This document shows positions 1-64,000 of a DNA stretch of 64,000 bases, piece after piece (positions within the stretch are counted from its first letter, which is position 1; every line of letters begins with the position of its first letter). A program made the translations under genes and the position numbers. Origin of the DNA: Hyaloperonospora brassicae (taxonomy: Eukaryota; Oomycota; Peronosporomycetes; Peronosporales; Peronosporaceae); NCBI GenBank assembly GCA_947650285.1, contig CANTFL010000641.1, positions 124,001 to 188,000 of the forward strand, written 5' to 3'. Below the pieces are notes generated by a model, which was given only the letters and a program-made list of their open reading frames with translations, had not been told where the DNA came from and did not search any database.

Positions 1-398
1 ACACCACAGCAGCTACGGCAATGAATTGCGGATAGAAACCCACTCTTGAGGGTCTTACTGATGCACGTTAGGAATGCAGGACTCAATGGCGTGGTACGTA
101 TCGTGTAAATCAGGATAGGAAACAACTTGTCAGTGCTAGCGAGCTCTGATGTAGATAAATAAATGACTGGCTCGCCCGTGTCTTCTCGCATGTAGCGTTA
201 CTTTACGCGATTGCGCGCGATGTCAAAGCAGACAGTGTATACACACAATATCCTGTGTTGACACGATCGCGTTCGTTCGTGCTGTTGATCGCATGGTTCT
301 TAAGTCGAGGCAAAAAGACGTCACGTGTCACAACGAAGAGATACGGCCCATACCCTCGTTCTTCTTATCGGAGCTCTTCGCCATTGTCCATCGTGGCC
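1..398. other. Upstream non-coding sequence
   Basis: No convincing coding sequence is seen here. The frame of the next gene stays open upstream to about 255 but has no ATG before 399, so this stretch is read as promoter and 5' UTR. Confidence 0.5.
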
Positions 399-2072
399 AT
401 GACGACGTCTCCAAAGTATCTTCGACTTGCTGAGCTCGCCGACGACAAAGAAGGCGCCATCCGTCGTGCAATATCCCTAGAAGCCGCTTCGTACCCGATC
501 GACGAAGCCGCGACCGAATTCACAGTTCGATTCCGCCTGAAACATGCACCTGCGTTCTTCATGGCGGCCTACCTATCCGACAATCCGAGCGAAGATGCCG
601 CAGTCCTCGTAGGGTTTATCAATGGCACGCTATCACCCAGCGGCCAACTCGATGAAGACGCCATGAGCCGTCATGATCCCAGTGGATCAGTGCTGTGTAT
701 CCACTCGGTGGTCATTGATCCAGCGTTTCGCCGAGTGGGGTATGGCGCACAAATGCTCAAAGAGTACACAGCCACAATCTGTGCCTCGCACACACACGTC
801 AAGCGCATCCTATTGATCGCGAAAGCCCATCTAGTAAAGTTCTATGTCGACTGCGGGTACGTCGTGACCAGGCAGTCACCCGTTGTGCACGGGACCGACC
901 CGTGGTTCGAACTCGAGCTCGACTGTGAAGCTGCTCGACGACCCGTGATCGTTCAGGTGATACCTACAAAGTCACAGGTCGATGACCTGTAAGCGTACGT
1001 ACACAAACGAGCTGACTCCTTGTCATCGCTGTCAATGGATCGTCTTTTGTAGGTCGATGCGTTCACGGAAGAAGCTTTCCAAGGCGTTCCAGTCGCAGTC
1101 GTGTTGCTCTCGTCTGCCAACATCTACCACAAGGACAGTGCTCTGGACTGGATGCAGCGTGTTGCAGTGGAGACCAATCTCTGCGAGACAACATTCGTTG
1201 CTCCTCGCAGAGGTCTCTTCAAGACAAACAGCGCTCTGGTCGAGTATGACCTGCGATCGTTCACGCCAGGTACACACCGTCATGTACTGCTGTTGCGACG
1301 TAGTGGCACTGCACGAACAATGAGCTGACACCTGACGTTCTTGTCGCTAGGCACCCAAGTCGAGCCGAGCGTCTACGCCGTCTTGTCAGCAGCTTTGGCG
1401 TTGCTCGATTCAACGCGTGTGACCACAAGTCAGTCGCTGCGTTTCCACACGACGTCACGTCGCGCGGTGCACTGTCACTTCAACGTGCAGTGCAATATCG
1501 ACAACGTGCTCCTGGTCCTGGACGTCGATTCCGAGCTTGACGTCGACTGCACCGATGCAAATGTGGCGGCTCAACGCGCCGTCGCTTCAGCGCTGCGGGT
1601 GTCGCCACATGCGATCGTTGACGTCCAACATGTGGCAACGGATCTCTTGGTCCGCGTTACACCTGCAGCTTTCGTCACGCTCGCGCCCGACGTCAAGCAG
1701 CTGGTGCACCTGAACGTGCGAGACGTTGTCGTGACAGCTGCTGCACCGCGCGACAATAGGTCGGCATCTACTGTGGCTACCGTCATCCACTGCCACTGCA
1801 TAGCGCCTCGAGACAAAAGCAGCAGCAGCAGCAGCACCACTACGTCCATTCCTACCGCCTCGGCGTATCATGCACTAAGTCTCTACTGGACGCGCGTGCT
1901 ACACCAGCCCCGGGTCAAGGTCCAGCAACAAGAACAACCACGTGTCCCGTCTCGTCGTTCCATTCGATCCGTTACGGCGGACGTGGCGCTCCTGGAACAT
2001 TCCGCTGGCAGCCGCTTGAGCGCGCACGGTGTGGTCGTGCGACGCGGGACGTTAGCTTCGCTTATCCCGTGA
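399..2072 (+). CDS. AANAT-like acetyltransferase fused to a PhzF-like domain (3 exons)
   Basis: Proposed exons are 399-956, 1053-1269 and 1351-2072 (498 aa). The introns are 96 and 81 nt, both GT-AG. The first ATG of the open frame is at 399. The N-terminal ~185 residues look like a GNAT acetyltransferase of the arylalkylamine type: HSVVIDPAFRRVGYGAQM carries the acetyl-CoA signature RRVGYGA at residues 111-117, followed by a LIAKAHLVKFYVDCGY-like C-terminal strand. Splicing at 956/1053 gives PVIVQ-VDAFTEEAFQG, which matches the canonical start of PhzF isomerases. The TNLCETTFV motif keeps the family's catalytic Glu (about residue 231). The usual GH-x-TLG and EDPVTGSAH motifs are degenerate, so PhzF activity is doubtful. 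If intron 1 is retained, the protein stops at 990-992 as a 197-aa acetyltransferase. The exon structure is inferred, and two adjacent genes remain possible. Confidence 0.72.
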
Positions 2073-2734
2073 GCGATGAAAGGCCCATCAGATTGTAGTT
2101 TCGTCGACTGCATAGAGATTGCCCGCGCGCGCGTAGGTGTTCCCTCACGGCTCTTTTTCCTCGCCATCTTCTTCCCGCTCCTCTTTCTCAGTGATGGTCT
2201 GGTTGAAGCCAGTCAGACTGACTGACTGACTGACTGGCTGGCTGAACGTGCTGACTGAAGCCGACTGGTTGACTCCCCTCTCGGGCGATAAGATCGACGC
2301 CGTGGATAGTGCACGTGAGTGTGCAACGCTCGACTTCTTCCTCATCGCCCGGAACGTAAACAACCCGACCGACTGTCTGACCGAGAGGTGCCACGGAACA
2401 AATCGTATCCATACAGCTGCTCGGCCGAAACCACTGGCAGGTGTCAAGGGCTGCTGGACAATAGGACACAACAGCCATTGGAAGCGCCTGCAGGTTTTCG
2501 TGACCTCCTCACCTCTGCCTGTCGGATAAATACATACCATACACACACACATCTTCATAGCCAGAGTCCCATCTACCCGTTCGTGCAGGTTCTATCAGTA
2601 ACAGCGACTTTTGCATTGACTTTTTCTCGAGAGAGAGAGAGAGAGAGAGGTCGGGTCGTTCGTTCAGGCAGGTAGAGCTGCCGTAGTTACCGTAGTTATA
2701 GCAGTTGCACTCGGGCGTCGTCGTTGCTAGCCAC
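2073..2734. other. Intergenic region with simple repeats
   Basis: Non-coding spacer, presumably the terminator of the upstream gene and promoter/5' UTR of the next. It holds an ACTG-type tetranucleotide run (about 2211-2243) and a GA dinucleotide run (about 2629-2650) roughly 85 bp before the next ATG. No conserved ORF is seen. Confidence 0.6.
2629..2650. repeat. (GA)n microsatellite
   Basis: Eleven GA units lie in the probable 5' UTR or proximal promoter of the START/FYVE-like gene that begins at 2735. Confidence 0.85.
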
Positions 2735-3943
2735 ATGAACGACCAGCGCTTTACGCACAGTCCGTTTGACGAGATTTTGCTCTCGGCCGACGACCGCGCG
2801 AACCTCGTGACCATTGCCGATGCGCTCGTGCGCGCCAACGTGCGCGAGTATCGCCACCACGTGCAGCGGGGGAAGCACGTGGACCTCACGCGGTGGAAAC
2901 GAGTGTGCAGCGCGGGCACGACCGCCACGTACTTGGAACGGAGTGCTTCGCCCAGCAAACACCACCAGCCACGTACAAAGTCGTTGCCGGCGTCGCTCAT
3001 GGTCGGCCCGTTGCCCGGCACGCTCGAGGAGAACATGTTTGGCCTCGTGAGTCCGACGCTGGACGACATGCGGCTCAAGGCGTCGTACTTGCACGACGTG
3101 AGCGCAGCGGCAGTGCTTGCAACGATCGTGGCCCCGAGTGTCGAGAACCCGTTCCGATCGGTTGTGGTCAAGTGGATGGAGATTGACATCCCCGGGGCGT
3201 CGCTGGGCTTGGTCCGCAATCGCGACTACGTCTACCTCGAGAGCTGTGGCATTGCCGAGCTCGACACGGGCGAGCGCCTCGGGTACCACTTGTTGCACTC
3301 GGTGAGCTTCCCCCAAGCGCATGAACTGCCGTCGCGCGTGCGAGGGAACATGTCGTTCTGCGGCGTCTTTTGCCAAGAAGGCCCTGACCGGACCGACTGC
3401 CGCGGCACGGGGATCATGGACCCCGGCGGCGACGGCGCGCGGGTCATGGCCATCATGGCCATGGTTCAAGCGACCATGGCAGGCCTCAAGTACTCGTACT
3501 GCGGACGGATGAAAAAGCTCGTGCAGGTGCTTTCGCAGCGCCCCGAGGAGCGCGTGAAAGAGCGCCGGGCGTTGGTCGCTCAACCCGTGTGCGTCACGTG
3601 CTCGAAGCCGATCAAAACGGGCAAGTTGAAGCTCAGTGTCGGCAAGTCTAGTGGCACGTGCAAGTTGTGCGACGGACTGCTCTGTAGCACGTGTAAAATT
3701 GCAAAGAAGCTGAGCTTCCTCCGCCCGGCCGAGCAGCCGCACCTCGTGCAGCGAAAGGTGACGTTCTGCGTGCAGTGCCTCGTCGAAGCGACGAGTGGCG
3801 ACACGCTGGAAGCTGCGCGGCAGCAGTTTGTCGACAAAAACCAACGCGGGCAGCGCAGTGCGAGCGACTGTCCAAGGGCTTGTGATCTGAGCTCGCGCTC
3901 GGACGGCACCATGAGCTCGTCATCAAACTCTCAAGGCAGCTAA
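2735..3943 (+). CDS. START-like domain protein with C-terminal FYVE-like zinc finger, paralogue 1
   Basis: A 402-aa intronless ORF. The ATG at 2735 is chosen because the frame upstream has only a TTG, and because MNDQRFTHSPF aligns with MDTRRFTMNPF of the downstream paralogue. Residues ~45-275 resemble the START-like lipid-binding module found in large oomycete families, with conserved stretches such as GPLPGTLEENMFGLV, VVVKWMEIDIP and DRTDCRGTGIMDPGG. Residues ~286-349 form a zinc finger with four CxxC pairs (CVTC, CKLC, CSTC, CVQC). It is FYVE-like in spacing but lacks the basic RRHHCR signature of PI3P-binding FYVE domains, so phosphoinositide binding is uncertain. The likely role is membrane-associated lipid sensing or trafficking (inference). 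It is followed 2.65 kb later by a same-strand paralogue, so this is a tandem duplication. Confidence 0.9.
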   Translation: MNDQRFTHSPFDEILLSADDRANLVTIADALVRANVREYRHHVQRGKHVDLTRWKRVCSAGTTATYLERSASPSKHHQPRTKSLPASLMVGPLPGTLEENMFGLVSPTLDDMRLKASYLHDVSAAAVLATIVAPSVENPFRSVVVKWMEIDIPGASLGLVRNRDYVYLESCGIAELDTGERLGYHLLHSVSFPQAHELPSRVRGNMSFCGVFCQEGPDRTDCRGTGIMDPGGDGARVMAIMAMVQATMAGLKYSYCGRMKKLVQVLSQRPEERVKERRALVAQPVCVTCSKPIKTGKLKLSVGKSSGTCKLCDGLLCSTCKIAKKLSFLRPAEQPHLVQRKVTFCVQCLVEATSGDTLEAARQQFVDKNQRGQRSASDCPRACDLSSRSDGTMSSSSNSQGS

Positions 3944-4409
3944 ATGCAGTGAGGATGAGGATGAGGAATTGAGGAGAAGGATACAAAGCAGAAGGAGAAG
4001 GAGGAGGGCAAGAGGACGAGAGCGTGTCGGAAGGTCTATCGCATGTGTCGAGTTTATAGTATTAGCTGCGTAGCGGTTCATTGCCAAAGTCTCTAGTGGT
4101 AGCAACAGTAGCAGCAGCGTCGGTCGTCGACTGGTAGTCAGTTAACTGATCCCTTCCAGCAGCAGCAGTGGTAGTAGTAGTAGTAGTAGTAGTAGCACTT
4201 AGTAGTAGTACCATCGCAGTCTCAGTGTCCACGTCTCGAAAGTTACGACAGTAGCGACTCGCAGCGGTAGTTAGTTGGTCATTGTAAGAACGTGACGCCG
4301 CAACTCGATCAGGTTCAAATTGTTCGGTCCACGAGCTGAAGCAGACACACTGTGTCGTTGTTGTTGGTAACGTAATTGATTGTTGGAGCATATTGCACGC
4401 ACGAACACA

Positions 4410-4535
4410 GGTACTGTACTGCCAGTCAAATAGTGAGACGTTTGTTTGTCCGGTACTGTACTACCAGTCAAATAGTGAGACGTTTGTTTGTCTGGTACTG
4501 TACTACTAGTCGAAGTGTGAGACGATCGTCTGGTA
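4410..4535. repeat. 42-bp tandem repeat, three copies
   Basis: Copies begin at 4410, 4452 and 4494, each with GGTACTGTACT. The first two are nearly identical and end in GAGACGTTTGTTTGTC; the third has diverged. The exact 42-bp spacing indicates recent tandem duplication. GTACTGTAC contains a short GTAC...GTAC symmetry. Confidence 0.85.
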
Positions 4536-5686
4536 AAACAGCACGTGACGAATCGACCCGACACTGGCGAACGGACCCGTTCGTTGTCCTGTCTCGAAGT
4601 CTCGGAGAAAAAGCTAATCGCCCACGAGTTCCACTGCTCGGACCGTGACAATAGAAAACGCAGACCGACAGACAGACAGACAGACAGGAACGGTAAACGT
4701 GGATGTGGACGCGTGGACAGCCGCGTGGTCCAAATGGGCCAACGGAACGTTTTCTACGGCGCGTGACGTTTGTGGGCGACGTGGGGGGATGAGACGGGAG
4801 GGAGTTGTCGGATATTGAATGGTCCAGTGGTTGCCGATCCCTACGACTGACTGATCGACTGACTGATGCACCGACTAAAGCAATGCAGTAACAAGATCAA
4901 CGATACGCCATGGACGAGAAAGCAGTCGTAGCGTGGAAACTTGCAGCCGTCGTGCGTCCCGCCCATTGATTCAACGATCCTTCGGTGGCGTTCGAGTTGT
5001 CGACTCGCGAACCGAATGTCTTTTGCCCGACATTGACGAGATGGGACTTTCGCGATCGAGCGACAGCTGCTGCACAAGGGGATCGCACCCTCTCTCTCTC
5101 TCTATGACTTCCCGCTCGAAAGTGTAGGACGAACGTCGACGATGGATATCAAAGCTCGTGCGGAAGATGGTGAACGTCGATTGGATGGGCACAACGTGAA
5201 AGACGCAATGACGTCATGCCCACGGACGCCGAGTGAAGACGACTAGTGACGATCAGCGAACGAGCGTGAAGCTTCTTCTTCTTCTTCTTGTGTGGGAACT
5301 GCCTCCATCGATAAAAGGTGTTGGCAAAAGCTTTCGTGCATATAGATAGAGAAGGAGCGCATAAGAACGATGCAACCGACAAGACGCGAATATCCAATTC
5401 TCTGCTACTGCTACTGCTGCTGCTGCTGCAGTGCGCGCGCGAGAATGATTTCAGTGAGTAGGCCCGGAGACCTGGTCGCGACATGATGACAAAGACGTGG
5501 CATAACGTTTGGGTGGCATTTGCGTGCGTACGACAATGTCCGCCGTTGAGCTCGTAATGAATCCGTTCCCACCCAGGTGCGCGAGTGATCACATGTAAAG
5601 GAGGAGGAGGAGAAGGAGGTAGAGGAGGAGGAAAAGGAGAAGAAGGAGAAGTAGAAGAGACTTGAGGACCAGCATCTCCGTAACTG

Positions 5687-6075
<389 letters not shown>

Positions 6076-6677
6076 GCCTGTCGGACGATACTGACAACAG
6101 GCCAAGTCGAGTCTTTCCATCTCACGTTGTACAGAGAAGTTGTCTATCGTCTGTCTATCGATATCTACTCGGCCAAATATTTTGCATAGCCTCAACGATA
6201 GTGCTCGTCTCTTCTTCTCTCTTACTTTCTCTGAACAAACTCAATCGGTCCATCTGCCAGTCCATCAACATGTCAGCCTGCCTGACTTACCTCCACGGAC
6301 GATTTGAGATGAGTGTCAAGTGTACAGCACGTCATAAGAACGTGACGTCGTCACCTGCAGCAAACGCCCCACCTCGTCCTCTTTTTCTCACCATTGGAAA
6401 AGAAAAAGAGTGAGAGAGAGAGAGTGTGTGTGTGTGAGTGTGTGAGAAAGAAAGAGGGACTCTGAAGCACGTGACTGAACGACTTGACAGCGTACTTTTG
6501 GGTTAGCGTTCGAGTCGACAAAGTGACTGACTGACTCCTTTTCAAGGGCTCAGCACTCCCTACCGACTGTTACTTCAAGACAAAAACGGTCGCATGGGCT
6601 CGGAAAGTACCAGCGCCTACGACCAAAGCAGCACTTGTGAATTTGCACGACGGCCGTCATCTGCCCGCGAGGTGAAC

Positions 6678-7838
6678 ATGGACACTCGTCGCTTCACGAT
6701 GAATCCGTTCAAACCACTGCAGTTGACACCGGACGACTGCAGCAAACTCGTAGCCATTACGGATGCCCTCGTGCTAGAAAAGTTTGAAGAATATGAAGAG
6801 TACTTGGCGTTTAACAAACAAGTGGACCTCACGCGGTGGAAAAAGCATACCAAGTCGGGACCAACGACGACGTACCTCGAGCGCAAGTCGTCGCGTCCGG
6901 ATACCAAGTTGCCCCAGTTGCTCATGACGGGTCCACTGCCTGGGTCCCTCGATGAAAATATGTTTGGCATCGTGAACCCGACGATTGAAGCCATGCGGAT
7001 CAAGTCGTCGTACCTGAACGACTTTAATGCGGCAGCCATGCTCGCGTCGGTGATTGAGCCAACGGTCGATGACCCGTTTCGGTCCGTAGTGGTCAAGTGG
7101 ATGGAAATCGACATCCCGTTTGCTTCGCTCGGCCTTGTTCGCAATCGCGACTATGTCTACATTGAAAGCACGGGCATCCTCTGTCTCAAGAACGGCGAGC
7201 GCGTGGGGTACCACTTGTTCCACTCGGCCAACTTCCCCGAAGCGCATGAACTGCCCAACCGCGTCCGGGGTCACATGTCGTTTGTTGGCATTTTCCATCA
7301 AGAGTCACCCGATCGAACTGACTGTCGGGGCACGGGGATCATGGACCCCGGCGGTGACATGATCCGGACCATGGCGGTCATGGGCTTGGTCCACGCTACA
7401 ATGGCGGGGCTCAAGTATTCCTACTGCGGTCAGATGAAAAAGCTCACGTGGCAGCTGGAAGAGAAGCAAAGGGCTGCTCGGAAAGCTGGGATCCCCGCGT
7501 GCCAACCCATTTGCGTCACGTGTCAAAAGGCCGTCAAGAACTCGCGACTCGGTGGTCGCATCAAGACGTGCAAACTGTGCTTCCACGCCGTGTGCAGCTC
7601 GTGCCAGATTACCAAGAAACTGAGCTTTATTGCACCGGACTTGGCACTCGCGCAGCGCAAAGTCACGTTCTGCGTCCAGTGTATCGTTGAAGCCACGCAG
7701 ATTGACACGCAAGAAGCTGCTCGCGAACAGTTTGTCTACCAAAAGGCCGTCCAGCCGCCCATGTATAGCCTGTCGATTGTGTCGGGAATGAGCACGGGCT
7801 CGGAGAGCACCTTCAGTACGCGAGAAACGAACGTCTAA
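6678..7838 (+). CDS. START-like domain protein with C-terminal FYVE-like zinc finger, paralogue 2
   Basis: A 386-aa ORF from the ATG at 6678; an in-frame ATG at 6594 would add 28 residues (414 aa). The downstream start is preferred because MDTRRFTMNPF lines up with the start of paralogue 1, but the upstream one cannot be excluded. The architecture is the same: a START-like region (~residues 45-270) with GPLPGSLDENMFGIV, VVVKWMEIDIP and DRTDCRGTGIMDPGG, then an eight-cysteine FYVE-like finger (~278-341) with CVTC, CKLC, CSSC and CVQC. The C-terminal tail after the finger is Ser/Thr-rich and differs from paralogue 1. Strong similarity along the whole length supports a local duplication followed by divergence of the termini. 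Confidence 0.9.
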   Translation: MDTRRFTMNPFKPLQLTPDDCSKLVAITDALVLEKFEEYEEYLAFNKQVDLTRWKKHTKSGPTTTYLERKSSRPDTKLPQLLMTGPLPGSLDENMFGIVNPTIEAMRIKSSYLNDFNAAAMLASVIEPTVDDPFRSVVVKWMEIDIPFASLGLVRNRDYVYIESTGILCLKNGERVGYHLFHSANFPEAHELPNRVRGHMSFVGIFHQESPDRTDCRGTGIMDPGGDMIRTMAVMGLVHATMAGLKYSYCGQMKKLTWQLEEKQRAARKAGIPACQPICVTCQKAVKNSRLGGRIKTCKLCFHAVCSSCQITKKLSFIAPDLALAQRKVTFCVQCIVEATQIDTQEAAREQFVYQKAVQPPMYSLSIVSGMSTGSESTFSTRETNV

Positions 7839-8551
7839 CCTCAAACGACCACATCCTGTCCATGCTATTGCGACGCGTGACATGTTTTGGCTGCGGTCCG
7901 TAGCATGTGGAATGGATGCAGTTGCAGTTGCCTGGATCCATTATGAGTACAAGACACTTGTGTGGCGTTTTTGGGTTAGACGACAAGAAAAATATCCTAT
8001 AGATACCGCTATCGACCATGCGAGCCATTTGTTCATGCTGAGTAACTACTAATTGCGTGAACCGATCAACTGATTGATCGATCGATGCAGCAATGAGAAC
8101 TAGAAAGTGTGACTAGTAAGAGATAGTGGTTTCCAATTGATCGCAGCGTACAGAACTTGCAGTGCACGTTCGTAATCGTACACAAGTACGAACAGACAGA
8201 TGTTGGAAACGGATCGTATGGATAACATGCACGCACTTGTACACGCTGTTGCTATGGCTTTCATTCGTTGTGCCCACGAGGAACATCGGTCTTGATCGTA
8301 CGTGGCAGCAGACATTCGAGGTCGTTGACTTGATTAATCTGCGCGTCGAAATCGCGCGAGCAGATGTATCTTTGCTGCTATGCGCGCGTATTGTACGTGC
8401 TACGATAGGCATTACCAATCTTCCCCTGCTTCGTCTTGCTTGAAGTATGAAACAAGCCGAGGCTTGAAGTACCAGACCGAACCGCTGTGTCCACTCAATT
8501 ACAGGGGCCAAACGCACACACAACCCAAGTGCGACTTCAGAAGACCCAGTC
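7839..8551. other. Intergenic region
   Basis: No recognisable coding or RNA feature. The several overlapping short ORFs on both strands show no family resemblance. It should contain the 3' end of the START/FYVE gene and the promoter of the ASNSD1-like gene. Confidence 0.5.
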
Positions 8552-10774
8552 ATGTGCGGCATCGCGTTCGTGCTAACAGCTCTCCTGGAATCACCTCCAA
8601 CTTGTGCAAACGCTTCTCGAGCCAGTCCTTCATCGAACCAAAAAAGCCGCCGCGACGTCCAAACCCAATGCGAATCGTCTCACGTTGATCATGACCTCGA
8701 ATCGAGACTACGTGAGCGAGGTCCAGATCAGTATCACTGCCACCTTCGTCACATGGGCTCGAGTTCCAAGCACAATCGATGCTTTACACTGGCAATGCAC
8801 AGTGCCGTGTTGCATCTTCGTGGTCCGCAAATCATTCGTCAACCGGTTGTAGATGACGATGATAACGTCCTGTGCTGGAACGGAGAAGTCTTCGGAATGG
8901 GTGGACGGGAGCGCTCGGCCGCACGTGAGTGCAACATCAACGACGACGACACCAGTGACGACGAGCTCATGCACCTGAGTGACACGATGATGCTGTCCGA
9001 GCGACTGCAATTGGCCGCACGCCAACAAGTGGCTGGCGCAACATCGACAACAGGCGTCACGGATCCAGTTGTTGAAGTATTGCGTCAAGTTCATGGACCT
9101 TTTGCAATCGTGTGGCTCCATGCCACAACCAAACGAGTGTACTTTGCCCACGACCGGTTCGGACGTCGCAGTTTGCTCTACAAGAGATGGGCACGTGACC
9201 AACGCGAGGACATGATAGTAGAGCTGGCAAAAACGACCACAACGGCATCGACGACTTGTTCTGAGACCGACTTGACCCGTTTTGTGCTAACCAATGTAGC
9301 GATTGGACACGATAATTCAGACTTGATGCAGTACAGGGAGCTACCGGCATCGGGTATATACGTGCTGGATCTGCACGAAGACCAAGCGCTGACGGCAACG
9401 ACGACGCCATCCTATAGAATGGAATTCCATCCGTACGCGCCAATCGCTCCCATGTTGGCACTAGCTGTATCGGCAATGAAGACGTCCACAGACGTCTCGG
9501 ATCGATTCGGGTGTCAATTGCCTCGCATAGCAACGACACCGGACATCACAAAAACGTTGGAGGCTGCAGCGCAAGCATTACTGGTTGCGCTCAGCAATGC
9601 CGTTGGTCTTCGCGTCCGATCTGTTCCGTCCCGCGCTTTTCGCGGCAGCAATGATGCCACAGCTCGAGCCGCGGTGTTCTTTTCAGGAGGTCTGGACTCT
9701 GTCGTGCTGGCAGCTCTAACGCACTTGCATGCTCCTGCAACCGAACCGGTGGATCTCTTGACCGTCTGCTTTGATGAAAAGTCGAGTTTCGCATCACCCG
9801 ACCGTCGCGCTGCTGAGTTGGCTCACGCTGAGCTCTGCAAATTGTTCCCACAGCGCCAGTGGAATCTCGTAAAAATCAACGTGTCTCGGGAAGAGCTCGC
9901 AAGCAAGCAATGCGAAATCCAGACGCTGATGGCCCCTTGCGATACGCACATGGACTTCAACATTGGTGCTGCCTTCTGGTTTCTCTCGCGTGGTCGTGGA
10001 GTATTGACCGAGGTGACTCCAGCAGAAGAACAGTCAGCATCGAAGACGATCAATGTGCGACGCATTGATAGCTGTGGACATATCCATAACACGCTGCGTT
10101 CCACGCGCGTGAATACGGATCTCCCACTTGACCGATGCGTAAATCCTGCCACGACAGCACCGCAACAAGAACAAGACGACACATCCAAGAGCGTACCCGA
10201 ACGATCACCTGTCAGCAGTCATAAACACTGCAGCGAGCACACGGATCCACGTACAATGTCTATCTCCATGTCAGCGCCGATACAAACGGGTAGTACGTCC
10301 TCAGTGTCGTCGCATTATCAGACAAGTGCACGCGTGGTGCTCGTGGGCATCGGAGCAGATGAACAGCTCGCAGGGTACGGGCGTCACCGCACAACGCTGG
10401 TCCACGGAGGAGCGCAGGCCTTACGAGCGGAGCTGAAAAAGGATCTCAGCCGGCTTTGGACACGTAACCTTGGGCGTGACGACCGCTGCATTGCCGCACA
10501 TGGACGGGAGGCACGGTTCCCATACCTTGACGAAAGCGTCGTGGCTACGATTGCAAGCTTCCCTATTTCCTGTCTCTGTGACGCTGATCTTCCACGCGGC
10601 GTCGGTGATAAACGTGTGTTGCGAGTTGTAGCCCAAGCTCTCGGACTCAAAAGTTGTGCTGAGCTTGCAAAACGCGCGATCCAGTTCGGGTCACGGATTG
10701 CCAAAGTCTCCCACACTGGCAGCAATCGTCAAACACAAGGAGACAGCAAGTTCATCAGCATGAGAGAGTCATAA
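8552..10774 (+). CDS. Asparagine synthetase domain-containing protein (ASNSD1-like)
   Basis: A 740-aa uninterrupted ORF starting MCGIAFV, so Cys2 is available as the N-terminal nucleophile of a class II glutamine amidotransferase once Met is removed. Domain markers follow in order: RERGPDQ, AVLHLRG and LCWNGEVFGM (glutaminase fold), HDRFGRRSLLY, then the synthetase PP-loop SGGLDS at residues 378-383, DTHMDFNIGAAFWF, VGIGADEQLAGYGRH near residue 600, and HGREARFPYLDE. The WNGE and GADEQLAGY blocks match ASNSD1-type proteins better than housekeeping asparagine synthetase B. The protein is longer than human ASNSD1 (643 aa) because of low-complexity inserts, one Ser/Thr-rich before GIGADE. Enzymatic activity of this subfamily is not established, so no reaction is assigned. 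Confidence 0.88.
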   Translation: MCGIAFVLTALLESPPTCANASRASPSSNQKSRRDVQTQCESSHVDHDLESRLRERGPDQYHCHLRHMGSSSKHNRCFTLAMHSAVLHLRGPQIIRQPVVDDDDNVLCWNGEVFGMGGRERSAARECNINDDDTSDDELMHLSDTMMLSERLQLAARQQVAGATSTTGVTDPVVEVLRQVHGPFAIVWLHATTKRVYFAHDRFGRRSLLYKRWARDQREDMIVELAKTTTTASTTCSETDLTRFVLTNVAIGHDNSDLMQYRELPASGIYVLDLHEDQALTATTTPSYRMEFHPYAPIAPMLALAVSAMKTSTDVSDRFGCQLPRIATTPDITKTLEAAAQALLVALSNAVGLRVRSVPSRAFRGSNDATARAAVFFSGGLDSVVLAALTHLHAPATEPVDLLTVCFDEKSSFASPDRRAAELAHAELCKLFPQRQWNLVKINVSREELASKQCEIQTLMAPCDTHMDFNIGAAFWFLSRGRGVLTEVTPAEEQSASKTINVRRIDSCGHIHNTLRSTRVNTDLPLDRCVNPATTAPQQEQDDTSKSVPERSPVSSHKHCSEHTDPRTMSISMSAPIQTGSTSSVSSHYQTSARVVLVGIGADEQLAGYGRHRTTLVHGGAQALRAELKKDLSRLWTRNLGRDDRCIAAHGREARFPYLDESVVATIASFPISCLCDADLPRGVGDKRVLRVVAQALGLKSCAELAKRAIQFGSRIAKVSHTGSNRQTQGDSKFISMRES

Positions 10775-10976
10775 TCACAATAAAAATACATGAGCACGTC
10801 GTCCGACACAAAGATCGTCAGGAAGCACGACAACGTCGTGCATCCTTTGCCAACATCACTCGGGATAGCTGAACGGCCATCAGTCTCATTCATTCATTTG
10901 CTTTCTGCTCTGGAGCATTTAATTTCTTCTTCACACACCCCATCCAGTTGCCTACGGACAAAAGCTGCGACAGAGT

Positions 10977-11647
10977 CTACGACTCGGCGGTTGTCCCGTT
11001 CCCTCCTGATCCATTGCCTCCCGTTGACTTCGAAGCGTCCCCAGCCTCCAGGGCTTCCACTTTGGCTACACTCAGCTCTTCCCATTCATCTGAGTCTATT
11101 GCGATCACAAACATGTACCACAACAACAACAACGATAACAAGAATAACAGTAACCCAACCGATGAAAGATTAGTACCACATCAAAACAAATGGAGCAACC
11201 ATGTAGACAAATGGCAACACTGACTCTCTTTCTTCCAGCACATGTACACCACCGCATCATTCGGCACTTCATGGTCTGCTAACGTCGCGCCATCGACAAA
11301 CTCCTTGCTGTCTTTCTGCAAATGTAATGACACAACAACACAAAAATAGTAGCACATCCGAAAATAGTATCCAACCACACACAAAAAAGCAGTAAGTCAA
11401 AAGCATTGCCACACAAAACACGATGCAATTGCATGCAGAAATAAACACACGAAAACGTATATACAGCCGTATAGTATACACCACACGCTCGACCAACCTT
11501 ATTCAGTCCCTCCCAGAGCTGGATACTCGTCCACGGTACATGAAACAGCACGCCGAGCTTTTCCTTTACGCTACGGAACGAGTCACTCGGCTGCACATCC
11601 ACGAACACTGTCTGGTTCCTTCGCTTGACGCGAATGTACGGCCCCAT
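10977..11647 (-). CDS. Elongin B (ubiquitin-like), three exons
   Basis: Read on the minus strand, exons are 11647-11498, 11315-11225 and 11095-10977 (119 aa). The introns are 182 and 129 nt with GT-AG ends; acceptors read TTTGCAG and GCAATAG. The protein begins MGPYIRVKRRNQTVFVDVQP, continues FRSVKEKLGVLF, then KDSKEFVDGATLADHEVP and VVYMCWKKE, and ends with SDEWEELSVAKVEAL and a Gly/Asn-rich tail. This is the ubiquitin-like fold of Elongin B, and the length is close to the 118 aa of the human protein. Elongin B pairs with Elongin C in cullin-RING ubiquitin ligases and in the elongin complex (family knowledge). The exons join in frame without stops, which supports the model. It lies divergent to the HDAC gene with about 156 bp between start codons. 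Confidence 0.87.
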
Positions 11648-11803
11648 CACACGTAATCCAGTACACACTACAACTACTATTCACTCGACGCCTTTGCCTC
11701 ACTACAATTCCTACATCCGCTATCGTGTGATTGGCTGCCCTTTTCAGCCAATCAACGACCGTCTTCCTCGCATTCGTCAATTGTTCATGCCAAGTGCACA
11801 CGA
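11648..11803. promoter_or_regulatory. Short bidirectional promoter with inverted CCAAT motifs
   Basis: This 156-bp gap separates the start codons of Elongin B (-) and the HDAC gene (+). It contains GATTGGCTG (11729-11737) and its exact inverse CAGCCAATC (11745-11753), spaced by 7 bp. These give a CCAAT box on each strand. CCAAT boxes are typical NF-Y sites; a role here is inferred. Confidence 0.6.
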
Positions 11804-11864
11804 ATGCCGACGCCATCGCCGCTACTACTGCCGCTGCACTCGCTGCTCGTCTCAGGTCTCTTGA
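11787..11864 (+). other. Upstream ORF overlapping the HDAC start
   Basis: An ATG at 11787, in another frame, opens a 25-codon ORF that ends at 11864 and overlaps the HDAC ATG at 11804. If transcription starts upstream of 11787, scanning ribosomes would meet this ATG first, so it could reduce HDAC translation. The transcription start is not known. Confidence 0.3.
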
Positions 11865-13030
11865 CGCGGCGCGACTGCGAGTCGCTGCTGCTCGTGTGCC
11901 GCACGTGGCGTACGACCGTCTCGGCTGTGGTCTACGGCGCGCACTCGCTACTTCTCTATAGTGACGTATGCCGTCTGCACGTTTTGCCGCGAGCCAAAGA
12001 GCGCCCCGAGCGACTCGACGCTGTCCTGCAGCGGCTGTTTGCGCGCTTCCCGTGGCTTCACATTGACCGGTCGTTGCCTCCTGCGACCGACCAGCAGCTA
12101 CAGCGTGTGCATACACAGTCGTACCTCCACATGGTCTGTAGTCTGAGCGAAAAAGTGGCGCGCAGTATGACGGCGCTGGACGCGTGCGAGCGCGACACAG
12201 CTGGCGGCTGTACCGTACATACGGCCGTGGAGGCCAAGAAAGCGTACTTAAGGCAGTTTCAGTCGGTCGCGATAGGCGACGACATGTCGCTGATGCGACA
12301 CTCGCTGTCCGCGGCACGCGTGGCGGCCGGCGGGGCGTGTCGGGCGGTGGACCGCGTGTTGCAGGAATGTGGTCCCAGTCGCAACGCGTTCTGCGTCGTG
12401 CGACCGCCGGGGCACCACGCGGCCGCGTGTCGCACCAAGGGCTTTTGCGTGTTTAATAATGTTGCAGTTGCGGCGTTCCATGCAATGGAACAGTACCACT
12501 TGTCGCGCGTTGTGATTGTCGATCTTGATGTGCATCATGGCAATGGCACCCAAGAAATCATTGAGCACGAGCCGCGAGTGCTGTATCTATCAATGCACCA
12601 ACGCGCGCCGTGGTTTCCCAATTCGGGCTTTGCGGGTGAAATGGGTCCATTTGGCAACATCGTGAATGTCCCCTTACGGGGCCGGTCGAGTGCCCAACAT
12701 TATCGTGCTCAATTTAGCGCCCACGTGCTCCCGCGTCTACGCACGTTTTGTCCCCAGTTGGTCCTGGTGTCCATGGGGTTTGACGGAGCAGTGCAGGACC
12801 CGATGGGGGAATTACGATTAGACGCAACGGACTTTTACTGGCTCACGAACGAGCTCTGTCGAGTGGCCTGGCAATGCTGTGAGGGAAAACTTGTTTCGGT
12901 GCTCGAAGGCGGGTACCATCTCGGAGCGCTGGCCGACGGCGCGGAACAACATGTGCAAGCACTTTTGCACGGCTCGTGTCGACCAGACGGTCTATTGGTC
13001 ATGGAAAAGACAGTGTCGGAGAGGAAGTGA
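11804..13030 (+). CDS. Class II-type histone deacetylase with F-box-like N-terminus
   Basis: A 408-aa intronless ORF. Residues ~100-395 form an arginase/deacetylase fold. RPPGHHAA gives the catalytic His pair (H204, H205). DLDVHHGNGTQ gives zinc ligands D242 and H244. SMGFDGAVQDPMG gives the third ligand D327, and LEGGYHLG supplies the catalytic Tyr (Y371). All active-site residues are present, so it is probably an active zinc-dependent deacetylase; the substrate may be histone, tubulin or polyamine. Residues ~10-45, with LLTRRDCESLLLVCRTWRT, resemble an F-box (LP..LL...L..RD...L.LVCR.W), an unusual partner for an HDAC. It is divergent from Elongin B. Confidence 0.9.
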   Translation: MPTPSPLLLPLHSLLVSGLLTRRDCESLLLVCRTWRTTVSAVVYGAHSLLLYSDVCRLHVLPRAKERPERLDAVLQRLFARFPWLHIDRSLPPATDQQLQRVHTQSYLHMVCSLSEKVARSMTALDACERDTAGGCTVHTAVEAKKAYLRQFQSVAIGDDMSLMRHSLSAARVAAGGACRAVDRVLQECGPSRNAFCVVRPPGHHAAACRTKGFCVFNNVAVAAFHAMEQYHLSRVVIVDLDVHHGNGTQEIIEHEPRVLYLSMHQRAPWFPNSGFAGEMGPFGNIVNVPLRGRSSAQHYRAQFSAHVLPRLRTFCPQLVLVSMGFDGAVQDPMGELRLDATDFYWLTNELCRVAWQCCEGKLVSVLEGGYHLGALADGAEQHVQALLHGSCRPDGLLVMEKTVSERK

Positions 13031-16000
13031 GTGGCGTGTGGTAATTTGAAAAAATGGACAAAATGGGAGTGCAGTTGGCTTGTAAACTTGACGATGGATG
13101 GGGTGGGTTTGCGGACAAAGAGAGGAGAGCTGGGTGTCACGTTTTAACGAGTCGAGTTTCTCGATTTGTTCTGTCGACGAAGTTTCTTGGACGACAGCTG
13201 GCAGGTCTCGAGACTTGCTGGCGACGTTCATTTGACTAGTTCTTTGACGCTGAGCTTGGTACGTGTGGCATTTTGCATCAGACGTACGCGTCGATCTTCA
13301 TCGCTGCTCTTTTAGGATGCGTTTTGGCATCTTTTGCTAGATGCCACGACCATGAAATGTGGAATGCCGCGGGTGCTGCAATGAGATGACAGACCTCTGT
13401 CGGAGCAGGAAGTTGCGACGTGCGGGTCCATCGATTCGAGTTGGAACCTTTTGGTTGCGTCATATAGGCCACAAATCTGTACAAGATGCCAATTTACGAT
13501 GAAGGTGCAATGCTCGGTCTTCTCGACTATCATCTGTTGCAGTCCAGTATCTTTTGTAGATTCGATTTTGCGAAAAGCGCGCTTGGTGCGTACAGCACTT
13601 ATTACACCGCTCTCGAGATTACTGTCGAGATACTACCAGAGGGATGTCTGGATCATTGTGTCCGTAGCTTTCGTCATTTGTTGTATGCTAAATATGGTCA
13701 ACGCCCTTTGACTGCAACGCAACGCAACGTCCACCGTCCCTACTCATCCAGCGCCACGTCTTTCGTGCCCGAAGTGTTGAGTTCATCTGCAGTCGCGTAA
13801 AAATGCTGGACGGGAGCGATAGAGTCGTGAAGCTGCCAACAGGACACACACCTTCCATGATCAAGCTCTCCGGCTGGTACAGCTTCGATAATGAGCTTTG
13901 GATGAATCAAGCTGGGGAGAACAAGCTGCAGCTGAGTTAGAAGTTGTATTACGTCGCATAAGGCAAAGCCGGATTGAGCATACTTTGGCAGTTGCGATCA
14001 TGCTGGGACACACAATGGAGTGCAAGGAGAGTGACCTCATGCGTGACCAAAGCCGTGTTGCTCGACGAAGTCATGATAGCAGTTTGGGTCGACAGAATGA
14101 CAGCTTTCAGTCTCGCAATGCCTGACGTTTGAGCTTCGCTGGACTTTCCGCTTGTTACGTCGAATGATTCGTATCTGATCGAGAGAGAAGATGCTGTCTT
14201 GTTCTTGATCCTTACAGTGGAGACGCCTCATACTAAATGACGTGAAGCAGGATAATGACTTTGCACTCGATTTGTAAACCACCTTTTCAGAAGAGCATCC
14301 AGCTGTCTTTTCACGATCTCGTCGTTTCTGCGCGATATGGCTTTGACTTATATGTACTGCCAAACCAGATTTCGACTTACTTGGCCGCCAGCACGCATTT
14401 TCATGGTGGTAGTCAGACGCTACAGCCGCAGATATCGTTTTTCGTGGCCTTTGTTGCTGTGCATTTGTCGTTATTAGCTCGAAATGCGCTTATTGTAGAC
14501 GGAGAATGAATATCGATCGACGATGCGGCATGAGACAAACATGGGGACGTTGCCAAATAGTGTACCATCCTGGACGAAAGCATTGCGGTGGGACGCAACC
14601 TGACGTACATGACATGCAGATACAAAACGGGTGTCGGAGCGCTTTTACGACTTGTATCGATCATAGCAGGTCGCTCGTCATTCACCAGTTTTTACAGTAT
14701 GCACCATAGGTACTGCGTCGTGCGTTAGTGTACGTAACAGATCAAAGTTCGAGTTTTTTTCTGCAGACATAGCCACGACAGTGCGCTCTGCTTCTCGTTC
14801 GTTTGACTTTCGTTGGGCGACTATGTGAATGAGCACATAGTCTAAGGACCACAGCCAGACCCGTCTGTTGCTTTTCATGATCCTCTGAGACTCTCTCGAA
14901 AATCTCTCTTCCTCTTGCTGTCGCGACTCGTCAGAAACAAGTCAGAGTCACGATCAGGTCCAGGCTAAGAGTAAACTCGCAATAGTCTGTACAAGGCTGC
15001 GATGCTGCAATCGTCACAGCAGCGGTAGTAGCCTCTAGTCCGTGCCACGTTGTATTCGCCTGTCCGCGTGAGTATTCGCTCGTCGTCTTAAGTGACGAGT
15101 GACGATTTGAACCAACGAAGAGCTTCAGCGGACAGCTTTAACATGCACAACGTACCTTTGACGCAGTCACTGGCACTGACTGATCAGCATCTATGCGTGT
15201 TACAAATGCCAGTGTAGCAAAGAAGCCATGGCGTCTCGAAAGTTGTCGTGTCGCTTTCTTTCTTCGTGTTGCTTCATCGGGTCGTACCGAGACATTGCAT
15301 GGTATTGAAGCAGGTGTCATACATGATTGCATCCATTCGTATATTCCTTGCAGCCGGGCAGTGCTTTCTCCTGTAAGTGCTATTGAGCGGTTCGCCGACA
15401 ACGTCCCGTAAACGACTCGTCGAAGTCGATAGCAATCACGTTTGATCAATGTCATACACTTGCGGCAACAGAAATACCTCAGGATTGACACTTGGTGATG
15501 CATTGTACTGCATCGATCCAAACATCACGATGGCATGCAAGATCAATGGTGCGTCGTGACAAGTGTGTCACATCAGTCGAATGGCTTGGCGCGATCTTGC
15601 AAGGGCCATAGCCAGAACCACGCCTTGTTGCTTAGAAGGCGCGTGCAAAGCCTCTGTGGATAATGAAATTCTAGAGGACGGTGCTCTGGCTACGCCTCAG
15701 ACATGGCTGAGCATTGATCAGGTGCACGCCAAAAGCGTCTCCAATGCCTAATTGCACGTGTCGAGTGAGCGACTGACGATTCTACACGATTTCTTTCGAG
15801 CATCGCTAAGGAGACCTCGAGACCTCGATGACACCTGTGGAGTTGTATCGCGTCAGACTGCGCAAAGTCGACGTGTCGAGTGTCGTATCCATACATCAAC
15901 ATTGCCACTGTGCAAGCCGCAGTACTCTTACAATGTCAGGACATGCCATCTATCATGCGCGTTCGTAGCCCTTGGCTGCTATATCTACTTACTGCTTGCG

Positions 16001-16653
16001 TTATAGTAAGCACTCGAAGGCTCACGTGTCCACATTTCGACAATCTCGTACAGCTTTACACCGTATCGTGTCAAAATCGATACTGCTTCAACAGTCTTCA
16101 TTATGTATGACACAGTATCTCACATACAATTAGAACCTCGAATCACGGACGTGCCTTTCGAGGCGATTTCTATCAATATGAATGAGCCTTATTCGCTGGA
16201 TCTAGGCACAATTTTGGGGGTGTAGCAAATATGGCTACTTTAAATGTCGGTGCCAATCGTGCGAAGTTCATCGCTACTGCTTGGGTCTTCTGATATCCAT
16301 TGCTACATTAGCCATGCAATGAACTACTGTGTCAGGCACTGCTTCGCTCAGTTGTGCATCAGTGTCGCAGAATCGAAGCCAGAGCGAGTTGAAAGCTAGG
16401 ATCCTGCCACGCTCCTCAGAATCAAGAGATACGCTGAATGAAGTCGTATCAACTTGCTAATGACAGAATGTCACAGCCTTGCGGCTTGTGTAATCCATAA
16501 GATGGTTGATAAATGTATGGTACTGAGTCGACCGTCGTACTCAGTCGTTCAACGATAGATAAGCACGAAGAGGACTGATTTACGGGGGAACAATCAATAG
16601 CTGAGTTGATAGTATGTAGAGGCTTCGAGGTGCATAAGTTACGACGCGGTTTT
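13031..16653. other. Gene-poor tract with unrecognised ORF fragments
   Basis: About 3.6 kb without a convincing gene. Short plus-strand frames at ~13803-13940, 14255-14509, 15435-15750 and 15752-16006 have somewhat protein-like composition, some with spaced cysteines, but are broken by stops and frameshifts. This could be a decayed secreted-protein gene or retroelement. I recognise no family and see no tRNA or other RNA gene. Confidence 0.35.
13486..13800 (+). CDS. Hypothetical 104-aa ORF
   Basis: An ATG-initiated ORF with the sequence stretch YHLLQSSIFCRFDFAKSALG and a Ser-rich C-terminus. I do not recognise a domain and see no signal peptide or membrane segment. It stands alone downstream of the HDAC gene. 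It may be chance or part of a decayed gene. Confidence 0.2.
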   Translation: MPIYDEGAMLGLLDYHLLQSSIFCRFDFAKSALGAYSTYYTALEITVEILPEGCLDHCVRSFRHLLYAKYGQRPLTATQRNVHRPYSSSATSFVPEVLSSSAVA

Positions 16654-16842
16654 TATAACGAAAGCATACTGCTTCTCTGTGGTGCAAAATGTAAAGTAGT
16701 ATTAAGAGTTAAGTACTACTCACTCAATGTAAACACCCCTCGCATACTGATCACTCAATCCATAACATTCGAATACCACTGTCCCTGAAAGTTGCCTTAA
16801 TCACAACACGCACATCATTGTCGTATCTCGTGATCCTCTACA
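16654..16842 (-). repeat. Copia F 3' LTR (left copy)
   Basis: 189 bp, homologous to 21079-21267. Shared blocks include GAAAGC, CTTCTCT, CACTCAATCCA and CAATCACAACACGCACAT. On the minus strand it begins TGTAGAG. Confidence 0.8.
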
Positions 16843-17099
16843 CTCCCCTTCAACTTGAACTCTCTCAGATTCCACTTTCATCGCGCAGTCACATCGAAAG
16901 CGGAGCACCAAGTGGTTTCATCAGGTAATCAGCAAGTTGCATAGCTGACGGAACAAGTTTGTGCCGGACCTCGCCTTGCTCAATGTTGACTCAAACAAAA
17001 TACACCTTTCGGCCAATATGCTTAGCTTTTGGTGTAGATCCCTGGTTCGTCGCAATAGTTATCACCGACTTGTTGTCCATGTAAACCGGCGTCGCAGTT

Positions 17100-20000
17100 T
17101 TACACGTTACACCCACTTCCTTCAGCAAAATAACAAATCCACATCACTTCTTGTGTAGCTAGTGCCAGTGCCATATATTCTGCTTCAGCAGAGGAGAAAG
17201 CCACCGAACTTTGACTCTTGCTTTTGTACACAACAACTGGACCTCCAATCAAAATCAACACACCAGAAGTAGATCGACGAGTCATTTTGTCATTTCCCCA
17301 ATTCGCATCACAGTATGCCCAAGGTATTATCTTGTTGTCGTCCGATTTCTTGTACGCAATTTCGTGTGATTGTGCTCCCATGAGATAGTGCAAAACGCGT
17401 AGAGCCGCACGCCAGTGCATCTACCGTGGCTTGTCCAAATACCGCGACAGCACTGACATCGCGTTACTTATGTCCGGTCGCGTGGCATTCTCAATATACA
17501 GCAGTGATCCGACCAATTTGCGATACGAAGTGATGTCCTTCAGCACCGGGTGTGATTCATCCGTAGTTAGGTCCTGGCCTGCGCAGATAGGTTTGCCCAC
17601 TGCGTAAGATCCATTTTGCTCAACTTTTGAAACCAGATTCATAATAAGTTGGGACTGTTTTAGCACCGATTCTTCTTTTCTTGTGAGTAGTTCTCCTCCA
17701 TGCCCGAAATTTAAATCGCGCATCTCCAAGCGACTTCACATTAATTTGCTCTGACAAATCTTTGAAAATCGTGTCCGCCTCTGCATCTGACCTACATGTA
17801 ATCAAGAGGTCGTCCACTTACAAGACTATGTATGTTGGTGACTTATTGTTTGCATCATTGCGTCGAACAAAAAGACATGTGTCTGCTCGACATCTTTTTT
17901 AAGCCCATGGCAGAAACACAAAGCTTTTTTTCTTGTGCCAATCCGCAGCCGCTGTTGTAATTCATATAAACTGCGTCGTACTTTGCACACCATTCCAGAT
18001 TTAATCTCAACTTCGAAGGGAGGCTACATGTAAACATCTTCTTCCATACTACCATTCAAAAACGCTGTTTCTACGTCGAACTGTCGGATCACATATTGCA
18101 TGCTGCAACAAATCGACAAGAACACACGAATTGTGCTGGAGCACGCGACAGGTGTATCTGAGGGCAACCAAATGCGCTTTGTAACGAACAATATCACTTT
18201 TTTTATCCTACCTGTGACCAAATGCCCAATTGTGACCTATAACCTTGACACCTGGAGGACGATAGACAGCGTCATATTTAAATTATTAAAATGAGCTTTA
18301 ATCTCTGCTATAATTACTGCTTTCCAGTTTTCCGCGTCGATCGACTGCAGCGCCTCTCGTAAATTCGTCGGTACATCAGTAGCAGAAAGCGAAATTTGTA
18401 ATCGCCAACGTAGTGACGTTTGGGGTCCAGATCAGCGTGTTAGCTGTCCACCGGCGATCCGTCATCCAGAAGCGGGAAATCAATATTCTCGCCATCAAAG
18501 CCATCATAAATGAGTAGACGATGTAAAGTACTATCAGGTCCATTGGTTGATACCGAGTACATCTCCAGTCGGTCATCTTAGTGTCGGGGTTTTTCACTTA
18601 GCACAATAGCTTGCGACTGATCCGGTAAACTTTGGAGCATGCGTGTATTATTATCGCCAACTCAGCGATCATGTTGTGTGGTAGGGGACCTATAATTGTA
18701 TCGTTTGTGTCAATGACTTGCATATCCGTACCCCGTTCAATCGGAGCAACAGCTAAATCATGCGACGGATTGAAATCGCCAGACGCATCCACAACAATGT
18801 CTTCCCAACTTATAGCATTGTCATCAATCTCACCAATGTCCATATGCTCAACCTCTTGAGTCTTGTTCAAGGAAGTTACTCGCACAGTCATTCCATCGCA
18901 TTCATTATAAGAGTAGTTGCAGTGAATGATAGGTTTACCGAGATCAACAACATCCTCGCATTGCGAGTGAGGTCGCTCGTTTAAAGTGACAGACCTAGTA
19001 ACGAACAATTCTCCTTTGACCAGATCCCACTCTTGGTATGCCTTTGACGTGTCCAAATACCCAAGAAAAATGCACTTGTGTGCCTTGCTGTCCCATTTCG
19101 TTCGCTTACAATATGCGACTCGAAGATATCCAGTTAAACCTAAGACACGAAAATGGCTTAAGTCTGGCTTCACTCCATACAGATTTTCAAATGGACTTGT
19201 GTTAGATATTGCAGTATTCGGAATCCGATAATAGTGTAGGTAGCCGCCATAATAACCTCGCCCCACCAAGAACGATCGACTTCCATGTATTGAATTATCG
19301 ACATGGCCATTTCAACGAGGGTTCGATTCATCCTCTCTGCTAAACCGTTCTGTTGAGGAGTGTACGTTACACTTGTCTGGTGAATAATACCAAGGTCACA
19401 ACAGTACTTGTTGAGCCGATAATTTGTATACTCCCAACTATTGTCACTATGAATGCATTTGACCTTGCAATCTATGTTCTTCTCCACCGTAGCACGAAAC
19501 GCCTTGAATCGCTCGAAAACTTGGTATACTTTGCTGCTAGCAAGGATACGTACACAAATCGGCTGTAGCCGTCGATAGATGTGAGTACGTATACAGCCCC
19601 ACCCTTCGACTTCGGGTTCATAGAACCCATAATATCGGTGTGTACAATCTCGAACGGTCGTTTTTTTTATTACACTTACCGAGATATGGCTGAACGGGCT
19701 GTTTGTCATTTTCCCGCGTGCACATCCATCACCTAAACCGTCTTCAGGTGCATCAACTCTCGGGATTCCATCGCAAGACTTTATCGCTTGTATGAATTTG
19801 TTTACAGACACATAACCTAGGCGAGCATGTTATCGTACACTAGCGTCATTGTCCGCAACACTGCTATCAGCCTTGTGAGCCTCAAATGTGACATGTTGTT
19901 TTACATTCCACGCAAACAGTTTTCTTACCCGTTTAATCACTGCCACAGTCACGTTGTCGCACATCATAACTGCTTGGTAACGCTTAAACTGATTAAGTAC

Positions 20001-20434
20001 GCTAGGGCTGTCAGCGCTGCTACGGACACAAGTTTCTTGTCTAGCCCAGGCACATGTAAGACCTCCGTCAGCTTGACTGTCCGACCATTTCGAATATAAC
20101 ACGTACTGTGCCTGTTCCTTGTGCCTTCAACTGCTGATTATTCACCACGGTGATTAAAATTGGAGTAACTAAATCTTCGTACTATACAAATTCACGCTTG
20201 TCATCAGTCATGTGACGACTTGCCCACTAACCAGCAACCAAGTCGAACTCAATATATTCTTGTCAATAAAAGCCAAAAAAACAAACTCATCATCAGGATT
20301 CGATTGCTTAACGTTAAGACACTGAGATCGTTTGTGCTCATGCCATCCACATCCAAAACACTCGCCTCGAAAACTTGCACTAGCCTTTCCTCTTCTCGAA
20401 GACTGGTGTCGGTCTTGAATTTCTGTTTGTCCAC
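17100..20434 (-). pseudogene. Copia F gag-pol polyprotein, decayed
   Basis: Read from right to left: 20434-20249 is a zinc-knuckle-region remnant; 20102-19830 is a protease/pre-integrase segment; 19811-18598 is integrase, with IHSDNSWEYTNY and TPQQNGLAERMNRTLVEMA, and the first catalytic Asp (VHTD) lies in a neighbouring frame; 18221-17421 is reverse transcriptase, with FDVETAFLNGSMEEDVYM, a VDDLLI active-site block near 17815 and SYRKLVGSLLYI; 17420-17100 is RNase H, with WAYCDANWGND and SSAEAEYMALA. Stops and frameshifts separate almost every block, so no functional polyprotein can be made. Confidence 0.85.
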
Positions 20435-21078
20435 GGTATCCTCGGTTCCCTGAAAGCGTCGAGGTTCATTTCCTAAGCATGCATTTTGAAAGAGGTTTGC
20501 TTCTATTCTCGATTCTAAAGAGTGCCATACTCCCGACGAAGCATCTATTTTGCGTCAATCAGTGTCACGTTTCTGTGTGCCTCAATTATGCGCACCATGT
20601 TATCATATTCAGATATTTAACTTTCCAAAATCAAATCCAGCTTCTCATTATCATCCATGCTGTCTCCGGCAGCCCTGAGCTTTAGACACACATCATAAAC
20701 CTTAGTATATGATCCATAAGACTTGTACCAGTATCCATCACAAAATCATTAAGCTCATTCCGAAGTTGACTCGATTATAAAAGATTCTTCTTCACAAATA
20801 ATGTCTACAACTCCCCCAATCTTCAATAGCAGACTCACATTTCCGAACCATACACTGACAGGTTTAAGATAGCAGTTTTACAAGCACAGCCGGACCCTCC
20901 ATATCGGCGACTATCCATCCGGTATTCTCCCGCAGAACTGCTAGATCTGACTTAAATAATACGTGATCCAAATAGACCTCGCGCGCGAGTGTCATATGTG
21001 CACTGAATTCCCATATAATTTTTTATTTTATTATCCGCGAAAATGTCATCGGGAGCTGACGTATTTGGGCTTATAACC

Positions 21079-21267
21079 TATAATGAAAGCTTACGACTTC
21101 TCTATGCTGCAAAATGGAAAGTAATATCAAGAGTTGAATTTTACTGACTGAATGTATAAACCTCTCGTAAACTAATCACTCAATCCACAACGTTCGAATG
21201 CCACTGCCCCTACAAGTTGCCTCAATCACAACACGCACATTATCTTCGTATTCCGTAATACTCTACA
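21079..21267 (-). repeat. Copia F 5' LTR (right copy)
   Basis: 189 bp, the partner of 16654-16842. On the minus strand it starts TGTAGAG at 21267. Just inside, GGTTATAAGCCC on the minus strand may be a decayed primer-binding site of the GGTATCAGAGC type; that match is loose. Confidence 0.75.
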
Positions 21268-24200
21268 ATTTGTGTGTAATCACTTATGACCTGGGGAATG
21301 ATACGTTCAACTAGGGGACATAGTGACGTAAAGAGGCGGTAGTGTTAAAAGAAAGAGCTAAATTACATAAAAAATAACAACAAAGAGTAAGAAATAAACA
21401 ACTCTTTGTATTCAACCAAGCCTTTGTTATCTGTCCACCAACGCTTGACAAATGTGCAGGCTTGCGTCGAATGAAAGTCGACAAAACGTAGCCGCAGCAT
21501 TCAGAAAGTGATTCGAGGGCAGATGTACAAGAGGGGTCTCAGTGCAACGGACTGTTCGGCCCGCAGATGACATTGCAGCAATTCGTAAGGTCCTGCCCTA
21601 CACCTTTTTCTTTACACGCATTTGTTGCTTTCTTCGTGACTCCTGCATCGTCTTGAGCCTTACACACCTCATTCATACCACACGTTCCTTTGCTACACGA
21701 GAGTGACAGCAACGGTTATGGTGCATCATGCCAACACACAAGGCAGAATGATACGCCATTCTGCCTGGTCCAACGGTCTGACAAAAACCGACGGGCTCAC
21801 ACGACTTTTCACTTTGTGTCGAGCTGGTGATATGACTGAAGATGACTGCGCTAATTACAATGTAGAGAATGGCCTTGACCTTCATATCCGACGGTGGGAT
21901 ATGCTTGACGTGGTCGGGTGCGGTGGTCGTTGCAAATTCGGATATGGAGTGTATGGGCAAACTGCAAAACTTTCTCGAGGTCATACGAAGCGAAACCGGG
22001 CGACCAGGGATGACAATGCCATTACAAACAGCAATAGAAAGAGGAATCGAGCGATCGCATGAAGAAATTGCTGTCATGGCCTTAAACAAAGCAGTAATTG
22101 TGTGTCGTGCTGAGCTGGCTCTGCGAGCCCAATTCCCAGGTTTCTCCTCACCACGGCACCAAATTGAGTTAAAACATGGCCAGACACAGTCGAGATTTGA
22201 CGACAGGATACAGTGTTCGTACGATCGCTTGATTAAAACGATAAAATGTAATATTACAGTTGACTCGCGATCACGGCATTGCGCCAAGCGTATGTGAAAG
22301 CCGAACATGTGGTTGAGAACGTGCACCAGGATGCGACACCTATACAGATAGTGAAAAACACAATAAATATACCATCGCGTGTCTGCATTTCCTCTCTTCC
22401 ATGATACCACTTCAGCTTCAGAGGGTAGTAATTAGCTGGTCTATGATCCCTGCGTTCTTGTCTGCCCGTATTATGGCATTACGTTACCTTTGATGGTGGC
22501 TAGAGGCGTAGTCATGATCTTGCGCCAGGACGTTGGCCACACACACTGTGCGGTAGAAGAAGTATGCACTATCGCGTGCGAATGCACGTGCAATTGTAGA
22601 CGACAGAGCACTGGTACATGTGCTGAGACATTGGTCGACCCTTCGTGATACATAAACAGCGGTAGGTTTGATGTAAAGACGTCAAAAACCAGCGATGAGT
22701 TTGTAATGTGTACACACTCCACGTATAGACACAGCGTGCTGGACACACACGCACTGCGCACACCGACACGACAGAGCGACTCGTTCTGCTGATATCGTCA
22801 ATTTAAGTTGGTGTTTGATAGCATATGAAATTGACACCTTTCAGGCAGCATATCGTTGATCATTTGTGCTGCGGTATTTTTCAAGCATGCTCTAATTGAT
22901 GCACATCTACTCTTTGCAGCAAAATTGTTAGCATATGATAGTACCGGCGCAAGTTGGAGGCCATAACGAGAAAATACCGTATGATCGACTCAGGCATGCG
23001 TCTACTTACATTCGTTACTGCCTGGATGAGCTGTAAGGCGTCTTGCGGTGTAGTAGTTGTGAATATATAACTGTTTGATAGACGGTCGAAAACTCCTGTG
23101 TGGCTGACTTTGTTCGCATGCACAGTCTTATAAAACTCCGGGTAAGCAGAGCTAGCAGGCGGAATCAAAGGCACAACCCCTATCGGCTCTCTAGGGTCAC
23201 ACTGCCCTTGTCGTTCTCTTAGACGGGTCTTGCCGTCTGCTGTGATGGTTTGGACCTTCCTTCTTCGTCTACTACAATGGTTCTATCGGTTGCGTTGTGC
23301 TCGCTACAGTAAATGCATTTCGAGTATTCTGTGACGTTTTAAACCACCGCCGCGTATTTGACAATGTGGTAGGACCACTAGGCAATCAGTTGAATGTGAA
23401 TACGTGTCGGCGAACGAGGCATGCGGCCGAAGGATTAGAAAACGAGCAAAATAGAGCTCGCCGATCAAATAGTCAAATTAGATAGACAGATGAGGAGCCA
23501 AGAACTTGTAGACGTACGTGTGATACTCGTTTTCAACGCACGACCGCGCAGTCAAGAAACTCTAGGATGCTGATTTGTTTACCTCTACATTGGCCGGTGT
23601 CGGCAACGAAAGTTAGGGCCGGTCGGGTAGCCAACGCCACACTGCAGCAGCTACTCATCTTTAGCCTTCCCAAGTGCCGTGCGAAGTCAGAGTAGGATTC
23701 TCAGGTCTTCCTGCTAATAGACTCGAAAATCCTACCGAAATGCGTTGACCTCAATGGTATTTGTTGGCTAGGATTGTGTCTATTCCCAGGCGTTAGTTCA
23801 ATTTGCGCTTCTGCATCATAATCTCTAGTGTTGACATCGTTTTAGCATATGTGAAGCGTGGTGTCATGGGACATCCAGAGTATATCTACTTGTCTCCAGA
23901 TTAAACGTAAGTTCCATAAAACAACCGTGTCAATCAAACAGGTGTAAAGCCGCATGCATACTGGAGTTGGACGTTGTCTGTGCTCAAACGGCTTGAACAG
24001 CGCTGACGGCTTTTTATGCAATTTCCTATTCCCAAGAACGCTCAGATCGCCTTTGCGCCTACATGGAGTCGGTGGGATGTTGGTGTTCGTGCACTAAGCA
24101 TATGGCAACATGCTCAGGACGAATGTGTGCCTAACTCGTTGCGAGATCGACTGTCCGCGAGCTCAATCATTACGGACATAATTAGAACAAAATGTCGAGT

Positions 24201-24345
24201 TGATCCGGGACGTTTTAATATGACGCGCATGTTTGCCTACCTATCGCATTATAATTGTGGCTCAAGCAGTCGTTCAAACGTCCTATCAAGCTGCAAGAAG
24301 AGCCAGAGATCGTTACTAGTGTAACACGGTAATAACGAGGACGTC
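21268..24345. other. Gene-poor tract
   Basis: No recognised gene. Overlapping open frames occur at 21673-22410 (-) and 21703-22297 (+). On the minus strand, 23230-22881 is open and fairly protein-like (VPLIPPASSAYPEFYKTVHA, then a Leu/Tyr-rich C-terminus) and could be a transposase relic, but no family is recognised. 24016-24324 (+) is another 102-codon orphan frame. Confidence 0.35.
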
Positions 24346-24680
24346 TGTAACGGGTCCGCCCGTTAAATGTCATTCAACACAATATACCAATTTAAATATA
24401 ATATTAGTGAAATTATGTATCACTTTTATCTGCACATGGAAATATCATAGAAAATTTTAGCGCTTAGTGTAATATTTCAGACTTCTCCACTTATTGTCTG
24501 ACATATGATCCTAAAATCAGCCAAATCTTATCACTAATTCTGCTAGACGCGCGCAATGGGTGATGAGCAAGTTCCTACATAAGAGATTGCAGTTTTTATC
24601 GGTAAGGAAGGCGAAGAAGATTTGATTAGATCGAAACGTAACTACATTAAACTTACTTCTGCTTTCATCCTACGCTGATG
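24346..24680 (+). repeat. Decayed solo LTR of the A/B/D gypsy family
   Basis: It begins TGTAACGGGTCCGCCCGTTA, very close to the start of the D LTR at 63079. It later holds GCTAGACGCGCGCAATGGGT (24541-24560), also a D LTR block, and then a TTCTGCTTT-like segment matching the B LTR. The intervening sequence is diverged. No adjacent internal region is seen, so it is read as a solo LTR or fragment. The right end is uncertain. Confidence 0.65.
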
Positions 24681-25069
24681 ACCCTTTGCTCGGCTTTCTC
24701 TCTCCCATTCACTTACGTGAGCGTGACGTCCGAGAGCACTTACTCTTGTACTACAATAATACTAAGTCTTACCACCAACTTCGTAGAAGTCGGGTCCATT
24801 GCAAACTCTATTGATCACTGATTTTGTGGTTCATTCGACCGCATTGCAGCAGTCATTTTAAGCTAACGCTTTCAAAGTGCTTTAAATAATCTAAATATGC
24901 CACGCCAGATCCACCAAAGCCTATACTTCCTACGCTAGTCAGCGGCAGCCGAAGTCCATGCCCACAGCGCTGCATTTTCCATGTGCTCTGCTCTTGTTTT
25001 CTCGCAGGTTTCCTATTCTTTCACGGTTAGTAGCGCGCAATTTAATCTTCCCAGGAACCACTTCGTACC

Positions 25070-25458
25070 TGTAACGGGGCACACCCTTGCGTTAAGTTCA
25101 CGCAAGGGTATCGTGACCCGACAAGCGTACACGAGGTAAACGAGGAAGCGTAGATAAGGAAAAAGTAAAACTGGTATATTAATATTATTAAGTCTTTAAC
25201 CACTGTCTCTCTGTTTAACTTAACTTAATTATACTAATCCAACTGAATGTATGACGGTGTCTACTCACCACTCATTGCGCGCGTCTTGCGGCGATTGGTG
25301 GGTTGATATCATCAAGATATCAACCAATGAGCAGACTCTTTGGTCGACCCTTCAATATCACCGCTTCGGTGATATTGTTCAAAGAATATTCAACTTAATA
25401 TTCTTTAATGTCACTTTCCTTAATGTGACAATTCCATGTAACGGGCTGCCCCGTTACA
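25070..25458 (-). repeat. Element A 3' LTR
   Basis: 389 bp, bounded by TGTAAC and GTTACA. It is dense in inverted repeats, for example CAATATCACCG with CGGTGATATTG around a 3-nt loop near 25351-25375. On the minus strand the adjacent polypurine tract is TAAGGAGGGTGA (plus coordinates 25459-25470). Confidence 0.93.
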
Positions 25459-25473
25459 TCACCCTCCTTAACT

Positions 25474-25494
25474 GATAGTCACCGTGTGACTATC
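25474..25494. repeat. Conserved 9-bp hairpin next to the polypurine tract (element A)
   Basis: GATAGTCAC and GTGACTATC face each other across a 3-nt loop. The same hairpin is at 60960-60980 in element B with a different loop. It lies between the antisense ORF start and the 3' LTR, so it could affect antisense transcription or RNA folding. Confidence 0.7.
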
Positions 25495-25589
25495 GAAAAT
25501 AATGGTGGCCACCCGTTAGTCACTATTGGGACAGGGAGTACTTGTTGGGTCAGTTCCGTTCATAACTCAATCGACCTCGCATCGTTAAC

Positions 25590-26713
25590 ATGTCTATGCG
25601 GGGTGACTCAAGGCACACAGAGTCTGTGCCGGTGCCAGCTTCTGTGGCAGACGATTCGTCGTCTGCTGCTCTTTCTTCGCCTGCAGCAAGAGGTGCTGAA
25701 GGTGCAAGCGGTACAGCACCGCGTGCGCATGCTGACTTCGACATTAAGGTCATCTACTCTGGCGAGTCAGACGTGTCTGACTCGGGCAATGTTGCAGAGG
25801 AGGATCGATCACCGGCGACGCCTCAGTATTCGCCAAGGCCACTGCCGAACGAACGGACTCGTGAATTGCAACACAGTCTGTTCGGCAGTGATGATGAATC
25901 TGATGGTGAGTATGATTGCTCATCACCGCGATCAGCTCGTGCTCCTTCGCACGAGCGACTTGACGATGGTGCAAGCCATCGTCATACTGACAACCGTGGT
26001 ATCGACAAGGGTACCACCGTGAAGCGTGATGAGATGAAGCCGTGGTGTTTGCCTGAACGGCTCATCAATGGCTTGTCTCACGAGACAAGCCAACACCATC
26101 GAGTACCCTTATTCGATGCGACCGAGCTTCACGGCTTGAATCCCAGCGCGAGCAACTTTCGCGCTGAGGAAGATGATTTTTATCTCGATGTCTTCCTTAG
26201 ACATCGATGGTATAACGGTAATTAAAAGCGTGACAAAGCCTCGCTTTTGGCTGCGTGGAACGCGTTCGTGCAAAACGTAAAGAATTTTGGACGAGAAGGG
26301 TGGCTCAAGAAGCTTGAGGCGGTACGACTCAAGTTGAAAAGCGAACGCCAAACGGTGCCAGGTACCGGTTGCATCGTTTATCAAGTGAGGCCGGCATTAC
26401 ATGCCTCACTTGGGGAGAACCTTGTGCGAGTTGTGCTGACAACTCGCAACGTGCGCAGAGGGACGTGTATTCCCTAAGTTCGCCCAGGGGAAGGGCACAC
26501 ATCTCGGCTGAGATGCGTGACGCGATTGCAAACTTGCAATCCGTCTACAAGCGCCTAGGGCGCGTGTTTAACGATGGGCCCGAAAACTCATCGGATGGGT
26601 CTCGTCATACTGGCGGACGAGACCTTCAACATCCATCAACGCTGAGAGCGGGACTCCCAGCTGTTCCAAGAGGGTGGATACCCCCGCCACTGGACGAGGT
26701 AGCTCGTCCTTGA
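25590..26713 (+). pseudogene. Antisense accessory ORF 1 of element A
   Basis: On the strand opposite gag-pol, starting MSMRGDSRHTESVPVPAS. It has a Ser/acidic N-terminus, a central block (KPWCLPERLINGLSHETSQH, then YLDVFLRHRWYN), an AWNAFVQNVKNFGREGWL segment and a Cys block (GITCLTWGEPCASC). It would be about 374 aa, but copy A has TAA at 26223-26225 where B has CAA, and a 1-nt deletion near 26333. B is intact at both places. The function is unknown. The Cys-rich and coiled-coil layout would suit a nucleic-acid-binding or gag-like accessory protein (inference). Antisense accessory ORFs before the 3' LTR are known in some plant LTR retrotransposons. Confidence 0.6.
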
Positions 26714-27749
26714 TTCTGAATCGTCACGGTGATTCAAGATACGCTCCACTAGAAAGCGTTGACCACCGTGAGAATCCACCAAAGGATGTGGCGGAGGAGG
26801 AAAGACCTCCTCCAGATGATTCGGTTCACCATCTCGACCCTTACGAGATGGATCGCGCAATCGATGAATTGCGCGATGAATTGAAGCACGAGCGTGACCG
26901 GCGCTACGCTTTGACTGATACCGTGCGGAAGAACCGCAAGGATCGCGAGGCTGATCGGGCGAGAGACCACGCCGATTACGCCACAGCGCAGCTTCAGGTC
27001 GAGCGGGATGTCCGCTCCCTATTCGGCGGGCTGGCGACATCTCGCGGGGAGATATCTCGGTTGAGTTCCGAGGTATCATATCTGCGCGACCAGACGGATC
27101 GTCTGGAGCGCGAACGCAAAAACTTGATGGATGTTCTTGAACGTGGGGGCTATCTTCAGCGGAAGAAGAAGGCTCGTACTGACAGTACGGCCTGAGCCTC
27201 CCCACGTAAAACGTAGGATGCGTGCGCATCCTACGAGGCAATTTGATCGTGTATGCATTGCCCTTGCGATGCAACACTCGAAATGGCCCAATGTACCTCG
27301 GCAGTAGTAAACTACTACCGACACTAGTGACTGCGTGTACAGGTAGGTTACCGTAGACAGTAGTACTAGGTCGTTAACCTTAAATGAAAGAACATTTTCT
27401 CTTCCATTCTTGTCTGCGTTCCGTTTCTGGCGGTCCGTGCATTTGCGACGGAGTCCTGAACGAAACGGACTATCGCCTCTCGCGTCACCAGGAAGTTCTC
27501 TGCTGACTCTTTGTTTTGTTTTTCAGTGCGCTTCGTGCGCACTGCTAAGAGGTTCTTCTCTTCTTCAGCGAGGTTGTCTTCTTCGTCGCTGGAAAAATCG
27601 TTGACGATGCTGAATATACCAGCATCGTCATCATCATCCGAGTCAGTAATAGCATCGCCGCTATTATTGAGGTGATCTTCTTCATCGATGTCGACCTGAT
27701 CGACATCGGCATCATACGTGACGACGTTAGCGTCGACACATATGAGCAA
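26636..27749 (-). pseudogene. Element A integrase C-terminus with chromodomain
   Basis: On the minus strand, 27749-27366 encodes an acidic insert (DSDDDDDAGIFS, SDEEDNLAEEEKN) and then the integrase tail (VRFVQDSVANA). After a frameshift, 27277-26636 gives MRTHPTFYVGRLRPY, a Pro/Ser/Arg-rich linker, and a chromodomain (FLVERILNHRDDSESRTSYL, VQWRGYPPSWNSWE). The final residues (VEGLVRQYDETHPMSF) lie in another frame. This identifies a chromovirus-type element, whose chromodomain is thought to guide integration to chromatin. Confidence 0.85.
26674..27195 (+). CDS. Antisense accessory ORF 2 of element A (coiled coil)
   Basis: A 173-aa ORF starting MDTPATGRGSS. Residues ~55-160 form a long predicted coiled coil with heptad-like spacing (IDELRDELKHERDRRYAL, then LSSEVSYLRDQTDRLERERK), and it ends in a basic QRKKKAR cluster that could be a nuclear localisation signal. 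It overlaps the last 40 nt of antisense ORF 1 and lies wholly antisense to the integrase-tail and chromodomain frame. It is intact in both A and B. It could be a second exon of the accessory gene or a separate ORF. Confidence 0.5.
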   Translation: MDTPATGRGSSSLILNRHGDSRYAPLESVDHRENPPKDVAEEERPPPDDSVHHLDPYEMDRAIDELRDELKHERDRRYALTDTVRKNRKDREADRARDHADYATAQLQVERDVRSLFGGLATSRGEISRLSSEVSYLRDQTDRLERERKNLMDVLERGGYLQRKKKARTDSTA

Positions 27750-28494
27750 GAGCCAAAACGGTTTTTGCTCGAGCGAGTCCCTCCCCCCTTATCCAAGAGT
27801 CACACTCTAAAAGGGCGGGCACACGTGGATGGCGTAGACCCTTCACGTAAAATGGTGTGTGCTGGGTGGAAGCATGCACCGAATTATTGATGGCGAATTC
27901 CACCATTGGAAGGAATTCGCTCCAACTCGGGAACAAGTGGACATATCCTCGAAGGATCTCTTCGAGGACACGAATTGCACGTTCCGTCTGACCATCTGTT
28001 TCGGGATGGTCAGAAGTGGACATCTTCAATCGTGTTCGGAGAGAACGGAACACGGTTTGCCAAAATGCCGCCGTGAATCGAGGGTCACGGTCGGATACGA
28101 GTTCACGGGGTAAACCGTGGAGTCGAAAGACCGTGTCGAGAAAGACACGAGCACAACCTTGAGCCTTGATCGACTCAGGGACAGCAGCAAGATGCACCAT
28201 CTTGCTGAATCGGTCAACAAACACAAGAATACCATTATTCTTGTGAGCGTCTTCGGGAAACCCGAAGACGAAGTCCATTAGAACGGACTGCCAGCACTCT
28301 GTCGGAACAGGCAGAGGCTGCAATGGCGCACGAGATGAAGGACTAGGCTTTACCCGTTGACAAACCTCGCAAGCACGTATGTACTTGCGGACAAACTGAT
28401 ACTGGCGTGGCCAGTAAAAGTCACGACTTACCGTGAGGTAAGTCTTTTCTCTACCACGATGGCCACCTGTTGGGGCATCGTGACACTCATACAT
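27727..28494 (-). pseudogene. Element A integrase core fragment
   Basis: An open 255-codon frame without a credible start of its own. The HHCC zinc motif is present (CHDAPTGGHRGREKTYL and RACEVCQRVK). The catalytic D-D-E residues are present in MDFVFGFPED, VSDRDPRFTAAF and RVLEEILRGY. It ends at LALAHMCRR with a stop, and the frame continues elsewhere. The same break occurs in B. Confidence 0.85.
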
Positions 28495-28663
28495 GATGCG
28501 TAATCGCTAATCATTATGAGTGGGGACGACGACACGAGGCGTGTCACCGTCAACGGCTGTATAATATAACAGTACGTTACGCGTTGTGTATCGATCCGAT
28601 GAGGATCAGTGCAAAGCCGGTAAATCACTCATGGATTTACTGGATGTCGCACCAGATGATCCA

Positions 28664-29212
28664 TTAATCGCAAAAGATCCTTATCTTCCGCGTATGCCTT
28701 TCGTACGTCGTCAAGGAAGCTTGACGACGGACACTGGCTGTCAGTGTCGCAACAGTGGACTTATCCTCACTGTTGGATTGTGCTACTGACTCGAAATCGG
28801 GCCAGCGCGAAAGCGCATCAGCGACGACATTGAGTCGTCCTGGCTTGTACTCTACGGAGAAGTTGTACACCGCAAAGAAGGACAGCATCCTCGCCATTCT
28901 CTTCGAGAGGTGTGATCTGTTTACGGCCGTGCGTAGTGACGCATGGTCGGTATACACGATGAACGGTCTATCTTCCAAGAGATAGACCCGGAACTTATCC
29001 AGTGCATATTTCATGGCAAGGAGTTCCTTGTCATGTACTGGGTAATTGCGTTCAGCTGGTTTCAGCTGACGCGACTGATAACAGATGACGCGCTCCGCGA
29101 CATCTGCGTCGAACTGCATCAAAGCACAGCCGATTGCAAAATCTCTGGCGTCACAGACCACATGAAATGATCTGTCCTGATCTGCAATCACCAAGATCGT
29201 CGACTGCAGCAA
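28664..29212 (-). pseudogene. Element A RNase H fragment
   Basis: RNase H domain with VVCDARDFAIG, HDKELLAMKYAL and YTDHASLRTA, followed by the connection to integrase (VEYKPGRLNVVADALSR). It is isolated by stops on both sides. Confidence 0.85.
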
Positions 29213-29389
29213 GCTTTGCTTGATACCCTCAAAGGAACGCTGGCACTAAGCGTTCTATGACCATTTAAATATTTTCTTGAGCAAGCAAGAAAGATGAATA
29301 GTCATCTCGTCGTAGTTGCGCGAGTACTTGTGCAAGTACGCCGCTATACCAAGGAACTTCCTTAGTCCCTTAACATCGGATGGCACTGG

Positions 29390-30265
29390 CTAGTCGGTGA
29401 TCGCCTTGATCTTTTCGGGATCAGGGCGTACGCCGTGTTTTTCCACGATGCACCCAAGAAATAGAATTTCGCTAGCCGCGAATATACACTTCTTGAGGTT
29501 GGCATACAACTTATGCTTGCGCATAAGTTGAAGAACCTGACGAACGTGAGTTCTATGAACTTCAACGTCCGTCTTTTCGTCCATAGCCCGGCTATGGACG
29601 AACACATCGTCGAAGTAACTCGGTGCGAAGTCTCGCACCGGTCTCAACAGATTTGTAACACATCTGTTGAATATTGCAGGGGCATTACTCAGACCCTGTG
29701 GTAACACTGGCTACTCCCACAGCATACCGCTGGGGGTTCCCACTGCTGTGTACGGGATGTCCCGTTCACGCATGAGGATCTGATAGAATTCATCCATCAG
29801 ATCCATGGACAAAAAGATGGTGCTCTTTGACATACCATCTATGATTACGTCCCTTCTTGGTATCGGCGTCTGAGCCGGTACCGTTGCAGCATTCAACTTG
29901 TTGAACGCGTGCACTATCCGCCATCCTTCTGTGGCCTTTCGCACACAGAAGGTCGGAGAGCTGTGAGGGGATGTTGATTCCATCACATGGCCTGCTGCTA
30001 AGCGATCGTTAAAGAACTTGTCGATCGCTAGTACTTATTCACGAGGCAGTGGCCACTGATTCATGACACAATATTTCGATCCCGGTCTGAGCTCGATCTT
30101 GTGTCGAGTGCCTTTGTCCTTAGGCAACTCGAACGGTACGAATTCAGGGAACACATCCTTGAATTCGATCAAATCCTTATACAAAGGATTTGCCTGAAGT
30201 GACTTCCAGGATTGAGACGTGTATCGCTCAATACGAGTCTTCTCATCGAGGACACTTTCGTTCAT
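29390..30265 (-). pseudogene. Element A reverse transcriptase, broken
   Basis: Fragments 30265-30035, 29986-29711 and 29707-29390 cover the RT palm. Markers are KGTRHKIELRPGSKYC, SSPTFCVRKA, LSMDLMDEFYQI, QGLSNAPAIFNRC and the active site YFDDVFVHS. It terminates at AITD followed by TAG, where an intact RT would carry Trp (AITDWPVP). B has the same TAG. Confidence 0.87.
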
Positions 30266-30283
30266 CGATGAGCTGCTGAGAAC

Positions 30284-31456
30284 TCATTCGTTCTCAGCAA
30301 ATACTGTCGCCGACCGAATATCGGCCACATACTCATCCTCTGTGACAAGTATGCAGATCTGCTTGACTTTGCCACTACGCAGATGACGCAAGAACCGTTT
30401 CGGTTCTAGCGTTGGCAACTGAGTTATCTCCAAAGTTAACTTTGGAGGCACAATCAGATCAAGCGTATAAGCGCCTACGCTTGATCCATCCATAACCAAG
30501 ACGTTCAACGTCTCGGTTTCTTCCTGGTAACTTCTTTCCACAGGTTGCTGAAGGCCTAATCCTTCAGCAAGTGACTCTTGAGTAATTCCTTTCTCAAGTA
30601 TGTGGGGACTTATTCCCTCGACGTCTTCTGACTGTGGCTGTGCAACCACAGTCAGGGACCGATCCTCTACGGTCGACTCTCCAGTCGACCTAGGATTTCC
30701 ATGTTGCCCTTTGGAGGCAACAGGTTTCTTTCTTCTAAGATGCTGCCCGCTAGGCATGCATCCATGTCCCGATCCACTCGACTTCTTCGAGTGGTGGATC
30801 TTCGGCGCCACCTGTACTTCTGTACAGCCGCCGGGAGCTTGGTCCACAGTGTAGTGATCAACTACACTGTGATCTTGTGCAGTCGTGCTAACGACCGTAC
30901 CGCAAGTTAGGCCATCGCACTCACTTGCAGAACATCCACACGCTTGTGGACGCTCCAAGATGTTCATCAGATGGCCATCTGATGAACAAGCGGCAGGCAT
31001 CTTCACGTATCGATTCTGCCAGCTCTCTCTTGGCTCGTACTTTCTGAGCCAAGGTAATCCCAGGATGACATCAAATTTGTCATCCAGATCCAGTACGATG
31101 AAGTCATCATCGTACTGTTCGCCCTCCAACGTGTAGTGTATTCCGACTACACGTTTCTCAACGATAATCGATGCGCCTGTTGCAAGGCGCACCGTCATTC
31201 TCGCGAGGGGAATGTCGCGCTCAACGGACTTGAGCCTACGACTCTCTAGTGACTGGAGACGAACAAAGTTGTTCGACGCCCCACAGTCTACTAGGGCACG
31301 AAGTGACAAATCATTTGTCGCTTCCAACTTCAAGGTGATGAGTGAAACGTCATCACCAGGTGCAGAGACACACAATGATTGTGCATCTGGAGCAACTTTC
31401 GTCAAGATATTTGCAAATTCTATAGAGGTTGCTGGATCAGTAGGGGGATCCGCCAC
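30284..31456 (-). pseudogene. Element A protease and protease-RT spacer
   Basis: A 390-codon open frame beginning without ATG and overlapping the end of gag in another frame, as expected for pol expressed by frameshifting. The aspartic protease active site is ALVDCGASNNF (D at about residue 57, DCGA in place of DSGA), with a second conserved block FDVILGLPWLRKYE. A Ser/Gln-rich spacer leads toward RT. It ends at FAENE, where copy B reads through. Confidence 0.85.
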
Positions 31457-32605
31457 TACTGACCCCGACCATTATTTGATGGTCCATCTCGCTGTTGCGG
31501 CTTCGCAACAGCGCTGGACCCACGCCCATTGCCCTTCATGGCAAATGGACGACCATTTCGCTCAGTCCTGCTTGGTACTGGGAGTGGAGCACTACACTCA
31601 TGTGCGAAGTGCCCTAACTTCTGACAGCTATTGCACCTCTGCAATCGCTTGTTTTTTGTAGAGCGAGGTCTCTAGCTCTCAACATAGCAGAGGTCCATTG
31701 GTTCTGGACCTCCGATCTCTTGTCGTCTAGGTGGACGATAAGAGTTGGAACTAGCATGAACCTATCTCATGCTAAAGTCTATCTTGTTCTGCGGCTGATA
31801 TCGCTTCTTCCAGCGTATTCAGCTCAAGGCGGAACAGGTGGCTCCTGACGGGCCCTTCTGCAAGCCCTTGCATGAACACCGTAATCAACGTGTGTTCATG
31901 AACTGGGTTGGCAGTTATACTACTTGCGAGGAGTCGTATATGTTGTGCATAAGCGTGCACATCACGCTTACCCTGCTTGAGTTTCAGGAGCTCAGAACGA
32001 GCCCTGAACTCAACCCGTGGCGGCTCAAACGTTTGTCTGAGCCGGGACTTGAAGTCATCGAGCGACCTAACCACATGTGGGTCGCTACTCTCGAAAACCA
32101 GGGACCAAGTTTTGGCACGTCCTGCCAAGTGGGTCTGAGCAAATGTGAGTTTCATTTGCTCATCTTCGACGCGACGAGCCCTTAGGGCTCTGTCGAGTTC
32201 GACAAACCACAGAAACAGGGAGTCTTTCGGTACTCCACTGTACTTGGAGATGTCAACTTTCATGACCTCGGGACGACGCGCATGCGCCGTCCCGCCCACG
32301 GCAGCATGGAATTGCTGCTGTCTCAACAGCTCTGTCTGTTGAGCACCGAGTTCTATCAACTGCTCGGCCTGTTAAGTCCCTTGCTGGTAAAGCAAGGCTA
32401 CTTTATCCCTTTCGGCGACAAGTTCATTTTGAATGAACTTGGCGATAGCGGCATGTTGTTGGTCTCTGTCTAGAGGCTCCAACATGGCGCTAATGGCGAA
32501 CTCGCCTACGGTAGAACTCATTCGTTCTACCGCACTCCATTCGATGTCACTTAAATAATTCAACCTTTTACGCGTGGCGTAAAAGGTTTCTTCGTCATCC
32601 AACAT
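31456..32605 (-). pseudogene. Element A gag
   Basis: It begins MLDDEETFYATRKR at 32605; the upstream ATG used by B is ATT here. A TAA at 32372-32374 follows LLYQQGT, shared with B. The capsid-like region (ISKYSGVPKDSLFLWFVELD, GRAKTWSLVFES) runs to 31772, where a 1-nt insertion shifts the frame. The nucleocapsid (31644-31456) has a CCHC knuckle, CNSCQKLGHFAHEC. Confidence 0.87.
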
Positions 32606-32655
32606 GTTAATGTTGGATGCTGTGGTCCTTGGAAGGACTACAAAGTGCTACCAGG

Positions 32656-33046
32656 TGTAACGGGGCACACCCTCGCGTGAACTTAACGCAAGAGTTTAGG
32701 TGCCCGACAAGCCGTACACGATGCAAACGAGGAAGCATAGATAAGGAAAAAGTAAAACTGGTATATTAATATAATTAAGTCTTTAACCACTGTCTCTCTG
32801 TTTGACTTAACTTAGTTAAACTAATCTAATTGAATGTATGACAGCGTCTACTCACCACTCATTGCGCGCGTCTTGCGGCGATTGGTGGGTTGATATCATC
32901 AAGATATCAACCAATGAGCAGACTCTTTGGTCGACCCATCAATATCACCCTCATTGGTGATATCGTTAAAATAATATTCAACATAATATTCTTTATTGTC
33001 ATTATCTCTCAAATGACAATTTCCATGCAACGGGCTGCCCCTTACA
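32656..33046 (-). repeat. Element A 5' LTR
   Basis: 391 bp. Just inside, on the minus strand, CC-TGGTAGCACTTTG follows the LTR end and starts with the TGG typical of a tRNA primer-binding site. It differs from the 3' LTR at many positions, so the insertion is not recent. Confidence 0.93.
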
Positions 33047-33051
33047 GTACC

Positions 33052-36000
33052 GTTCTCTTTTTTTCAATTACGTTTTACCTCTATCATCAGATCTAATTGA
33101 TTTACACAAGTTGTCAAGTTAGGGTGAACATGACATGTGAAATTCGCTAGAGCTAGTGGCTTAGCAGCGTGAGCTTGTTCGCGAGAAAGATTGCTGCTTG
33201 GCGGACCGACGGCGTGTCGTTGCTTATCAGGGCTAAAGCTCAGTGCCTCTGACAGCGTATGCCTAATTATTCTACGAGCTGAAGCAGTGTATCCCATCAC
33301 TGCAATCACTCGCTAGTGTCGACATTAAACGCGGGTCATCCCCATACATCGTTGTGATGCAACTAAATGACTTGGACGTGCTCTTCCAATCAGTTTATAT
33401 CTCGCTGACGGTTCTGGTACCTCTTTGCGTTACTTCTTGGAATGAGTTGGTGGATACTTGGAGAATCAATTAATATGTGCTGGTGACAGTTGATTAAAGA
33501 TTGGACGCATATGGACTCATGGTCCTAAATTTTACTTGTCAACTAAAATTCTAAAAAGTTTCCCCACAAATAAATGGTGCAAGTTAATTAGTACAGTAGG
33601 TCTTTTTTGGTAACAATGAATTAATCTGTAAAACAGCAACGTGAGGGACAAGTGTACTTTTTCCAACATCATTTGGTAGACAAATACTTCAAATGGCGGA
33701 CTAGTTCAGTCTTCGCTACACACATTTAGTAACTGTCGGAACGACTGTGAGTGCTGATGATAATAGACCACCGGCTATCAAGCGTGCTGAGTGGTTCCAG
33801 TAATGTCGTGGACTTGGTCGTTCCTACTGAAAAAACCCTTCGTAACATTTTGCGGTGGCATTAAATTGAGACACCCTCACGAAATGAAACATAACATAAC
33901 GGCGGCAATATTGCGAGAATGCTGGCGTTGCTATTGGCGATGTTGATAAGGGAATTAGTGGCAAAAGATTTCGTACGTACTGGCCGCGACGCGCCTATAA
34001 AAAAGCGTCTTGCATTGGCACTCGACGACGATTTGATGAAGCCATTCGTTGGCAGAGGGTCCGCTATGTTGCATGCTTTAACGGCAGTTAAGCTCGTGGT
34101 AAATCATGGTGTAAGTACGTGTACCGTAGAGTGTGCCACTCATTTAAATCAGTGTCGTTTGATTTCAAAATGTACTTTTTACTTCTTACTTCTGATAAAA
34201 AGTGAAACCTTTTGTTTTATTATTAAAGGGTAATTCTATCCCTGTTTGTAAAAGTCAAATATATAGCAGTTCTACTTTGAATATAGTAATACACGCGCCT
34301 TCCAAAGGCTCCTTTGATCGTTACACAAAAATGTGAGCACTGTAAAAACATTAACTCTTTAACCATTGTGGTGCATTTCCCTAGACCATTAAAATCCCTT
34401 GAGCCAAGACTTGCAGCTCTCTCAGCTCTGTTGACTCGTAAAGATTTTTCGCACTAATCATATAGACCCTTAGAGTCGTTGTTCTTCTTTATATCAAGTT
34501 GTTCTGTTTAAAGCCTTCCTCTTATTACGAGATATGCCTGATGCGCTGCACAATCTTGAAATCACATCAAAACCTTTAATGTTCCGAACGCCAAACGTGT
34601 CATCACCCATGGCAAATGTGGACGAGAAGCTCGCTCTTATATCCATGCTACTGTTCAATAGAAACTGCGCATATTCGTCACTCTAAAATTACCCGACTGC
34701 AGCGGTGCATGTACGCGTTATGATAAATCACTTAAATATCTCATACGTCTACTAGCCATGAGTTCCTCTCGTGAAATACTTGATTCAGTCTGTGCTAAGT
34801 CGTGACAGTGGATTGATCATCATGTATGGAGCTAACACACGATGACAGTATGTAATTGAGACCTACGATATGAGTTGGGCGCTTACTTTAGCAAAAATCA
34901 TCTATATTACGGTATCGTATGCACGACTACCACACTCGATTGTAAGAGTGTAGTTGTTACACTTGTGCAAAGGAAATAGAAGTATAAGTGAAATATGTTG
35001 TGTCATCATTACTACTCTCTTCAAAACCACGGAATATGTGGCCAAAAACAAAATCTTTAATTTGACCATGTCAAGTCGCATATTACATCCGTCTCTCCCC
35101 GTCCCATGTCACATCCTTCCACATGACGTCTTTCTCTCTTGGTCCCATGTGACAACCTTTCACATGAGGTCCGTCTATCCCCTTCCATGTGGCATCCTTT
35201 CACATGACGTCTATCTCTCTTGGTCCCATGTGTTGTCCCGTAACATGGCGCCCGTCTCTCCCGTCCCATCTTTCATTCTGACAAACTACTAGCCAATCAG
35301 GTGAGGTCGGACTCACCTGTACTAGGTCTGCACTTGACCCTCAGAATCTTACTTAATCTGTCAGAAATAGGATATTCTAACACCATTTGCGTCTGTACAT
35401 CGGTCCACATAAGGCTCCTGCACGGATTGTTCTTTATGAGAAAAAAATGAGTACTTGAAACTGCCACAGACACGCACATTATGATCATAAGCGGTGCTTG
35501 AAAACAATTCCTGCGGTAGATTGGTATCGAATATTGTAAAAGACCACCAATCGCGACACTGTACACGTTCTTGACTCCATCGTCCTGCGAAGCGACCACA
35601 TCAGGTCTTATCACAATACCTGGATTTGCGATCGCACTCGTACGCGTCCCAACCTTGCGCATCGATGTAACCACGGCTGTATTTTGAATTGTCAATCAGT
35701 AGCAATTCACTGTGCTTCGGAATCATGAGGGTACCTAAACATGTGCTTGCTAAATTAACTGATAGACGCGCTTCGTCCAGCAACCGATGAACGGAAATGC
35801 ACGGTGGGACATTCAGTAGTGCGCCTATCCGATGAGTAGTGTACGTAGTGGCGATTACTCGTGCATGTCTACCCATGGAGTGATTGTTGTGATGGCTATA
35901 ACCGACATAAGGTTGATAAATCCAGCAGGCTTATAGTAGCTTGGGTCAAAATCCCCTTCTCCGTATAGTGGCATAACAAAAACAATCCTATGTTTAATTG

Positions 36001-39000
36001 TAAATTTGGATCAGTTTTGATGCATTGCCATTCACTAACAACGTTATATTCGATTAGTTGTGGGTAGACGAATGAGAGATGCATTTTTAGCACGTAGATC
36101 AATTGGCCTCTTGTCAAAATATCGTACGATATATAGGATCATAACAAAGCCGCCAATTGTGTGAAGTAAGTTGTAACAGACTAGAGAGACATCTTCACTT
36201 TGTAAGTCGACATCTACACATAACGAGGCAGAAAAATAGACCAAACGTTGTCGGATATTTCAGTTACTAGCAAAAGATATGCCTGCAAGCGCTGAGATAG
36301 GCTTCGCTCCTGTTCATGACAACATAATGCCCACAATTCCGGTGAAAGTGGTATGCACCTTGGGTACAAGCTGTGAAAAGGCATATACTTAACAATATCA
36401 GTTGACAGACAACAATGCTTTGTCGCACGCAAGAGATGGTGTGACAGTTCCCGTTATGTATTGTTCATATCCTTCGACCACAACGAAAGCCAAGATGCGG
36501 CTGATGGCGATCGGAATTATCTCAACGTTCGATTGGCGCGACCACCGCTGTATGTTTCGAAATGCCATTTATTAAGACGACATGGATGGTGCCGGCAGCA
36601 TCTTCGACGTTAACCAGCTTAAGTACACACATGGGTCGGTATCTGTCTGGACCGATGAGTGGTATTTTACGGCGTTGCTTTAATCACACACTTGTTTGCA
36701 GTATCTTCTATCTCTTCAATCGCTTTGATAATAGAGACGAACGAAGTCATATCAAAGGAAGATATGTGAGGAGAGGTTAAACTGTTCAAGGAAGCTAAGC
36801 TCGAACAGCTGTGTATCGTTAGTCCAATGTCGATAATATACGTTTGCTGACACATCGACATAATGTGACATTTATCAACCGAAGCCGAGGGAAGAAGAAA
36901 CTCAAGAGGAGATTCGAAGCGACAGAAGATACAGCGGGACTACTGTTGCCTTCTTATCAGAGGAAATTATAGACTCAAAGGTTCATTGTATATCGTGCCC
37001 CGATAGCACGACGAGTCCAAAGAGATTAGCAGGTTGAGCTCATCAAAATACGCAAATTACTCCGTATCTCCTGATGAATGGGAACTCAGCTGTGATTGGC
37101 CACTTTGTGGCGTTGTGGGTCGTGCCATTCCCACGAGAACCAATTCTCGTACGTCCTGGTCGAAGTGCAATTCACAAAAACTAAACGGTTGCCTGTGATA
37201 CGAACTAGCCTTAAATCATATGCCTGAGAATGATACGTATCTCTTTGAGCTGCAACAAGTTTGCGTTTACTTTACGGAACAAGTGTTATTAAACAAGTTC
37301 TTTATAAAAACAGACGTTCTTTTACTCGAAGTATGAGCATGTTCAGCTATATGTTATATCTGCGATATAAGTCGCCACCTACGTTCTGTCATTTTTGTGC
37401 ATTCCATCCAAAAAGAACAAATTCTTGGTATTCCTTGCGAGTTGAGGGCTTACATGCGCACAATCAACTGATATCTACGTTCTTAGTCCGACATTAAAAA
37501 TTCAGGGCATCCGAAAACATGATCGAAGAGATGATTAAATGACGAGTACCGCATAATGTACCCATTACATGTATCTCTCAACAAGACTTTCGCTGCACAC
37601 GCTTTTGTCAAACGTTAGGCGGGATTGACGCGCCTTGCCTTTTCCCAAATTTAAGACAGAACGTTAGACCCCGAGTCTATCTTATCAATGTTTATTAGTG
37701 GAAAACAGAATTAATTGAATACGAACGAGATCGGCACGCAAAGACAAAGAATTGCAACACGTAAAGTGTAGCTCGTGAGGATTGCTTATGTTTGAAGCAC
37801 ACATTGCTTAGCTGCTGTAAGCTTGAATTCCTGGGGCACCAAAGACCCGATAAGACGATCATTTGCGCTTTTAGATATTGAGCCCGACGATGGTGGAAAT
37901 ATTGGTTTACCACCAGCACTCAGGGTAGTGGCAGCATGGCATACCGTTTGGACACTAAGTTTCATTGTCCATGCAGCTGCACGTGGTGTCATCCATTCTC
38001 ATATTTGTGCAGCTTGAAGCAGATCAGAAGGTAACGACAGAGATCACGATCAACAACGCGTTCCTGATGTTCATCTTGACGAGGGTGCGGGTTATTTGCA
38101 GTAGACGTGGCTTGGCAAATTGATGAATGGCGTGGATAGATGGCTTTGCTCGGGAGTCGAAAATACCGCTGCGCAAGCAATCGGAAAAAAAGTGACGATG
38201 CAGGTACGTGAACTTAAGAATTACAGCGTAAGAGACAAGTATGATCGCAGATATTCTATTAAGCATGTCTAAACAAAGTCAGGTGTAGTGCACTGTGATC
38301 CGTCCAATCTACGACCGTGCATTCGAGTCAATTCAAATCGATAGCAACCCGCAAGAGCAAGAAGAGCCGACCTGAAGCCTCACTATTTAATTTGCAGCGC
38401 CTTTTGCACTGCCCTGACAGCCTCGTACCAGATGACAGGTAAACAATGTCGATACGTGCACGTATTAAAACTCTTTTTCGAACAAATTCCTTTCGGACAA
38501 CTCTCAGGCATCCTTTTCTAGTCTAATAACGGCATGCGCAGTCCTACAAAACCCGGAAAGAAGATGGGCCCTGGTCCTCGGTGGACAGCCGCCGGATCCA
38601 GGCGACCGAGGCCCCCCAGTGCCTCCCAGCGATTATCGTTCGCCCAACGACGACTTGCTGATTCCGATCCTCGAGTCTGCGACCGATCGATGTTACCTGG
38701 GGCAGCAAAGTAGACGGGCGATGAAGACACGCGGAAATGGAGGTTGTCGTCAAGTCTCTCGCGAGTGCCTTATCTTCCAAGATGAAGCACGCATCCGGCC
38801 AGAAGAATCCCCCATTGCCGTCGCACCAGACAGCGTTTGCGGCGCGGCTGGTGAAGATGTATGTGGCCGATGTCGCCGCTCGTCAAGCAGATCCTCTCAA
38901 TCGCCCTCGAGCCGCTTGGACAGTGACCATAACGCAAATGTTTCTATTGCCCACGCTACGGTTTCCATAGACACGGACTTAGTACCACCGGAAAAGAAAC

Positions 39001-41586
39001 GATACACAAAGCTTCGCACTGAAGAGGGAGTGATTTTATTCACGTTCTTCGATTAGGCGTGCATTGGCAGGGAAGCCGTTCGTTGATTGGAACCGTGTTT
39101 ACTTGCGGCCACCCACGCATTGTACAGCACTAGATGGTCCTTCACACACACTGTACAGAACATACCCAGCAAGGAAAAAGGGGTCCGTTTTTAACAACAA
39201 TGCATACCTGGACTCCGCCTGGACAGCCCAGAACGGATCTATCGAGGGACACCACGGCTCCTTTAAGGTCGCCGGATTTCTACCGAGGATATATCTTTAT
39301 CCCGAGGTGTGCAGCAACATCGAATTGCGACATTCCGGGAGAATTGTCGGCAACTTGTTGCGGGACGGAGTGGACTTCGGCTCCAAGAAGGCATGACAAA
39401 CGAGTGACGGCTTTTCAGCGGCCTCAAGGAAGGTACCATTGTTTGTATGCGTTCACGTGACTTCTTGAAGAGTGTCCTCGATTCTGAGGAACGGTTTTGT
39501 CTCTCCAGGACGATCTATATTGAAGTGAAAGGGAAATTTGATCTACAAGTACGAAGTGGCACTCATTTACGTGTATGCCGCCAAAGATATAGTCTTATGA
39601 AGGAATACATCGTCGTGGCTGCTAAACGGTCATATGATGATCAAGACGAGCTTCGCGACGTAATAAATGTGGCCAAGACGTTTTTCTAGGACGACGAACA
39701 CCGTCATATACATTTATTGTTTTACCGCAATACGTCGGATAGGTACGCAATATCTACACATCCATTTAAAATGAATGCTGTTTCGAGTGTTTAAATGATC
39801 ATATTATAGACAAAGGGTTTATCTTGAACCTTTAACTCGGCAAGGATAGGGTCCGACTGGACGTTACACGTCAATATGAGGTGGAAATACACAAGGCAAC
39901 ATAATTCACGGATATAAATAGACTCAATGCCTACTTCCAGGCTCACATTGCCGCGGAGTTCAATCTAGAAGACATTGATACCTTTACGCACAATTCTTAA
40001 ACGTCAACTAGAGAAATACTTAGTTATTAATTGGCGGGTTGCCCGAAATTTTTAGCGCGGAATTGCCAGTCTAATCTGGTTCGGTAAAATACTCATTGTT
40101 CAAGTATCCTGCCGTCGGTAGCCGCCTGCAGTTCTGCGCTGTAAAGATGTTGGACATCTAATGGCGCGTTTGGGGTTCATGGCGATGAATCCACACTGGG
40201 GATCATCTCCTTAGGCCCGATAGTAGGGTGGATACGGAGAAAAAATTTTATGGACCGGAAGATCAAGCCGTTCCTTTTGTCAGCATGAAAATAGTAAAAA
40301 AAACTCGAGACCCTTCGGCTTTAGTTGCAAGTTAATTAGAACGCAAAAGCACAAGCAGCGGTAGATGCTTATTTCAAAATAGCGGTCGAAGTCACTTACT
40401 TGGCCTCGACGTCTCAAGTCACGGCTAATGTCTCGGCCAGAGTGCCAAAAATGGCTGAGTCTGCATCACCCAAACAATTGGTTACGAATATAAACCGGCG
40501 CACCCCCAACACAATCTTACGCAAAGCGCTCCGTAGGCACCAAGCGACGGCTACATTCTCCTGAATTAATAATTTAGCCGATTTGTCGGAGGAGGAGAAA
40601 GACGGCGCAAATGTTGAGGTAATTTTGCCTATCCGCCGGTAACTTATTGAATTTCTTCGGGCGATTATTAAGGGTATCCATGATTGCCGGCAATTACGGA
40701 AGAGGCGAAAGCGTAGCTGCGTATTCTGAGAGCGAACCCGACCAAACTTAAGCATGTCGCACAATTGGATGCCCTGAAACAGAAAGAGAGATGAGTTACG
40801 AAATATGGAGGGATTTTGCGAGTAATGTCGCGGCCCGCAACATTGCATGAATAAAACACAGTAGAGCATACGCTCGATCAGGTAAAACCGGAGGTGGTGA
40901 TAGGGATCCGGTCAGTCAATACTTATTCATCGGGTATTTGAATTTTATTGAGATCGCTTAAGCCTTCTTGTATCACGACTTGTCGGCCCATGATTGCACT
41001 CTTGAGGCTACTACGGCAAGCATCAAACGAGAGATGTATTGGTTGGCTCCGTCAAACATGGTGATACAAATTGATCACACCATACGGACGTCCACGCTGA
41101 TCTATGTTTCCGTGTCTTGGACATAGTGGAAGCACGCGATTCAATTAAGCAATTTTAGTGGTGTTTGGAGGAGTATTTCACTTTCCCCTCTAATCTCCTA
41201 ACACTGTACCGCGCCATAATCGGGTCGGCTGCGAGCTTCAGCATATCGCGGCGAATTTTCTCCATCATCACATCTTTGTGGTTGCGTACGATACAGGCGG
41301 TAATAAATGATAGTAATGCTCTATGCATCTCCCAAAAACATAATCCGCGGCAACAAAATTTATAAGACGGGCCAGAAAATGTCTCTAAAGATGTAGCAGT
41401 GTGAAGAGGATATCCGCTTGTCGAAACACACGACAATCAGCTGCCACTCGTTCTACGATTCTGGGGAGAGCATCAGTCGACTTACGTGCGTACGATGCCT
41501 TATCTCGAATCAGTATCCTCCGATCGGGGCGGCGCTGTCACTTAAATTCCCGTAACGTCACGGACATTTGGTGCAGGAAGACAGCC
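33052..41586. other. Gene-poor tract with relic frames
   Basis: About 8.5 kb between elements A and E with no recognisable intact gene. 33919-34233 (+) is a 104-codon orphan ORF. 38619-39056, 39064-39396 and 39447-39689 (+) are consecutive short frames of protein-like composition, consistent with one decayed gene or retroelement, but no signature motif is seen. 40869-40414 (-) is another orphan frame. A tandem repeat at 35089-35288 is listed separately. No RNA gene is seen. Confidence 0.4.
35089..35288. repeat. Tandem repeat, 40-41-bp unit, five imperfect copies
   Basis: Units start at about 35101, 35142, 35182, 35223 and 35263, each with GTCCCATGT or a variant followed by a CACATGA-type inverse. 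Within a unit, CATGTGA and TCACATG pair across a 7-nt loop. Spacing alternates 41/40/41/40. Confidence 0.8.
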
Positions 41587-41845
41587 TGATCGCTTGCCAT
41601 GATGCAAGCTGTAGAGAGGAAGTCGGTGGCACTGTGATACAAGGATTATGTCATTGGTCTTTTGTATCTCTTTGCTACTCTTTACTCAGCGCGATCCCCG
41701 TCCACTCGATCTGCAAATCCGGCATATTGTGGCACACAATGTATGCACTATACAATCAAAGTCAGTGGCCGCCATTCCTATGATCGTGCCGCGAGCCGCG
41801 CGCCCTTGCGCAATCGCATTTAGCACGACACTCTTGTTTTCAACA
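41587..41845 (-). repeat. Copia E 3' LTR
   Basis: About 259 bp, matching 46446-46706 almost base for base through CATTTAG. The plus strand begins TGATCGCTTGCC. The terminal ~15 bp are less similar, so the inner end is approximate. Confidence 0.88.
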
Positions 41846-41931
41846 CTCCTCCTCGGCAATGACTTTCCGTCCTAACCGAGGATGATCATCTCACACAGCG
41901 CCATGAGCTTGAATGCGTCCAGCGCCTTCGT

Positions 41932-43419
41932 TTAAAGATCCGCAAGTGGTTGCTCCGGGCGGACGTACTGCGACACGATGATCCCGCGTCGAGCGAAGTC
42001 GCACACGAACTTCGTGCAAACATCGATGTGCTTGGACTTGAGAGATGAGGCCTCACCGGCCAGCTGCTTCAGTGCCGCCTGATTGTCGACGTGGAGTACC
42101 ATCGGTAGCGCCGGCGGCTTACCGATCTCGTTTAGCATCTCCCTGATACCAAGAAGCTCGCGCGCCTGCTTCGATGCAGAGACGAACTCCGCTTTCATCG
42201 TCTAGAGCGAGACGCCGCCTTGCTTCTTCGACGTCCAGATGACCGGCATTCCGTTCAGGCGGATGATGCCGCCAGTCAAGGACTTCCTGTCGCTTATTTC
42301 CGCCGCAAAGTTGGCGTCTGATTACGCCTTGAGCTGAATTTTGCCGTCGAGGTGGTTCACTGGCTCCATCCGAAGCTTGTAGTCACGCGTCTTCTTCAGG
42401 TACCGAGCGATGCGTTTGGCAAGCTTCACATTGTGGAGTCGCGGCTGATGAGTCTGACGCGTCGCCTTGTTCGCGGCGAACGCAATATCCGGCCGTGTGC
42501 AACGCGCGATCCACAGCAGACTGCCAACGAGGGACTGGAACTTCTTGATTGTTGGCGCTCCCTGCACCTTAGTCTCGGTGAGCAGCGCGCTGTTATCTGG
42601 TAGCACGTCGTACCAGTCAGCCTCAATTGGTGCTTTCGTCGGGTTTGCGTCATTGAGCCCATGCTCACGCAGGAGCTCGCCGATCGCCTCGGCCTGGTCA
42701 AGCACGTATCCGCCACTGTTGTCAATCGTGACACGCATGCCAAGGAACTTGATATCGGTACCGAGGTCCTTGATTGACAAGCTGCCGATCTTGACAAAGA
42801 ATCGGTCGACGGCTGCAGCGTCCGTGCCGGTAGCAAGTAGATCGCTGACGTAGACGCCCACGATGACCAACTGTCCACCCTCGACTTGGTAGTATAGACA
42901 CATGTCGGAAATACATTTCCGTAAATCGGCTCCGAGCGGCCGAGCGTGCAGGAGCTGGCTACAGAGTCGTCCAGCCTACTTGAGGCCGTACAGGCTCTTT
43001 CGTAGCTGCAGCAATACTTCCTTCTTTGTCGCTGCGCCCACCATCTTGAGCGCGTCTTGGCCGATTGTCATTGCCTGCGGCACCTCGAGCAGTATCTCTA
43101 GGTGCGCTTCCTTGTCAACCTTGACATAAGCGTTGAAGATGTCGCCGTGCTTTGCTGGGACACCACATCTCGCCGCAAGCGCCAAGATCACCTTCACGGT
43201 CGACATGTCCATGACAGCCGCATATTTAAGCTGGTAGTCGACCCCAAAAACTTGCTCGTTGACGCAGGCGACCAGTCGAGCCTTCAAGCGCTTTATCTCA
43301 CCGTGCGCGTCGGTCTTGATCTTGAAGACCCACTTCGTGTGCAGAGTTTTGCTACCCGGAGGTCGCTTGATCAAGCACCACTCGACATTGTCTTCAAGGG
43401 ATTGTAGCTCTTCGCGCAT
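41932..43419 (-). pseudogene. Copia E reverse transcriptase and RNase H
   Basis: 43419-42976 holds the RT N-terminus (TLHTKWVFKIKTDAHGEIKR, LKARLVACVNEQVFGVDY). 42903-42322 holds the palm, with YVSDLLATG at the active site where copia RTs have YVDD, and the block FQSLVGSLLWIARCTRPDIA. 42198-41932 is the RNase H end (LHVDNQAALKQLAG, KHIDVCTKFVCD). All three lie in one frame separated by stops. The Asp-to-Ser change in YVDD should abolish polymerase activity. Confidence 0.87.
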
Positions 43420-44450
43420 GGCCTTTTACCAGCCTTCACACTTAGTGCTGCATAGCGCTTCACCGTAGTTCTTGGGGTCGCACTCATGCACATGACCCAC
43501 CACGCTGTCGTCGCTAGCTGGCTCCTCCTGACCCCCGGCCGCCTGTGCGCGTTTGGTTGCGCCGCGCGTCCGGTGAGACGCGCGTGTCCACGACTTCGAT
43601 TTCTTCTTGCCACTGTGTGTCGTCTGCGATAGGGCATCGTCCGCAGCCGGCGACTCTTCCCTTGTTGTTGCTGTTGCCGTTGGCTCCACGGCTCGATATT
43701 CATACTCGAGCGCGCGCTGCAGATGACCATTCTGCTCTGCGCTGAGCGTCTCGACGTTGCGCACATGCTGCGTGATCGTGACCTTGTTCTCCTTTTGGAA
43801 AAGACGCGAAAGCTTATAGTCTCGTCGTTCCGCCCAATGATCACGCCGACTTGCGCGCGCTGTGCGAGCGAGTTCTTGCCTGGGTCACGGCAAACCGAGC
43901 AGATAGAGACAAAGACGACGATGTAGCGCACTTCCGGCACTTTCTTCGTCAGTACCTCGATCGGCGATGCGCGCTTCGCATTCGCGCTCGTTGGGCTGCG
44001 GTTGAGGATGTACGCCGCGTACTCAACCGCATCGTTCCAAAACGTCAATGGCAGTCGACTGGCAAAGATCATGATGCGCGCCATGTTCAGTATCTTCCTT
44101 TGCATGCGCTCGGCTATGCCGTTTGATGCCTGCTTTCTTGCCTCGCTGATCTGCCGCGCGACGCCCGTTATCTTGCAGAAGAGGTCGACACTCGCGTATT
44201 CGCCGCCGCCATCAGTGCGTAGCACGTGGATCCGACAGTCGAACTGGCGCTCAAAGAACGCGAGGAAGTGCTCAAACTTTTTGGCCGCCTTGTCCTTTGT
44301 CGGCGCCAGGAAGGCGCGACAGTAGTTTGACTTGTGATCGGCAAAGTTGACGAGGAAACGATTGTGCAATCGATCCTTCGGGGTCATCAAACCCTTGAGG
44401 TCTGAACAGATCACCCCCCCCAACTCTGTCGATCGGCGAGTTTGATCCAT
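43371..44450 (-). pseudogene. Copia E integrase
   Basis: The catalytic core retains D-D-E: VICSDLKGLM, LRTDGGGEYAS and SNGIAERMQRK. Fold-typical NFADHKSNYCRAFL and AYILNRSPTSANAKRASP are also present. The C-terminal third switches to an Arg/Ser-rich frame after a frameshift, and the true frame (43764-43426) runs in parallel. Confidence 0.85.
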
Positions 44451-44595
44451 TGTCCTTCTTCTACTGCACGTTCCTTGTTTGCTTGCCCTGTGCGAAAGAG
44501 ATGCACGTCGGGCGCTTGCGATCCGTTAGCGCGATGCCGGACGCGGGGTGTCTCGCCATACGCTCGACGGTGTCGTACGCGAGATGCCCAAGCCT

Positions 44596-45534
44596 TTAAT
44601 GGAAGTGAAGCGGCGAGCCGCTTTGATTGTCCGACTCGGGTTCTTCCGGAGCTACTTGGCTCGTCAGGATCGCCATGAGCACGTTGCTAGGCGCTCGTGG
44701 CTCGCGAGCTGCCGCGACTATCTGGGCGTAGAGCACATTGTGGTCCATCGCCACATCGAACGTGACTTGGCCATTGCTGCGCCGTGCCAACACGCGCGAC
44801 TCGCCGTCGTAGACGAGCCTGAAACCCTTGAACTCGAGCTTACCGTAGAACATGATGTTGCGTGATAACTCGGGCGCCAGATACACGTCCGTCAGCGTCA
44901 CATCTTACTGCTGTCCTCTCGCGAGCACAGTAACAGCGACGCTTCCGACTTGCGTTAACTTGATGGTCTTCCTATCTGCCAAGTGGCACTCTTGATGGCA
45001 GTCCCTCGCGTCGCGCAGCAGGGATGCGTCGTTCACAAGGTGGCGGCTGGAACCGCTGTCGAGTATCCAGTCGTCATCTTCGTCATTGCTGTCGTCATCA
45101 ATCGCCATCGCCAGACTTTGACCGGTGGCGCGCGAGCCGTTGCGACCTCTTCCTCCGCCAACAGCTAGCGTGATGCTGCCGCCGTCTTTTGGGCATCTGC
45201 CCCTTTTCCTATCTTCATTCTGCTTGCTGCGACATGTCTTCTTCAGATGGCCAACCTTCCCACAACCATGGCAAGTGCGTGTCTCTTTGCGCGACACGGA
45301 CTCGTCCACGTGCGCGACGACCTCCTTACCGAAGGATCTTTCTGATCGAGCTTCCATCTGGATTGCTTGCGCGAAGTGCGCAAGCTCTTCCGCGTGCACG
45401 AGGTAGTCGATGCGGTGCGTCTGGTACTTCGCCATGAGTATTGTCGACAGCTCAGACGAGGCGTAGCGCACGATCTTGTCCAGAACCTGCTGCTCAGCAC
45501 CGCCCGCAGCGTCGCTGACAGCGGCCAGATACAA
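44596..45534 (-). pseudogene. Copia E nucleocapsid and protease
   Basis: 45534-44905 contains the zinc knuckle CHGCGKVGHLKKTC and an aspartic protease active site WILDSGSSRHLVND. A stop after ARGQQ separates it from 44901-44596, which continues in the same frame (VYLAPELSRNIMFYGKLEFK) toward integrase. Confidence 0.87.
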
Positions 45535-45631
45535 GTAGTGTGCTAGCCAGGATCTCTTGCTCTCTTTCTTGTCCGTGAAGATTTCATCGCTTGAGCGGCG
45601 GTTACGTCGTCTTGAACGTTTCCAGCATGCG

Positions 45632-46459
45632 CTACATCACGTAGTGCAATGTAGGCAGCACGTCCCTCCACGTGTAGACCTGCTTGCTGAAATACCGCTC
45701 GGCAGTGCCAGTGAGGTACTGACCGAGCACGTCAGTCTTCACGTTCTCGCTCCACAGGAAACCGCAAGCCTCCTGTGCCATGTCGACCTGGCGCCAAAAC
45801 GTCTTGCCCCAGTCGAAGAATCCGGACCCGAGTATAACGTACATATCAGTGCCATCGAACCTGCGGATCACCAGCTTGCGCTGCCTGGCATCCGGAGTGC
45901 GACACTGCATCGGCATCACTTGTTGCCGCTGCTGTACTGGCTGCTCTGGAGCTGCCGGCATCGCTCGAGGAACTGGTGGCGGCTGGTATGGTGGCAATGG
46001 GGCAGGCGGCTGAGGCAACGGATCAGCACGCTGCTGCAGTTGCTCTCCCGCTCGCATCCGTAGGACTTCGAGCCGCGCTGGTTCACGCCGCAGTTGCTGC
46101 TGAGGGTGGCGGTCGTGCGAGTCCTCAAGCTTAATTTCTCCGCCGTGGAGTCGCCCTGCGAAGTCCGCCCCGAGCTCTGATCGGAACAGATTGCTCTCGT
46201 GAGCGCCGCGCATGCGCTCGTCTTCGTGCATGCGTGCTTGGGACGATTCCATCTTCTGCATTCGCAAGTCCATGCCCATGAGCATTTCGAGAACCCTCGC
46301 CAGTGCGTCAGGATCCGCGCATCTTGCGTGAGCGGTGGGAGAGACGACCATAGCAGGCGTGGCCGCGGCCTTTTCGTGAACATTCGCCGGCGGCGCCTGT
46401 GCCGCGTTTGTGTCGTCGTTTGCTTCCCGTCTTGTGCATATTATCTGTTCGCTTGCCAT
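45632..46459 (-). pseudogene. Copia E gag N-terminal part
   Basis: It begins [15 protein letters not shown] at 46459, close to the inner edge of the 5' LTR. A coiled-coil segment ([20 protein letters not shown]) is followed by a Pro/Gln-rich linker and a capsid-like block ([20 protein letters not shown]). The downstream knuckle is in another frame. Confidence 0.8.
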
Positions 46460-46706
46460 GATGCAAGCTGTAGAGAGGAAGTCGGTGGCACTGTGATACA
46501 AGGATTCTGTCATTGGTCTTTTGTATCTCTTTGCTACTCTTTACTCAGCGCGATCCCCGTCCACTCGATCTGCAAATCAGGCATATTGTGGCACACAATG
46601 TATGCACTATACAATCAAAGTCAGTGGCCGCCATTCATATGGTCGTGCTGCGATACGCGCGCCCTTGCGCAATCGCATTTAGTACGGAAATCTCGAGTTT
46701 AAGACA
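46446..46706 (-). repeat. Copia E 5' LTR
   Basis: Partner of 41587-41845. Differences are few (for example TGTTCGC versus TGATCGC, and ATATGGTCGTGCTGCGATAC versus the CTATGATCGTGCC form), so the insertion is moderately young. Confidence 0.88.
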
Positions 46707-47484
46707 GCCATCATCCATATGAATACTATCAACTCGTTCCGTATCGTCTCGAGGCGGTAAATCGTAATTTTAAGGTGTACTGACTCAGATAATTCTAGCA
46801 CTTCTTCTTACCCGAATAGTGCGCTGATTTGTGCAACTCTGAATTAGGTCGCCTCGTCAGTGGCCGAGAAACGGGCCCACTCGATCACTACGGCTAAAGA
46901 CGAATAGATTCTTCAAAATGTGCGGACATTTATTGATCAGCGTGACTCTTACAGGGCCGTCTCAATGATGGAAATGAAAAAAAAACATTCACCCGCGGTA
47001 GCGGGAAGTTCCTGCTCGGTCTGGCGACGGCAATGTCGAATAATTGGCTTTTGTTAAACGGCTGAGGCGACTTCCCAATACCCTTTAGCAACTAGCAGCG
47101 TAGACGACTGGTTGCAAACGGCGCGACAGGAGCCGGATGCTCTATTTTGAATGATTAAGGGCTTTCCGATCGCGAAACAAGTTCTGTGGATTGTCAGCAA
47201 TCGCGTGCTAGTGGTGTGGATAGCATGGTGGAGTCGGATTTGTATTCACCACCCGCTGAAATCCTACCGTGGTCGTTTAATTGACAAACTTACTCAGAGG
47301 TGGCTTGGTGAATGGAAGAGCAACGTCTTCCGTCCACCGCCGCTCAAATTGCCGTCCCTCGACGACATCAGTGATGACTGGGTACGTCTGCGGAAAAATG
47401 CGTACGAGAGCGACGCTCTCTAATAACTGTGCGACGTGATTACCAAAGTCCGATTTGCTGTATCACATTATCTTTGCGTGTCTT
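46707..47484. other. Spacer between copia E and gypsy C
   Basis: About 780 bp. A 90-codon plus-strand frame at 47151-47423 (IHHPLKSYRGRLIDKLTQRW) looks protein-like but is not recognised. Nothing else is seen. Confidence 0.4.
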
Positions 47485-48228
47485 TCTGGAGAAGTCGGTC
47501 TCACAAAATTGCTTTAGTGAGGGTCGATCTTCCACTTGCTCAGAGTTGCCGACTCACGGAGACAGTACTCCGATCCGTGCCTTGTTGTATAGCCTTGTGC
47601 GCACCTTGTGTACCCGTCGGTTGGGCTGGCTTGAGATCTTCGTAATGACCTTGGGAGATGTCGATCTCGCTGAGGGTTTGGGGTTAAGAGTTCGCTTCCA
47701 GTGCGGAAATATTCACACCACGAACAGGGTTCTGCGATCTTGATCTTGAGTCGCGACGATCTCTATCTGGAAACGTCGCGATCTCGATCTTGAATCACAC
47801 CGATCTCGATTTATCCTCGGGGTCGGGGTCTTTGCTGTGCGGAATTCTTCACTCAGCAAATGACAGTCTTGCGTCGATCTTGCGTTGGGATCTGTCCGGT
47901 CTGGTCTCAGGATCGGCCGATCTTGCCGGAAGTGCGCAATGTGGGCGGATCGGTTGCTTGTTTTGCCAAAATGAAACGTGCCGATCTGTCATGTAGATCG
48001 CTTCAGTCTTGCTCGGTCTTGTCTTGAACTCCTTGTTCAGATCTTTTGACCACTTAAGCAGCCTCGCGATCTTGTAACCAAAATCCTTTTCCTTTACCCT
48101 TGTTTGCTGCTACTCTAGCAATTTGACTTGAGTTGAGTTACCTTAACCCCACATTGGCCAAACAATCCAGGATGAGTACACGAAACACGGCGCGGTGAAG
48201 TCTCTTGATCGACGGGAGGCCAAATTTC
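47485..48228 (-). repeat. Element C 3' LTR (left copy)
   Basis: At least 744 bp, matching 62330-63073. The inner boundary may extend further right, because the right copy is cut by D. Open frames here (47429-47743, 47790-47996) are within the LTR and are not treated as genes. Confidence 0.82.
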
Positions 48229-50341
48229 CTGCCCGGAAGAGAAGTCTGCGACGTGCTTTATATGTAAAACGGTAACTGTTTTGTCATCCAACCAAATTAA
48301 TAGTCATCCTATCTTTAAGCCTATTCCAAACTGTAGGTTACTCACCAAGTCGATATCACCTTTAAGCTTGACCGCCCTTTTGAACACGTGTCGAAATTTC
48401 GTGACCTGTGCTCCAAAGTAGCACCAATACTCCCGATATCGTACCTAGACACCAAAAAGGGACCTAATTCCAAATACGGTACCAAATACCCAATTTTGGT
48501 ACCGAAAAGTCCAGAATATCATCCAAATGCCGAATGTGTCTAAATCCATTTGCGACGTCAATTTAACCGGCTTCCACTAGCTCTTTCGATCTGAACTTTT
48601 AGGACAAAACTCTTGGACGTTCAACAAGCATGTTTATCACGATCAAATAGCTCCATCACTGATATATCCATAATCAGCAGGGAACATGACCGATCTGATG
48701 TCCAATTAGAGATTGTTGAGGATCGGTACGGTATAATTCAGCAGTTAATAGCTTTCTGTTTACCGTACGTGCTCCAATATCATCCTCTTGAGTTTATCGG
48801 ATCAACGAGACCATCCGCAGGTCTTAAAACAGATCCTTGGACTCCCACGAGCATCCACACTTCCAGATCGGGCTATAATTAACCTAAATCAGTACTTCCT
48901 TTGAGAGACTGGTAAAAGGTGTCACCGATCTGCTGGATGTTACACCTTCGTCACAGAGTCATATCGCATCACCTGGTCCCAGATCGCTCCATGGAAATCG
49001 TTCTATTTGTCGTCTTGTCCCAGATCGCTCTGTCTCAGGTCGATTCATATCCGTCAATCTGGAGACAGTTAGATCGGATCGTTGATTCCCGTTGAGATCG
49101 CTTTTCATCTCCTTATTGGATCGATAGGTCCAATGTCATCATTTTCCACCAGTAAGTGAAGCCTTAACCGGGTAGTCACCGATCCACGTCCCAAAATTGA
49201 GTTAGTGACTTTACCACAACCGCCCTCTGTACTGAAGTCCGTTTGAGCAGCATTCGGCTTCAGTCCAGTCACTCATCAACTTCAATCCAGGCACTCAAGT
49301 CCGTCTCATGGTCTCTATGACACGCCTCTCCACCTCGCCGATCGCTTCAGAATGTTCCCATGTGCTTTTGTCTCCGGATCGCGACCCGTTGCCCAGATCG
49401 CCAGATCACGAGGGGCTTACCCCAACAGCTCCGGATCAGCCTGGGTTTTCAAGTCCTCTTGGTCCGGCCAGATTGCCATCGATCGTCACGAGATCGACAG
49501 ATCGACGACCAACTGGACCTTTATCTCCATCCCGAGACATGTCGTCTAGATCGCCAGATCCCGGGAGGTATAATCTAATAGTCCCAGATCGACCCATATC
49601 TCCACTTTTTCTTACACACGACCGGATCGACAGCCTGAGTTGAGCCCATTACATTCTTCACCAGATCGATAGTTACTTGGGCTCCACTAATACTTCCAGT
49701 CAATCGACCTGGATCGCCAGATCATGAGTCTCGGCTTATATCGCTATTTGTTTGAACAAGATCGTTAGATCATTCTGCTTCACTTGGATTGCCGGTCTTA
49801 GTAGAATTCGAAAATGCTCATACATCAGATTTCATTATCATCGCTCGTCACATCTTTTATCGTTGTATCACCATGCCAAATCAATCTCGCTCTCCATTAA
49901 TTAGTTGGTAATTCAGTTCCATACTCATATACGAACAGCACATTCCTCTGGCATGTACTACCTCCAAGTACACCCTTCAAACCCATTCCACCAGCATGTG
50001 CTACCTCCTAGCACACCTGTCAACCGATATTGTCCGCCACATACAGCCTCCCGGTATGTGCTTTCACCGCCTTATAGCCATATGCAACCTCCTTGCATAC
50101 TTTAAGCACACCTAACAAACAGATCGGTGTTCGACCCTTGATGCAGCTTCTTTTAATTGACTCACCTTGAATCGATTTCGGCTTGCTCGACCACGGTCAT
50201 ATTCTTGCGACATATCCACGCAATTTACATCTGACTCGTCTAACCATGTCGGATCGCTGGAGCCTTTCCAACACTTCCCGACCGGACAGTGTACTCGTCA
50301 AACCCGTGGTTTTCGGCCAGATCGCACGTCTTCTGTTCATT
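48229..50341 (-). other. Element C interior, no recognisable domain
   Basis: GATC-rich sequence with many CAGATCGC/AGATCG words (for example 49,000-49,750). Only short frames occur. It would be the 3' part of the element, downstream of pol, before the 3' LTR. Confidence 0.5.
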
Positions 50342-50584
50342 TCACTTCGAACTTATCATCCTTTCGAACTCCTTCACAGCTATAGTCCGGCCACATACTT
50401 CACCAAAGCCTACTCGAAACTCGTATACCGTCAAAAATATTATTGGTCGATCCTGAAACATCTTGACCTGCTTCAACTTCGAAACATGAACTATCGAGAA
50501 CAATCTGTATAGTTTACCACCAATATCCAGTCGTACGATATGATTTACACATCTGACGGCCCCACGAAACAGTCCGTGCCACAT
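50342..50584 (-). pseudogene. Element C integrase C-terminal remnant
   Basis: An 80-codon frame with MWHGLFRGAVRC and KLYRLFSIVHVSKLKQVKMF, matching the region after the integrase core in oomycete gypsy polyproteins (typically LFPIVHVSKLK). No core catalytic residues are found nearby. Confidence 0.65.
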
Positions 50585-51393
50585 ATGGGTTAAACTTGGT
50601 GCATTTTTACCCTTGAACCGATAGAGTTAAAGCCGCAACTCCTCTTCACGACTTATCTGCAGTGGATTACAATCCGTATTATAGCGGTCGATCCCCACCG
50701 TATCAGACTCTTGGTTCATCACGGTGGACTGCCCATGCTCTTTACTGTATCCCATATCGGTCTCTTTTTTATGATAGTGACTGAATTTTATTCTGTCACG
50801 ATCAAAATCACTAAAAAATTCCCCGTTCGAGCATCTTTGCCCCTTCTCGATGTTCAAGCTGGCAAATCGATTTGGTTCCACAGAGTCACAGCTCATAGAC
50901 TTGGTGGCATCTATCACAGCAGGAGACAGCATATCATAATCACTCCAGGTACGTCATTGTAAGTCTCTGTTATAGCTGCGTCTCCAAGCTGTCGATTTTC
51001 TCGTCCTTGTAACACAACATCTCTAGTCGACATCCCGCCTGACTGACGTCTGGACTCTCCATGCACCGTATCAATATCGTCAGGGTCTCCGTCTTTGGTC
51101 GTGCCATCTTCACGTACCGATTGTTTCCATCAAATCGACGCTTGATCGATCTCCACCAAACCCTGCGCCGGCGACCTCGCACCCTCGTTTCCCTTCGACC
51201 ATCTCACGGTTGTAATCATCTCGAGTCCATTAACCAGTTGCGAATGTTCTTCTTGCGACTCACCATCCTTGAACCCAATCCTGTCTGCCTGACAGCTGGA
51301 CCGTTCTTGTAACAGATCAGCTACCTCAGACTCGGTGTCTTCAGTCGTAATCTCCCTTGTGGCGTCGATATCTTGCTTCGATCGGTCTTGTAT

Positions 51394-52371
51394 TCACTCG
51401 ACGCTTTTAATCTTCTCTTTACTATCCATCGCTGAATGTATCTCCATACACAGTCGATATCCACTTAAGGGGTTATCGCCGCATAGAAATCCGCGCCCCC
51501 AGTCTAGATCAGCTAGCAAATCGAGATATAATAACATACCACTACACTCGTCTTCAGCACCTTCGCGACCCTGACCCACGTGATCTTGATCCGTAATATA
51601 CCTTTGACCACTAACTCGATCTTGCTTGGTAGAAAACTCAAACGATCCATAATGTGAATGCAGGTCGTTTTCGCCATATTCATCTACACTTGTAGAGTAA
51701 TCGCCGCAGAGAAATCTACGCCCTCTGTCCAGATCAGCTTCGAGATCTTGATCCATACAACACGTTTGATGACTTTCTCGATCTTGATCGATAGAAAGCT
51801 CACACAATCCATCGGACAAATGCGAAATCACTTCGCGATCTTGAAAAGTCGAACACGGTGGATCACCTTCGCGATATTCTCGATCTTGACCGACAGAAAG
51901 CTCAAACGACCAATCGGGTAAATGCAGATTTACTCCACGATCTTGACAGATCCATTACTGCGGGTCACCTTCAAAATTTTGAACCGTAGAAAATCCTTGA
52001 CCTCTTTCTCGATCTTGATCGACAGAAAGCGTAAACGATCCATAGTGAGAAGGCGGATTCACTTCGCAGTCTCGATCTGTCGAATACCGTGTATTATCAT
52101 CGCGATCATATGTCCAATACTGTGGGTCAATTATTTATTCTCGATTCATTGCATAGGAGCGATCACTTTCTCGATCTTGATGTATATGACGTTGAACCGA
52201 TCGATCGTGTGTAGGATAAATAACTCTTCGATCTCGTTCCATCAAATACTGTGGATCACCTTCGCGATTTCGATCAGCTGAACTCTGAAACGATTCATCA
52301 TGTGAGAGTACATCGACGACGGCATTCTCTTCTCTTAACGCAGATTTGATACTTTCTCCTCCCGTTTTGGC
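51394..52371 (-). repeat. Imperfect GATC-rich internal repeats of element C
   Basis: Blocks with CTCGATCTTGA followed by GAAAGCTCA or variants recur near 51777, 51882, 52009 and 52170. On the minus strand they encode repeated acidic/Arg-rich peptides such as DRGRRFLCGD and DWGRGFLCGD. They occupy the position where RT would be expected. Confidence 0.6.
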
Positions 52372-52785
52372 TTAAGAAATTTGATGAGTGATTACTGCCA
52401 CTTCTTTCGCCGTTTCAACCGGATCATCTTTTGATCGCGCCATTAACTTTATCGGTCTGCCATAATTAGTAGGATTTGCCGGAGATTCAATCCATTCGTT
52501 ATCGGGACAATTCCATTGTTCATCTGTAGAATCTTTATAAGCTAAGGTTTGACACTCCTTATATCGGCCAGATCCATGCAACACGTATCCTTGAGATAGT
52601 GGTGTTATCTCGCCTTTCATCCACATACCGAGTGTGGTATGTGGTTGTAACACGATCTTCTTATCACCAATATTCGTCACCTGCAGATATAATAGCTTAT
52701 TAGGGCCGTATCTTACTGTTGGCACCCAATCATGCCCTCGTGCATTCCACAACCTTGAAAACACTTGACTAATACCGATCTTCAC
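52372..52785 (-). pseudogene. Element C protease-downstream pol segment
   Basis: A 137-codon frame (SQVFSRLWNARGHDWVPTVR, YGPNKLLYLQVTNIGD). It resembles the conserved segment between protease and RT in a common Phytophthora gypsy clade (recalled, not searched). It stops before any RT motif. Confidence 0.65.
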
Positions 52786-52870
52786 CTCCTTAGATTCTTC
52801 AACACGTATCTCGATAGGTTGATCAGTAGCTTTTATCTTTTCACCTTTAATTTATGCGGTGAACGTTGTC

Positions 52871-53404
52871 CTAAGAAGCGAACTGGATTCTCATCCGGTT
52901 GTTTTCGTGAAAGGTAGTATTGTTGATCGACCGATTCTTCGTGTCCACAATATTCGAGCAAATCTCTTCCGCCAGCGCCTTCCAATCAAATTGTATCGAT
53001 TTTTTCAGATGAAGATACCAATATCGGGCTGTAGCGGTGAGCAATTCACCAAACTCCAAACATTTTTCTTCATCGGGTAGTTGTTCCCAAGCAAAAGACG
53101 ATCTGACCTTGCCGATACGGCTCCGGGCCCTATCTTCGTCACGACTTTTTTCTGAAAACCCTTCCAGATGTGACATCACGGACGACCTTGGATGTATGTC
53201 GATCTCGGCTTGATCTTTACAGGCTATAATCCTGGCCTTGCCGATCATATCCTTTATAAACGATTCTCCCAATGGCCCCAAAGACATCCGACGAACGCTA
53301 TTGGACCAATCTGACTCAATCTCGGAGTCAGATGAGGCGTAATAAGGCGATCTTGAGGGGTGTTCTTGAGGAGATCCCGAGGGTATGACGATCCCGTCTA
53401 TAGG
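52871..53404 (-). pseudogene. Element C gag, part downstream of the B insertion
   Basis: MSLGPLGESFIKDMIGKARI leads into a retroviral-gag-like block, FAWEQLPDEEKCLEFGELL and ATARYWYLHLKKSIQFDW. The frame runs open from the insertion point at 53404 and joins in frame with 61392 on the far side of B, so B split a continuous gag reading frame. Confidence 0.8.
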
Positions 53405-53798
53405 TGTAACGGGGCAGCCCGTTACATGGAATTGTCACTTTAAGGAAAGTTACAGTAAAGAATATGAAGTTGAATATTTTTTAAACAATATCACCAATAG
53501 TGGTGATATTGAAGGGTCGACCAAAGCGTCTGTTCATTGGTTGATATCTTGATGTTATCAACACACCAATCGCCGCAAGACGCGCGCAATGAGTGGTGAC
53601 GAGACGTCACCATACACTCAGTTATATAATATCATAATTAAGTTAAGTCAAACAGAGAGACGGTAGTTAAAAGACTAAATTATATTAATATAACAGTTCT
53701 GCTTTTACCCTACATACGCTTCCTCGCTTGCCTTGTGTACGTCTGTAGGGGCACCGATACCCTTGCGTTGAGTTCACGCAAGGGTGTGCCCCGTTACA
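53405..53798 (+). repeat. Element B 5' LTR
   Basis: 394 bp. The first 22 nt form a hairpin, TGTAACGGG with CCCGTTACA. Two hairpins intact in the 3' LTR are broken here by single-arm changes (GTCACTT..., GGTTGATATC...). Confidence 0.95.
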
Positions 53799-53842
53799 CC
53801 TGGTAGCACTTTGTAGTCCTTCCAAGGACCACAACATCCAAC

Positions 53843-54997
53843 ATGAACATGTTGGATGATGAAGAGACCTTTTACGCCACGCGTAAAAGGTTGAATTATT
53901 TAAGTGACATCGAATGGAGTGCGGTAGAACGAATGAGTTCTACCGTAGGCGAGTTCGCCATTAGCGCCATGTTGGAGCCTCTAGACAGAGACCAACAACA
54001 TGCCGCTATCGCCAAGTTCATTCAAAATGAACTTGTCGCCGAAAGGGATAAAGTAGCCTTGCTTTACCAGCAAGGGACTTAACAGGCCGAGCAGTTGATA
54101 GAACTCGGTGCTCAACAGACAGAGCTGTTGAGACAGCAGCAATTCCATGCTGCCGTGGGCGGGACGGCGCATGCGCGTCGTCCCGAGGTCATGAAAGTTG
54201 ACATCTCCAAGTACAGTGGAGTCCCGAAAGACTCCCTGTTTCTGTGGTTTGTCGAACTCGACAGAGCCCTAAGGGCTCGTCGCGTCGAAGATGAGCAAAT
54301 GAAACTCACATTTGCTCAGACCCACTTGGCAGGACGTGCCAAAACTTGGTCCCTGGTTTTCGAGAGTAGCGACCCACATGTGGTTAGGTCGCTCGATGAC
54401 TTCAAGTCCCGGCTCAGACAAACGTTTGAGCCGCCACGGGTTGAGTTCAGGGCTCGTTCTGAGCTCCTGAAACTCAAGCAGGGTAAGCGTGATGTGCACG
54501 CTTATGCACAACATATACGACTCCTCGCAAGTAGTATAACTGCCAACCCAGTTCATGAACACACGTTGATTACGGTGTTCATGCAAGGGCTTGCAGAAGG
54601 GCCCGTCAGGAGCCACCTGTTCCGCCTTGAGCTGAATACGCTGGAAGAAGCGATATCAGCCGCAGAACAAGAAGACTTTAGCATGAGACAGGCTCATGCT
54701 AGTTCCAACTCTTACCGTCCACCGAGACGACAAGAGATCGGAGGTCCAGAACCAATGGACCTCTGCTATGTTGAGAGCTAGAGACCTCGCTCTACAAACA
54801 ACAAGCGATTGCAGAGGTGCAATCGCTGTCAGAAGTTAGGGCACTACGCATACGAGTGTAGTGCTCCACGCCCAGTACCAAACAGTACTGAGCGAAATGG
54901 ACGACCATTCGCCAGAAAGGGCAATGGGCGTGGGTCCAGCGCTGTTGCGAAGTCGCAACAGCGAGACGGACCATCAAAAAATGGTCGGGGTCAGTAG
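53843..54997 (+). pseudogene. Element B gag
   Basis: One frame from MNMLDDEETFYATRK with two internal stops: TAA at 54080-54082 after LLYQQGT, and TAG at 54779-54781 after DLCYVES. Both are shared with element A. The capsid-like domain includes ISKYSGVPKDSLFLWFVELD, GRAKTWSLVFES and FKSRLRQTFEPPRVEF. The nucleocapsid has the CCHC knuckle CNRCQKLGHYAYEC. It ends at 54997. Hairpins with 8-10-bp stems occur every few tens of bases, for example 53868-53890 and 54014-54034. Confidence 0.88.
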
Positions 54998-55029
54998 GGG
55001 CGGAGCGCCCTACTGATCCAGGAACCATA

Positions 55030-57062
55030 AGAGAATTTGCAAATCTCTTGACGAAAGTTGCTCCAGATACACAATCATTGTGTGTCTCTGCACCTGGTGA
55101 TGACGTTTCGCTCATCACCTTGAAGTTGGAAGCGACAAATGATTTGTCGCTTCGTGCCCTAGTAGACTGTGGGGCGTCGAACAACTTTGTTCGACGCCAG
55201 TCAATAGAGGGTTGTAGGCTCAAGTTCGTTGAGCGCGACATTTCCCTCACAAGAATGACGGTGCGCCTTGCAACAGGCGCATCGATTACCGTTAAGAAAC
55301 GTGTAGTCGGAATACACTACACGTTGGAGGGCGAACAGTACGATGATGACTTCATCGTACTGGATCTGGATGACAAATTTGATGTCATCCTGGGATTACC
55401 TTGGCTCAGAAAGTACGAGCCAAGAGAGAGCTGGCAGAATCGATACGTGAAGATGCCTGCCGCTTGTTCATCAGATGGCCATCTGATGAACATCTTGGAG
55501 CGTCCACAAGCGTGTGGATGTTCTGCAAGTGAGTGCGATGGCCTCACTTGCGGTACGGTCGTTAGCACGACTGCACAAGATCACAGTGTAGTTGATCACT
55601 ACACTGTGGACCAAGCTCCCGGCGGCTGTACAGAAGTACAGGTGGCGCCGAAGGTCCACCACTAAAAGAAGTCGAGTGGACCGGGACATGGATGCATGCC
55701 TAGCGGGCAGCATCTTAGAAGAAAGAAACCTGTTGCCTCCAAAGGGCAACATGGAAATCCTAGGTCGACTGGAGAGTCGACCGTAGAGGATCAGTACCTG
55801 ACTGTGGTTGCACAGCCACAGTCAGAAGACGTCGAGGGAATAAGTCCCCACGTACTTGAGGAAGAAATTCCTCGTTAGTCACTTGCTGAAGGATTAGGCC
55901 TTCAGCAACCTGTGGAAAGAAGTTCTTAGGAAGAAACCGAGACGTTGAACGTCTTGGTTAATGACGGATCAAGTGTAGGCGCTTATACGCTTAATCTGAT
56001 TGTGCCTTCGAAGTTAACTTCGGAGATAATTCAACTGCCGATGCTAGAACCGAAACGTTTCTTGCGTGATCTGCGTAGTGGCAAAGTCAAGCAGATCTGC
56101 ATACTCGTAACAGAGGATGAGTATGTGGCCGATATTCGGTCGTCGACAGTATTTGCTGAGAACGAACGGGTTCTCAGCAGCTCATCGATGGACGAAAGTG
56201 TCCTCGATGAGAAGACTCGTATTGAGCGATACACGTCTCAATTCTGGGAGTCGCTTCAGGCAAATCCTTTGTATAAGGATTTGATCGAATTCAAGGACGT
56301 ATTCCCTGAATCCGTACCTTGCGAGTTGCCTAAGGACAAAGGCACTCGACACGAGATCGAGCTCAAAGCGGGCTCGAAGTACTGTGTCATGAAGCAGTGG
56401 CCACTGCCTCGTGAACAAGTGATAGCAATCGACAAGTCCTTTGCTGATCGCTTAGCAGCGGGCCATGTGAGGGAATCAACATCCCCTCATAGCTCTCCGA
56501 CCTTCTGTGTGCGAAAGGCCACAGGAGGATGGCGAAGAGTGCACGCGTTCAACAAGTTGAATGCTGCAACGGTACTGGCTCAGACGCCGATACCAAGAAA
56601 CGGTGTGATCATAGATGGTATGTCAAAGAGTACCATCTTTTCGTCCATAGATCTGATGGATGAATTCTATCAGATCCTCATGCGTGAACGGGACATCCCG
56701 TTCACGGCAGTGAGTACCCCAGCGGTATGCTGTGGGAGTGGCTAGTGATTCCACAGGGGCTGAGCAATGCCCCGGCAACATTCAACAGATGTGTCACAAA
56801 TCTGTTGAGACCGGTGCGAGACTTCGCACCGAGTTACTTCGACGATGTGTTCGTCCATAGCCGGGCTATGGACGAAAAGATGGACGTTGAAGTCCACCAA
56901 ACTCACGTTCGTCAGGTTCTTCAACTTATGCGCAAGCATAAGTTGTATGCCAACCTCAAGAAGTGTATATTCGCGGCTAGCGAAATACCACTTCTTGGGT
57001 GCATCGTCGTCAAACAAGGCGTACGCCCTGATCCCGAAAAGATCAAGGCGATCACCGACTAG
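55030..57062 (+). pseudogene. Element B protease and reverse transcriptase
   Basis: Protease (ALVDCGASNNFV, FDVILGLPWLRKYE) runs in the frame opened after TAA at 55027, with stops at 55663, 55876 and ~55927. RT follows in the same frame from 55945 (KGTRHEIELKAGSKYC, SSIDLMDEFYQIL) until a 1-nt frameshift near 56720, then 56727-57062 (QGLSNAPATFNRC, YFDDVFVHS). TAG at 57060 replaces the Trp expected in AITDWPVP, as in A. Confidence 0.88.
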
Positions 57063-57242
57063 CCAGTGCCATCCGATGTCAAGTAACTAAGGAAGTTCCT
57101 TGGTATAGCGGCGTACTTGCACAAGTACTCGCGCAACTACGCCGATATGACTGTTCATCTTTCTTGCTTGCTCAAGAAAAATGTCAAGTGGTCATGGAAC
57201 GCTTAGTGCCAGCGTTCCTTTGAGGGTATCAAGTAAAGCTTC

Positions 57243-58727
57243 ATGCAGTCGCCGATCTTGGCGATTGCAGATCGGGACAGAACTTTTTACGTGGTCTGTG
57301 ACGCCAGCGATTTTTCTATCGGCTGTGCTTTGATGCAATACGACACAGACGGCGCAGAATGCGTAGTCTGCTATCAATCGCGTCAGCTGCAACCAGCTGA
57401 ACGCAATTACCCAGTGCATGACAAGGAACTCCTTGCCATGAAGTGTGCACTGGCTAAGTTCCGGGTCTATCTCTTGGGAGATAGACTGTTCATCGTCTAT
57501 ACAGACCATGCGTCACTTCGCACGGCCGTAAACAGTCCACACCTCTCGCAAAGAATGGCGAGGTGGCTGTCTTTCTTCGCGGAGTATAACTTCTCCGTGG
57601 AGTATAAACCAGGACGACTTAATGTCGTCGCTGATGCGCTTACGCGCCAGCCCGATTTCGAACCGGACGCACACATCAACAGTGAGGATAAGCCCACTGT
57701 TGCGACACTGTCAGTCAGTGTCCCGTCGTCAAGTTTACTTGACGACGTACGAAAGGCATACGCGGAAGATAAAGATCTTCTGCGATTGATGGATCATCTG
57801 GTGAATCCATCCAGTAAATCCATGAGTGATTTACCAGCTTTGTACCGATCCTCATCGGATCGGTACAGTACACGCAACGGATTGCTGTACTATACAGCTG
57901 TTGCCGACGACACGCCTCGTGTCGTCGTACCCGCTCATCATGATCTGCGTTTACGCATCATGTATGAGTGTCACGATGCCCCAACAAGTGGCCATCGTGG
58001 TAGAGAAAAGACTTACCTCACGGTAAGTCGTGACTTTTACTGGCCACGTCAGTATCAGTTTGTCCGCAAGTACATACGTGCTTGCGAGGTTTGTCAACGG
58101 GTGAAGCCTAGTCCTTCATCCCGTGCGCCATTGCAGCCTCTGCCTGTTCCGACAGAGTGCTGGCAGTCCGTTCTAATGAACTTCGTCTTCGGGTTTCCCG
58201 AAGACGCTCACAAGAATAATGGTATTCTTGTGTTTGTTGACCGATTCAGCAAGATGGTGCATCTTGCTGCTGTCCCTGAGTCGATCAAGGCTCAAGGTTG
58301 TGCTCGTGTCTTTCTCGACACGGTCTTTCGACTCCACGGTTTACCCCGTGAACTCGTATCCGACCGTGACCCTCGATTCACGGCGGCATTTCGGCAATCC
58401 GTGTTCCGCACATTGGGAACACGATTGAAGATGTCTACTTCTGACCATCCCGAAACATATGGTCAGACGGAACGTGCGAACCGTGTCCTCGAAGAGATCC
58501 TTCGAGGATATGTCCACTTGTTCCCGAGTTGGAGCGAATTACTACCCATGGTGGAATTCGCCATCAATAATTCAGTGCATGCTTCCACCCAGCACACACC
58601 GTTTTACGTGAATGGCCTACGCCATCCACGTGTGCCCGCCCTTCTAGAGTGTGACTCTTGGATAGGGGGGGGGGGACTCGCTCGAGCAAAAACCGTTTTG
58701 GCTCTTGCTCATATGTGTCGACGCTAA
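57243..58727 (+). pseudogene. Element B RNase H and integrase (494-codon open frame)
   Basis: The longest intact pol block. RNase H carries VVCDASDFSIG, HDKELLAMKCAL and YTDHASLRTA. Integrase has the HHCC finger (CHDAPTSGHRGREKTYL, RACEVCQRVK) and D-D-E residues (MNFVFGFPED, VSDRDPRFTAAF, RVLEEILRGY). It terminates at LALAHMCRR just after a poly-G stretch near 58670. It is linked upstream to RT in the same frame across a few stops, including TAG at 57204 shared with A. Confidence 0.9.
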
Positions 58728-59887
58728 CGTCGTCACGTATGATACCGATGTCGATCAGGTCGACATCGATGAAGAAGATCACCTCAATAATAGCGGCGAT
58801 GCTATTACTGACTCGGATGATGATGACGATGCTGGTATATTCAGCATCGTCAACGATTATTCCAGCGACGAAGAAGACAACCTCGCTGAAGAAGAGAAGA
58901 ACCCCTTAGCAGTGCGCACGAAGCGCACTGAAAGACAAAACAAAGAGTCAGCAGAGAACCTCCTGCTGACTCGAGAGGCGGTAGTCCGTTTCGTTCAGGA
59001 CTCCGTCGCAAATGCGGCGGACCGCCAGAAACGGAACGCAGACAAGAATGGAAGAGAAAATGTTCTTTCATTTAAGGTTAACGACCTAGTACTACTGTCT
59101 ACGGTAACCTACCTGGACACGCAGTCACTAGTGTCGGTAGTAGTAAACTACTGCCGAGGTACATTGGGCCATTTCGAGTGTTGCACCGCAAGGGCAATGC
59201 ATACACACTCGAATTACCACGTAAGATGCGCACGCATCCTACATTTTACGTGGGGAGGCTCAGGCCGTACTGTCAGTACGAGCCTTCTTCTTCCGCTGAA
59301 GATAGCCCCCACGTTCAAGAACATCCATCAAGTTTTTGCGTTCGCGCTCCAGACGATCCGTCTGGTCGCGCAGATATGATACCTCGGAACTCAACCGAGA
59401 TATCTCCCCGCGAGATGTCGCCAGCCCGCCGAATAGGGAGCGGACATCCCGCTCGACCTGAAGCTGCGCTGTGGCGTAATCGGCGCGGTCTATCGCCCGA
59501 TCAGCCTCGCGATCCTTGCGGTTCTTCCGCACGGTATCAGTCAAAGCGTAGCGCCGGTCGCGCTCGTGCTTCAATTCATCGCGCAATTCATCGATTGCGC
59601 GATCCATCTCGTAAGGGTCGAGATGGTGAACCGAATCATCTGGAGGAGGTCTTTCCTCCTCCGCCACATCCTTTGGTGGATTCTCACGGTGGTCAACGCT
59701 TTCTAGTGGAGCGTATCTTGAATCACCGTGACGATTCAGAATCAAGGACGAGCTACCTCGTCCAGTGGCGGGGGTATCCACCCTCTTGGAACAGCTGGGA
59801 GTCCCGCTCTCAGCGTTGATGGATGTTGAAGGTCTCGTCCGCCAGTATGACGAGACCCATCCGATGAGTTTTCGGGCCCATCGGTAA
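58705..59887 (+). pseudogene. Element B integrase tail with acidic insert and chromodomain
   Basis: 58705-59130 encodes an acidic stretch (DITDSDDDDDAG-like, SDEEDNLAEEEKN) and the integrase tail (VRFVQDSVANAADRQKRN, ENVLSFKVNDLVLLST). After a frameshift, 59178-59819 gives RTHPTFYVGRLRPY, a Pro/Ser/Arg-rich linker and the chromodomain (FLVERILNHRDD, YLVQWRGYPPSWNSWE). The last segment (VEGLVRQYDETHPMSFRAHR) lies in another frame ending near 59887. The linker is antisense to coiled-coil ORF 2. Confidence 0.85.
59260..59781 (-). CDS. Antisense accessory ORF 2 of element B (coiled coil)
   Basis: A 173-aa ORF that differs from the element A copy only at a few residues (RAIDRADY versus RARDHADY). 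A long heptad-type coiled coil (DELRDELKHERDRRYAL, SEVSYLRDQTDRLERERK) ends in QRKKKAR. It starts 39 nt upstream of the end of antisense ORF 1. The sense strand here encodes the integrase-chromodomain linker, so both strands are open. Confidence 0.5.
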   Translation of the reverse strand: MDTPATGRGSSSLILNRHGDSRYAPLESVDHRENPPKDVAEEERPPPDDSVHHLDPYEMDRAIDELRDELKHERDRRYALTDTVRKNRKDREADRAIDRADYATAQLQVERDVRSLFGGLATSRGEISRLSSEVSYLRDQTDRLERERKNLMDVLERGGYLQRKKKARTDSTA

Positions 59888-60864
59888 ACACGCGCCCTAG
59901 GCGCTTGTAGACGGATTGCAAGTTTGCAATTGCGTCACGCATCTCCTTCAAGAGATGTGCCCTTCCCCAGGGCAAACTTAGGGAATACACGTCCCTATGT
60001 GCACGCTGCGAGTTGTCAACACAACTCGCACAAGGATCACCCCATGTGAGGCAAGGAATGCCTGCCTCACTCGACAAACAGTGCAACCGGTACCTGGCAC
60101 CGATTGGCGTTCGCTTTTCGAACCTGAGGCGTACTGCCTCAAGCTTCTTGAGCCACCCTTCTCGTCCAAAATTCTTTACGTTTTGGACGAACGCGTTCCA
60201 CGCAGCCAAAAGCGAGGCTTTGTCACGCTTTTGGTTGCTGTTGTACCATCGATGTCTAAGGAAGACATCGAGATAAAAGTCTTCTTCAGCGCGAAAGTTG
60301 CTCGCGCTGGGAGTCAAGCCGTGAAGCTCAGTCGTATCGAATAAGGGTACTCGATGGTGTTGGCTTGTCTCGTGAGACAAGCCATTGATGAGCCGTTCAG
60401 GCAAACACCACGGCTTCAGCTCATCACGCTTCACGGTGGTACCCTTGTCGATACCACGGTTGCCAGTATGACGATGGGTTGCACCATCGAAAAGCCGCTA
60501 GTGCGAAGGAGCACGAGCTGATTGCGGTGATGAGCAAACATACTCATCACCAGATTCGTCATCACTGCCGAACAGACTGTGTTGCAATTCACGAGTCTGT
60601 CCCGTTCGGCAGTGGCCTTGGCGAACGATGAGGCACCGCCGGTGATCGAGACGCCTCTGGAACATTGCCCGAGTCAGGCACGTCTGACTCGCCATAATTG
60701 ATGACCTCATTGTCAAGGTCATCGTGTGCACGCGGTGCTGTACCGCGTGCACCTTCAGCACCTGTTGCTGCAGGCGAAGAACGAGCAGCAGACGCCGAAT
60801 CGTCTGCCGCAGAAGCTGGCACAGGCACAGACTCTGTGTGCCTTGAGTCACCCCGCATAGACAT
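59742..60864 (-). pseudogene. Antisense accessory ORF 1 of element B
   Basis: It starts MSMRGDSRHTESVPVPAS at 60864. A 1-nt insertion near 60600 and a stop near 60498 break the N-terminal third; both sites are intact in A. From 60434 the frame is open to 59742: KPWCLPERLINGLSHETSQH, EEDFYLDVFLRHRWYN, AWNAFVQNVKNFGREGWLKK, then a Cys cluster C-x8-C-x6-C-x2-C (CLSSEAGIPC...CASC) that could bind zinc, and KEMRDAIANLQSVYKRLGRV. Lesions are copy-specific, unlike the shared lesions of gag-pol. Confidence 0.6.
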
Positions 60865-60984
60865 GTTAACTATGCGAGGTCAACCGGAAAGTGAATGGAA
60901 AGGACCCAACAAGTGCTCCCTGTCCCAATGGTGACCAACGGGTGGCCGCCATTATTTTCGATAGTCACACGGTGACTATCAGTT

Positions 60985-60997
60985 AAGGGGGGGGTGA
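60985..60997 (+). other. Polypurine tract of element B
   Basis: AAGGGGGGGGTGA immediately precedes the 3' LTR; the homologous tract of element A is AAGGAGGGTGA on its own sense strand. It primes plus-strand DNA synthesis in LTR elements. The conserved 9-bp hairpin GATAGTCAC/GTGACTATC (60960-60980) lies just upstream. Confidence 0.85.
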
Positions 60998-61389
60998 TGT
61001 AACGGGGCAGCCCGTTACATGGAATTGTCACTTTAAGAGAAGTGACAATAAAGAATATGAAGTTGAATATTTTTTAAACAATATCACCAATAGTGGTGAT
61101 ATTGAAGGGTCGACCAAAGAGTCTGTTCATTGGTTGATATCTTGATGATATCAACCCACCAATCGCCGCGAGACGCGCGCAATGAGTGGTGACGAGACGT
61201 CACCATACACTCAGTTATATTAGCATAATTAAGTTAAGTCAAACAGAGAGACGGTAGTTAAAAGACTAAATTATATTAATATAACAGTTCTGCTTTTACC
61301 CTACCTACGCTTCCTCGCTTGCCTTGTGTACGTCTGTAGGGGCACCGATACCCTTGCGTTAAGTTTACGCAAGGGTGTGCCCCGTTACA
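60998..61389 (+). repeat. Element B 3' LTR
   Basis: 392 bp. Intact hairpins include GTCACTT/AAGTGAC, AATATCACCA/TGGTGATATT, GGTTGATATC/GATATCAACC and ACCCTTGCGT/ACGCAAGGGT. A modest number of differences from the 5' LTR indicates a fairly old insertion. Confidence 0.95.
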
Positions 61390-62030
61390 ATAGGAGCGGT
61401 GGTCTTGCCCACCAGAAGTATCGTGATCTCCACGAACTTTCTTACTTCGTTTTTCAACTGTTCCAAGCTGCATCCCATCAATTCATCTCTATCAAACGCA
61501 TTAGGGCAGAAGCCCGTGTCATTTAACATCTGCAAAATCAAATCAATTGCATTAACTTTGCTAGTCACATGCGGCGGGATAGAGATCGTCTTAACCAGAG
61601 AGCCGATCCACTTCGGCCGCAATATCTTAAAAACTGGGGCTGTCTTGAGCATTGTCTTAAAGTGGCTATAATAGCAATACCATTTCGCACGCTACCACAT
61701 TTGAGTCACCGACTCGATCTTGAACACCGCGACCTGGGCCATCTCACGATCATATTCTTCTTTGACTACGATCTTCGATCCGATTAGTTTTCCAATTCGG
61801 TGATCTTCGCCATTCGAACCCAGCACTTTCTTCTTCTTTCGTGCCGATCCGGCGCGTTTCTTGGCCGTTTTCCTCGTGTTAACGTCTGGTGACCTGCTGA
61901 CGAGAATATTCGATCCCGGCACATTCTTCTTCTTTCGTACCAATCCATCCAACGTCTTCCTCGTATTAATGTCAGGTGACCTGCTGACGAAGGTATAGAG
62001 TTCGGCTTTCGCCGTTTCGGTTTTCACCAT
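61390..62030 (-). pseudogene. Element C gag, N-terminal part upstream of the B insertion
   Basis: On the minus strand, 62030-61692 begins MVKTETAKAELYTFVSRSPD and has duplicated Lys/Arg-rich segments (SRSPDINTRKT and SRSPDVNTRKT). A stop precedes 61652, from which the same frame continues (FDRDELMGCSLEQLKNEV) to the insertion point. It then resumes in frame at 53404. Confidence 0.75.
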
Positions 62031-62310
62031 TAGATTTTCAACCAGCAGATGGCTTTTTGAAGAGCTATCTGCGGTGGCCCCCGAAAGGGCCCTAGGAGGT
62101 ATTTGAGGTTTATCTTACAGATCGATCTCTCGATCTTCCTCTGCCATTTGCATTTCATCAAAGCCCCTCCCAAAACTCTAGTGACCTGAGAATCTTTTGA
62201 TTCTACGTGTCTGCGTCGATCCCTCTGTCGCTAAAACTTCAATCCCAGGTTTCGCTTGATCTTAACATCTTTGCCAGGGGACTCACGATGAAATCCAGAG
62301 GCCTCAGAAG

Positions 62311-62328
62311 GTCCGGGCACGCGCACCA
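62311..62328 (-). other. Candidate primer-binding site of element C
   Basis: On the minus strand, TGGTGCGCGTGCCCGGAC starts 1 nt inside the 5' LTR. It would pair with a tRNA 3' end reading ...GGGCACGCGCACCA. The tRNA identity is not determined. Confidence 0.55.
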
Positions 62329-62329
62329 T

Positions 62330-63073
62330 TGTGGCAAAGTCGATCTCGCAAAATTGCTTTAGTGAGGGTCGATCTTCCACTTGCTCATACTTGCCGACTC
62401 ACGGAGACAGTACTCCGATCCGTGCCTTGTTGTATAGCCTTGTGCGCACCTTGTGTACCCGTCGGTTGGGCTGGCTTGAGATCTTCGTAATGACCTTGGG
62501 AGATGTCGATCTCGCTGAGGGTTTGGGGTTAAGAGTTCGCTTCCAGTGCGGAAATATTCACACCACGAACAGGGTTCTGCGATCTTGATCTTGAGTCGCG
62601 ACGATCTCTATCTGGAAACGTCGCGATCTCGATCTTGAATCACACCGATCTCGATTTATCCTCGGGGTCGGGGTCTTTGCTGTGCGGAATTCTTCACTCA
62701 GCAAATGACAGTCTTGCGTCGATCTTGCGTTGGGATCTGTCCGGTCTGGTCTCAGGATCGGCCGATCTTGCCGGAAGTGCGCAATGTGGGCGGATCGGTT
62801 GCTTGTTTTGCCAAAATGAAACGTGCCGATCTGTCATGTAGATCGCTTCAGTCTTGCTCGGTCTTGTCTTGAACTCCTTGTCCAGATCTTTTGACCACTT
62901 GAGCCGCCTCCCGATCTTGTAACCAAAATCCTTTTCCTTTACCCTTGTTTGCTGCTACTCTAGCAATTTGACTTGAGTTGAGTTACCTTAACCCCACCTT
63001 GACCAACCAATCCAAGATAAGGACACGAAACACGGCGCGGCGAAGTCTCTTTATCGACGGGAGGCCAAATATC
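62330..63073 (-). repeat. Element C 5' LTR (right copy), probably cut by element D
   Basis: Matches 47485-48228 without net indels. Twenty GATC sites were counted between 62337 and 63073. Beyond 63073 the copies diverge exactly where GTACC and the D LTR begin, so D may sit inside this LTR. Confidence 0.8.
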
Positions 63074-63078
63074 GTACC

Positions 63079-63516
63079 TGTAACGGGTAGCCCGTTACAT
63101 GAATTTGTCATTAAAACAATTTGACAATAAAAGATTTCACGTCGAATATTTTTTTAACAATATCATAGACATGGTGATATTGTTTAGATGACCGAAGGGT
63201 CTACTCATTGGTTGATATCATGATGATGTCAACCCAACAATCGCTGCTAGACGCGCGCAATGGGTGGTGAGTAGACGTCATCATACATTTAGTTATATTA
63301 ATTTAATGAAGTCAGGACAACAGAGATTCAAGAAGTTATAAGACTTAATTATATTAATACAGTTTTACTTTTACCAAGAGACTAGTCTGACTCCTTAGCG
63401 TCCTTTTCTTCCTCTGTGTTCTTTAAACAACTATCAAAGAACTGTCGACCATTGTCGTCAGTGGAAGTATACTCCGTACTGGTCAACCAGTACGTAGTCA
63501 ACAGTGCCCCGTTACT
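63079..63516 (+). repeat. Element D 5' LTR
   Basis: 438 bp, a diverged relative of the A/B LTRs. It starts TGTAACGGG-TAG-CCCGTTACA and ends GTTACT. The segment 63370-63500 differs completely from A and B. The 5 bp before it are GTACC, the same as the target-site duplication of A. CCTGGTAGCGCTTTG follows and matches the primer-binding site of B. Confidence 0.88.
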
Positions 63517-63566
63517 CCTGGTAGCGCTTTGTAGTCCGTCCAAGGACCACAACCCCATCGCCCAAC

Positions 63567-64000
63567 ATGAACATGTCGGACGATGTAGACTGCGACAGCT
63601 TTCACGGAACCCGTGAAAGCTACTCCCATTTGAGCGACATCGAATGGATTGCGATCGAACGAATGAGTTCGACCGTTGGCGAGGAAGCCATATGGGCCAT
63701 GCTATCCTCAAAGGATAGGGACCAGCAACATGTCGTCATTAGCAAGTTTTTGCAACGAAAACTTAATGAGTCGCGAGCGCAGGTGACCTTGTTACAACAA
63801 CAAGATCACCAGCGGACCGAACCTCTGAGCCAACAACAGTCTCAGTCCGCAGAGCCGACGCGTGAGCGTCGACGGGAGTCTCTAAAACTAGAGGTCTCCA
63901 AGTATCAGGGAGTCGAGGAAGACTCCCTGTTGAGGTGTTTCGTCGATCTGGACGATGCCATTGATGCTCTTTGCATCGACGATGAGCGAATGCAAGTCTC
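63567..64000 (+). CDS. Element D gag, N-terminal part (runs off the window)
   Basis: An open frame from MNMSDDVDCDSFHGTRES to the window end (144 full codons). It is clearly homologous to B gag (LSDIEWIAIERMSSTVGEEA, DRDQQHVVISKFLQRKL, VSKYQGVEEDSLLRCFVDLD) but has no stop where A and B carry TAA. Hairpins occupy homologous positions to those of B with changed but complementary arms (63598-63620, 63744-63764). It may be a more intact member of the family. Confidence 0.88.
   Translation, partial: MNMSDDVDCDSFHGTRESYSHLSDIEWIAIERMSSTVGEEAIWAMLSSKDRDQQHVVISKFLQRKLNESRAQVTLLQQQDHQRTEPLSQQQSQSAEPTRERRRESLKLEVSKYQGVEEDSLLRCFVDLDDAIDALCIDDERMQV

What the first reader, a model, noticed from the sequence alone, without database searches (positions are those of the whole stretch)
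53405..61389. A gypsy retrotransposon saturated with short perfect inverted repeats
Reading element B shows stem-loops almost back to back through LTRs, gag, pol and the 3' region. Examples: CGTCTTCGGG/CCCGAAGACG (58184-58206, 3-nt loop), CACAAGAATA/TATTCTTGTG (58209-58232), CAGCAAGATG/CATCTTGCTG (58247-58269), three 10-bp perfect stems in under 90 nt. Others are the 20-bp palindrome CATCAGATGGCCATCTGATG (around 55470-55490), CACAGTGTAGT/ACTACACTGTG (near 55583-55609) and TTCGTCCATAGC/GCTATGGACGAA (near 56849-56876). Element A has the same pattern, D shows it in its visible part, but copia E/F and gypsy C do not to my eye. Chance would give very few 9-10-bp stems with such short loops. Possible explanations are RNA structure under selection, a hairpin-forming template-switch process during reverse transcription or repair, or a role in silencing or evasion. 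I know of no described LTR family built this way.
Basis: seen in the sequence. Interest (0 to 1): 0.93.

Follow-up and report, generated by a model that had tools for sequence, protein, structure and literature searches.

The report
Jumping gene packed with short hairpins
A family of jumping genes in a downy-mildew-like microbe is written almost end to end as short perfect hairpins, far beyond chance and apparently preserved by natural selection, and a sister family does the same with hairpins of a different size.

Summary
Element B (53405-61389) and its sister copy A (25070-33046, minus strand) hold 38 and 34 perfect stems of 10 bp or more with loops of at most 15 nt; dinucleotide shuffles give 0.1. 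The rest of the window is near chance. An intact copy elsewhere in the genome has 119 stems of 8 bp or more in 8 kb. They lie in codon choice: 46 against 1.1 in codon-preserving shuffles.

Stems decay in dead copies. In the replicating lineage they are conserved at fourfold sites and show compensatory changes. Two findings fit no ordinary account. Wobble G-U is no better tolerated than A-C, so this is not plain RNA-structure selection. Related gypsy families in the same genome have their own hairpin size: outer span about 24 nt in B, 13-16 nt with mainly 5-bp stems in family 2.

No hairpin-creating template switch was seen among 31 recent copies, and neutral arm-to-arm correction predicts more double changes than found. 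I favour selection on local folding of the replicating genome, tuned to each family's own machinery; that mechanism is inferred.

The parts
53405..61389 (+). Element B: decayed Ty3/gypsy element with chromodomain, 7985 bp, saturated with short perfect hairpins
   Evidence: 79 stems >=8 bp vs 1.2 in shuffles; Pfam pieces
53405..53798 (+). 5' LTR of B
   Evidence: 96.4% identical to 60998-61389
60998..61389 (+). 3' LTR of B
53400..53404 (.). target-site duplication ATAGG, left
   Evidence: read directly
61390..61394 (.). target-site duplication ATAGG, right
   Evidence: read directly
54095..54781 (+). gag piece
   Evidence: Retrotrans_gag E 2.5e-15
55048..55665 (+). protease piece
   Evidence: RVP_2 E 4.5e-9
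55945..56745 (+). reverse transcriptase, first piece
   Evidence: RVT_1 E 0.0042, below Pfam's cut-off; aligns with the intact pol ORF of L058
57243..58727 (+). RNase H and integrase piece
   Evidence: RT_RNaseH E 3.5e-32, Integrase_H2C2 6.9e-21, rve 4.2e-7
59178..59819 (+). chromodomain piece
   Evidence: Chromo E 6.2e-11
59742..60434 (-). fragment of the antisense gene that is open in intact copies
   Evidence: intact 534-aa form in L058
55465..55492 (.). 28-bp perfect palindrome
56850..56876 (.). 13-bp stem, 1-nt loop, in reverse transcriptase
58184..58269 (.). three 10-bp hairpins in a row in integrase
25070..33046 (-). Element A: second copy of the same family
   Evidence: 93.5% identical to B; 72 stems >=8 bp vs 1.9
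63076..64000 (+). Element D: start of a related subfamily, cut by the window end
   Evidence: LTR about 78%; 5 stems >=8 bp vs 0.15

Best explanation
B, A and D belong to a high-copy Ty3/gypsy lineage with a chromodomain, whose replicating copies carry a short perfect hairpin about every 70 nt through LTRs, genes and 3' region. Shown here: the excess, its place in codon choice, fewer stems in decayed copies, slower evolution of fourfold sites in stems, compensatory pair changes, turnover of hairpin positions between families, and a hairpin size that differs between families. Inferred: the arrays are kept by selection on local folding of the single-stranded replicating form (genomic RNA and/or cDNA), and the size is set by something each family brings itself, most likely its own Gag/nucleocapsid or replication machinery, so that the hairpins act as a dispersed, shape-based folding and packaging code laid over all genes; coding sequence accommodates it through synonymous codons.
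For: Codon-shuffle excess. Fewer stems in decayed copies: 42-45 in 29 of 29 other B-family loci, 27 in B and in A. Fourfold sites slower in stems in 7 of 7 B comparisons and in 1 of 2 comparisons within family 2. Double Watson-Crick changes 19 of 263 against 3.0 in slid controls. Stem gains 10 (expected 3.8) and losses 7 (expected 19.0) among 61 widely shared changes, against 7 and 52 among 264 single-copy changes. Family-specific size: B span 24.3 +- 3.0, family 2 13-16 nt. Strand-specific make-up: A-rich loops in B, outer G and closing pyrimidine in family 2.
Against: G-U is not preferred over A-C in B/D (18:18 and 20:22), and in family 2 hairpins with one G-U are not enriched at all (35 vs 34.8); RNA binding usually tolerates G-U. 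Antisense folding is as strong as sense folding. No loop sequence motif is evident. The null is not restricted to synonymous changes, so protein constraint may add to the deficit of losses. The same test in D copies lacks power. Within family 2, L060 vs L059 shows no significant slowing (11/152 vs 51/540). No Gag-binding, expression or probing data.
Confidence: 0.4

Rival explanations
1. Mutational: during reverse transcription the growing strand folds back, copies its own arm and returns (quasipalindrome correction). Each family's reverse transcriptase has its own fold-back reach, which sets the size; purifying selection on proteins filters the result.
For: Explains perfect pairing, equality of G-U and A-C, size limit per family and presence in non-coding parts. 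Arm homogenisation by template switching is known from yeast coding DNA (PMC8604942, abstract and outline seen). One B/D hairpin differs by four bases in one arm and none in the other.
Against: Among 31 aligned copies no multi-nucleotide hairpin-creating event was seen; 3 of the 7 rare stem positions lay where the reference does not align and could not be judged. Differences between B and D fall about equally on both arms (27/23, 16/20, 19/18, 1/3). Coding pairs with both sites free changed jointly in 2 of 57, where about 12 would follow from the divergence of free sites outside stems (my arithmetic, assuming fully concerted neutral arms). Changes shared by 2-5 copies show no stem gain (1, expected 2.9).
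Confidence: 0.3
2. Silencing evasion: both strands are kept locally folded so that sense and antisense transcripts do not anneal and small RNAs find few open sites, while each stem stays too short to be a Dicer substrate.
For: Folding and wobble counts are strand-symmetric. A conserved antisense gene makes antisense transcripts likely. In Phytophthora, 25-nt small RNAs come mainly from transposable elements and 21-nt ones largely from inverted repeats (PMC3804510, passages seen).
Against: Does not explain the sharp family-specific size or 5-bp stems. Gaps between hairpins are random, not evened out. Whole lengths are covered, not only the part with the antisense gene. No small-RNA data here.
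Confidence: 0.2
3. Chance, base composition or an artefact of the assembly.
For: None found.
Against: Dinucleotide and codon shuffles; many copies on different contigs; host and copia ORFs of the window at chance; protein relatives in other oomycetes.
Confidence: 0.01

Closest known systems
Genome-scale ordered RNA structure (GORS) of RNA viruses (recalled; only search listings seen)
   Same: Folding excess over codon-preserving shuffles along the genome, without fixed positions between relatives.
   Different: Here perfect short hairpins with a size limit per family, no preference for G-U, equal folding of the antisense strand, in an LTR retrotransposon.
Template-switch or quasipalindrome mutation (PMC8604942, abstract and outline seen; PMC7202029, listing only)
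   Same: Arms of inverted repeats made perfectly complementary.
   Different: Known as rare single events; here more than a hundred per element, stable among recent copies and conserved at free sites.
Retand-type plant gypsy elements with antisense ORFs (PMC11963269, passages seen)
   Same: Antisense reading frame between pol and 3' LTR, with coiled-coil-like protein.
   Different: No TRP28 domain among Pfam matches here; a chromodomain is present; the words hairpin, inverted and secondary structure do not occur in that paper's main text.
Dispersed packaging signals of single-stranded RNA viruses (recalled)
   Same: Many small hairpins spread over the genome.
   Different: No loop motif evident here and Gag binding is untested.

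Membership tests
Ty3/gypsy LTR retrotransposon with chromodomain | Two LTRs beginning TG and ending CA, with a short target duplication | tested here: met
   LTRs 53405-53798 and 60998-61389, ATAGG duplication
Ty3/gypsy LTR retrotransposon with chromodomain | Order gag, protease, RT, RNase H, integrase | tested here: met
   Pfam pieces in that order in B; RT below the cut-off in the broken piece, but aligned with the intact pol ORF of L058; intact frames of 384 and 1287 aa in L058
Ty3/gypsy LTR retrotransposon with chromodomain | Chromodomain behind the integrase | tested here: met
   Chromo E 6.2e-11 in B, 1.1e-13 in L058
Ty3/gypsy LTR retrotransposon with chromodomain | Primer binding site matching a host tRNA | not tested
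   no search was made
Genome-scale ordered RNA structure | MFE excess over codon-preserving shuffles across coding regions | tested here: met
   mean z -4.3 sense, -4.8 antisense in L058 pol, host ORFs -0.1 to -0.2 sense
Genome-scale ordered RNA structure | Pairing judged at RNA level, so that G-U is tolerated better than A-C | tested here: not met
   18:18 and 20:22; 35 vs 34.8 expected
Template-switch (quasipalindrome) mutation | Clusters of changes in one arm that copy the other arm | tested here: not met
   both arms change about equally, no such event seen in recent copies; a single 4/0 case
Retand-type antisense gene | TRP28 domain in the antisense protein | tested here: not met
   not among the 6 Pfam matches up to E 1
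Dispersed packaging signals | Binding by the element's capsid protein | not testable with these tools
   needs binding assays

The most novel reading that the evidence does not exclude
Each family of this gypsy lineage imposes its own hairpin size on its genome (about 24 nt in B, 13-16 nt with mainly 5-bp stems in family 2), as perfect Watson-Crick hairpins without an evident sequence motif, at positions that turn over while the size is kept: a sequence-independent structural code written over LTRs and genes and read by each family's own machinery.
Probability: 0.35. Interest if true: 0.95.

Novelty: categorically new. Interest (0 to 1): 0.88.

Why it matters
If right, a mobile element carries a second, non-protein code across its genome, built from one hairpin size per family and maintained at synonymous sites. 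Families B, D, 2 and 3, with hairpin-free elements in the same nucleus as controls, would make it testable what reads genome folding in retroelements: packaging, reverse transcription or silencing. If the mutational rival is right instead, a polymerase has written its own mechanics into a genome. Either way, methods that treat synonymous sites of such copies as neutral would be biased.

Tried and rejected
Chance and base composition: rejected by shuffles. Plain sense-RNA structure selection: weakened by G-U equal to A-C. I first saw that equality in decayed A and B, then noted that decay alone would give it and repeated the count in intact copies, in differences between clades and in family 2; it held. 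Template switching: looked for fresh events and arm bias. Regular tiling: gaps between hairpins are random in spread; in family 2 gaps under 10 nt are slightly commoner (0.32 vs 0.24 +- 0.04). Known RNA families: no match at gathering score among 4227 Rfam models in L058. Relatives in viral contigs: none confirmed. Literature: 10 searches of an open-access library; judged by titles and openings of abstracts, none of the papers listed describes such elements; most were not read. Gain/loss test in D copies: right direction, too few shared changes (62) to decide. Fold of the antisense protein: low confidence (mean pLDDT 55, pTM 0.32); only a long helix (417-518) and a helical middle part are credible; no fold search was made.

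Rows dropped or set aside before counts: L055 (only about 700 nt align) from the pol alignment; L053 kept apart and A and L010 left out of the B set; L051 (99.8% identical to L048) left out but kept; pairs without a clear majority or with gaps (37 of 300 and 34 of 486 for stems defined in B). The '6 of 186' tested adds LTR pairs defined from two copies, so some count twice; I rely on the coding pairs, 2 of 57.

Full report
What is there. B is a decayed Ty3/gypsy element of 7985 bp with 96.4% identical LTRs, an ATAGG target duplication read directly, and gag, protease, RNase H, integrase and chromodomain pieces by Pfam; the RT piece and rve stay below Pfam's cut-off. A is a second copy on the other strand, 93.5% identical. 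D is the start of a related subfamily, about 78% identical in the LTR and about 75% in the gag region. The genome (G000, 100.6 Mb, 898 contigs) holds many copies; the 87 pol matches scored, of 7214 candidates, include many with an open frame of 1339 codons. Named protein relatives are oomycetes: Peronospora effusa 81%, Peronospora matthiolae up to 76%, Phytophthora fragariae 66%. The organism itself is not named to me.

The observation. In A and B, perfect stems with loops of 0-15 nt exceed dinucleotide shuffles about 40- to 65-fold at 8 bp or more and several hundredfold at 10 bp or more; the rest of the window is near chance. The complete intact copy L058 has 119 stems of 8 bp or more, from LTR to LTR; with mismatches allowed, stem lengths peak at 11 and fall away after 12. 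Codon-preserving shuffles of an intact ORF piece give 1.07 such stems against 46 observed. Stems are rarest in the codon phase with least synonymous freedom: 12 of 58 against 25 and 21, 16 of 75 against 32 and 27. So the hairpins are written in codon choice.

Dead against replicating copies. In the aligned pol stretch, 29 of 29 other B-family loci have 42-45 stems of 8 bp or more; B and A have 27 each; four D-type copies and L053 have 17-24. Single-copy changes make stems less often than random ones (7 gains, expected 15.2) and break them somewhat less often (52 losses, expected 65.6), n=264. Changes shared by 2-5 copies look the same (1 gain, expected 2.9; 12 losses, expected 15.6; n=56). Changes shared by more than five copies, polarised by D, gain stems more than expected (10 vs 3.8) and lose them less (7 vs 19.0), n=61. 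The contrasts are significant (Fisher p 0.0002 and 0.007), but numbers are small and the null is not limited to synonymous changes. In D copies the test lacks power.

Conservation and compensation. At fourfold-degenerate sites, stems diverge less than the rest in 7 of 7 comparisons of L058, p from 0.018 to 3e-5, uncorrected and sharing one reference; in family 2, L060 vs L067 gives 13/80 vs 85/232 (p 7e-4), while L060 vs L059 is not significant (11/152 vs 51/540). Between family 2 and B or family 3 no conservation remains (37/56 vs 110/172, 20/29 vs 62/100), so positions turn over while the property stays. Between B and D, 19 of 263 clear gag-region pairs changed on both sides and stayed Watson-Crick, against 3.0 in slid controls; in pol 6 of 452, four of them in one hairpin. 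Sites in hairpins of both clades diverge by 0.088, in neither by 0.261, in hairpins of one clade only by 0.344 (B) and 0.276 (D): hairpins are both kept and newly made.

What is odd. Selection on sense RNA should tolerate G-U. It does not: single changes away from Watson-Crick between B and D are G-U 18, A-C 18 with stems defined in B (pol 10:4, gag 8:14) and 20 to 22 with stems defined in D; intact copies have about 12 to 9. In family 2, five-pair hairpins with loops 3-6 are 103 perfect against 22.8 expected, yet 35 with one internal G-U against 34.8 and 19 with A-C against 25.7. Folding is as strong on the antisense strand (z -4.8) as on the sense strand (-4.3). Yet composition is strand-specific: B loops are A-rich (0.33 A, 0.23 T), whereas family 2 loops are not (0.23 A, 0.31 T), but there the outermost 5' base is G in 47% and the loop-closing 5' base a pyrimidine in 78% of 95 hairpins.

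Other families. With relatives from other oomycetes as queries I found two further gypsy families in this genome, 53-58% identical to B in Pol. Family 2 (L059-L061, L067): in the ORF of L060, 105 five-bp stems against 36.6 in codon shuffles, 18 six-bp against 9.3, 2 seven-bp against 2.5, none of 8-10 bp and one of 11 (loops 3-15); four-bp stems are raised too (189 vs 139). Five-bp stems prefer loops of 3 to 6 in falling order (28, 18, 14, 8). The span of 13-16 nt is the same in L059, L060 and L067. Extension beyond 5 bp is no commoner than chance pairing of flanks would give (13 of 81). Family 3 (L063, L064) has a moderate excess up to 9-10 bp. In B the span is 24.3 +- 3.0 nt and longer stems have smaller loops. 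Complementary 4-mers by span show the same without any stem definition: raised from about 9 to 27 in B, 10 to 15 in family 2, weakly about 11 to 23 in family 3, flat in host sequence and near flat in copia and gypsy C. L062, L065 and L066 proved to be B-family members.

How it may work. Five-bp hairpins of family 2 need loops of about 3 nt or more, so a strand really seems to fold. The size limit per family means that stability alone is not what counts: hairpins are only a little more stable than chance hairpins of equal length (-3.8 vs -3.4 and -12.7 vs -11.2 kcal/mol), and their placement is random. Two readings remain: something reads hairpins of one size, or something writes them. A writer (fold-back correction during reverse transcription) explains perfection, G-U equality and size at once, but should leave fresh events and many joint changes at unconstrained pairs. 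Among 31 copies no multi-nucleotide creation event was seen, though 3 of 7 rare stem positions could not be judged; coding pairs with both sites free show 2 joint changes of 57, where about 12 follow from neighbouring free sites if arms evolved neutrally in concert (my arithmetic). So I favour a reader: selection on the folded replicating genome, probably by the family's own particle proteins, at 0.4. The step from 'selected' to 'packaging' is inference only. The antisense gene (534 aa in L058; 11 homologues, 35-84% identical, in metagenome records and Peronospora matthiolae) makes antisense transcripts likely and keeps the silencing account open.

Limits. All DNA comes from one genome; families of other species could be seen only as proteins. 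Three gypsy families were examined. The literature library is open access only. There are no expression, probing or particle data here.

Noticed in passing
L058 7572-5971 (minus strand); window 59742-60434 minus: A conserved antisense gene of 534 aa between pol and 3' LTR, partly overlapping the chromodomain frame; 11 homologues. The model is mostly low confidence, with a long C-terminal helix.
   Followed up: partly
G000 contig C93:228276-230324: Five B-type LTRs head to tail with a period of about 415 bp.
   Followed up: no
window 47484-48225 and 62329-63070: Two 98% identical LTR-like repeats flank B, so B probably lies inside another element (C); D starts a few bases after the right one.
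   Followed up: no
window from 5575 on: Long tandem array of a 9-bp unit.
   Followed up: no
L042 and L053 (contig C671): A copy whose gag region is D-like (94.5% to L041) but whose pol is closer to B (87%) than to D copies (82-85%): a likely recombinant.
   Followed up: no
L058 108-503 (LTR): The middle of the LTR, about 150 bp, has no stems while both sides do; it may hold the promoter.
   Followed up: no
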